Part shown: positions 1 through 32,236 of the stretch, one piece after another
Layout: each line of letters begins with the position of its first letter
Position numbering within the stretch: the first letter of the stretch is position 1
Source: Bacillota bacterium
GTDB taxonomy: Bacteria; Bacillota; Limnochordia; Darwinibacteriales; DTU012
Length of the DNA: 32,236 nt
Assembly (NCBI GenBank): GCA_012521185.1
Contig: JAAYMV010000111.1
Coordinates: 1 to 32,236, forward strand
Reading direction: 5' to 3'
The notes under the pieces: generated by a model
Told to the model about the DNA's origin: nothing
Databases searched by the model: none
Seen by the model: only the letters and a program-made list of their open reading frames with translations
Position numbers and translations under genes: made by a program

Positions 1-492
1 TGGTTCTTCAGGATTTTGCGGATAAATTTTTCCAACATTAATTACATCCGCTGGACTAAAGAAGTAGCCTACACCCCAATTAATAGTTTGCTTGCCACCA
101 CGGAAGAAGATTTTATCTTGATAATTAAAATCCGAAAAAAGTTCACTTAAATAGATACCTTGCCCATAGTTAACTTGCACATTGGCAAATACCCGATAAT
201 TTGGATCTGGACGTGCATCTAAGAATAGGTTACCTGATAAATTAGTTCTAAAGCGATTACTATACTTATCGTCTTTAAAGTTCCAATCGGAAGATACAGA
301 CAAGTTATATTTTCCGCCAACTTTTACTCCTTCATTAATTAACATAGTCTCAGCTAATGAAGGCCGCTCTTCTTCCTCGGCAACTTCGAACAATAAATCA
401 GAACCAAATAACTCATTAAAATCAAAAGCCATTGCTGGACTAACCCATAATAAACATAAAAGTAATACCGACACTAGCTGCTTAATCTTCAT
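1..492 (-). CDS. Outer-membrane-type beta-barrel protein (partial, 3' end outside window)
   Basis: The reading frame is open from an ATG at 492 to the window edge, giving 164 codons and no stop, so the C-terminus is missing. A signal peptide is clear (MKIKQLVSVLLLLCLLWVSP, then AMA, cleaved before FDFNELF). The mature part alternates polar and hydrophobic residues, with aromatic-rich strands such as NYRVFANVQVNYGQG and the segment RGGKQTINWGVGYFFSPADV. This pattern is typical of porin-like outer-membrane barrels. A strong SD (AAGAGGTGA) precedes the ATG. It is the last visible gene of a five-gene operon, 10 bases after the LolA-like gene, so it is a plausible client or partner of that export system. 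The family name cannot be settled from this fragment. A barrel implies an outer membrane, which is unusual for a spore-forming Firmicute. Confidence 0.7.
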   Translation of the reverse strand, partial: MKIKQLVSVLLLCLLWVSPAMAFDFNELFGSDLLFEVAEEEERPSLAETMLINEGVKVGGKYNLSVSSDWNFKDDKYSNRFRTNLSGNLFLDARPDPNYRVFANVQVNYGQGIYLSELFSDFNYQDKIFFRGGKQTINWGVGYFFSPADVINVGKIYPQNPEEP

Positions 493-502
493 GATTCACC
501 TC

Positions 503-1276
503 TTACCGATTTACTCTTTCGATATACGCTTTGGTAAAGACATTATCAGGGATTGGACTTATTGATAATTCAGATAAAATAACCTGAGTTTTACTGCCTT
601 TTACTAACTCATCTACAAAAATCATTTGCTGCGGAATAATAAAGGAGCCGATAGTCGCATATTTTGGAAATAGAGAAGTACGCATTAAACGTTTAGTTAA
701 ACTGTATTCTTCAGCCATTAGCACTAAAGGCGTTTCTGTTTGGGTAATCCAAAGTTTGATGTAAGGATAAGTCACCGAATTACTGGTAGCCTCTAATTCA
801 ACAATATAAACTTTGTGTCCGCCAAGACTACCTTCTTCATAACCAGCCACTTCGTAATTACTAGAATAGGTCCACTGGGTAAAGTCAGAATTTCTTACAT
901 CAGACCCCTGAAAACTTTCCTTTAGAGAATTGTGAGCGAATTGACGACTGGATGGATCGTAAAACCATAAATTATCCCCTTCTAATAGGTAACCTTGCCC
1001 TTTTTGCACACTTGGTTCTTGAATTAAAAGCAAAAACTTCTCTTCACGGTCACGCCGAAACTGGTGAACAACCATCTTTTCAATCCCTTTCTCGAGATCC
1101 TCCACCACCATCGTCATCACCGATGAAAAGTCATATTCACCAAAATTAGTATTGGTATCGATTTTTTTTAAGATAGCATAAATATCAACATCGTCTTTAG
1201 CCTGTACGGCACCAAAGACGCTAAAAATCATTATTAAGCATAATGATATTATCCGTAGTCGTTGATTGAATTTCAT
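503..1276 (-). CDS. LolA-like outer membrane lipoprotein-sorting protein
   Basis: This 257-aa secreted protein has a signal peptide ending near VQA-KDDVD at residues 26-27. The mature part matches the LolA-like family of outer-membrane lipoprotein-sorting proteins. Visible features are a strand ending in HQFRRDREEKFLLLIQEP, the motif GQGYLLEGDNLWFYDPSSRQ, the motif FQGSDVRNSDFT, and a closing FTKAYIERVNR. Such proteins fold as an incomplete beta-barrel that shields a lipid or acyl chain while carrying cargo across the periplasm. The gene lies between a permease (10-base gap) and the beta-barrel gene (10-base gap), so it is probably the periplasmic carrier of the system. SD GGAGG precedes the ATG. 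The cargo is unknown: family membership is well supported, but lipoprotein sorting itself is inferred. Confidence 0.8.
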   Translation of the reverse strand: MKFNQRLRIISLCLIMIFSVFGAVQAKDDVDIYAILKKIDTNTNFGEYDFSSVMTMVVEDLEKGIEKMVVHQFRRDREEKFLLLIQEPSVQKGQGYLLEGDNLWFYDPSSRQFAHNSLKESFQGSDVRNSDFTQWTYSSNYEVAGYEEGSLGGHKVYIVELEATSNSVTYPYIKLWITQTETPLVLMAEEYSLTKRLMRTSLFPKYATIGSFIIPQQMIFVDELVKGSKTQVILSELSISPIPDNVFTKAYIERVNR

Positions 1277-1286
1277 GATTTCCTCC

Positions 1287-2588
1287 TTAATGATAAGACC
1301 CTAATGCCTTAATTGGTGATAATCTAGCTGCAGCTCTAGCAGGTAAATATGCTGCCAATAAACTCATTACCGCTAAAATAGCAAAAGTTAAACAAACAGT
1401 ACCGACACTAACCTGAAAAGTTAGATATCCATTATTTAAAAAGAACTGAAGACCAGTTACTTGGGAAAAAGAAACGAAGGATAAGACCACCATGACTAGA
1501 GAGGCACCTACTAAACCTGCTAAACCTCCGAACAGTCCTAGAAACAATGCTTCGAGTAAAAATATAGCTTTCACGGTATTTTGCTGCATGCCAAAAGCTC
1601 GCATTGTTCCAATTTCCTTTACCCTTTCGATTAAAACCATTCTAAAGGTGTTTGTAATACCCACCATAATAATCAGTAAGAGTACAAGGAAAATTCCTAA
1701 ACTAATCGCATCAATCACAGTTACCACAGCCTCAACTGGTTCCATTATATCGTTGAGGGTTAAAATCGAATATTTAACCCCTTCCCAAGGTTGAGCTAAT
1801 TCTTCTACTGCCTCAAATTGGATTCCAAAAATTGCTGATTGTTCTTCCAATCCCTTTGGTTCTCCGATTAATACATGACTAAACTTCTCAGCCACTTGGT
1901 CAAGCCGATCAACATCTTTGAGAAAGACATTCACCAATTGATAACCGTCTGACATTAAGCCCAATAAATAATTTAAGTAACCTTTATCAGCATAAGCAGC
2001 TGATATTCCGAAACTTGCTTGATCTTCAATTAAAGCTGCTACTATAAATTCGCCAACATTTTGTTGACCACTAATCGTTTCCATTTTTACCAAAATAATT
2101 TCTCCAGCTTCAATCCCTAGCCTTTGACCTAAAGGAGCTGGAATCACAATGGCGTTTTCTTGATCTAACTTAGTCAAATCACCACTAATAACTGTTAAAC
2201 TATCTAATAACTTGGTTTCTTCCTGAAAATCAACACCATAAATCAATTGCATTCCCTGTTTAGAACCGAAGATGAAGGTACCAATGGTCTGTGTCCTTTT
2301 AGTAACTCCTTCTATTTCATCGGAATAAGTAAGTAACAAATCAGATAGCTGCTGTTCATCATGAATCTGATTAATTACTTCTCCATCATCATTTAATTGT
2401 TTACCGGAAATAAAAATGTGTCCACCTAAAGCATGGGAAAAATTTACTCGAACATTTTCGACCATGCCAGCTGTAAATGAGTTTAAAACTGTAATTACCA
2501 GCATACCAAAAGCAATTGCTCCCGCCAAAAGTATGCTACGTTTCTTCTGTCTAGCAATATTCCGCAATGCTATTCGGACCGTTACCAA
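1287..2588 (-). CDS. FtsX/MacB-type ABC transporter permease (second permease)
   Basis: The 433-aa protein has the MacB/LolC-E layout. One N-terminal transmembrane helix (SILLAGAIAFGMLVITVLNS) is followed by an extracytoplasmic domain of about 240 residues. Three C-terminal helices form the FtsX domain, with the conserved stretch VLIERVKEIGTMRAFGMQQN. It lacks ATPase motifs and must pair with the ATPase at 4071-4793. I place the start at a TTG at 2588, because GAGGTG at 2595-2600 sits six bases upstream. The GTG at 2597 would overlap that SD. It follows the first permease almost without a gap. Two non-identical permeases plus one ATPase recall LolCDE rather than homodimeric MacB. It could instead be an efflux or antibiotic-resistance-type exporter, but the LolA-like and barrel neighbours argue for envelope export. 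Confidence 0.85.
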   Translation of the reverse strand: MVTVRIALRNIARQKKRSILLAGAIAFGMLVITVLNSFTAGMVENVRVNFSHALGGHIFISGKQLNDDGEVINQIHDEQQLSDLLLTYSDEIEGVTKRTQTIGTFIFGSKQGMQLIYGVDFQEETKLLDSLTVISGDLTKLDQENAIVIPAPLGQRLGIEAGEIILVKMETISGQQNVGEFIVAALIEDQASFGISAAYADKGYLNYLLGLMSDGYQLVNVFLKDVDRLDQVAEKFSHVLIGEPKGLEEQSAIFGIQFEAVEELAQPWEGVKYSILTLNDIMEPVEAVVTVIDAISLGIFLVLLLIIMVGITNTFRMVLIERVKEIGTMRAFGMQQNTVKAIFLLEALFLGLFGGLAGLVGASLVMVVLSFVSFSQVTGLQFFLNNGYLTFQVSVGTVCLTFAILAVMSLLAAYLPARAAARLSPIKALGSYH

Positions 2589-2598
2589 TTGCACCACC

Positions 2599-4074
2599 TC
2601 ATTGACTTTGCATAGCCTTTACTGGCTCTGTTTTCATTACAATTGAGGTTGGATATAAACTAGAAACAACCCCAACAACTAATACTATAATAAACGACAT
2701 GACCACTGACTCTAAGGATAAACCTGGTTTTAAAACCGGTCCGCCAAAAATAATCTCAAAAAATAGGTTTGGAGCTTTAATTCCTGTAATATTTAAAACT
2801 AATAAAATCAAACTGCCGGCTATTATTCCAATACCACCAAATACACCGGAGATTAATAAGGTTTCCCATAAAATCATGGAGCGGACGAATGTTTTCTGAG
2901 CACCAATAGCCCGCATTGTACCAATTTCACTCATTCGTTCTGTGACTGAAATGACTAAGGTATTCATAATAATTATCACAGCAACTATAGCAATTAGAAA
3001 AACAATAATGTTAAAAACAAGTTTTACGCCATAAGCCATCTCAGCTACTACTCCAGCGGCTTCTAACCAATCACTGGCTTCAGCATCAATATTGTTAACC
3101 GCAAAAAATTCATCTAATTCCTTTAATGCCCGCTTTACCATTCGTTCATCGGTTAATCTAACTAACAAAAAATGCCAGGAATGTGATTCTTCCTCTTCCT
3201 GCACTGGAGTATCCTCTGAACTAGCAAAAATGTCTAATAGTGAATCTTCGTTATAGCTTTCTGCAGTAGCTTCAATATCTACCAAGATGTTACCAAAATC
3301 ACTAAATAGACTGTCAAAATCTAACTCACCTAAGAAAACTTGCTCTTCCTCAGTGAGTTTAGCCGGAGATACATATCCTACATTCATACCACTTAAAGCA
3401 CGCATATTAGTGGCATCAACTAAGGATATTAAGTCTAGTTGAGCATTTGATTGTTTGAACTCAAAGATTCCTTTAACCTCAACTTCACGAATCTTCATGC
3501 CGCCTGTTGGGGTTACGCCTGTTAACAACAGCTTCTCTCCTGGCTGAATTAAGCGACCTAAATCCCGTTCCATATGCTCAGCCACTAAGTTGTTTAGTAC
3601 AATCCCTTCTTCACCTTTAGCTAAAAAGCTGCCTCGTATTAGCTCAATATTGTCAGGAAACATCTGTAGATAAGATTCGGGATCGATTCCAAATAATTGC
3701 ATAGCACCCTGAACTTCGTTAATACTTGCTAAGGCGACCCCAGAGATTTGCGGATTAATAAGTTCTACATAAGGTAAAGACTCTAAAAAACTCACAATTT
3801 CTTCGTAATCATGTAATGTAGGGATGTTTTGCTCTAAGATAGTAAGATCTTGAAAGCCAAATAAGGTTAAGTTTCCCTGATGCTTACCGCTAATCATAAT
3901 ATGCCCTGTAAAGTTCTTTATGTAAGAGCGTTCAATACCAGCTGTAGCTGAATCCATCAATGAGTTACCTACAATTAATACTGTTATACCAACTGCAATT
4001 AAAGTTCCGATAATTAAAGTTTTAGTGCGATGTTCTTTTAAATTTCTCCAGGCAATTTTTAACAACACACTCAT
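2599..4074 (-). CDS. FtsX/MacB-type ABC transporter permease (first permease)
   Basis: This is a 491-aa permease with an N-terminal helix (TLIIGTLIAVGITVLIVGNS). A large extracytoplasmic domain runs to about residue 350 and includes an acidic stretch around DTPVQEEEESHSW. Three C-terminal helices follow, with the FtsX signature VTERMSEIGTMRAIGAQK. The start ATG overlaps the end of the ATPase gene by four bases (ATGA), so translation is probably coupled. The protein is about 60 residues longer than its partner at 1287-2588, mostly in the periplasmic domain. The two permeases are therefore likely to have different periplasmic jobs, as LolC and LolE do. In the Lol model such a permease extracts lipidated cargo from the inner membrane and passes it to a LolA-type carrier. 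That role is inferred from the neighbours. Confidence 0.87.
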   Translation of the reverse strand: MSVLLKIAWRNLKEHRTKTLIIGTLIAVGITVLIVGNSLMDSATAGIERSYIKNFTGHIMISGKHQGNLTLFGFQDLTILEQNIPTLHDYEEIVSFLESLPYVELINPQISGVALASINEVQGAMQLFGIDPESYLQMFPDNIELIRGSFLAKGEEGIVLNNLVAEHMERDLGRLIQPGEKLLLTGVTPTGGMKIREVEVKGIFEFKQSNAQLDLISLVDATNMRALSGMNVGYVSPAKLTEEEQVFLGELDFDSLFSDFGNILVDIEATAESYNEDSLLDIFASSEDTPVQEEEESHSWHFLLVRLTDERMVKRALKELDEFFAVNNIDAEASDWLEAAGVVAEMAYGVKLVFNIIVFLIAIVAVIIIMNTLVISVTERMSEIGTMRAIGAQKTFVRSMILWETLLISGVFGGIGIIAGSLILLVLNITGIKAPNLFFEIIFGGPVLKPGLSLESVVMSFIIVLVVGVVSSLYPTSIVMKTEPVKAMQSQ

Positions 4075-4793
4075 TGACTGACCCCTGCCGTTTCATTATA
4101 TTCTGCCTTATGGGTTTCTTCTACAATTCTGCCGTCTAATAAGCGAATAATGTGATCGGCAATTCCAACAATTGTAGAATCATGAGTGGAAAAGATGAAT
4201 GTGGTATTTAATTCCGCATTCATTTTTTTCATTAACTCAATAATGGTCTGCCCAGTTTTCGAATCTAAATTGGCCGTAGGTTCATCAGCTAAGACTATTT
4301 GAGGTTTAGTAACTAACGCACGAGCAATAGCTACCCTTTGCCGCTGACCACCTGATAATTCATTGGGCTTATGCTTAATAAAGTTGGTTAATTCTACTGC
4401 TTCGACTAGGTATTCGATCCATTCCTCGCGTTCTCGCTTCGGCATCCGATTTTTCCCTAATAACAGTGGAAATTCTATATTTTCATAAACATTTAAAACT
4501 GGAATTAAGTTAAAGGATTGAAAGATAAAACCTAAAACCTCATGCCTTAAAGTAGTTAGCTGTTTATCATTCAAACCTGAAGTACTTTGGCCAGCAATAC
4601 TTACTATTCCATCAGTCGGTTGATCAATACAACCGATCATATTAAGAATCGTTGATTTACCCGAACCTGAAGGGCCAATTAGTGAAATAAAATCACCTTT
4701 TTTAATATCAAAAGTGACACCCTTAACAGCATGCACTTGAGTTTTTCCTAACTCATACGTTTTCTTTACATCTTTCAACTGGACAATTGGCAT
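4071..4793 (-). CDS. LolD/MacB-type ABC transporter ATP-binding protein
   Basis: The 240-aa nucleotide-binding protein has all ABC motifs. Walker A is GPSGSGKST (residues 40-48), the Q-loop lies in FIFQSFNL, the signature is LSGGQRQRVAIARAL (from 146), Walker B is IVLADEPTANLD (from 166), and the H-loop is in STHD. The overall pattern (IGCIDQPTDGIVSIAG and the NLDSKTG after Walker B) is that of the LolD/MacB/FtsE branch, which powers mechanotransmission-type transporters rather than classical import or export. It heads the operon ATPase, permease, permease, LolA-like, beta-barrel, with gaps of -4, 10 (1 if the GTG at 2597 is used), 10 and 10 bases. SD GGGAGTG precedes the ATG. An extended -10 promoter lies just upstream, but no terminator separates it from the M28-like gene, so read-through is possible. 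Confidence 0.93.
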   Translation of the reverse strand: MPIVQLKDVKKTYELGKTQVHAVKGVTFDIKKGDFISLIGPSGSGKSTILNMIGCIDQPTDGIVSIAGQSTSGLNDKQLTTLRHEVLGFIFQSFNLIPVLNVYENIEFPLLLGKNRMPKREREEWIEYLVEAVELTNFIKHKPNELSGGQRQRVAIARALVTKPQIVLADEPTANLDSKTGQTIIELMKKMNAELNTTFIFSTHDSTIVGIADHIIRLLDGRIVEETHKAEYNETAGVSQ

Positions 4794-4825
4794 AAAGACA
4801 CTCCCATTTCCTGATTCAATATGTC

Positions 4826-4834
4826 ATTATAACA
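4826..4834 (-). promoter_or_regulatory. Extended -10 promoter of the Lol-like operon
   Basis: On the minus strand the sequence reads TGTTATAAT, a perfect TATAAT with the upstream TG of an extended -10. It lies about 33 bases before the ATPase start. No good -35 is visible 16-18 bases upstream, which is common for extended -10 promoters. Confidence 0.5.
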
Positions 4835-4866
4835 TAAAAACAGCCTTCTAATCGACATTTTAATTA

Positions 4867-7137
4867 TTAATTAAAAACATAGGTTTTGCTAAGAATCGTT
4901 GTATCTGTTATTGGCGTTGGAGCCGGTATCAAATATTCTGGTCTTTGAATAAAATTGTCTCCAAAAAAGTCTGGCAATCCGTATAATTGACTTAAAATAG
5001 TAATACTAAAATTACTATCAATTGCTGTGGGTACTACTAAATTAATTCCTTCAGCAGGAATGTTATAGTAACGAAATACCGGCCAGTGTTCCTCCCAGGC
5101 AACCATATTACCAGCAATTTCTACCTGTTCTGTTACTAATTCCGGCTTGATATGCACGATCAAGCTAACATGCTCCTGTAGGGGTTTAACATGAAGATGT
5201 ATTTCCCTAACCTCTTCCCGAATCACTTCTCCTATTAAGTTGACAGCAACAGGCGACTCATTCCATTTTGGAGCTGACCCTTTTATTATCGGAACATATT
5301 CATAAGGAATTAAATGCTGAAGGTTATCTGCAGTAAATCCTGCCGGGAAAAACTGTTCCGTAAACTCATCCAAATCTAAATCAATACTTACCCAGTAAGC
5401 TTGTTCCTGATCTAAATCAGCATAATAGAAAATGCTATTCATTCCCGGTTGAGTCGCAGTCACTCCTGATTGATTATATACCATAACTATACTAAAAAGC
5501 AAAAGCACTAAAGATATTGCTGGTAAAATCCGAACATTCAAATCTTTGATTTCCTTAATTAAAGGCAGTAATAAGCCTAGAGCATAAACAAATAAAAGCA
5601 TTAGAATGCCACTAGAACTTAATCCTAAAATTACAAAAACTTGTTTAAGTAAAACTGGCCAAAGGGTGATAACTGGAACAAAACTCAATAGAATGGCAAT
5701 CGCCCTGATTATCCAAGAAGGCTCATCCCACTGAAGATATAATAAGGTACCAAGTAGACTGAAAAGGTATGGCCAAATAAAGAGATAACTTGTGCCTGGT
5801 AAGAACAAGGAAATAAAAATCGTAATAACTAACCAAACAATTTGTGTTCCAAAAATTAAGTCTAACTCTTCTAATTTATTAAATGCCCATGAATAGAGTA
5901 GGATAAATAAAGTAGCTGTTAAAGAGCTAAGACCAACCAAATACCAGATGCCATTATTAGGTTGTACATATTTATATAATGGATGATTTGGAACTAGCCA
6001 ATTTCCTACATAACTCATCAGTACGCCGCTAAATAATCCTATGAGAGCAAAAATCAAAATGCCATAGAGGATTCCCTTTAGATTAAAGCGGTAATTCTTC
6101 ATGCCTTGCCAAACTACAATACCAAACATAATTATAGTTATCGTGATCAAGTTTGCTATCCAAGTAATTGGATAATGAACTAACCTTAAACCAAACAAGT
6201 CAAAATAAATCTGATCTATTTGAGAAATTTCTTGCAGCTCAAGATTACCAAAATGTTTAACTAATTGTAGCAGATTATTTCCCTGTTGCTGAATGCTAGT
6301 TAAATCGATATTCTCCAAATTATCAAATGCTGTATGGTAATAAGTAGGCTTGTCCAAATATGCTAAATTAAGACCTGGTATCTGTGCCTGATTAAAGACA
6401 GTAAAGCTGTGATCATGATTCATTAATCGATACAATTCATGAATAAAAGAATTTCCTAATGGCTGACTAACTGCCTGAGCATACTGGGAAATTAGCCATC
6501 CATTTCTTCGGCTAGTACCAAATAACACTGAAGCACCACTTGTGCCTCTGGCTTCAGCATTCAATACTAAACCAACCTCTTCCATCCAAGGATGTTGTTC
6601 AGCAAAGGCTAAGGCTCCTAAAGCGCCAATTTCACCTGCGTCAGCAAATAAAATAATCAAGTCATTTTTTAAAGGTGCTTCCGCTAAAACTACTCTCACT
6701 ATTTCCAGCACGCTAGCTACTGCTGCTTTATTTGCATTCGCACCTGGGGATGTAGGCATAGAATCATAATTAGCAACTAGTAAAATTGCTTTACTACTTT
6801 CACTACCGGGAATACGTGTCACAACATTATTGATAACTGCACCTGTCCGCCAATATGGATTTATTGCATAAGCTGATTGTATTTCTGGATTAAGCCCTAA
6901 TTCTGATAATACATTCACCAGATAATCTCTAACCTGCTTATGTTGTTCGCTGCCAACTGGTGTTGGTTCAACAGCAATTTCAGCCAAATGATCAAGTACT
7001 TGCTTGGTAACAAATCCATCCTCTGTTTGTGATATTGCCTGTGGCTGACGATAACCATACATCGTTACACCGGTTATGATTATAAAAACAACTAAGGATA
7101 TAATAATGATTCTTATTTTTTCCCGCTTCATATTCAT
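4867..7137 (-). CDS. Membrane-bound M28-family peptidase-like protein, probable pseudoenzyme
   Basis: This 756-aa protein has an N-terminal signal-anchor helix (residues 8-28) and an M28 zinc-peptidase-like domain (about 45-300). Around eight transmembrane helices follow (about 320-550), then a 190-residue extracytoplasmic tail rich in beta strands. This layout resembles the ERMP1/Pff1 type of M28 protein. The fold is recognisable from NYDSMPTSPGAN, LNAEARGTSG and YYHTAFDN. The catalytic set is broken, however: the first metal-ligand His of HYDS is Asn123, the bridging Asp of GAxD is Ala135, and the general-base Glu of the DGEE motif is Gly168. Glu169, Glu195 and His268 remain. The start is the ATG at 7137, five bases after GGAGG; an upstream TTG at 7161 has no SD. 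It has its own promoter and lies directly upstream of the Lol-like operon. A binding or chaperone role is possible; its function is unknown. Confidence 0.8.
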   Translation of the reverse strand: MNMKREKIRIIIISLVVFIIITGVTMYGYRQPQAISQTEDGFVTKQVLDHLAEIAVEPTPVGSEQHKQVRDYLVNVLSELGLNPEIQSAYAINPYWRTGAVINNVVTRIPGSESSKAILLVANYDSMPTSPGANANKAAVASVLEIVRVVLAEAPLKNDLIILFADAGEIGALGALAFAEQHPWMEEVGLVLNAEARGTSGASVLFGTSRRNGWLISQYAQAVSQPLGNSFIHELYRLMNHDHSFTVFNQAQIPGLNLAYLDKPTYYHTAFDNLENIDLTSIQQQGNNLLQLVKHFGNLELQEISQIDQIYFDLFGLRLVHYPITWIANLITITIIMFGIVVWQGMKNYRFNLKGILYGILIFALIGLFSGVLMSYVGNWLVPNHPLYKYVQPNNGIWYLVGLSSLTATLFILLYSWAFNKLEELDLIFGTQIVWLVITIFISLFLPGTSYLFIWPYLFSLLGTLLYLQWDEPSWIIRAIAILLSFVPVITLWPVLLKQVFVILGLSSSGILMLLFVYALGLLLPLIKEIKDLNVRILPAISLVLLLFSIVMVYNQSGVTATQPGMNSIFYYADLDQEQAYWVSIDLDLDEFTEQFFPAGFTADNLQHLIPYEYVPIIKGSAPKWNESPVAVNLIGEVIREEVREIHLHVKPLQEHVSLIVHIKPELVTEQVEIAGNMVAWEEHWPVFRYYNIPAEGINLVVPTAIDSNFSITILSQLYGLPDFFGDNFIQRPEYLIPAPTPITDTTILSKTYVFN

Positions 7138-7177
7138 GACATCCTCCAGATCTAATATCAAAAAACATTATATTTTC

Positions 7178-7206
7178 ATTATAAACAATTTCTGTAGAAA
7201 TAACAA
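7178..7206 (-). promoter_or_regulatory. Sigma-A-type promoter of the M28-like gene
   Basis: The minus strand carries TTGTTA (7201-7206), a 17-base spacer and TATAAT (7178-7183). The start codon is about 40 bases downstream. It diverges from the chemoreceptor promoter. Confidence 0.6.
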
Positions 7207-7238
7207 AAAGAAAAGCCCATCAGCTAGCTTTTTAACCC

Positions 7239-7268
7239 TTGTAATAAACTTGCTAACCGTGATATAAT
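7239..7268 (+). promoter_or_regulatory. Sigma-A-type promoter of the chemoreceptor gene
   Basis: TTGTAA (7239-7244), an 18-base spacer and a perfect TATAAT (7263-7268) lie about 66 bases before the TTG start. The -35 is only a four-of-six match. Confidence 0.5.
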
Positions 7269-7334
7269 ATTATTAGACAAACGTAAAAATATTTTCTTGT
7301 TTTTGCGGCACACTTACTAAGGAGGGAAAGTACT

Positions 7335-9257
7335 TTGTCTTTTACAAAAAGTATTAAAACCAGACTAATATCGCTATTTTTAATTATTGGCCTAATTCCA
7401 GCGATAACTGTGAGTTTAATTTTTTTTAATCGCTTAGTTTCTAATGAACGTGAAGTGGTTGCTCGTGATAGCCATACTGTGGCTACTACCATTAGAAATA
7501 ATTTAGAATTAGACCGCCAATACAGAGAAGAACAAGCAAGTATTCTTGCTGCTAATGATGCTATCGCATTACCTGTTACTATTATGAGTCAATCTGATAA
7601 AAACTCAAGTATTTGGCGCTCCAATACACTTATGAATGGAATTAACCGCGTTGCAGAAGATTATAAAGATGATTTTGTAGACATATTTGTAGCAGTTTAT
7701 GAAGACATAGTTTACAATCCACAAGGAACCTTTTTTGACTATTCTAGCGCAATCGAAGAAATCAATGACATAATCAATTCTAATACTGTCGGATGGTCAC
7801 CTTGGATATGGTCTGATGCACTTGAAACCTACGTTATATTCACCATTGCCCCAATTCGTAATGTAGCCGGCGATGCTGTCGGAGTTATAGGCTTAGGTAC
7901 AGCTTACGACGAAATTCATAATAAGTTAATGATTGAAAATCAAAACGAAAGTCTTGAATATGATGTTTACCTAGTCGACGCCAATGGAACCCTACAAAGT
8001 AATCCTAAAGATCCCAACTTATCAATGTTAACAAGCAAAATTAATACCAAAGCCGTAGAAATGTTCTCAGCAGCATTAGCCAATAACGAGCTAGATTTCG
8101 CCGATAGTACAGAATACATAGGTTATCATGGTGAACCTGTTCTCGGCTATGTTAGTGCGGTTATGTTAGGTGATGAGCCAGCTGCTGTAGTCATTGAAGC
8201 TTTAGCTGATCAAGCTTTTGCAGGTGTAAAAAGATCCCAAAGTCTAGTTATCGTTATTATCATTATAACTGCAATTGTAATCAGTGTTACAAGCTTTTTC
8301 ATCGCTCAAGGTATTATTAAACCAATCCTTGAATTAGTCACCTTCACTGAAAAAGCAGCTAACGGTGATTTATCAGTCCAAGTGTCAACAAATCGTGAGG
8401 ATGAATTCGGTAGACTATTTAATGCCTTTAATAAGATGGCTGATAATTTACGTGAGATGATTTCCTCAATTACTAGTGCAATCCATAATGCATCTTCTGC
8501 TAGTGAAGAACTTTCTGCCGCTAGTGAGGAAAACTCAGCTACGATTGAAGAAATTGTAGCTGCCATTCAAACCTATGCTGAAGCTATTAAAAACGTTAGT
8601 CAAAACGCAAATTCAATGGCTGCCCAAGCCCAGGAAGTTGTTAAACGTGCAGAAGCAGGTAAAGCGCAAATGGCACACTCCAATGAAACCATGCTCAATA
8701 TATTACGGTCATCACAAGAATCACAAACTAAAATTAATGATTTACAACAAGCAACTAACCAAATCGATCAAGTTATCAATATTATATCCGATGTTGCTGA
8801 ACAAACCAATCTTTTAGCACTAAATGCTGCTATTGAAGCTGCCAGAGCTGGCGAACATGGTCGCGGCTTTGCTGTAGTTGCTGACGAAGTAAGAAAATTA
8901 GCTGAACAAACTCAGGAATCAGTTGGCGTAATTATGAACAGCATCGACCATCTAAGAACCGGTACAGCTCAAGTAGTAGATGTAATTCAAGTCAACAATG
9001 AGCAAATCGAAGATGGAGCTGAAATATTAAGAAGAGCCCAAACAGACTTTGACCAAATCGAGGAAAGTATTTCAGCTACAGTTAAACTGATAAATGAAGT
9101 AGCTGATTCTGGTCATCGACTGGACATTGGAATGGCCGAAATGGCAGCTTCTGCTGAAGAACAAGCAGCATCTATCGTTCAAATTACTCAAAATGCTGAG
9201 TCTGTTGCTAGAATGGCAGAAGAGATGTCAAAGTTAGTTAAAAGATTTAAAGTTTAA
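7335..9257 (+). CDS. Methyl-accepting chemotaxis protein with Cache sensor
   Basis: The 640-aa chemoreceptor has one transmembrane helix at residues 11-31. A double-Cache-like extracytoplasmic sensor spans about 35-300 (key stretches [17 protein letters not shown] and [18 protein letters not shown]). A second helix covers 304-327, a HAMP domain about 328-380, and the cytoplasmic signalling bundle runs to the end. The conserved hairpin tip is present ([20 protein letters not shown], then [17 protein letters not shown]), so it should bind CheA/CheW. The start is TTG at 7335, eight bases after AAGGAGGG; no in-frame ATG has comparable support. It is transcribed alone between a divergent promoter and a terminator. 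The ligand cannot be read from sequence, though Cache domains commonly sense amino acids or carboxylates. The adjacent peptide-type transporter is on the opposite strand. Its presence implies a motile organism. Confidence 0.95.
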
Positions 9258-9283
9258 TTCTCAATCACCATAGACAGCATGAA

Positions 9284-9322
9284 AAAAAGCTACTTAGAAA
9301 GTTTTCTAAGTAGCTTTTTATT
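9284..9322. terminator. Bidirectional terminator between chemoreceptor and oppF
   Basis: A perfect stem (AAAGCTACTTAGAAA with TTTCTAAGTAGCTTT, small loop) is flanked by an A-tract on the left and a T-tract on the right. It can terminate both converging genes. Confidence 0.85.
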
Positions 9323-9335
9323 ATTCTTTTAAACT

Positions 9336-10367
9336 CTAACCTACACCTTCTAAAGACAATTCTGTTGCATGGTGACAAGCAACCTGGTGAGTAACTCCCT
9401 CTTCCCCAGTATCAATATCTTTCAACTCAGGTATCTCTTCCCAACATAACTTGCTTGCGAATTCGCAGCGTGGCGCAAACATACAACCTTTAGACTGTTT
9501 CATTGAATCAGAGATTTCACCTTTAATGGATTTGGCTTTCCATTCTGTATGAGGATCTGCATCAGGTACAGCTGATAACAATACGCTTGTATACGGATGT
9601 TTTGGATACGTATATAAGCTATCCACATCAGCTAACTCAACAATTTTACCTAGATACATTACCGCTACTTGGTCACACAAATAGCGAACTACACTTAAAT
9701 CATGACCAATAAATAAATAAGAAAGACCTAGTTGTTCTTGTAAATCCAACAGCAAGTTCATTACCTGAGCTTGAACAGATACGTCAAGTGCTGAAACAGC
9801 TTCATCCGCTACGATAAAGGATGGATTTAAAGCTAGGGCGCGAGCCACGCCAATTCGTTGACGCTGACCACCACTAAACGAGTGGGGGAAACGTCTACTA
9901 TATTCTGGACGTAAACCTACTAACTCTAATAACTCAGCAACCCGTTCTTCACACTCTTTTCTGCTATATCCGTGAGCTCTTAACGGTTCAGCAACGATAT
10001 CTAATACAGGCATCCGTGGATTCAGGGATGAATAAGGATCTTGAAAGACCATTTGCATATCAGCACGAGCTTGTTTTAACCCATGTTTATCTAGTTTTGT
10101 TACATCTACAACACCATCTCTGGTTCTAAACAATACTTCTCCTGCGGTTGGCTCAATTGCTCGCAATATACTACGGGCAGCAGTTGTTTTACCACAACCA
10201 CTTTCTCCAACCAAACCTAGAGTGGTACCCTTTTTAATGGAAAAGCTAATATCATCTACTGCTTTTACGTAACCAGTCACTTGGCGTCTTAAAAAACCAG
10301 ATTCTATTGGGAAGTATTTTTTTAAGCCCTTCACCTGCAATATAACATCATTAGGCATTTGCAGCAT
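9336..10367 (-). CDS. oppF: Oligopeptide-type ABC transporter ATP-binding protein OppF
   Basis: The 343-aa ATPase of the peptide/nickel importer family has Walker A GESGCGKTT, signature FSGGQRQRIGVARAL and Walker B FIVADEAVSALD. Its C-terminal oligopeptide extension (CMFAPRCEFASKLCWEE, then VACHH) carries four cysteines. Related Dpp/Opp ATPases use these cysteines for an iron-sulfur cluster; whether one forms here is unknown. It opens KGLKKYFPIESGFLRRQVTG, the usual OppF/DppF N-terminus, which separates it from its OppD partner. The ATG at 10367 follows GAGG by nine bases, and the gene overlaps oppD by 17 bases. It is the last gene of the operon and shares a bidirectional terminator with the chemoreceptor. 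The substrate is set by the binding protein, so peptide transport is not proven. Confidence 0.92.
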   Translation of the reverse strand: MLQMPNDVILQVKGLKKYFPIESGFLRRQVTGYVKAVDDISFSIKKGTTLGLVGESGCGKTTAARSILRAIEPTAGEVLFRTRDGVVDVTKLDKHGLKQARADMQMVFQDPYSSLNPRMPVLDIVAEPLRAHGYSRKECEERVAELLELVGLRPEYSRRFPHSFSGGQRQRIGVARALALNPSFIVADEAVSALDVSVQAQVMNLLLDLQEQLGLSYLFIGHDLSVVRYLCDQVAVMYLGKIVELADVDSLYTYPKHPYTSVLLSAVPDADPHTEWKAKSIKGEISDSMKQSKGCMFAPRCEFASKLCWEEIPELKDIDTGEEGVTHQVACHHATELSLEGVG

Positions 10368-11385
10368 CTTCTTTTACCTCCCCACCATTGAATAAGAAGC
10401 AGCTAACTTCATGTTCATCCTCTACCAGTACCCGATCAGGCAATTCCTTAAAGCATTGTTCTTTAGCATACGGACAGCGAGCAGCAAATCCACAGCCAAC
10501 AGGAACAACATAAGTGCTAGGAACAGTACCTGGAATTGAACTAACTCTTTCACCACGTTTACCCTTTAACTTAGGAATAGAGTTCAACAATCCTTTGGTA
10601 TAAGGATGAAGCGGGTTATCAAAAATATCTACGACTTTACCACGTTCAACAACTCTACCTAAATACATAATATAGATATAATCAACCATGTGAGCTACTA
10701 CGCCTAAGTCATGCGTAATTAAGATCATTGACAAGTTAAACTCATTCTGCATGTTTTGTATTAGTTTTAATACTTGTGCTTGTAAAGTTACGTCTAACGC
10801 AGTTGTTGGTTCGTCTGCAATTAGTAATCTTGGGTTACGTGCTAAAGCCATAGCAATCATTACCCTTTGTCTCATTCCACCACTAAACTGGAATGGATAT
10901 TCGTCAACTCGCCGGGATGGGTTTGGAATACCAACTAAGTCTAATAACTCAATTGACCGTTCCCTAGCTTCTTGTTTTGACATGTTTTGGAACAAAATCA
11001 TCGCTTCTGATAACTGATTATTAATAGTGTGAACAGGGCTTAGTGAAGACATTGGTTCTTGGAAAATCATTGAAATGTCTCGGCCTCTTAAGCGACGAAT
11101 CTCTTTTCCTTCAGCTGGTAAAGCTAAAGTATCAGTAACTTTACCATTTCGTTCTTTATATAGAATCTGTCCACTGAAAGTAGCGTTTTTCGGTAGCAAT
11201 CTAGTGATTGAATAAGCACTCACTGTCTTACCGCAACCACTTTCACCAACTACTCCGATAGAACACCCTTCAGGTACTGAATAATTAACGCCGTTTACCG
11301 CATTAACTATTCCTTCTTCTGTTTTGAACTTAACGACTAAATCTCTTATTTCTAACAGATTATTACTGTTACTCATCTTATTCAT
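10351..11385 (-). CDS. oppD: Oligopeptide-type ABC transporter ATP-binding protein OppD
   Basis: This 344-aa ATPase has Walker A GESGCGKTV, Walker B LLIADEPTTALDVT and the signature FSGGMRQRVMIAMAL. FSGGMRQR is typical of OppD/DppD, where OppF has FSGGQRQR. The C-terminal extension has the cysteine pattern GCGFAARCPYAKEQC with a later C in VSCF, the counterpart of the OppF cluster. I take the ATG at 11385, with AGG and a GGGGGTG purine tract upstream; the TTG at 11409 has no SD, and an ATG at 11376 is also possible. It sits between oppC (a gap of 27 bases) and oppF (a 17-base overlap), so the two ATPases are probably translated together and act as a heterodimer under OppBC. Confidence 0.92.
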   Translation of the reverse strand: MNKMSNSNNLLEIRDLVVKFKTEEGIVNAVNGVNYSVPEGCSIGVVGESGCGKTVSAYSITRLLPKNATFSGQILYKERNGKVTDTLALPAEGKEIRRLRGRDISMIFQEPMSSLSPVHTINNQLSEAMILFQNMSKQEARERSIELLDLVGIPNPSRRVDEYPFQFSGGMRQRVMIAMALARNPRLLIADEPTTALDVTLQAQVLKLIQNMQNEFNLSMILITHDLGVVAHMVDYIYIMYLGRVVERGKVVDIFDNPLHPYTKGLLNSIPKLKGKRGERVSSIPGTVPSTYVVPVGCGFAARCPYAKEQCFKELPDRVLVEDEHEVSCFLFNGGEVKEDAANA

Positions 11386-11412
11386 TTTCCTACACCCCCA
11401 TTGTCCCAATCT

Positions 11413-12552
11413 TTACTGACCATAGGGATCTGCAGCATCACGCAGACCATCTCCTAAGAAGTTGAAGACCAGTACGAAAATTATCACAAATAAACCAGGA
11501 ATTAATAACCATGGTGCCATCACTATCGAATGCACATTTTGTGCTTGTTGCAACAATGTGCCCCAGCTAATTACAGGTGGACGAAGTCCGATCCCCAAAA
11601 AACTAAGTGATGTTTCAGAAAGAATCATATTTGGGATGGAAAGCGTAATACTTGCGATAATGTGACTCATAAATGATGGGATTAAGTGAGTCAAGATTAT
11701 CTTAGGCTCACTAGTTCCTGCAAGTCGCGCAGCAACTACAAAATCCTCATTTTTGATTGAAAGTACTAAACCTCTAACTTGCCGTCCCAAGGATGTCCAG
11801 CCGATTAGGGACAAAATAACGGTAATTCCCAGATAAACTTTGACTGGTGACCAATCTGGAGGTAAAGCAGCACTGAGAGCCATCCAAAGAGGAATAGTTG
11901 GGAATGAACGTAATACTTCAATAACCCGTTGGATAATTCCATCTACTATACCACCATAATAGCCAGAAATTCCACCAAATATTAAGCCAAGCACTAAACT
12001 TAAGAATACCCCTACCAGACCGATAGACATGGAAATTCGCGAACCATATATAATCCTGGTAAACATGTCCCGACCTAATCGGTCTGTACCAAACAAGAAA
12101 ATCGCACCTTCATCCACACCAAATAAGTGAATATTAGTAGTAATGCCAAAAAGTTTATATTCCTCGCCTCTTACAAAAAAGCGAATTGGTAATCGTCTGC
12201 TAGTATCTTCAACATAGATCCGTTGAAAAGTTGTAAAATCTACTTCTTGCTTAATTGGGTGAATAAATGGGCGGAAAGAGAAACCATTCTCATCAATAAA
12301 TCTAATCTTTGTTGGAGGCGCAAGGGCAGCATTACGATGCCGTGTGTCTGGATCATATGGAGCTACGAATGGAGCGAAGATTGCAACTAAATACATGAAT
12401 ATAATAATAATCCCTGCTGCCATAGCAACACGATGTTTTTTAAACTTTAACCACATTAACTGCCATTGAGTTGCATAAAATATCTTCTCCTCAGCAGTGG
12501 TTGTTTCCTCATTGGGCTGAATAACTTCAGGAGTTGTTACATTTGCATTCAT
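11413..12552 (-). CDS. oppC: Oligopeptide-type ABC transporter permease OppC
   Basis: The 379-aa inner-membrane permease starts with a cytoplasmic leader, then a first helix (MAAGIIIIFMYLVAIFAPFV). The FGTDRLGRDMFTRIIYGSRI motif follows, and then the BPD core, with AARLAGTSEPKIILTHLIPS as the EAA loop that docks on the ATPases. It is longer than the roughly 300 residues usual for the family because about 80 residues (near 75-155, including FIDENGFSFRPFIHPIK) are inserted between helix 1 and the FGTD motif. Similar long forms occur in binding-protein-dependent permeases of other diderm anaerobes; that comparison is from memory. SD GGGGAGG lies eight bases before the ATG. The inserted segment would face the periplasm, where it could contact the binding protein. 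Confidence 0.92.
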   Translation of the reverse strand: MNANVTTPEVIQPNEETTTAEEKIFYATQWQLMWLKFKKHRVAMAAGIIIIFMYLVAIFAPFVAPYDPDTRHRNAALAPPTKIRFIDENGFSFRPFIHPIKQEVDFTTFQRIYVEDTSRRLPIRFFVRGEEYKLFGITTNIHLFGVDEGAIFLFGTDRLGRDMFTRIIYGSRISMSIGLVGVFLSLVLGLIFGGISGYYGGIVDGIIQRVIEVLRSFPTIPLWMALSAALPPDWSPVKVYLGITVILSLIGWTSLGRQVRGLVLSIKNEDFVVAARLAGTSEPKIILTHLIPSFMSHIIASITLSIPNMILSETSLSFLGIGLRPPVISWGTLLQQAQNVHSIVMAPWLLIPGLFVIIFVLVFNFLGDGLRDAADPYGQ

Positions 12553-12566
12553 CCGATAAACCTCCC

Positions 12567-13553
12567 CTACTCATAACGAATACGCGGATCGACAAGTACC
12601 AATAAAATATCCGATATCAGCGTACCGATAATAGTTAAACTTGCTAATAATAGAGTAAAACTGCCTGCCAAATACATATCTTGGCTCTGTAAAGCCCTTA
12701 ACAATAATGGACCGGCTGTAGGTAAACCTAACACTACAGCTGTAACAGCTTCTCCTGAAATCATTTGTGGCAAAGTCCAACCTACTGTACTAATAAACGG
12801 TATAATTGCTAAACGTACCGGATATTTAAATAATAAACGAATAGTACCAATCCCTTTGGAACGAGCTGCAACAACATATGGCTTACTTAATTCATCCAAC
12901 AAGTTGTTCCGCAACACACGAATTAAACCAGCTGTTCCAGAAGTACCAATTACAACCATTGGAACCCAAATATGCTCTAACATATCTTTAAATTTCGCCC
13001 AGCTCCAAGGTGCCATAACATACTCTGGCGAAAACAATCCTCCAACATTTGTACCAAAATACTTTAAGGAAATATACATTAAAATTAGTGCAAGCATAAA
13101 GTTAGGGATTGATAAACCAAGAAAACCAAGTAAGGTTAAGAAATAGTCCCCAATCGTATACTTATTAACTGCACTGTAAATAGCAATTGGGAAAGCAACT
13201 ATCCAAGAAAACAGTAATGAAGAAACTGATACTGCTAAGGTTAGCGCTAATCTTTCCCAGATTAACAGACTAACAGGCTTTTCCCATTCGAAAGAATAAC
13301 CAAAATCGCCTCTGGTTATAATTCCTTTCATCCAATTGAAATATTGGATGTGTGCCGGAGCATCAAGGGAATAGCGAGCCTTAATTGCTTCAATTAATTC
13401 ATGGTTAATTTGTTCTCCTGCTGCATGCATTTGTGCAATCATGGTATGAAGATAACTACCTGGAGGTAGTTGAATGATAATGAATGAAATAATTGATATC
13501 ATAATTAACATTGGGATCATTTGTAGCAATCGTCTACTAATAAATCTAAGCAT
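12567..13553 (-). CDS. oppB: Oligopeptide-type ABC transporter permease OppB
   Basis: The 328-aa permease begins MLRFISRRLLQMIPMLIMIS, the typical OppB/DppB first helix. It continues with the periplasmic DFGYSFEWEKPVS segment and the core, ending with IISDILLVLVDPRIRYE, the classic C-terminus of this family. The EAA loop is VVAARSKGIGTIRLLFKYPV. I chose the ATG at 13553, which has GGAGG ending eight bases upstream. An ATG at 13568 would lie upstream of that SD and adds only MEGES. It is the second gene of the operon, separated from oppA by about 110 bases that hold a stem-loop. It forms the channel with OppC. Confidence 0.93.
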   Translation of the reverse strand: MLRFISRRLLQMIPMLIMISIISFIIIQLPPGSYLHTMIAQMHAAGEQINHELIEAIKARYSLDAPAHIQYFNWMKGIITRGDFGYSFEWEKPVSLLIWERLALTLAVSVSSLLFSWIVAFPIAIYSAVNKYTIGDYFLTLLGFLGLSIPNFMLALILMYISLKYFGTNVGGLFSPEYVMAPWSWAKFKDMLEHIWVPMVVIGTSGTAGLIRVLRNNLLDELSKPYVVAARSKGIGTIRLLFKYPVRLAIIPFISTVGWTLPQMISGEAVTAVVLGLPTAGPLLLRALQSQDMYLAGSFTLLLASLTIIGTLISDILLVLVDPRIRYE

Positions 13554-13595
13554 TGACTCCCCCTCCATCTAGAGGCTAAATATTTAAAACATAAG

Positions 13596-13625
13596 AGAGA
13601 AGCCAACGTGCTTGCTGGCTTCTCT
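13596..13625 (-). promoter_or_regulatory. Intercistronic stem-loop between oppA and oppB
   Basis: A perfect 10-bp stem (AGAGAAGCCA with TGGCTTCTCT) encloses a 10-base loop. On the minus strand no clean T-run follows, so it is more likely an RNA-stabilising or partial-attenuation hairpin than a full terminator. It would allow more binding protein than permease to be made. Confidence 0.6.
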
Positions 13626-13665
13626 GCTTTGATTTTAAAGCCAAAATACAAACCTGAGATTTAAA

Positions 13666-15543
13666 TTATCTATCCCAGAACCATTGGAATGGTCTATAGA
13701 TACCTGGGTTACCAGGGTGGCTGTGAGCTGCTGGAGCTGGTACGTTTCTTAAATCTTTGTTAGCGAATGACAAGTTGAAATGCATGCCAACAGTACCAAT
13801 TGTCCAGAAGTTATCAGCCCAAATGTCAATAATTTCTCTCATTAAAGCTGTTCTTACTTCTTCATCATCGGTAGAAGGTGCAATGTCAGTGTAAATTTCA
13901 TAAATACGCTTAACATCTGCTGGTGGCTCAACGCCATCTCTACCGTTAGTTGTTAACCAAGTTTCCCAATGTGGAGCTACTACATAAGTGATTTGGTGAC
14001 CTGTTTGTAGTAGTGGGATAATTGGGTCTGCAAAGTCTGCAAAACCGATTTGATGTTGGTTACCTTCACGTTTTGATTCGTATAAAGCACGCTCCATTAA
14101 GTTGATAACTGTACGGATTCCTACAGCTTCCCAGTAATCTTTAATTAATTGACCACCGTCAACTTGCGCCCAGTGATGTGTACTTCCGTCAACAATTAAA
14201 GTTAATCTTTGGCCGTTAGGCAATAAGCGGAAGCCTTCTTCATCACGAGCAGTCAATCCTAATTCATCTAGCATTTTGTTAGCTAAAGCAGGATTGTAAT
14301 CTGTATACATCTTGTCAGCTTCTTCACTGTAAGCTGGATGCAATGGGTGTAAGTGACCATGACCGATAGCTCCTAAGCCGTTTATGAGCAATTCGTTCAT
14401 TTCTTCTCTGTCAATAGCATAGGAAAGTGCAATCCTAAAGTCTTTGTTGCGTAATAATTTCGCGATTTCTGGATCTGCATCATAGTTTTGGTTGAAATGC
14501 ATTACTAGTAATCCAGGAGTTCCACCTTCAGTTTGGATTACTCGATAGTTACCACTGTCTTGGCTAGCCAAGAATAATGGTAAATCGCTGTACATAGTCC
14601 ATAAGTGACGAGTTTGATAGTCGATTTGACCACCAATTAGTTTAAGTTTCATAATTTCTACGTCACCAACTAGTTCACGATGGTAAGCATCGATATATGG
14701 AAGTTGGTTACCAGCTGTGTCAACTTTGAAGTAGTATGGGTTTCTTTCGGAGATTTTAACTGGAGCATCGAAACCAGTTGTTAGAACCCAAGCATCCATA
14801 GTTGGCATACCAACAGCTTTTTGACCAGAACTTAAACCAGCTTTAAGTCTGAATAACTCACTCCACAATGTTACACCATGTTCTCTAGCTAATCTGTTAA
14901 GAGTTGCTTCATCAGTATATTTAATGTGAAATTGTTGTAAATAATGTTTTGGTAAATAAGTTTCATGACCTGTAGCCATCCAGTTTACAAAACCGCCTTT
15001 TGGTTCTTTAAAACGGAATTCTACAGTTAAGTCGTCAATCTTAACTACTTTCATTGGCTCGCCGCCAGATTGGAAGTTAAGGTTAACTGCTGGTGTAAGC
15101 TCAGTATTTAACTGAACATCTTCCCACCAGAATAAGATATCATCCGTTGTAAATGGATGTCCATCAGACCATTTTAAACCTTCTCTTAATTTGAAGGTAA
15201 TCACTTTACCGTCTTCAGAGACGCTCCAGCTTTCTGCAAGGTTAGGATGGATTTCATAGAACATTTCATCATAGTATACTAAAGGCTCATGCACTAATCT
15301 TTGATAACCTGTAGAATCACCAGGTCCGGTATGAGTACTACGAATAATGCCACCATATTTACCGATTTTTTCATAAGGTTCAATAACTAAAGGATTAACT
15401 GGTAAGCGCTCTTCTACAGGTGGTAGAAGACCCGCTTTTACTTGTTCTGCTAATAATGGAGACTCATTGTATTTTGCTAGCGCAGTTCCGCTAACTAATA
15501 CAATCATTAGTGCCACTAACAAAAGTTTGTAACTATTTTTCAC
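13666..15543 (-). CDS. oppA: Family 5 extracellular solute-binding protein (OppA-type), no lipobox
   Basis: The 625-aa substrate-binding protein belongs to the peptide/nickel/oligosaccharide class (SBP family 5). Visible hallmarks are EPYEKIGKYGGIIR near the N-terminus, WSVSEDGKVITFKLREGLKW, the VEFRFKEP block, and DFRIALSYAIDREEMNELL. The signal peptide ends ALA-KYNESP and contains no cysteine lipobox. The mature protein would therefore be soluble, as in bacteria with a periplasm, instead of membrane-tethered as in monoderm Firmicutes. I take the GTG at 15543, seven bases after GGGAGG; this starts VKNSYKLLLV and gives a normal signal peptide. The longer reading to 15606 has no SD. It is the promoter-proximal gene of the operon. 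The ligand is unknown, since members bind peptides, oligosaccharides or nickel complexes. Confidence 0.9.
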   Translation of the reverse strand: MKNSYKLLLVALMIVLVSGTALAKYNESPLLAEQVKAGLLPPVEERLPVNPLVIEPYEKIGKYGGIIRSTHTGPGDSTGYQRLVHEPLVYYDEMFYEIHPNLAESWSVSEDGKVITFKLREGLKWSDGHPFTTDDILFWWEDVQLNTELTPAVNLNFQSGGEPMKVVKIDDLTVEFRFKEPKGGFVNWMATGHETYLPKHYLQQFHIKYTDEATLNRLAREHGVTLWSELFRLKAGLSSGQKAVGMPTMDAWVLTTGFDAPVKISERNPYYFKVDTAGNQLPYIDAYHRELVGDVEIMKLKLIGGQIDYQTRHLWTMYSDLPLFLASQDSGNYRVIQTEGGTPGLLVMHFNQNYDADPEIAKLLRNKDFRIALSYAIDREEMNELLINGLGAIGHGHLHPLHPAYSEEADKMYTDYNPALANKMLDELGLTARDEEGFRLLPNGQRLTLIVDGSTHHWAQVDGGQLIKDYWEAVGIRTVINLMERALYESKREGNQHQIGFADFADPIIPLLQTGHQITYVVAPHWETWLTTNGRDGVEPPADVKRIYEIYTDIAPSTDDEEVRTALMREIIDIWADNFWTIGTVGMHFNLSFANKDLRNVPAPAAHSHPGNPGIYRPFQWFWDR

Positions 15544-15652
15544 ATGAATTCCTCCCTGTTGTTTCTTGATAAGGCAAAAACAAGTATTTTTAAGAAGCCA
15601 CCACACCCTTCATTTTAATTTATAAAATGTTAATTATAAAATTCTACGGCCT

Positions 15653-15666
15653 ACAACGACCGTTGT
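15653..15666. promoter_or_regulatory. Putative operator downstream of the oppA promoter
   Basis: An inverted repeat ACAACG-AC-CGTTGT lies just downstream of the -10, near the expected transcription start of oppA. A second perfect palindrome, ATGTTAACAT (15674-15683), overlaps the -10. Both positions suit a repressor; the protein is not identified. Confidence 0.4.
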
Positions 15667-15673
15667 TAATTAG

Positions 15674-15702
15674 ATGTTAACATAGCTTGCCTTCGGTGTC
15701 AA
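15674..15702 (-). promoter_or_regulatory. Sigma-A-type promoter of the opp operon
   Basis: On the minus strand a perfect TTGACA (15697-15702), a 17-base spacer and TAACAT (15674-15679) are found. This gives a leader of roughly 125 bases before the GTG start of oppA. Confidence 0.65.
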
Positions 15703-15726
15703 CATCAAAAACCCATTAACAAGTTT

Positions 15727-15754
15727 TTGCATCCTTTAACTTTAGTTATATAAA
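15727..15754 (+). promoter_or_regulatory. Possible promoter of the cwlD-like operon
   Basis: TTGCAT (15727-15732), a 16-base spacer and TATAAA (15749-15754) lie about 80 bases before the amidase start. The match is moderate and the region is AT-rich, so this is tentative. Confidence 0.3.
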
Positions 15755-15835
15755 ACGCAAAATCCCAAAGTCATTTACCAAATATTTTATCATATAAATT
15801 TAGAGATTCAAGATTTTTTTACGGAGGATTTTGCA

Positions 15836-16633
15836 ATGATGCTAACAAACTTAAAGAAGTTTTTAATAATAACCGCTGGTACAATTGGATTTTTACTGAC
15901 AATTAGTTTTTTATTTGTAAAGTCAAATTCGTTTTTTTCTCGTTCTTTATTAGAAGAACGGGTGATCACGATTGATCCTGGACATGGAGGAATTGACTCT
16001 GGTAGTTCCCATGCTGGAGTAACTGAGAAGGATATCACCTTAGCAATCAGTAAAGTAATAGCTGCTGAGCTTGAGAAACATGGGGCATCAGTCATCTTGA
16101 CAAGAACTGATGACACTGACTTATGGAACGAAGTATCGATTGAAGATGAAATTAATTATACAAAGAGAGAATACCAGGAAGATTTAGAGCTAGGTAGAAG
16201 TATAGATCCTAGGGATAAAGGCATCGCCTTAGGCAACAGGCGTCCGCCGACCTATCGACTAGGTTTACGAGCTCGGTTATTAAAAGCCGAAGCCAACAAG
16301 TCCGATATATTAATCAGCATTCATACAAATCATTTTCGGTCAGAAAGTGCTAAAGGTGCAGTAACTTTATATCAACCTCATTCGTTATATAGTCAGCGCT
16401 TAGCCATCGCCATTCAAAATCAGTTAAATTCCTTATTACCTGGACGTAATGCTCCAGGCATTATCGCTGACGACTTTTTTATTCTCCGTCGTAGTAAAAT
16501 ACCGACCGTTATTATAGAAATCGGGTTTGTTTCTAATAAACATGACCGGGAATTTATGCTTTCAGACGAGGGACAACAAGCGATCGCTAATGCAATTGCT
16601 CGTGGAATCGAAGAATATTTTAAAGGGCTTTAG
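15836..16633 (+). CDS. cwlD: N-acetylmuramoyl-L-alanine amidase, CwlD-like
   Basis: This 265-aa zinc amidase (Amidase_3) has an N-terminal signal-anchor helix (about residues 10-28). The catalytic domain runs from ITIDPGHGGIDSG (first zinc His) through GVTEKDITL (zinc Glu) and LISIHTNHF (second His) to VIIEIGFVSNKHDREFM (catalytic Glu). All key residues are present. It cleaves the bond between N-acetylmuramic acid and L-Ala in peptidoglycan. Length and the single-domain, membrane-anchored layout fit CwlD, which acts in spore cortex maturation before formation of muramic-delta-lactam. A vegetative amidase is an alternative. The ATG at 15836 follows GGAGG by eight bases. The HAD phosphatase gene begins 15 bases after its stop, so the two are co-transcribed. 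Confidence 0.85.
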   Translation: MMLTNLKKFLIITAGTIGFLLTISFLFVKSNSFFSRSLLEERVITIDPGHGGIDSGSSHAGVTEKDITLAISKVIAAELEKHGASVILTRTDDTDLWNEVSIEDEINYTKREYQEDLELGRSIDPRDKGIALGNRRPPTYRLGLRARLLKAEANKSDILISIHTNHFRSESAKGAVTLYQPHSLYSQRLAIAIQNQLNSLLPGRNAPGIIADDFFILRRSKIPTVIIEIGFVSNKHDREFMLSDEGQQAIANAIARGIEEYFKGL

Positions 16634-16648
16634 AAAGGAGTTTAAGTT

Positions 16649-17440
16649 GTGAAAGACACAAACCAACTGTTACAGTACACTGGTTATATTTTTGACCTAG
16701 ATGGAACAATTTATTTAAGTAATAGACTGCTAGGACAAGCAGATCAAGTAATTGATAAGCTTACAAGATTAGGCAAGAAAGTTTTATTTCTAACTAATAA
16801 ACCAATTGAAACTCGATTAGACTATGCTAAAAAACTAAATAATTTTGGAATCCCTGCTACAATAGATAATATTATTAACTCCTCCTTGGTTACCGCTCAG
16901 TATTTAAGTAAGCAAAAATCAAACGCAGTAGTTTATGTAATTGGTGAACCTCCATTAATCCAAGAATTAGAAAGTTTTGGCTTACAAATTACAGCCGATC
17001 CACTGCAAGCCGAATTTTTAGTTGTCTCTTTTGATCGGACTTTTGATTATGATAAACTTAATGATGCCATGATCGCCTTAAAAAATGGTGCCCGTTATTT
17101 TGCTACTAATCCTGACCGAACTTGCCCAATAGATGGCGGTGAAATCCCTGATTGTGCTGGAATGATTGGCGCAATACATGGTGTCACAGGAATTTATCCT
17201 GAAGTTATTTGCGGTAAACCCTCTCCAATTACGCTAGCTGTCGCCTTAGAACGAATCCAACAAGATGCCAAAGATTGCCTAATGATTGGCGACCGGTTAG
17301 AAACTGATATCAAAATGGGCATTGAACAAGGTTTAGATACAGCCTTAGTTTTGACTGGAATTACATCTAAAGAGATTTTAGAAAAGTCTTCTATAAAACC
17401 GACTTATATATTAGAAAGTGTGGCAGACTTCCTGTTATAA
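16649..17440 (+). CDS. HAD-IIA family phosphatase (NagD/AraL-like)
   Basis: The 263-aa hydrolase shows HAD motif I IFDLDGTIYLSNR (nucleophile and acid-base Asp), motif II FLTNK, the loop-3 Lys in GKPSP, and motif IV MIGDRLETDIKMGIEQG. The cap between motifs II and III is of the C2/IIA type (TNPDRTCPIDGGEIPDCAGM). Members dephosphorylate sugar phosphates, nucleoside phosphates or 2-phosphoglycolate. The substrate cannot be told from sequence, and a role in metabolite repair is common for this branch. Start is GTG at 16649, eight bases after AAAGGAG. It is the second gene of the amidase operon and ends just before a bidirectional terminator. Confidence 0.9.
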   Translation: MKDTNQLLQYTGYIFDLDGTIYLSNRLLGQADQVIDKLTRLGKKVLFLTNKPIETRLDYAKKLNNFGIPATIDNIINSSLVTAQYLSKQKSNAVVYVIGEPPLIQELESFGLQITADPLQAEFLVVSFDRTFDYDKLNDAMIALKNGARYFATNPDRTCPIDGGEIPDCAGMIGAIHGVTGIYPEVICGKPSPITLAVALERIQQDAKDCLMIGDRLETDIKMGIEQGLDTALVLTGITSKEILEKSSIKPTYILESVADFLL

Positions 17441-17443
17441 ACA

Positions 17444-17476
17444 AAAAACCTTCTTCCAACTGGAATGAAGGTTTTT
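17444..17476. terminator. Bidirectional terminator between HAD gene and CAP-domain gene
   Basis: The stem AAAAACCTTC-TTCC, loop AACT, GGAA-T-GAAGGTTTTT has a single bulged base and is flanked by A and T tracts. It serves the two converging genes. Confidence 0.85.
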
Positions 17477-17490
17477 AATTTGCTTATAAA

Positions 17491-18195
17491 CTAACGCGCA
17501 ATAAAAATCTGAGTTGCATAATACGAAGTACCATATTTTACAACACCAACGCCAATATGCGTATATGATGAGGCCATAATATTCGCACGATGACCACTAC
17601 TATTCATTAATCCATTATGCACTCGAGAAATGCTTGTGGCCCGAGCAATATTTTCCCCTGCTTGACGATAAGAAACACCAGCTGCATCTAAGTTCGCATG
17701 AAACTTCCAGCGTGAATAATGACTTACATCAGAAGTGACTGCCATTTCATGGCTTTTATCTTTGGCTAACTGAACCAATGTCATATCTACTTCTAAAGGA
17801 TGTAATCCAGCAGCTACCCGTTCTTTATTTACTAAGTCAATTAATTCTTTTTCATTACTGCTTAAAGAACTACTTGGCTTTGGTACCCGATTTGGCAGCG
17901 GTTGTAGAGGTTGACTTGGCTGCGGCTGAACAGGTTGACTTGGCTCTGGGTGTACTGGTTCTGGTACATTTGGAGTAGGTGTTGGTGTTGTTGGTGTAGA
18001 AGGTTTTGCTGGTTGAAACATACCTTTCAAGTCTAAATGACCCCAATAGGCTCCCCAGGAACCGTTCAAACCACTGTTAGGATAAGTTGAGCCATATGAG
18101 CCATGGGACCAACCCCAACCATAAGCTTGTCCTATAAAAGAAACTAAAAGTAATAATACCGTCAAAATACAACTAATTCTAAGTATTCTTTTCAC
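17491..18195 (-). CDS. Secreted CAP-domain (SCP/PR-1, YkwD-like) protein
   Basis: The 234-aa protein has a signal peptide (residues 1-24, ending near GQAYG), then a Gly/Ser/Trp-rich segment (GWGWSHGSYGSTYPNSG). A Pro/Gln-rich linker of about 45 residues follows, with PSQPVQPQ and PSQPLQPL as an imperfect repeat. The CAP domain (about 113-234) has the signatures DLVNKERVAAGLHPLEVD, SHYSR, GENIA and SSGHRANIM. The His and Glu residues that line the CAP cavity are present. YkwD-like CAP proteins are common in spore-formers, some in the spore coat; their activity is poorly known. Start is GTG after AAGGAGTG. It has its own promoter with a hairpin at the transcript start, and converges on the HAD operon. 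Confidence 0.9.
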   Translation of the reverse strand: MKRILRISCILTVLLLLVSFIGQAYGWGWSHGSYGSTYPNSGLNGSWGAYWGHLDLKGMFQPAKPSTPTTPTPTPNVPEPVHPEPSQPVQPQPSQPLQPLPNRVPKPSSSLSSNEKELIDLVNKERVAAGLHPLEVDMTLVQLAKDKSHEMAVTSDVSHYSRWKFHANLDAAGVSYRQAGENIARATSISRVHNGLMNSSGHRANIMASSYTHIGVGVVKYGTSYYATQIFIAR

Positions 18196-18217
18196 AAAAA
18201 CACTCCTTATAAAAATA

Positions 18218-18242
18218 AGTCTAGGAACACTTTCCCTAGACT
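18218..18242 (-). promoter_or_regulatory. Leader hairpin of the CAP-domain gene
   Basis: The perfect 8-bp stem AGTCTAGG/CCTAGACT with a 9-base loop starts within a few bases of the predicted transcription start and ends before the SD. It could stabilise the mRNA 5' end or act as an attenuator, since TTATTTTTAT follows. Confidence 0.5.
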
Positions 18243-18243
18243 C

Positions 18244-18272
18244 ATTATAAAGTAGTCAAACACCTGTATCAA
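18244..18272 (-). promoter_or_regulatory. Sigma-A-type promoter of the CAP-domain gene
   Basis: The minus strand reads TTGATA (18267-18272), a 17-base spacer and a perfect TATAAT (18244-18249). This is one of the best promoter matches in the window. Confidence 0.7.
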
Positions 18273-18298
18273 CTGGAAACTACTGTCAAAAGCCAAGC

Positions 18299-19780
18299 TC
18301 AGCGCCAGATCAGCCTCTTCAAAAATGTTTTAGCGCGCATAGATCTTTTCTTGTTACCACTGATTAATCCAGCTACTTGTTGTGATAAATTTGTCAGCTG
18401 ACCCTCTAAAACCCTCACTCGTTTATCTACATTTAAGTAATGCCCTTCTAATTTAGTCTGGCTCACTTGGTTAGTTTCTAATTTCGTGATCCGCTCCTCT
18501 AACTGCCGCAGATTACCGCTAGTTTGACGCATTCCACGAAATTCTTCCCTCAAACTAAGAACCCTTTGATTGGCTAATTGCAAATCCTCGGCCAATTTTG
18601 TAAATTTGTCGCTATAACTTGCTTCAAATGGAAGATGCTCATTAAGCATTTCCTGCAATTTACTAATTAAACGTGTTTCAATCTCCTGGCCTTGCTGCAA
18701 AACAGCTTGATATTCCTGTTGCAACTGCTGCCATTGATGGTGCAATTGAAAGGCCTCCTGCCAAAATCTTTGCTCTACTTCTCGCCGTTGTTTTTCTTCT
18801 TGGCTTTCCGTACGTCCTTTTACATTAGTTTCCTCCACCACTTTAACTTGAGAAACACCTTCTGGCTTTGTCCTTTCCGAAATAATCTCTTGTTCTATGT
18901 ACGGTTCATACATTGACCAAGTACAACAAATCCTGCTATTTTCCAAGGTAACTAATTTATTAGTTAGTCGTTTTTCTTCAGAGCTTATTTTCCTCAGTTC
19001 AGACCACTGCTGATCATAACGTCTAGCACACAACTGGGTGCCTTCTAACCAATGAATAGTTAATAAACCGTCTTCCCAGGAAATACCTGGCTGATAAATA
19101 TCTTTCCCACTTAATGACAGACTTTCTGGCTTACCCCAGGTTCCCTTTTGCCATAAAGCTCTTAACCGTTTGCCATCATCAGTTTCACTAATCCAAGTCA
19201 ACAATAGATTATCTCGGTTTAGATAAATTTGAGGACTACTGCATTCTTCCTTGACCAACGGAATTGCTCCACTCCATATTTTTCCTGCCAAATCAAAACA
19301 ACGATAAAATAGAGTGTCTCCCTCTAATCCCACATATACTAAATGCAAATAGTTATCCAATCCAGGGCACACCCGATAATCATCACTCATATTACTAATA
19401 TTAGTTGTTACACGCAGCGGCTCGCTCCAACTATCGGTATAAACTCGTTGGATTAATGTATAATCGCCTTGTTTTGCATTTTGCTGTAAATAGAAAAGGT
19501 TTACCTTCCCATCACTATCCGTTATTAACTGTAAACCTTTGATTGGTTGTTTATCTCGAGAAATGTCTTCAGCAATTAAGTCCTTTTCACCATGCCAGTG
19601 AACTAACCGTTGTTTATTTAATAAAGCCACTATATGAATTGTCTGATTGACTAACGTTGCTGTTGGTTCAGCTATTTGTCCTTGCTGCAGGAGCAGCTCC
19701 TGTTGTTTGCCCTTTAATACTAAAGTATCTCCTTCGTCCTCTAATATTTGGTAATGTGGGTGGGTTAATTGAATCCTCAT
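18299..19780 (-). CDS. Uncharacterised beta-propeller-like protein with coiled-coil C-terminus
   Basis: I do not recognise this 493-aa protein as a named family. The first 300 or so residues show repeating units of about 45-50 residues, each with strands and a W-S or T-W pattern (VYTDSWSEPLRV, AGKIWSGAIPL, LWQKGTWGKPESL, RRYDQQWSELRKI). This resembles sialidase/BNR-like beta-propellers. Residues about 300-470 are Gln/Glu-rich and predicted coiled-coil, with two blocks (EEKQRREVEQRFWQEAFQLH and LRQLEERITKLETNQVSQTK). The tail is strongly basic (KKRSMRAKTFLKRLIWR). There is no signal peptide, so it is probably cytoplasmic. I chose the ATG at 19780, seven bases after GGAGG; the GTG at 19786 touches the SD. 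It is divergent from the cysteine-rich gene at 19899, and a structural role in mother cell or spore is a guess. Confidence 0.75.
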   Translation of the reverse strand: MRIQLTHPHYQILEDEGDTLVLKGKQQELLLQQGQIAEPTATLVNQTIHIVALLNKQRLVHWHGEKDLIAEDISRDKQPIKGLQLITDSDGKVNLFYLQQNAKQGDYTLIQRVYTDSWSEPLRVTTNISNMSDDYRVCPGLDNYLHLVYVGLEGDTLFYRCFDLAGKIWSGAIPLVKEECSSPQIYLNRDNLLLTWISETDDGKRLRALWQKGTWGKPESLSLSGKDIYQPGISWEDGLLTIHWLEGTQLCARRYDQQWSELRKISSEEKRLTNKLVTLENSRICCTWSMYEPYIEQEIISERTKPEGVSQVKVVEETNVKGRTESQEEKQRREVEQRFWQEAFQLHHQWQQLQQEYQAVLQQGQEIETRLISKLQEMLNEHLPFEASYSDKFTKLAEDLQLANQRVLSLREEFRGMRQTSGNLRQLEERITKLETNQVSQTKLEGHYLNVDKRVRVLEGQLTNLSQQVAGLISGNKKRSMRAKTFLKRLIWR

Positions 19781-19847
19781 ACTCACACCTCCATCACTTA
19801 AATCTATGCAAACTAAAACTATAAATACTTTTTATTTCGTTTCTTTC

Positions 19848-19874
19848 ACCACTTTGCTTTAGCTGCATAGAATA
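19848..19874 (+). promoter_or_regulatory. Sigma-K-like promoter of the cysteine-rich gene
   Basis: CATAGAATA (19866-19874) fits the sigma-K -10 consensus CATAnnnTA exactly. An AC (19848-19849) stands 16 bases upstream, as in the -35 element. The expected start gives a leader of about 20 bases with AAAGGGGGG as SD. The gene would then be expressed late in the mother cell. Confidence 0.45.
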
Positions 19875-19898
19875 ATCCTAGAAAGGGGGGTTCATTAG

Positions 19899-20480
19899 AT
19901 GCCCGTAAACAATTATGAGCCTGATTTCGAAAGAGAATGTATCCTGGTGAATAAAGTTTACAACGAATGTACTATTATTGATTGCCCAGCCTATCGCATT
20001 CCGATTCCTCCTGGTTTCCCACCAGCAGTCAATGTAGTGGATTGTGAAATTACCAATATTGAAACTGTTGGCGTGATTGTTGGTCCAGGTGAACTGAGCG
20101 TAACCGTTAACTTCATCCTTAACGTAGAATATGATAGTAATGGTGAAACCCAGTTCATCCAACAAACCGCTCAGTTTAGAAGAAGAAGGGTACTATTAGA
20201 TGGTGCTCTGCCAGGCATGGATGTTGTTATTCTTCCATTACTTCAATGTATTAGTTGTACCCCTGTGGACGGTGGCACGGCTATTGAATGTGATGTAGGT
20301 GTTTACATTGTAGTTAAAGTTGTCTCCTTAGTTCAGTTAGAAGTTTATGGCAGATTCTGCCCTGAACCAGCAGAATGTGAAGCATTTGAACCGCTTGGCT
20401 GCCCAGAATGGTTTGAATTAGCAAGATCTGGTGCTTTCTGGCCACCATTCCCGCCCCAACCGGTGCGTGTCACCAGGTAA
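19899..20480 (+). CDS. Cysteine-rich uncharacterised protein, candidate spore-coat protein
   Basis: The 193-aa protein has no signal peptide, ten cysteines (including NECTIIDCP, LQCISCTP, PAECEAFEPLGCP) and no known catalytic motif. The middle is beta-strand rich (ELSVTVNFILNVEYDSNG, IVVKVVSLVQLEVYGRFC), and the C-terminus ends in a proline-rich WPPFPPQPVRVTR. It begins ECILVNKVYNECTIIDCP, which resembles uncharacterised proteins of Clostridia that start VNKVYDxC and appear in spore-formers; that comparison is from memory. Cysteine richness, beta structure and a sigma-K-like promoter together suggest an assembled, cross-linked spore-surface layer. The ATG at 19899 follows AAAGGGGGG. It is transcribed alone, ends in a clear terminator, and diverges from the propeller-like gene. 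Confidence 0.8.
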   Translation: MPVNNYEPDFERECILVNKVYNECTIIDCPAYRIPIPPGFPPAVNVVDCEITNIETVGVIVGPGELSVTVNFILNVEYDSNGETQFIQQTAQFRRRRVLLDGALPGMDVVILPLLQCISCTPVDGGTAIECDVGVYIVVKVVSLVQLEVYGRFCPEPAECEAFEPLGCPEWFELARSGAFWPPFPPQPVRVTR

Positions 20481-20492
20481 GGATGGGAACAT

Positions 20493-20528
20493 AAAAACCA
20501 GCATCCAATAGGAGGGTGCTGGTTTTTT
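20493..20528 (+). terminator. Terminator of the cysteine-rich gene
   Basis: The stem ACCAGCATCC/GGGTGCTGGT (one T-G pair, loop AATAGGA) is followed by six T. A preceding A-tract extends the stem. Confidence 0.85.
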
Positions 20529-20552
20529 ACAATCAGTGCAGGAGGTATAAAC

Positions 20553-21515
20553 ATGAGAGTGTTGATCCTAACTAGATTCTATTTAAATGGACAAAGTACC
20601 CATGTTTTTTCCCTTTGCAAAGAGTTAATACACCAAGGACACTCCCCTTTTCTGGTAATTAGCAACTTATCCCAACAGTATTTGCACTGGCTTCAGCGTA
20701 ATCGAATCCCCTATTCTAGTAAAATGGATCTAAAGTTCCTCAAAAAATTAATCCATAAAGAGAAAATAGAGTTGATTCATACTCATTCCGTACATACCTT
20801 GCCATTAGCCTTAGAACTAAGAGATAGTTTAAATATCCCAGTAGTGGCTACTTGCCACTACTTAGATTTCCAACCCATATCCGAATTAATTAAGGCCAAT
20901 CGAATTATTGCCATCAGTGATGAAATGAAACGCCAATTAAAACTACCTCATCAAAAGACAGTGGTGATTGAAAATGGTGTTGATACCTCCATCTTTCGCC
21001 CTTTACCTAAAAAATCAAGCACAAGAAATGCTATTATTTTAACCAGAATGACCCCTGACAGGGAAACAGCTTTTGCTAAAGTTGCACAAATTATGCTAAA
21101 CTATGATTGGAAAATTATCTCCATAGGCAACTGGCGTCCGAAAGACTTAAAATTAACCTCTTTAGGCTGGCAAATTGATGTTGCTCCATATTTAAGACAG
21201 GCTGACTTAGTTATTGGAACTGGTCGAGCAATTCGTGAAGGTATGGCAGCAGGTTGTGTTGGCTGTGTATTAGGTGACTACTTTGATGGCTTAGTTACAC
21301 CAACTACAGTAGAGCCATTAAGAAAGACAAATTTTAGCGGGCGGACGTTCAAACATGATTTGTCTTCTTCCTTACTAGAAAAAACTTTAAATACCCTCTC
21401 CTCCCTCACCGAATTGCGAAATCTTCAACAATTTAGCTATCGCTATGGAAAAAACAATTTTTCTTTGCATACTATGGTGGAAAAGACTATAACAGTTTAT
21501 CAATCCTGTTTTTAA
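20553..21515 (+). CDS. Glycosyltransferase family 4-like (GT-B fold)
   Basis: The 320-aa protein has the GT-B N-terminal half (MRVLILTRFYLNGQSTHVFS, and IELIHTHSVHTLPLALEL). A linker with VIENGVDTSIFRPL marks the domain switch, and a nucleotide-sugar-binding half carries IGTGRAIREGMAAGCVGCVL and the GLVTPTTVEPLRKTNFSGR stretch. The last pattern marks a short GT4-like subgroup that I recall from Firmicutes. The usual first Glu of the EX7E motif is replaced by Ile eight residues before the Glu of REGM, which is common in that subgroup. There is no membrane segment. Donor and acceptor are unknown, but a cell-surface or spore-surface glycan is plausible given the preceding gene. SD AGGAGGT precedes the ATG; no clear own promoter is visible in the short gap. 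Confidence 0.85.
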   Translation: MRVLILTRFYLNGQSTHVFSLCKELIHQGHSPFLVISNLSQQYLHWLQRNRIPYSSKMDLKFLKKLIHKEKIELIHTHSVHTLPLALELRDSLNIPVVATCHYLDFQPISELIKANRIIAISDEMKRQLKLPHQKTVVIENGVDTSIFRPLPKKSSTRNAIILTRMTPDRETAFAKVAQIMLNYDWKIISIGNWRPKDLKLTSLGWQIDVAPYLRQADLVIGTGRAIREGMAAGCVGCVLGDYFDGLVTPTTVEPLRKTNFSGRTFKHDLSSSLLEKTLNTLSSLTELRNLQQFSYRYGKNNFSLHTMVEKTITVYQSCF

Positions 21516-21594
21516 TAATAGTTTCACCTTTTTAAAAGGAAATCAAGAAGTTATGTCAAATATTATAAACACAAGGGAGGGGAGGTTTTCTCGC

Positions 21595-21915
21595 ATGAAA
21601 TTGATTATTATAGTAATTGAGGACGACGATACCCCTGCATTAATCAGAAAATTAACTGAACAGGGATATAGATCAACTAAACTGGCAAGTACAGGCGGAT
21701 TCCTTCTCCAAGGTAATACTACCTTGCTAGTAGGTGTGGAAGATGAGCATGTGGATCCCGTTTTAGATATTATTCGTCAAACCTGTGTGCGTCGTAAAAA
21801 ACTCTTGCCTCATGTAGCTTCCGAAATACCAACAGCAATTAATCTACCTGTGGAAGTTGAGGTTGGCGGAGCCATTGTCTTTGTGGTAGATGTCCAACAG
21901 TTTCATGAAATGTAA
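21595..21915 (+). CDS. darA: Cyclic-di-AMP receptor DarA (PstA/YaaQ, P-II-like)
   Basis: The 106-aa protein matches DarA/PstA along its whole length: MKLIIIVIEDDDTPALIRKL, STKLASTGGFLLQGNTTLLV, GVEDEHVDPVLDIIR, LPVEVEVGGAIVFVVDVQQF. The TGGFL..GNTT stretch and the C-terminal GGA strand belong to the ligand pocket of this trimeric P-II-like fold. It binds cyclic-di-AMP; the downstream partner is unknown in most species. The start at 21595 is set by AGGGAGGGGAGG nine bases upstream and by homology; an in-frame ATG at 21553 would add 14 unconserved residues. In many Firmicutes darA lies with tmk and holB. Here it follows a glycosyltransferase, so that context is lost. Confidence 0.95.
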   Translation: MKLIIIVIEDDDTPALIRKLTEQGYRSTKLASTGGFLLQGNTTLLVGVEDEHVDPVLDIIRQTCVRRKKLLPHVASEIPTAINLPVEVEVGGAIVFVVDVQQFHEM

Positions 21916-21924
21916 TTAGATATC

Positions 21925-21954
21925 AAAGAGACACTTGATTGTGTCTCTTTTTTT
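21925..21954. terminator. Terminator after darA, overlapping the CPBP stop codon
   Basis: AAAGAGACAC, loop TTGATT, GTGTCTCTTT and further T residues form a perfect stem with an A-tract before and T-tract after. The stop codon of the opposing gene (21953-21955) falls inside the T-tract. Confidence 0.85.
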
Positions 21955-22603
21955 ATATGAAAAGATTAAACATGAAACCAATAAAATTAACTGTGGCATG
22001 AGCTGCTATCGGTTCAACTAGATTTTCCCTTTTTAAATAAATCCATCCCAAATACAGACCCGAAAAGAAGACTGGCAAAAATTGAATTACATAATAATGT
22101 ACTAAGGCAAAAATCAATGCAGTAATAAAATTTGCCACCCGTGCTGAAGTAACTTGAGCAAGCCCTTGCAGCAATCCTCCTCTGAAAACAATTTCCTCAC
22201 TTACAGGGGCCCCAATAACCACTAAGAAGAATACAATTACCAGCGTAATCTGATTTTTAACAGCAAATAATTGACCTATTCCAGATCGTTCATTCGCTAA
22301 AACCATGAGTACTTCTTCCATGCCAAAGATCAAGCTTAAGATTAGAACAACAACATAGGATATTGCTGTATTTAATACGAATAGCACTAACCCTGCTCGG
22401 ATACCGCTGAATAGCTTAGCTAGTTCAAACTGCATTAGTTTTTTAGGCTGAATAGCTTTTAACCCGGCAAGAATTAACCAGGCTTGCTGTAAAGCCATCC
22501 AGATGAATTTTGTCGCTAAAGTAGGTAAGGGAATTATCCAGCTACAAGCAACAATAATAACCCAGCCAATTAGTGTAATTGCTAGCCATTGTTTATTAAC
22601 CAA
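21953..22603 (-). CDS. CPBP-family intramembrane glutamic protease
   Basis: The 216-aa polytopic membrane protein (about six helices) has the full CPBP (Rce1/Abi) motif set: EEIVFRGGLLQGL (the EExxxR motif), the FALVHYY helix (FxxxH), and AHATVNFIGF (HxxxN). Catalysis is expected inside the membrane by the paired Glu and the histidines. Members process prenylated or secreted peptides, or give immunity to bacteriocins; the substrate here is unknown. The start is uncertain: a TTG at 22603 has GGGGTG six bases upstream, whereas a GTG at 22612 lies within that stretch. It lies downstream of the guaB terminator with no clear promoter, so expression may depend on read-through from guaB. Confidence 0.88.
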   Translation of the reverse strand: MVNKQWLAITLIGWVIIVACSWIIPLPTLATKFIWMALQQAWLILAGLKAIQPKKLMQFELAKLFSGIRAGLVLFVLNTAISYVVVLILSLIFGMEEVLMVLANERSGIGQLFAVKNQITLVIVFFLVVIGAPVSEEIVFRGGLLQGLAQVTSARVANFITALIFALVHYYVIQFLPVFFSGLYLGWIYLKRENLVEPIAAHATVNFIGFMFNLFI

Positions 22604-22639
22604 GAAAACCACCCCATTAAAGAATTATTCTGGTTTACG

Positions 22640-22671
22640 AACAAAAAGAAGCGTTTTCACGCTTCTTTTTG

Positions 22672-22673
<2 letters not shown>
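22640..22673. terminator. Terminator of guaB, containing the guaB stop
   Basis: A perfect 14-bp stem (AACAAAAAGAAGCG with CGCTTCTTTTTGTT) encloses a six-base loop. The guaB stop codon (22672-22674) overlaps the outer edge of the stem. Confidence 0.8.
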
Positions 22674-24235
<1,562 letters not shown>

Positions 24236-24405
24236 TACCCTAAGTAAGTAAAACCGACAATTTCCCTATTTTTAAGAAAAAATTATCTTTTTTTGGCAGG
24301 TAAATTCAGGGTACAATGTAGAATAGAAAAGTGGTTTGATTTCTTAAATGAAAAGTTTAGACTTTGGCTAAGAGCCAACATATATTTTTGAGGAGGATTG
24401 TTTTA

Positions 24406-25296
24406 ATGGATATTAGAAAAGTCGCTATTCTGGGTTCAGGACGACTTGGACGAGGAATTGCAGAAAACGCAGCCAGCAAAGGCTATGAAGTAACTCTGTT
24501 TGCACAAGGTGCCGGCAGTCAAGAAGCACCACAAAAAATCGAGAATCGGTTAAACCGTAAACTAAATAAATGGGCTATTACCGAATCTGAAAAACGTGTA
24601 ATCCTAAGTCGGATTAACTATACCTCTGATTTAAAAGAACTAGAAAATGCAGATTTAGTCATTGAAGCAACTATTGATCACTTCTACACCAAGCAAGAAT
24701 TGCTCAGAACCGCTGATCGAATTTGTAAGCCAAATGTTGTGTTTATACTCACTAGTGCTACTCTCAATGTTTCCGATTTAGCTCGCGGATTATCCAGAGC
24801 AGAACAGCTAATTGGAGTACATTTTATCCCACCTGTAACAGAAGTTGATGTTGTAGAAGTTAGTCATAATCCATTTACTTCCAAAGAAACTATCGAACTT
24901 ACTGAAAGATTCCTTAATCGTTTAGGCAAAAAACCAATTTATATTAATGAATCGCCTGGCTTAGTTAATCCAAGAGCATTAATTACTTTAATTAACGAAG
25001 GTGCTTATTTAGTTGATGAAGGCGTCGCTAATATTTATAGTGTTGAGCAAATTCTCAAAGCCAGCTGGGGAATGGAACAAGGACCATTTGAAATGGCTGA
25101 CCGGATGGGCTTAGATACTATTCTGCGCTGGATGGAACAACTTCATACTCAATTTGGCGATCGTTATGCACCTGCTCCACTAATCAGAAGGTTCGTCCGC
25201 CAAGGCCGTCTAGGTGTAAAAACTGGACAAGGCTTCTTAACCTATACCAAAGATGGTCTTGTTGATTACAGCTCTTACGAACAGGAGGAACAATAG
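24406..25296 (+). CDS. 3-hydroxyacyl-CoA dehydrogenase family protein, variant active site
   Basis: The 296-aa Rossmann oxidoreductase begins VAILGSGRLGRGIAENAASK (GxGxxG). It has VIEATIDHFYTKQEL, the catalytic block GVHFIPPVTEVDVVEV, SPGLVNPRALITLINEG, and a C-terminal domain with MADRMGLDTILRWMEQLH and RLGVKTGQGFLTY. The catalytic His and the Glu twelve residues later are kept. The Asn of the usual HFFNP is Pro, and the Asn of the usual PGFxxNR is also Pro (LVNPR). These changes define a divergent branch of 3-hydroxybutyryl-CoA dehydrogenases, so the substrate may differ. The ATG at 24406 follows GGAGG by nine bases; an upstream in-frame ATG adds 14 residues without support. ackA begins immediately after its stop codon. 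Confidence 0.85.
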   Translation: MDIRKVAILGSGRLGRGIAENAASKGYEVTLFAQGAGSQEAPQKIENRLNRKLNKWAITESEKRVILSRINYTSDLKELENADLVIEATIDHFYTKQELLRTADRICKPNVVFILTSATLNVSDLARGLSRAEQLIGVHFIPPVTEVDVVEVSHNPFTSKETIELTERFLNRLGKKPIYINESPGLVNPRALITLINEGAYLVDEGVANIYSVEQILKASWGMEQGPFEMADRMGLDTILRWMEQLHTQFGDRYAPAPLIRRFVRQGRLGVKTGQGFLTYTKDGLVDYSSYEQEEQ

Positions 25297-26493
25297 ATGA
25301 AAATTTTTGTACTTAATTGTGGCTCTTCGTCACTGAAATATAAGCTTTTTAATATGGAAGATGAGTCGGTTTTAGCTGATGGCAAAGTTGAGCGTATTGG
25401 GCAAGAAAATGCCATTGTTACCCATCAATCAACCGGTAAAGAAAAAGTCAGTAAAACGATGCCTATTTATGAACATACAGTAGCTATTCAAGAATGTTTA
25501 AACTTGTTAACTGATCCTGAAGTTGGAATTATCAAAAGCACTAAAGAAATTGATGCCGTTGGTCACCGGGTAGTGCATGGCGGAGAATCATTCTCTGAAT
25601 CAGTCCGAATTACAGAAAACACAAAGGAAATTTTAGAATCTGTTAGTGACCTAGCACCTTTACACAATCCAGCAAACTTGGTAGGTATACGAGCTGCTGA
25701 AAAGCTAATGCCAGATACTGTACAAGTTGCCGTGTTTGACACAGCATTTCACTCTACAATGCCAAGACATGCATTCTTATACGCTATTCCTTTTTCACTA
25801 TATCAACGACATAAAGTAAGACGTTATGGATTCCACGGTACCTCTCACAACTATATTGCACAAAGAGTTGGCGCTTTAATGAAGCAAGATTTAGGTAAGC
25901 TGAAAATTATTTCTTGTCACTTAGGAAACGGAGCTAGCTTATGTGCTATCGATGGAGGTAAATCAGTAGATACGTCCATGGGCTTTACTCCATTAGAAGG
26001 TTTAATGATGGGTACTCGTAGTGGAGACATTGATCCAGGTGCTTTATCTTATATTATGGAAAAAGAAAATATCCCAATGGCTAATATCAACTCAATGCTT
26101 AATAAGCATTCTGGACTTTACGGTATTGCTGGTGCTAGTGATATGCGCGACATCGAAAAAGGTGTCGAAGAAAACAGCACCATGCACCAAGTAGCCTTTG
26201 ATATGTATGAATATCGAATTCGCAAATACATTGGAAGCTATGTAGCTGCTATGAATGGTGTTGACGCTATTGCTTTCACTGCTGGAATTGGTGAAAACTC
26301 ACCTAAATTACGAAGTGCGATTTGTAAAAACTTAACTTACTTAGGTATAGAAATCGATGAGGATGCTAACAAACAGCGTGGGCAAGAAATTGAAATTTCC
26401 ACTCCTAAATCTAAAGTAAAAGTATTTGTTATTCCTACTGACGAAGAAGTTATGATTGCCCGTGATACATTAGCTATCGTGCAAAACAAATAA
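25297..26493 (+). CDS. ackA: Acetate kinase
   Basis: The 398-aa enzyme interconverts acetyl phosphate plus ADP with acetate plus ATP. All ASKHA-family motifs are present: VLNCGSSSLKYKLF, AVGHRVVHGGESF, AVFDTAFHSTMP, RRYGFHGTSHNYI, CHLGNGASLCAIDGG, GFTPLEGLMMGTRSGDIDPG and FTAGIGENSP. The length is standard. It starts directly after the stop of the dehydrogenase gene, with AGGAGG located inside that gene, so translation is coupled. Phosphotransacetylase, the usual partner, is not in the window. A terminator follows. In an anaerobe it would give ATP from acetyl phosphate; the link to a hydroxyacyl-CoA dehydrogenase suggests a connected fermentative route. Confidence 0.97.
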   Translation: MKIFVLNCGSSSLKYKLFNMEDESVLADGKVERIGQENAIVTHQSTGKEKVSKTMPIYEHTVAIQECLNLLTDPEVGIIKSTKEIDAVGHRVVHGGESFSESVRITENTKEILESVSDLAPLHNPANLVGIRAAEKLMPDTVQVAVFDTAFHSTMPRHAFLYAIPFSLYQRHKVRRYGFHGTSHNYIAQRVGALMKQDLGKLKIISCHLGNGASLCAIDGGKSVDTSMGFTPLEGLMMGTRSGDIDPGALSYIMEKENIPMANINSMLNKHSGLYGIAGASDMRDIEKGVEENSTMHQVAFDMYEYRIRKYIGSYVAAMNGVDAIAFTAGIGENSPKLRSAICKNLTYLGIEIDEDANKQRGQEIEISTPKSKVKVFVIPTDEEVMIARDTLAIVQNK

Positions 26494-26522
26494 AAGCAAG
26501 GGTTGTTCACCCTTGCTTTTTT
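26492..26522. terminator. Bidirectional terminator between ackA and the deacetylase gene
   Basis: AAAAGCAAGGGT, loop TGTTC, ACCCTTGCTTTTTT forms a perfect 12-bp stem. It spans both stop codons (ackA TAA and the opposing TAA at 26521). Confidence 0.87.
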
Positions 26523-27306
26523 ACTCTCTTAATTCCAACATCTCTTCTTTAGTTAATTCTGTTGGTTCAGCATATTGCATTAACTGCTCTAAGGGGACAA
26601 TTTCCAATCCCTTATTACGGATGCCTTCAATAATTCGCGGCAAAGCTTTTACAGTAGCTTCTCGACTAGCACCTTCATTAGCAATTAATGCTCCACTATC
26701 ATGGAACAAGATAATATCTCCTGCTTTTGTTTGATTAACTACCCGTTTGACAATCTGTTCAACAGTTACTCCTGGACGCCAATCTTGACCAGAGACTGAC
26801 CAAAGAACTATTGGCTGATTAAGCATTTCTGCCAATCTTCTCACCCGAGCATCATACATTCCGCGAGGCGGTCGCAAATACTTGGGATATTCTCCAGTGG
26901 CTTCCAAAATTTCCAGTGTTGTCATTATAACTTGACCAGACAACTCTAAAGTAGATGTAGTTGGAATATTTACATGATCATAAGTGTGATTACCTATCTC
27001 ATGTCCATCTTCTACAATCCGCTGTGCTATCTCGGGATATTTAGCTACATGAGCACCAACAAGGAAAAATGTTGCTGGAACCTCATACTCTGCTAAAATG
27101 TCCAGAATCATCGGTGTCCAAATTGGACTTGGACCATCATCAAAGGTGATGGCTACCCAAGGTTGGCTGCCATCACCTTTACGATAAATGTCTGGTTGAT
27201 AACCAAAACCATGATACACATAGAAGTTGAATCCAACAAATAATAGTGACACTGATATAATAATGCCTAGTATAATTCGAAATGGTTTTGAGACTTTCTT
27301 TAGCAT
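26521..27306 (-). CDS. Polysaccharide deacetylase (NodB domain)
   Basis: The 261-aa carbohydrate esterase 4 protein is anchored by an N-terminal helix (about residues 10-32). NodB motifs are complete: VAITFDDGPSPIWTP (catalytic and metal Asp, 56-57), GHEIGNHTYDH (metal His107 and His111), LRPPRGMYD, WSVSGQDWRPG and GDIILFHDSG. It removes N-acetyl groups from a glycan, most likely peptidoglycan, outside the membrane. The motif is TFDDGP, whereas I recall PdaA (delta-lactam enzyme) having TFDNGY, so it is closer to PgdA/PdaB-type proteins. A good SD (AAGGAAGGGA) precedes the ATG. It is 27 bases downstream of the LysM/SleB gene on the same strand, so both are likely one unit acting on cortex or wall. 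Confidence 0.93.
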   Translation of the reverse strand: MLKKVSKPFRIILGIIISVSLLFVGFNFYVYHGFGYQPDIYRKGDGSQPWVAITFDDGPSPIWTPMILDILAEYEVPATFFLVGAHVAKYPEIAQRIVEDGHEIGNHTYDHVNIPTTSTLELSGQVIMTTLEILEATGEYPKYLRPPRGMYDARVRRLAEMLNQPIVLWSVSGQDWRPGVTVEQIVKRVVNQTKAGDIILFHDSGALIANEGASREATVKALPRIIEGIRNKGLEIVPLEQLMQYAEPTELTKEEMLELRE

Positions 27307-27333
27307 AAATTCCCTTCCTTAAACAGCTAACTT

Positions 27334-28131
27334 TTAATACATAAAACGATGTTGACCAATGGTTACAACAGCTGGTCGCGAATGCATAAAGCGATCATTA
27401 GAAAGTCTTGGATTAAAAAAGAATACTGCTCCATTAGTTGGATCATGCCCATTCAATGCTTCTAAAGCTGCACGATAGGCCATTTCATTTGGTTGTTGCC
27501 AAAAACTTCCATCCCTAATTGGTTGGAATGCATTTTTCTGGAATAAGACTTCGTACACTGTATTTGGAAATTGTCTGCTTTTTAAACGATTAATTATTAC
27601 TGCTCCTACCGCTACTTGGCCAATATATGGTTCTCCTCGTGCTTCAGCATGGATCATTTGGGCTATCCACTGTACTTCTTTATCTGTTAAACTTACACCA
27701 ACAGGGTATTCACGTAATGTGTGTAAGGGTACAACTAAAGCTTGAGAAGGTCTAAGAATATCTGTAGTTAAACCATTTAGCTTTTTCAATTCATCAACAG
27801 TTGAATCGTAACGTTCAGCAATCCAATATAAGCTGTCGCCTTCTCGAACAACATAGACTCCATAGGAATGTTTAGAGTTTTTAACGCTCTGATTGTTAGC
27901 TAACTGAGTACTAACTGTAACAGTAGCACTATCATCAACTACCACATCTGCTACACTATCTTGCTTCTCGATTGCTAGTTCTGTTACTAGCTCTGTATCC
28001 GTGCTGTCAATGTGTCCGTACCCAAAATTGAAAGCTTTATTATATAGTACAAAGGAGACATTTACAGATACTAGGAAGACAATTATTAAAACACCGATAC
28101 GCTGTTTATTGAAGTACGATGTATTAAGCAT
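27334..28131 (-). CDS. LysM plus SleB-type cell-wall hydrolase
   Basis: The 265-aa protein has an N-terminal membrane anchor (residues 12-31), then a low-complexity acidic linker (to about 85). A LysM peptidoglycan-binding repeat follows (YGVYVVREGDSLYWIAERYD to LRPSQALVVP, about 90-135). A Hydrolase_2 (SleB/CwlJ) domain runs from about 148 to the end, with the conserved MIHAEARGEPYIGQVAVGAV (catalytic Glu163), FQPIRDGSFW and GAVFFFNP. SleB-type enzymes are lytic transglycosylases that break spore cortex at germination. SleB itself uses a PG_binding_1 domain, so this LysM version is a variant and could instead work in vegetative cells. SD AGGAGGT precedes the ATG. First gene of the two-gene minus-strand unit. 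Confidence 0.92.
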   Translation of the reverse strand: MLNTSYFNKQRIGVLIIVFLVSVNVSFVLYNKAFNFGYGHIDSTDTELVTELAIEKQDSVADVVVDDSATVTVSTQLANNQSVKNSKHSYGVYVVREGDSLYWIAERYDSTVDELKKLNGLTTDILRPSQALVVPLHTLREYPVGVSLTDKEVQWIAQMIHAEARGEPYIGQVAVGAVIINRLKSRQFPNTVYEVLFQKNAFQPIRDGSFWQQPNEMAYRAALEALNGHDPTNGAVFFFNPRLSNDRFMHSRPAVVTIGQHRFMY

Positions 28132-28208
28132 GGCTACCTCCTATCTATTTAACCTCTATTCATAACAATAATCCTAAGAAATAATTCTCAGACTCCAGTT
28201 TCGAGCTT

Positions 28209-28237
28209 GCATATTGTAAATTTTAATAATATACTTA
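28209..28237 (+). promoter_or_regulatory. Sigma-E-like promoter of the ytvI-spoIIP operon
   Basis: GCATATT (28209-28215) fits the sigma-E -35 (KMATATT) exactly. After 14 bases comes TATACTTA (28230-28237), a partial match to CATACAnT. The leader would be about 16 bases with AAGGGAGGG as SD. Confidence 0.45.
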
Positions 28238-28259
28238 TCCACGTAAGGGAGGGATTTAC

Positions 28260-29327
28260 TTGAACATCCTAGAACAATTAACGCCAAAACGAATACTAAT
28301 AGGATTAGTTACTATATCTAGTTTAGCACTTTTTGTCATCTTTTCCAAGCAATTTGCAGCATCTTTAGCGCCTTTTATTACTGCAATTATTCTAGCAGCG
28401 ATTTTGGAACCAATTATTTCCACAGCCCAAAAAAAATTACGTCTACCTAGAGGAATTGCTGTGATTAGTACCCTAATTTGTTTTGTTTTAGTAATTGGAT
28501 ACATTTTATTCGCTTTCACTACCACATCAATTGCTCAGTTAAATGACTTACTACGACTACTGCCACAATATCGTGTCAACATTACACGCTTAATAAATGA
28601 CTTAGTTTTACGGTTAGAAGTACTAAATGAAGATCTGCCAGAAGTAGTTAGCCAAAAAATAACTCAAAGCCTAATTGATTTCTTAGCCACCCTCGAGCAG
28701 GCGTTAACTAGTATGATTACTTACTTATTTAATGCCTTCACTGGATTACCAGTCTTTACTATTATAACGTTAATTGTTGTTGTGTCAACCTATTTTATTT
28801 CAAAAGACAAAGATTTGTTAATAGAATCTTTTTTAAAGCTAGTTCCAGAATCATGGAAAGAACGAATCGACCATGCCATTGAAAGAATTGGCATTGATTT
28901 AATGGGTTTTATTAAGGGACGGCTGATTATGTTCTTTATTGCAACTGTTATCTCAGCCTTAGGTCTATTACTGCTAAACATACGTTACTGGCTGCTGCTA
29001 GCCATAATTATTGCTGTCCTAGATAATATTCCGATTGTCGGTCCTGGCATAATCTTTGGTCCTTGGGCGTTAGCCAGCTTTTTATTAGGTGATACTAACC
29101 GGGCCATCTGGATAATTGTTCTCTACATCGTAATTTTTGCTGTGCGTCAACTTACAGAGCCAAAAATTATGGGTGATTTCATTGGCATTCATCCTTTAGC
29201 CATGTTATTAGCTTTCTATGCTGGAGTTGTTTTCTTTGGTTCAATTGGTATTTTTATCGGTCCATTATTAGTTATTGTAATAAAGGCGGCAATTCATGCT
29301 GGAGTCCATTTACCCCGTAATGAATAG
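28260..29327 (+). CDS. ytvI: AI-2E family permease, YtvI-like sporulation membrane protein
   Basis: The 355-aa integral membrane protein has about seven helices. Hallmarks of the AI-2E transporter (PF01594) family are LDNIPIVGPGIIFGPWALAS, VRQLTEPKIMGDFIGIHPLA and FFGSIGIFIGPLLVIVIKA. Pattern and length fit YtvI, the sporulation branch of this family, better than quorum-sensing TqsA or sodium-proton antiporter branches. Substrate is unknown. The start is TTG at 28260 after AAGGGAGGG. A sigma-E-like promoter precedes it, and the following genes encode a DUF1614-like membrane protein and a SpoIIP-family hydrolase, all on the same strand, which supports a mother-cell role. Assignment of the gene name is moderate. 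Confidence 0.85.
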   Translation: MNILEQLTPKRILIGLVTISSLALFVIFSKQFAASLAPFITAIILAAILEPIISTAQKKLRLPRGIAVISTLICFVLVIGYILFAFTTTSIAQLNDLLRLLPQYRVNITRLINDLVLRLEVLNEDLPEVVSQKITQSLIDFLATLEQALTSMITYLFNAFTGLPVFTIITLIVVVSTYFISKDKDLLIESFLKLVPESWKERIDHAIERIGIDLMGFIKGRLIMFFIATVISALGLLLLNIRYWLLLAIIIAVLDNIPIVGPGIIFGPWALASFLLGDTNRAIWIIVLYIVIFAVRQLTEPKIMGDFIGIHPLAMLLAFYAGVVFFGSIGIFIGPLLVIVIKAAIHAGVHLPRNE

Positions 29328-29385
29328 AACTAGTAATTTTTCCTTAAACTAAAGATATTACTGGGTATAATAAAGGAGTCCAGCA

Positions 29386-30036
29386 ATGGCTAATCTTCCA
29401 ATAGGTATTGTATTTCTATCAATAACTACAATCCTAGTATTTCTAGGCTTTTTTCGTGCAACATTAGATCGGATGCGCTTAACAGATCGCTCTACAATTA
29501 TTATATTAGTATTACTAATAATTGCTCACCTTATGCCTAATTTTGGCATAAACCAATATCTAGCCATTAATCTGGGCGCAATCATTCCCCTAGCAGTGCT
29601 TATTTATCTATTAATCACAACATCGCCCAACGAACGTATTCGAGCAATTGCCATATTATTAGCTACCACTGGATTCATTTGGGTCACAGATAACCTTTTT
29701 CTTAACTCAACAGACCGTTTTCTTTTCAATATCGATCCCCTTTACCTCCCAGGAATAATTGGAGGATTATTAGCCTACCTTACTACTCGTTCACGTCGCA
29801 GTGCTTTCATAGCAGGAACTGGTTCCATCTTTCTCTTAGACATAATCGCCTTCCTAACCAATTTAAACCATCATGTGCCAAGTCAAATAATTATTGGTGG
29901 CGGTGGTATTTTCGATGCAATAATTATTAACGGTATTCTAGCCGTCATAATCGCTGAAATTATTGGCGAAATTCGCGAGCGAATTCAGCGTGGACCAGCA
30001 AGATTACCGAATCAAGGCGGTGATGAACTTGAGTAA
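29386..30036 (+). CDS. DUF1614-like integral membrane protein
   Basis: The 216-aa protein has about seven hydrophobic helices. It shows the DUF1614 pattern: DRMRLTDRSTIIILVLLI near the N-terminus, GGLLAYLTTRSRRSAFIAGT in the middle, and HVPSQIIIGGGGIFDAIIIN followed by GILAVIIAEIIGE near the end. The C-terminus is hydrophilic (RIQRGPARLPNQGGDELE). The function of the family is unknown. It often lies beside spoIIP-like genes in Clostridia, as here; that neighbourhood is from memory. ATG at 29386 follows AAAGGAG. Its last 14 bases overlap the start of the SpoIIP-family gene, so translation is coupled. Confidence 0.85.
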   Translation: MANLPIGIVFLSITTILVFLGFFRATLDRMRLTDRSTIIILVLLIIAHLMPNFGINQYLAINLGAIIPLAVLIYLLITTSPNERIRAIAILLATTGFIWVTDNLFLNSTDRFLFNIDPLYLPGIIGGLLAYLTTRSRRSAFIAGTGSIFLLDIIAFLTNLNHHVPSQIIIGGGGIFDAIIINGILAVIIAEIIGEIRERIQRGPARLPNQGGDELE

Positions 30037-31150
30037 AAGAATTGTTCTTGTACCGTTCATCATTCTCTTTCTAACCACCATCTGTTATGCTATGGAGCTT
30101 AATGAGCTAAATATCCAGTTTTCTGAAGATCTATCCTTAGAAGAAGTTTGGGCTGAATGGCTTGATTCTGATGACTATTTTGTTATGGTTACTCCTGATA
30201 ACCAGGTAATTATGGAAACCAAAAGAGTTATTTATCCTGGAGATCAATATTTAACCGCTGATAATCTACTATATGAAGTGACAGAAGTTGACCAAGACCA
30301 ACATATTGCTTACACTAAACTTCTTGAACAAGTTGAACTGGCTGAACATTATTTCTCCATCTCGCAGCTAAAAACAGCTTTAGGATTGGTTGCTGTAGAA
30401 GCGGATGAAAGCCCAGCCACAGGAAAAATTGGCGTATATCACACTCATAATGCCGAATCCTACGTTCCCTCTGATGGTGTGGATAGTATTAATGGTAAGG
30501 GTGGAATTCATGAAGTAGGGAAAGCCTTCGCTGATACTTTAGAAAAATTAGGAGTCAATGTTACCTTCGCTGAAAACCTTCATCTGCCCCATGACAAAGG
30601 AGCTTACCGCAGATCAAGGAATACTGTTTTAAAGCTGCTAGCAGAAGAACCAGATGCTATCTTTGACATCCATCGAGATGCTGCTCCTAGTAACGCTTAT
30701 GCTGCTTTGATCGAAGATGAATGGGTTACACAAATTCAATTCGTGGTCGGCCGACAAAATCAAAATTTAGGCATCAATAGACAATATGCTCAAAGTCTCA
30801 AAAAAATAGCTGATCAGCTCTATCCTGGATTAGTTAAAGGTATTTTTTATGGTCGAGGCAACTACAATCAAGACTTAACTCCGTTAAACCTATTACTAGA
30901 GGTTGGAGCCCATACTAATAGTAAAGATGCTGCTAAACGTGGTATTTCTCTTTTTGCGGAAGTTGTAGATTTTTACTTCTACGGGCCCGTCGAAGAACGA
31001 CAGCAAAATAAAGAGTGGAATGTATGGAGTGTAATTGGTTCAAAAACGACAATTTGGATAATTATCTTTCTTGGTCTAACATCTATCGCTTTCTATGTGA
31101 TTAATGCTGGCGGATGGCAGGCAGCAATCGATCGCTTACGCAGAAAATAA
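30023..31150 (+). CDS. spoIIP: SpoIIP-family peptidoglycan amidase/endopeptidase
   Basis: The 375-aa protein has an N-terminal signal peptide or anchor (residues 6-23), an unassigned region to about 130, and the SpoIIP catalytic domain (about 135-320). Zinc-binding and catalytic residues are visible in GVYHTHNAESYVPS (His140, His142), DAIFDIHRDAAPS (His217) and LLLEVGAHTNSKDAA (Glu293). A second transmembrane helix near the C-terminus (TTIWIIIFLGLTSIAFYVI, 342-360) is followed by a basic tail. Classical SpoIIP has one N-terminal helix, so this layout is a variant. SpoIIP with SpoIID strips peptidoglycan during engulfment. The start is ATG at 30023, preceded by AAGGCGGTG; it overlaps the DUF1614-like gene by 14 bases. 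It may be the main SpoIIP or a paralogue. Confidence 0.88.
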   Translation: MNLSKRIVLVPFIILFLTTICYAMELNELNIQFSEDLSLEEVWAEWLDSDDYFVMVTPDNQVIMETKRVIYPGDQYLTADNLLYEVTEVDQDQHIAYTKLLEQVELAEHYFSISQLKTALGLVAVEADESPATGKIGVYHTHNAESYVPSDGVDSINGKGGIHEVGKAFADTLEKLGVNVTFAENLHLPHDKGAYRRSRNTVLKLLAEEPDAIFDIHRDAAPSNAYAALIEDEWVTQIQFVVGRQNQNLGINRQYAQSLKKIADQLYPGLVKGIFYGRGNYNQDLTPLNLLLEVGAHTNSKDAAKRGISLFAEVVDFYFYGPVEERQQNKEWNVWSVIGSKTTIWIIIFLGLTSIAFYVINAGGWQAAIDRLRRK

Positions 31151-31178
31151 AAGCTTCCTATAATTTAGGAAGCTTTTT
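31149..31178. terminator. Bidirectional terminator between spoIIP and the PHP phosphatase gene
   Basis: AAAAGCTTCCTA, loop TAATT, TAGGAAGCTTTTT forms a perfect 12-bp stem. The stop codon region of the opposing gene (31158) lies inside the stem. Confidence 0.87.
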
Positions 31179-31997
31179 GGCATAAGCCTGACGTTTTTCA
31201 AATATCCGACACTCTCGATAACCGACACTTCTAGCAATGAAAACTAATCTTTCCCAATTATCACCAACATCTTCCGGATAATGGGCATCAGAGCCAATAG
31301 TAATTGGAATCTGCATTTGATAAGCTTGTCGCAAAATATCTACTGCCGGATAAATCTCCCCCACCAGCTTACGTAAACCTGCTGAGCTGATTTCCAAACA
31401 AGCACCTTGTTGGGCAATCGCTTGTAGGGTTTGGTTAATTGCAGCTGTTAAATCTAGGGTACTACGATGACCAAAGACCTTAATTACATCAAAGTGGCCA
31501 ATAATATCAAATAAACCTGAATTGACGGCTTCAGTCAGGGTAGCATAGTAATTTCGGTAGGCTTCATTTATATTCTGTCTTTCCCAGGCCTGAGGAAAAT
31601 AATCAAAGCCCCATTTACCAATCACATGAACAGAACCAATAACATAATCAAAAGGATATTTACCAATAATCTCCTTAATCAAGTCTTCTGTTTCTGTTAA
31701 GTAATCTACCTCTATTCCTATTTTGACAGGAATGCCTTTGCTCCTAGCTTCAAGCAACAAATCTATATAATCCTCTAAAGATTGCCGAAAATCTTTTGAA
31801 ATCCAATCCTTCATATAATCAAAACTGTCCTGCCCCTCAGTCAAATACTGAAAGGTAGGATAAAACTCCTTAAATTTATGGCAATGTTCACTAATTCCGA
31901 TTTCTGTAATACCTTTTGCTTCAGCAATCTGCCAGAATTCTGATAACCAATCTATGGTTAATGGTCCATTTTCTAAATGAATATGATAGTCGATCAT
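31158..31997 (-). CDS. PHP-domain phosphatase, HisJ-type histidinol-phosphatase family
   Basis: The 279-aa metal-dependent hydrolase shows the full set of PHP ligands: MIDYHIHLEN (His5, His7), GISEHCH (His38), KIGIEVDYL (Glu), IGSVHVIG (His), IGHFDVIK (His, Asp) and IGSDAHYPEDVG (Asp, His). Length and pattern match HisJ/HisK histidinol-phosphatases. There are no histidine genes nearby, and PHP phosphatases of this type also act on other phosphates, so the substrate is unproven. The ATG at 31997 follows AAGGAGG by six bases; an earlier in-frame start (32015) has no SD. It converges on spoIIP and shares its terminator, and lies downstream of the rRNA operon terminator. Confidence 0.9.
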   Translation of the reverse strand: MIDYHIHLENGPLTIDWLSEFWQIAEAKGITEIGISEHCHKFKEFYPTFQYLTEGQDSFDYMKDWISKDFRQSLEDYIDLLLEARSKGIPVKIGIEVDYLTETEDLIKEIIGKYPFDYVIGSVHVIGKWGFDYFPQAWERQNINEAYRNYYATLTEAVNSGLFDIIGHFDVIKVFGHRSTLDLTAAINQTLQAIAQQGACLEISSAGLRKLVGEIYPAVDILRQAYQMQIPITIGSDAHYPEDVGDNWERLVFIARSVGYRECRIFEKRQAYAKKLPKL

Positions 31998-32060
31998 GGC
32001 TAACCTCCTTCTCAATACCTATAAGTTCAATATCTTAATTATAATACCTGCAAAAGAAAA

Positions 32061-32083
32061 AAGACACCTTTAATCGGTGTCTT
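32061..32083 (-). terminator. Terminator of the rRNA-tRNA operon
   Basis: On the minus strand AAGACACC, loop GATTAAA, GGTGTCTT is followed by TTTT, 10 bases after the CCA end of the tRNA. Confidence 0.85.
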
Positions 32084-32092
32084 AGAAAAATT

Positions 32093-32167
<75 letters not shown>

Positions 32168-32179
32168 GTATAAACTTAG

Positions 32180-32236
32180 TCTTGGCAGTGAGCTACTCTC
32201 CCACCACGAGATGTGGCAGTACCATCGCCGCTGAAA
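32180..32236 (-). rRNA. rrf: 5S ribosomal RNA (partial, 3' part)
   Basis: The minus-strand sequence contains the conserved 5S 3' region (GCGATGGTACTGCCACATCT, then GTGGTGGGAGAGTAGCTCAC and TGCCAAG). The 5' part lies beyond the window. The exact 3' end is uncertain by a few bases. Confidence 0.92.

Follow-up and report, generated by a model that had tools for sequence, protein, structure and literature searches.

The five contiguous minus-strand genes at one end of the window (the entire contig C123, 32,236 bases) probably form a dedicated five-component export line that spans the envelope and carries an amphiphilic or hydrophobic cargo, with a β-barrel as its outer-membrane end. The first-pass annotation of positions 1–4793 as an ATPase, two permeases, a carrier and the start of a barrel was confirmed by the open reading frame (ORF) list and Pfam:

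4071–4793, minus strand: ABC ATPase of the LolD/MacB class (Pfam ABC_tran, 116.6 bits; place and order kept in related loci)
2599–4074, minus strand: FtsX1, the first FtsX/MacB-type permease (Pfam FtsX 68.5 bits, MacB_PCD 37 bits)
1287–2597, minus strand: FtsX2, a second, distinct FtsX/MacB-type permease (Pfam FtsX 58.6 bits, MacB_PCD 33.8 bits)
503–1276, minus strand: LolA-superfamily carrier (LolA_like, PF17131, 138.2 bits; cut-off 30)
1–492, minus strand: DUF1302-like outer-membrane β-barrel, N-terminal 164 amino acids (DUF1302 15.3 bits, below the 23.2 cut-off)

The ATPase and FtsX1 genes overlap by 4 bases, and the subsequent intergenic gaps in the ORF list are 1, 10 and 10 bases. The barrel gene is interrupted by the contig end, and its remainder was located on contig C110, which opens with the 3′ part (G000:C110:2-727; matched over 2-712) and on which the reading frame terminates ...NVSLGSGSF. 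On C110, a response-regulator-like gene was noticed by eye on the opposite strand beside the set.

The arrangement is conserved well beyond the window. A search with the carrier yielded 80 named loci. In 76 of them the barrel gene comes immediately after that of the carrier; one locus stops at a contig end, and three (L121, L123 and L131) have a carrier without a detectable barrel. The full ABC set lies upstream in order in 63 of the 80, only the two permeases are present in 3, and 14 are cut by a contig end. The loci come from records titled Bacillota, Spirochaetota and Deinococcota, the phylum groups having been set by hand from the record titles. The recurrence of this gene set and its order across several phyla puts the cassette beyond chance. 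Pairwise distances of the five proteins agree with one another (r 0.73–0.94; 54 complete loci, cassette proteins only). The Bacillota split is clean in the two permease trees (support 0.89 and 0.96) and in the barrel tree (support 0.01), while it takes in two other members in the carrier tree and four in the ATPase tree. A close carrier orthologue (E < 1e-80) was found in 25 of the 36 genomes of the window's order and in one of the nine of its family; the complete set is also present, in diverged form (L054), in a second genome of the family, G002.

The ATPase scores 236.1 bits against the NCBIfam LolD model (TIGR02211), under the equivalog cut-off of 307.75, and the permeases score 77.0 and 77.8 bits against the LolCE equivalog (TIGR02212), under its cut-off of 362.45. 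A profile of FtsX1 (13 sequences) matches the solved chains of LolF, LolE, MacB and YtrF, chiefly in the C-terminal part; the FtsX2 profile (13 sequences) matches YtrF, LolF, MacB and LolE chains, also in the C-terminal part. MacB, LolE and LolF are exporters or extractors.

The carrier was modelled with confidence (pLDDT 91.3), and the model adopts the LolA-superfamily fold that the first-pass annotation had anticipated. Its nearest structures are 4z48, 3buu, 3bk5 and 9tp6 (Z 25.5–26.1, rmsd 2.1–2.8 over 221–223 residues), with 4z48, a DUF1329 protein, as the top match, whereas Z does not exceed 13.2 for classical LolA or 15.3 for LolB. A phmmer search also matched the sequence to 3buu (1.1e-23). 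Judged by this model, the carrier is a member of the DUF1329/NE2245/LolA3 branch of the LolA superfamily and not a classical LolA. Its sole Pfam match at E ≤ 0.5 is PF17131. No other gene in the cassette has a LolA fold, and no second PF17131 match was found in the genome, in which a search for classical LolA (PF03548) gave no match. The N-terminus resembles a Sec signal by eye and is a helix in the model. A lipobox-like match was seen in one of 23 carriers (L084) and was read as part of the signal peptide.

A barrel model was built on a full-length orthologue, L064 (md0deb1150a48), and the confident prediction (pLDDT 88.5, pTM 0.83) upheld the earlier call of a barrel. The model resembles porin, OprD and AlgE folds at Z of about 19, with Foldseek TM-scores of only 0.35–0.58 among the 50 matches listed. 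DSSP assigned 20 strand elements (2 short) and 2 short helices, a tally of elements rather than the strand number of the barrel. The most conserved stretch, residues 136–160, covers strand 5 and runs into the long loop behind it, a position that we take to match that of the constriction loop L3 of porins. Family ties were drawn from profile-profile and fold comparison. Against DUF1302 (PF06980), the first member scored 16.1 bits, and 23 of 50 barrels matched at E ≤ 0.01 (best 5.8e-06). No Omp85 match was found in the 50 barrels at E ≤ 0.01, and a search of PDB sequences with the barrel profile returned two chance matches only, to gingipain (E 0.22 and 0.23). The N-termini carry a hydrophobic stretch (median maximum 12-residue hydropathy 2.88, n = 50), which at least one member lacks in its first 60 residues, the starts having been assigned mechanically. 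None of the 50 barrels has a lipobox within its first 60 residues, and 49 end in F or W, the barrel of the window in Phe. BamA, whose presence had been proposed as a check, was found in the genome together with two OmpH-like genes over the cut-off and a SurA-like gene below it. The barrel has the predicted fold, the C-terminal aromatic residue and the lipobox-free N-terminus of a BAM client, in a genome that encodes BamA. With no lipobox and a C-terminal F or W, these sequences suggest that the barrel should be inserted into the outer membrane by BAM, and it is more likely to be the outer-membrane terminus, either acceptor or exit, than the cargo.

Related carrier-barrel pairs in the wider phylum sit behind MMPL/RND engines. 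These were examined in 28 neighbourhoods taken from the better carrier matches rather than at random; L057, L058 and L059 were dropped as their neighbourhoods were unresolved by ORF picking, and L158, L167 and L169, with no clear engine, were excluded when the profiles were compared. Whether an engine counted as RND or ABC was decided from how large the upstream gene is; five large engines and one permease pair were also scanned with Pfam, and all five engines proved to be MMPL. The proteins encoded downstream of 22 LolA-like carriers were grouped into three profiles, and these hit the barrel profile of the cassette with probabilities of 98.2–99.4%. Pfam on four single downstream proteins was less clear than the group profiles: L164 matched DUF1302 over the cut-off, and L160, L162 and L060 gave no match. 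An upstream gene of 150–260 amino acids is present in 11 of the 22 loci with an assigned engine.

The host appears to be a diderm spore-former, as had been proposed from the window; its genome encodes BamA, and Spo0A is found elsewhere in it. The spore-type genes named in the first-pass annotation stood in part: SpoIIP and YtvI exceed their cut-offs, whereas the CwlD-like and SleB-like genes are related but fall below theirs. The relevant features are:

29963–31150: SpoIIP (162.9 bits, over the 123.15 cut-off)
28260–29327: YtvI (270.9 bits, over the 198.15 cut-off)
15836–16633: CwlD-like (162.6 of 221.55 bits; related, below cut-off)
27334–28131: SleB-like (156.3 of 236.5 bits; related, below cut-off)
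26521–27306: PdaB-like (168.7 of 237.4 bits; related, below cut-off)

In the proposed mechanism, a transporter of the LolCDE/MacB class (type VII), made up of the ATPase with FtsX1 and FtsX2, would draw its cargo, an amphiphilic or hydrophobic molecule, out of the inner membrane's outer leaflet at the expense of ATP. This molecule may be a lipid, a glycolipid or a lipid-like small molecule; a single lipoprotein is less likely. Acyl chains are held by LolA-fold carriers, and the LolA3/DUF1329-type carrier would take the acyl part of the cargo into its cavity, cross the periplasm and dock on the co-encoded barrel, which would occupy the role of LolB in the Lol pathway and hand the cargo on into the outer membrane or across it. 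This export reading draws on the strict gene unit, the concordant distances, the carrier fold, the permease profiles, the barrel model, the MMPL/RND-coupled pairs and the precedents of AmeABCD and Pseudomonas putida described below. The three loci that have a carrier but no detectable barrel count against it, as do the low TM-scores of a barrel model made on a relative. The direction of transport is not fixed by sequence.

LpxC was sought in the 36 genomes of the window's order and found in none. A close carrier is present in 7 of the other 36 genomes of the class, and all 7 have LpxC, which indicates that the cassette is not tied to loss of LPS. LpxC absence and cassette presence were both seen to follow phylogeny. 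LpxC was found in 3 of 48 genomes reached via the 49 Spirochaetota- and Deinococcota-titled loci, a rarity that is uninformative on the cassette because LpxC was missing from all 148 genomes sampled from the class that includes the Rectinema genome (presumably Spirochaetia). It is conceivable, if distinctly unlikely, that an outer membrane without lipid A relies on the cassette as a main route by which a lipid or surface glycolipid is supplied to it, the barrel acting as a lipid-inserting channel; such an ATP-driven, soluble-carrier route in one operon would partly replace LPS export.

Several other explanations were weighed. The cassette could be the general Lol lipoprotein-sorting system of the host, in which the barrel stands in for a missing LolB. 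The lone PF17131 match and the missing classical LolA agree with this, as do the interpretation of a Halanaerobiales LolA/LolCE/LolD cluster as a Lol system in section 14 of PMC5007114 and the proposal by the Borrelia authors that an Omp85 barrel is a possible outer-membrane insertase (PMC13078400). However, the patchy spread within order and family, even with the diverged G002 set, fits an essential function poorly, the LolD and LolCE scores are below the equivalog cut-offs, and MMPL/RND engines serve related carrier-barrel pairs. The carrier also belongs to the LolA3 branch, whose Porphyromonas gingivalis member binds LolB very weakly (PMC13103446) and whose Flavobacterium johnsoniae namesake could be deleted without a phenotype (PMC11885536). 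We therefore regard general sorting as unlikely; the conserved carrier-barrel adjacency, the scores below cut-off and the missing PF03548 match bear out the earlier view of a dedicated unit. A somewhat different proposal, and also an unlikely one, is a MacB/Bce-type pump for envelope stress or antimicrobial response, which would export toxic amphiphiles on demand. In 23 of the 39 loci titled Spirochaetota or Smithella that have a detected barrel and sufficient room, the barrel is followed by genes for a regulator of the OmpR type and a histidine kinase (identified by Pfam on two pairs). Among the carrier-barrel pairs of the wider class and phylum, 10 of the 11 small genes ahead of the engine were scanned, giving 8 TetR, 1 MarR and 1 methyltransferase. 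Operons of P. gingivalis and Prevotella with MMPL and a LolA-like protein are reported to be strongly upregulated under iron or hemin limitation (PMC10434189, PMC10470040). Yet not one of the 23 Bacillota loci that offer enough room has such a regulator-kinase pair, and the set of the window has beside it only the response-regulator-like gene on the opposite strand. This proposal overlaps with the export line, from which it differs mainly in purpose.

Transport in the inward direction is very unlikely; here the barrel would admit a lipid or hydrophobic nutrient, to be imported by way of the carrier and the ABC transporter. The need of P. putida for its DUF1302/DUF1329 genes during growth on Tween 20 (PMC10866462) would also fit uptake, and genes for Opp-type uptake occur some kb away from the cassette in the window (9336–15606) and likewise in L033, L045 and L046; the permease relatives, however, work as exporters or extractors. 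That the barrel is itself what the machinery brings to the outer membrane, as the first-pass annotation had it, is hardly credible. Co-encoding is the one point in its favour, whereas the genome holds BamA, OmpH-like and SurA-like genes, and the lipobox-free barrels with their C-terminal aromatic residue led us to reject the barrel as cargo.

LolA-like carriers persist in diderms without LolB, and we know of no established outer-membrane partner for the LolA3/DUF1329 branch. Gene order now names one, the DUF1302-like barrel, whose gene lies right after that of the carrier in both Bacillota and Spirochaetota; inside Bacillota, this pair is found behind either engine, ABC or MMPL/RND. Scattered annotations of an "outer membrane lipoprotein-sorting protein" thereby become a testable carrier-barrel module, and the cassette offers a defined five-gene line for asking how lipophilic cargo gets to a lipid A-free outer membrane.

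The five-gene ABC-carrier-DUF1302 set is not described in the titles and abstract openings among the matches listed, a scope outside which subscription papers and preprints fall. The E. coli LolABCDE system shares with the cassette a LolD-like ATPase, two LolC/E-like permeases and a LolA-fold carrier, but here a barrel takes the place of LolB, the LolD and LolCE models score below cut-off and the carrier is nearer to DUF1329/LolA3. The cluster of LolA, LolC/E and LolD in Halanaerobiales, also diderm Firmicutes, brings together an ATPase, two permeases and a LolA homologue; it was compared by description rather than gene by gene, and section 14 of PMC5007114 does not mention a barrel. In MacAB-TolC, the permease is a relative of those of the cassette, whose five genes include neither a MacA adaptor nor a TolC-type duct. 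The ATPase of MacB is fused to the permease, whereas it is a separate gene here. Borrelia BBJ23-29 likewise clusters a LolE-like ABC transporter, a LolA-like carrier and an outer-membrane barrel, but the barrel is of the Omp85 type, the single permease forms a homodimer and two TPR proteins are present; the cluster, seven genes in all, was found by its authors in no genus but Borrelia (PMC13078400). In P. putida, DUF1302 and DUF1329 proteins are predicted to form a complex (PMC10866462). AmeABCD of Castellaniella defragrans combines an RND (HAE3) transporter with AmeB (DUF1329/LolA superfamily), the DUF1302 barrel AmeA and AmeC, and its deletion lowered monoterpene tolerance and raised Nile Red accumulation (PMC6394551). 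As in the cassette, a carrier of the same branch and a DUF1302-like barrel are co-encoded with an inner-membrane transporter; unlike it, AmeABCD has an RND engine in place of the LolCDE/MacB-class ABC transporter, and has AmeC, for which the cassette offers no sixth gene. The two systems come from different phyla. The cassette may work like an AmeABCD-type system but is not one, and is best filed as a new, ABC-driven form of AmeABCD-like systems.

The window is one entire contig (C123) of a 2.11 Mb genome assembly (126 contigs, 98% complete). The first-pass annotation had described five export genes at one end of it, and this description was borne out by the ORF list and Pfam: the genes are tightly packed and the two permeases differ from each other.

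1-4793, minus strand: cassette encoding an ATPase, two FtsX/MacB-type permeases, a carrier with the PF17131 (LolA_like) domain, and the N-terminal part of a barrel

The barrel gene is interrupted by the contig end. Contig C110 of the same genome opens with a 241-residue frame that corresponds to the missing part, showing 42% identity to residues 176-427 of a relative's barrel, while the window part shows 51% identity to residues 5-170 of that protein. The C110 frame terminates in ...GSGSF, and since the gene after it (response regulator-like by eye) lies on the opposite strand, the barrel appears to be the last gene of the set. At the other end of the cassette, 73 bases upstream of the ATPase and on the same strand, window 4867-7161 encodes a protein whose M28 peptidase domain precedes a long hydrophobic region; it found no match among the 32 neighbourhoods compared. 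An Opp-type ABC transporter set (low identity, 24-40%) lies some kb off the cassette, at 7335-15606 in the window and also at the relatives' loci L033, L045 and L046; the window, L033 and L046 have a chemoreceptor-like gene as well.

The carrier model (pLDDT 91.3) gave Z scores of 25.5-26.1 to 4z48 (DUF1329 family), 3buu (NE2245), 3bk5 and 9tp6 (P. gingivalis LolA3), compared with at most 13.2 to classical LolA and at most 15.3 to LolB. By its predicted fold, the carrier is thus a member of the LolA superfamily on the branch of the DUF1329 proteins and LolA3. Both permease profiles matched LolF, LolE, MacB and YtrF with similar scores, mainly over the C-terminal part. The protein at 1-492 had been called an outer-membrane-type barrel, and a relative's homologue (L064), modelled with an alignment of 49 other barrels, was indeed predicted as a barrel (mean pLDDT 88.5, pTM 0.83), mostly strand and loop from residue 56 onward with two short helices. 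The best solved matches were MOMP, OprD/Occ porins, chitoporin and AlgE, with Z scores of 19-20 over about 300 residues. As these rows were tied and Foldseek TM-scores reached only 0.35-0.58, the claim is limited to a predicted porin-like barrel fold. Across the 50 barrels, the C-terminal residue is F in 47, W in two and A in one, none matches a lipobox, and the most conserved stretch corresponds to model residues 136-160.

The distribution of the cassette was surveyed with the carrier in 72 genomes of the class and eight others from the phylum, and the counts were tallied by hand. A close orthologue (E < 1e-80) was found in 32 of the 72 class genomes, comprising 25/36 in the order and 7/36 in the rest of the class. 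The carrier is followed by the barrel in all 23 fetched neighbourhoods (L032-L054: 22 loci of close carriers and the diverged one of genome G002). When the carrier alignment was searched against named genomes, it picked up 100 relatives, of which the best 80 were retained; these overlap with the genomes of the class survey. By record title, they are 30 Bacillota-type (one titled 'bacterium' alone), 46 Spirochaetota, three Deinococcota and one Smithella. The barrel lies directly behind the carrier in 76 of these 80 (30/30, 43/46, 2/3 and 1/1, respectively); the three exceptions in Spirochaetota comprise one contig end and two loci with no barrel. The ABC genes stand upstream in the same order in 63 of the best 80, three have the two permeases only, and a contig end cuts 14. 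For 54 complete loci, distances in the five cassette trees correlate at 0.73-0.94, the cassette proteins being compared among themselves only. Counting the carrier alone, a close match (E <= 1e-30) is present in 88 of 148 genomes sampled from the class of the Rectinema genome. Loci L121 and L123 are natural barrel-less cases, in which the ABC set and carrier are followed by a peptidase-like gene (by eye) at the barrel position. The Smithella sp. SCADC locus (L113) is nearly identical, neighbours included, to that of Rectinema subterraneum (L112), and is probably a misbinned spirochaete contig.

PF17131 was found at E <= 1e-8 in 57 of 299 phylum genomes. Neighbourhoods of 28 other LolA-like genes of the class and phylum were chosen from the better matches, and 25 could be resolved. 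In all 25, the next downstream gene encodes a product of 322-468 aa, which ends in F in 22 cases and in Y in one. Upstream, there is a gene of >600 aa in 12, a permease-size gene in seven, and in three the carrier domain itself ends a chain of >1,000 aa; three are unclear. Profiles of the downstream proteins, built for every group but the unclear one (22 loci in all), matched the cassette barrel profile with 99.4, 99.3 and 98.2% probability in the order given. All five large transporters scanned with Pfam are MMPL, one also with PF17131 in the same chain, and the permease pair scanned at one locus is FtsX/MacB_PCD. By these matches and the two engine types, the LolA-like carrier and DUF1302-like barrel behave as a module accepting either engine, ABC or MMPL/RND. 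Engine and carrier are fused in the 1021-1030-aa chains with a LolA-like C-terminus at L055:1697-4765, L056:5958-9050 and L062:7568-10633, each with a TetR gene before and a barrel-like gene after; Pfam shows MMPL and PF17131 for L055.

In LolCDE and MacB, cytoplasmic ATP use by the ABC part drives work on the outer leaflet and in the periplasm, and LolA-fold proteins bind acyl chains. On the simplest reading, the ABC part of the cassette would spend ATP to extract a putative cargo and pass it to the carrier, which would hand it to the barrel as acceptor instead of LolB. For the P. putida DUF1302 and DUF1329 proteins, a complex was predicted by published co-folding (PMC10866462).

The diderm reading presupposed a BamA homologue in this genome; one is present on contig C24 with three POTRA stretches, grouped with two OmpH-like genes and LptF/G (337 bits) at L063:7393-15943. 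Weaker matches on C24 are OstA/LptD, just above the cut-off, and LptA and SurA, both under it. LpxC was found neither in this genome nor in the rest of the 36 order genomes searched, this one counted among them; outside the order, 31 of 36 genomes of the class have it. The genome thus keeps an Lpt-type line next to BamA without lipid A synthesis, as judged by LpxC. Directly before BamA, the 595-aa product of L063:5439-7226 scores 38.5 bits as an S55 domain of the SpoIVB type (Pfam cut-off 25), but lies far under the NCBIfam SpoIVB cut-off. That the host is a spore-former, as also proposed, agrees with Spo0A in the genome and with SpoIIP and YtvI in the window, both above curated cut-offs. A diderm envelope and a Gram-negative spore-former were already described for Limnochordia (PMC11456536).

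An OmpR-type response regulator and histidine kinase, Pfam-checked on two pairs, lie behind the barrel in 23 of the 39 Spirochaetota- or Smithella-titled loci where a barrel was detected and there was room after it (directly after it at L090, L097, L111, L112 and 19 others), and in none of 23 Bacillota loci with room. The commonest neighbour in Bacillota loci lies right after the barrel on the opposite strand, in 16 loci. Within the window's family, a close set occurs in one of nine genomes, with a diverged set in one further genome. This patchy distribution and the regulators beside relatives' sets favour a conditional role over a housekeeping one.

Among the literature matches listed, there was no report of the five-gene ABC-carrier-DUF1302 set or the engine swap, nor of the set being conserved in Bacillota and Spirochaetota. 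A Lol-like cluster of Halanaerobiales (PMC5007114) and a LolCDE/LolA/Omp85 cluster of Borrelia (PMC13078400) were already published. In P. gingivalis, TetR, MMPL, LolA-like and hypothetical genes whose locus tags are consecutive rank first among those induced in low hemin (PMC10470040; see also PMC10434189). One studied RND form of the carrier-barrel pair is AmeABCD of Castellaniella defragrans, in which a DUF1329 carrier and a DUF1302 barrel accompany the RND protein and AmeC (PMC6394551).

Follow-up and report, generated by a model that had tools for sequence, protein, structure and literature searches.

A nine-helix M28-like membrane protein of Limnochordia is likely a maintained pseudoenzyme

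Our analysis indicates that a minus-strand gene in the window (the whole 32,236-nucleotide stretch of Bacillota DNA analysed here) probably encodes a maintained pseudoenzyme of the M28 peptidase family. The protein would belong to a bacterial ERMP1-like branch, with its M28 domain acting as a binding or docking module that performs no peptide hydrolysis. Judged by its residues, it is most likely a binding or scaffold protein and not a protein-cutting enzyme. A sequence-only reading of the window had proposed a pseudoenzyme at this locus. The homologues support that proposal, as the whole clade has lost the bridging Asp together with the general-base Glu and by sequence has neither a complete di-zinc site nor a general base.

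Results

Gene product and predicted architecture

The frame is open from position 7137 down to 4867, across 756 codons and a stop, as had been claimed. The proposed M28 alignment is borne out by PF04389 (Peptidase_M28), which matches residues 104-292 over profile positions 1-192 of 193 (E 3.6e-35). At 121.9 bits against a curated cut-off of 21.3, the whole domain belongs to the family by homology. The AlphaFold2 model (pLDDT 92, pTM 0.92, from an alignment of 46 rows) has one helix, the M28 domain, eight helices, and a beta domain, in that order. Its nine helices span residues 2-27, 326-347, 353-384, 396-421, 424-445, 451-469, 475-504, 506-533, and 537-556. The M28 domain thus lies between helix 1 and helix 2, as in ERMP1-like proteins, and this confidently modelled architecture backs the suggested ERMP1/Pff1-like kinship. 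The best solved matches in Foldseek cover the M28 domain only and are the Streptomyces griseus aminopeptidase (E 2e-12), glutaminyl cyclases, and the Aeromonas (Vibrio proteolytica) aminopeptidase (E 4e-11). A search of the source genome found no second nine-helix M28 protein; its other PF04389 matches are frames of 329-375 residues, M20/M42-like by our reading.

The gene had also been credited with its own promoter. Both a GGAGG site and a TTGTTA-17-TATAAT match precede the ATG, which makes a promoter plausible, but the region holds 10 such promoter-like matches against 11.7 in shuffles, so the count is no better than chance.

Table 1. Coordinates in the window of the putative pseudoenzyme gene, its predicted parts, site residues, and flanking features
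Feature	Position	Strand	Basis or remark
M28-like nine-helix membrane protein, putative pseudoenzyme gene	4867..7137	-	756 aa, ATG start; frame, PF04389, AlphaFold2
N-terminal membrane helix, residues 2-27	7057..7134	-	AlphaFold2 helix 2-27; hydropathy peak 8-26
M28 domain, residues 44-300, predicted extracytoplasmic	6238..7008	-	PF04389 at residues 104-292; Foldseek M28 aminopeptidases, E 2e-12
Eight further membrane helices, residues 326-556	5470..6162	-	AlphaFold2 helices; hydropathy
C-terminal beta domain, residues 565-755	4873..5445	-	AlphaFold2 strands
Asn123 (AAT), replaces metal-ligand His (AAP His97; S. pombe Ermp1 His161)	6769..6771	-	75/75 intact homologues and the orthologues have His
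Ala135 (GCA), replaces bridging Asp (AAP Asp117; Ermp1 Asp173)	6733..6735	-	Orthologues S/N/S/G
Lys137	6727..6729	-	In 5/5 dead proteins and the intact sister L008; none of the other intact homologues scored has it
Gly168, replaces general-base Glu (AAP Glu151; Ermp1 Glu207)	6634..6636	-	5/5 clade members have Gly, 75/75 intact homologues Glu
Glu169, metal-ligand position kept (AAP Glu152)	6631..6633	-	Homologue alignment
Glu195, kept in the window protein	6553..6555	-	A/M/A in three orthologues, D in one
His268, kept in the window protein	6334..6336	-	K/Q/Q/Q in orthologues
Promoter-like TTGTTA-17-TATAAT 5' of the gene	7178..7206	-	Not above chance by count
Divergent dCache methyl-accepting chemotaxis protein	7335..9257	+	Neighbour kept in three sister genomes

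Loss of the di-zinc site

Site positions were set by alignment to Bacillus subtilis YwaD (6hc6) and by an alignment of about 85 homologues. In both, Asn123 falls on the ligand His of the HYD motif, Ala135 on the bridging Asp, and Gly168 on the first Glu of the EE pair; these are the three substitutions that the sequence-only reading had named, and its codon positions are exact (Table 1). Out of the five ligands (H, bridging D, E, D/E, H), the window protein has lost two and the orthologues two or three, and the Glu that should precede the ligand Glu as general base is Gly in all five clade members. The alignment shows no other residues supplying the missing ligands. Eight positions (H123, D125, D135, D166, E168, E169, H268, and D272) are 100% conserved in the 75 intact-site homologues. 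Since the residues changed in the window protein are invariably H, D, and E in these homologues, the pattern is not a chance one.

A profile search of about 85,000 species genomes found 80 loci, spread over many phyla; the single window protein, used as query in the same contig search of genomes, gave no match. Among eight other genomes of the same family, five carry an orthologue. Four of these orthologues are full length, with open frames of 765-792 aa and about 41% identity, and come from a sister genus. A sixth genome (G002) has a more distant member in a different clade. A contig end removes the N-terminal half of the G008 orthologue, and site states therefore cover the remaining four. 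For the five dead proteins (the window protein and L002-L005, in this order) the states are N, H, H, H, H at position 123; A, S, N, S, G at 135; G throughout at 168; E throughout at 169; E, D, A, M, A at 195; and H, K, Q, Q, Q at 268. Loss of D135 and E168 is thus common to all five, as is Ala at position 165 in place of the usual Thr. Beyond this the losses differ. Neither the bridging Asp nor the last His is present in any of the four orthologues, three lack the third ligand, and all keep the first His; the window protein shows the opposite, with His123 lost and E195 and H268 kept, save that L002 has Asp195. The substitutions do not therefore mark a lone decaying allele, since the orthologues are dead as well, through partly different residues.

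Because E169, E195, and H268 preserve three of the five ligand positions, the window protein may weakly bind one metal. This retention, and the single zinc bound by the distant M28-like protein CA_C2195 (PMC4000134), would suit a protein that is still an enzyme but with a changed mechanism, using one metal on Glu169/Glu195/His268 or a metal-free reaction. However, the orthologues have lost His268 and mostly Glu195, so no metal site is common to the clade. Furthermore, the base Glu is Gly in the whole clade, and Glu151 to Ala in the Aeromonas aminopeptidase (AAP) leaves no detectable activity. We therefore regard continued catalysis as quite improbable.

History of inactivation

In a tree built without the motif columns (support as bootstrap/SH-aLRT), the window protein and L002-L006 form one clade (100/99), and its sister is L008, whose site is intact (100/99). 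A quick tree of 56 rows agrees on both the dead clade and its sister. As the dead clade is monophyletic and its sister intact, these sequences suggest that inactivation probably happened once, followed by erosion that differed by lineage.

Lys137 lies two residues past the lost bridging Asp position. Since it is common to the dead clade and the intact L008 and lies close to the lost Asp, its gain could predate the loss of ligands; if true, this would record the order of the steps. As a hypothesis only, Glu169 and Lys137 may form an ion pair in the vacated metal site.

Selection on the dead domain

dN/dS was estimated by pairwise methods; between the window gene and its orthologues dS is saturated, and the values rest on pairs inside genus g4. 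For the M28 domain, dead pairs gave 0.12-0.14 (L002/L005) and about 0.07 (L003/L004), and the intact pair L041/L054 gave a similar value of about 0.1. The dN/dS check that the sequence-only reading had called for thus returned low values among g4 orthologues. With the orthologue frames open, its claim that the gene is maintained and not decaying holds: the loss is common to orthologues, frames are kept, and purifying selection still acts on the fold residues, the membrane helices, and the C-terminal domain. A decaying gene whose frame stayed open by luck would account for catalytic residues lost differently between lineages, but not for the five genomes with a full-length open frame (about 41% identity), dN/dS of about 0.1, and conserved fold residues. 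We give decay next to no credence, and for the clade it is already refuted.

Outside the site, the five clade members all retain nine of the 11 other 100%-invariant columns. In the membrane and C-terminal parts, 10 of the 12 highly conserved columns have not changed. Conserved columns altered in the clade number 23 of 57 in the M28 domain and pocket versus 2 of 12 elsewhere, and they include site and pocket positions (H123, D135, T165, E168, F206, E207, T208, Y236, D244, N257, Y267, and H268). At 0.65-0.68 times the mean rate for the membrane and C-terminal parts, the dead M28 domain still changes more slowly than any other. In comparison sets with intact metal ligands this relative rate is 0.33-0.70, mostly 0.33-0.45, so that, measured against the remainder of the protein, the dead domain changes more rapidly than its counterparts in most intact sets. 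Because its dN/dS resembles that of intact pairs and its relative rate is 0.65-0.68 against 0.33-0.70, we consider the domain somewhat relaxed but clearly constrained.

The raised relative rate and the concentration of altered columns in the M28 domain and pocket would also fit a passive leftover, kept for stability, with the selected function residing in the eight-helix part and the C-terminal beta domain. Nevertheless, M28 is still the most conserved domain in the clade, with dN/dS of about 0.1, and it keeps fold residues unconnected with catalysis. Thus, a purely structural remnant seems unlikely to us.

Gene neighbourhood

Upstream of the gene, a dCache chemotaxis receptor and an Opp-type transporter are found here and in three g4 genomes (four in total); in G004 neither adjoins the gene. 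Downstream, an RNase Z-like metallo-beta-lactamase-fold gene begins no more than about 30 bases from the stop, or overlaps it, in G008 and in three g4 genomes, and three of these four genomes also have the receptor and the Opp transporter upstream. This gene lies directly 3' in g4 and g5 genomes (7668-8453 in L012, 1879-2697 in L016), and an HxHxDH motif was read in the L012 copy. A functional link to it fails in G000 and G004. Directly downstream in the window, positions 503-4793 encode an ABC ATPase, two FtsX/MacB-type permeases, and a LolA_like protein, a LolCDE/LolA-like set. A functional link to these genes was rejected, as the pseudoenzyme-bearing g4 and g5 genomes lack the permease encoded at 2599-4074. 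No partner gene was common to all the neighbourhoods examined.

Other altered sites in the family

The family and order of the window genome also hold a separate nine-helix M28 clade (L007, L009, L010, L011) in which the base Glu is His and all metal ligands are intact. Its motif is D-G/A-H-E-Y-G, with the common changes R197Q, N241F, T243N, and N257G. A common origin of this clade with the dead clade was rejected (AU test, p 0.026). The Aeromonas aminopeptidase E151H mutant has been described as functional (PDB 2anp), and the Glu-to-His clade is the natural counterpart of this laboratory mutant. Two genomes (L019, 10036-11578; L020, 5622-7074) encode an ABC ATPase and a UPF0014 (FetB-like) membrane protein right after their Glu-to-His M28 gene. 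In a Gemmatimonadota homologue (L101), Ala occupies the place of the general base (DGAELG) and HYD reads HSD; this may be a third change of independent origin.

Discussion

In the course of events that we favor, the common ancestor of the clade would have lost the bridging Asp and the base Glu, and the remaining metal ligands would then have eroded differently in each lineage. Such a protein could neither assemble a di-zinc centre nor activate water, and hence would not hydrolyze peptides. Its M28 domain, predicted to be extracytoplasmic and carried on nine helices, would dock a protein or peptide partner as a scaffold or receptor, much like GPAA1. We can offer a more specific form of this proposal only tentatively: a nine-helix M28 peptidase would have become a receptor or scaffold in the membrane that takes up contact with peptides or exported proteins, Lys137 would stand in for the charge of the lost metal, and the outcome would be an independently evolved counterpart of GPAA1 in bacteria.

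Dead M28 relatives have been described before, chiefly in animals and other eukaryotes (GPAA1, the transferrin receptors), and MEROPS listed over 550 non-peptidase M28 homologues, few of them characterised (PMC4000134). What is new here is a maintained bacterial nine-helix clade. Since the dead clade, its intact sister, and varied states of erosion are available together, the passage from an enzyme to a pseudoenzyme can be traced and tested step by step. The automatic label "M28 peptidase", assigned far above the Pfam cut-off, would mislead on activity for the dead clade. Our search of the open-access literature turned up no account of bacterial nine-helix M28 proteins with a dead site, and none of nicastrin/nicalin as M28 pseudoenzymes.

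The window protein shares its nine-transmembrane M28 architecture with the ERMP1/Fxna/Pff1-like M28 peptidases. The site residues of S. pombe Ermp1 are His161, Asp173, Glu207, Glu208, Glu234, and His307 (PMC11120530). Ligands and base come in a like order and spacing in the two proteins, from which the residue match is inferred, but Ermp1 has all of the site residues and the window protein lacks the His, the Asp, and the base Glu. L008 (from the Limnochordia genome G011) and the nine-helix M28 proteins of Nostoc, Acidobacteriota, and Bacteroidota have equal length and architecture at about 27-36% identity; unlike the window protein, they keep an intact HYD / D / EE / E / YH site. The S. griseus and Aeromonas (Vibrio proteolytica) aminopeptidases share the M28 fold but are soluble, active di-zinc enzymes.

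The transferrin receptors are single-pass receptors. In transferrin receptors 1 and 2, a catalytically dead M28 domain is used to bind protein (PMC4000134), although these animal proteins differ in overall architecture. GPAA1 has an M28-like fold without the zinc motif, its candidate residues can be mutated without effect, and substrate recruitment has been proposed as its role (PMC9098846). Like the window protein, it combines an M28-like soluble domain lacking the zinc-binding motif with membrane helices. In contrast to the window protein, GPAA1 is eukaryotic, works in a multi-subunit complex (the GPI transamidase), has a membrane part without recognised homology, and lost its site independently. 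Even so, GPAA1 is the best functional analogue of the window protein.
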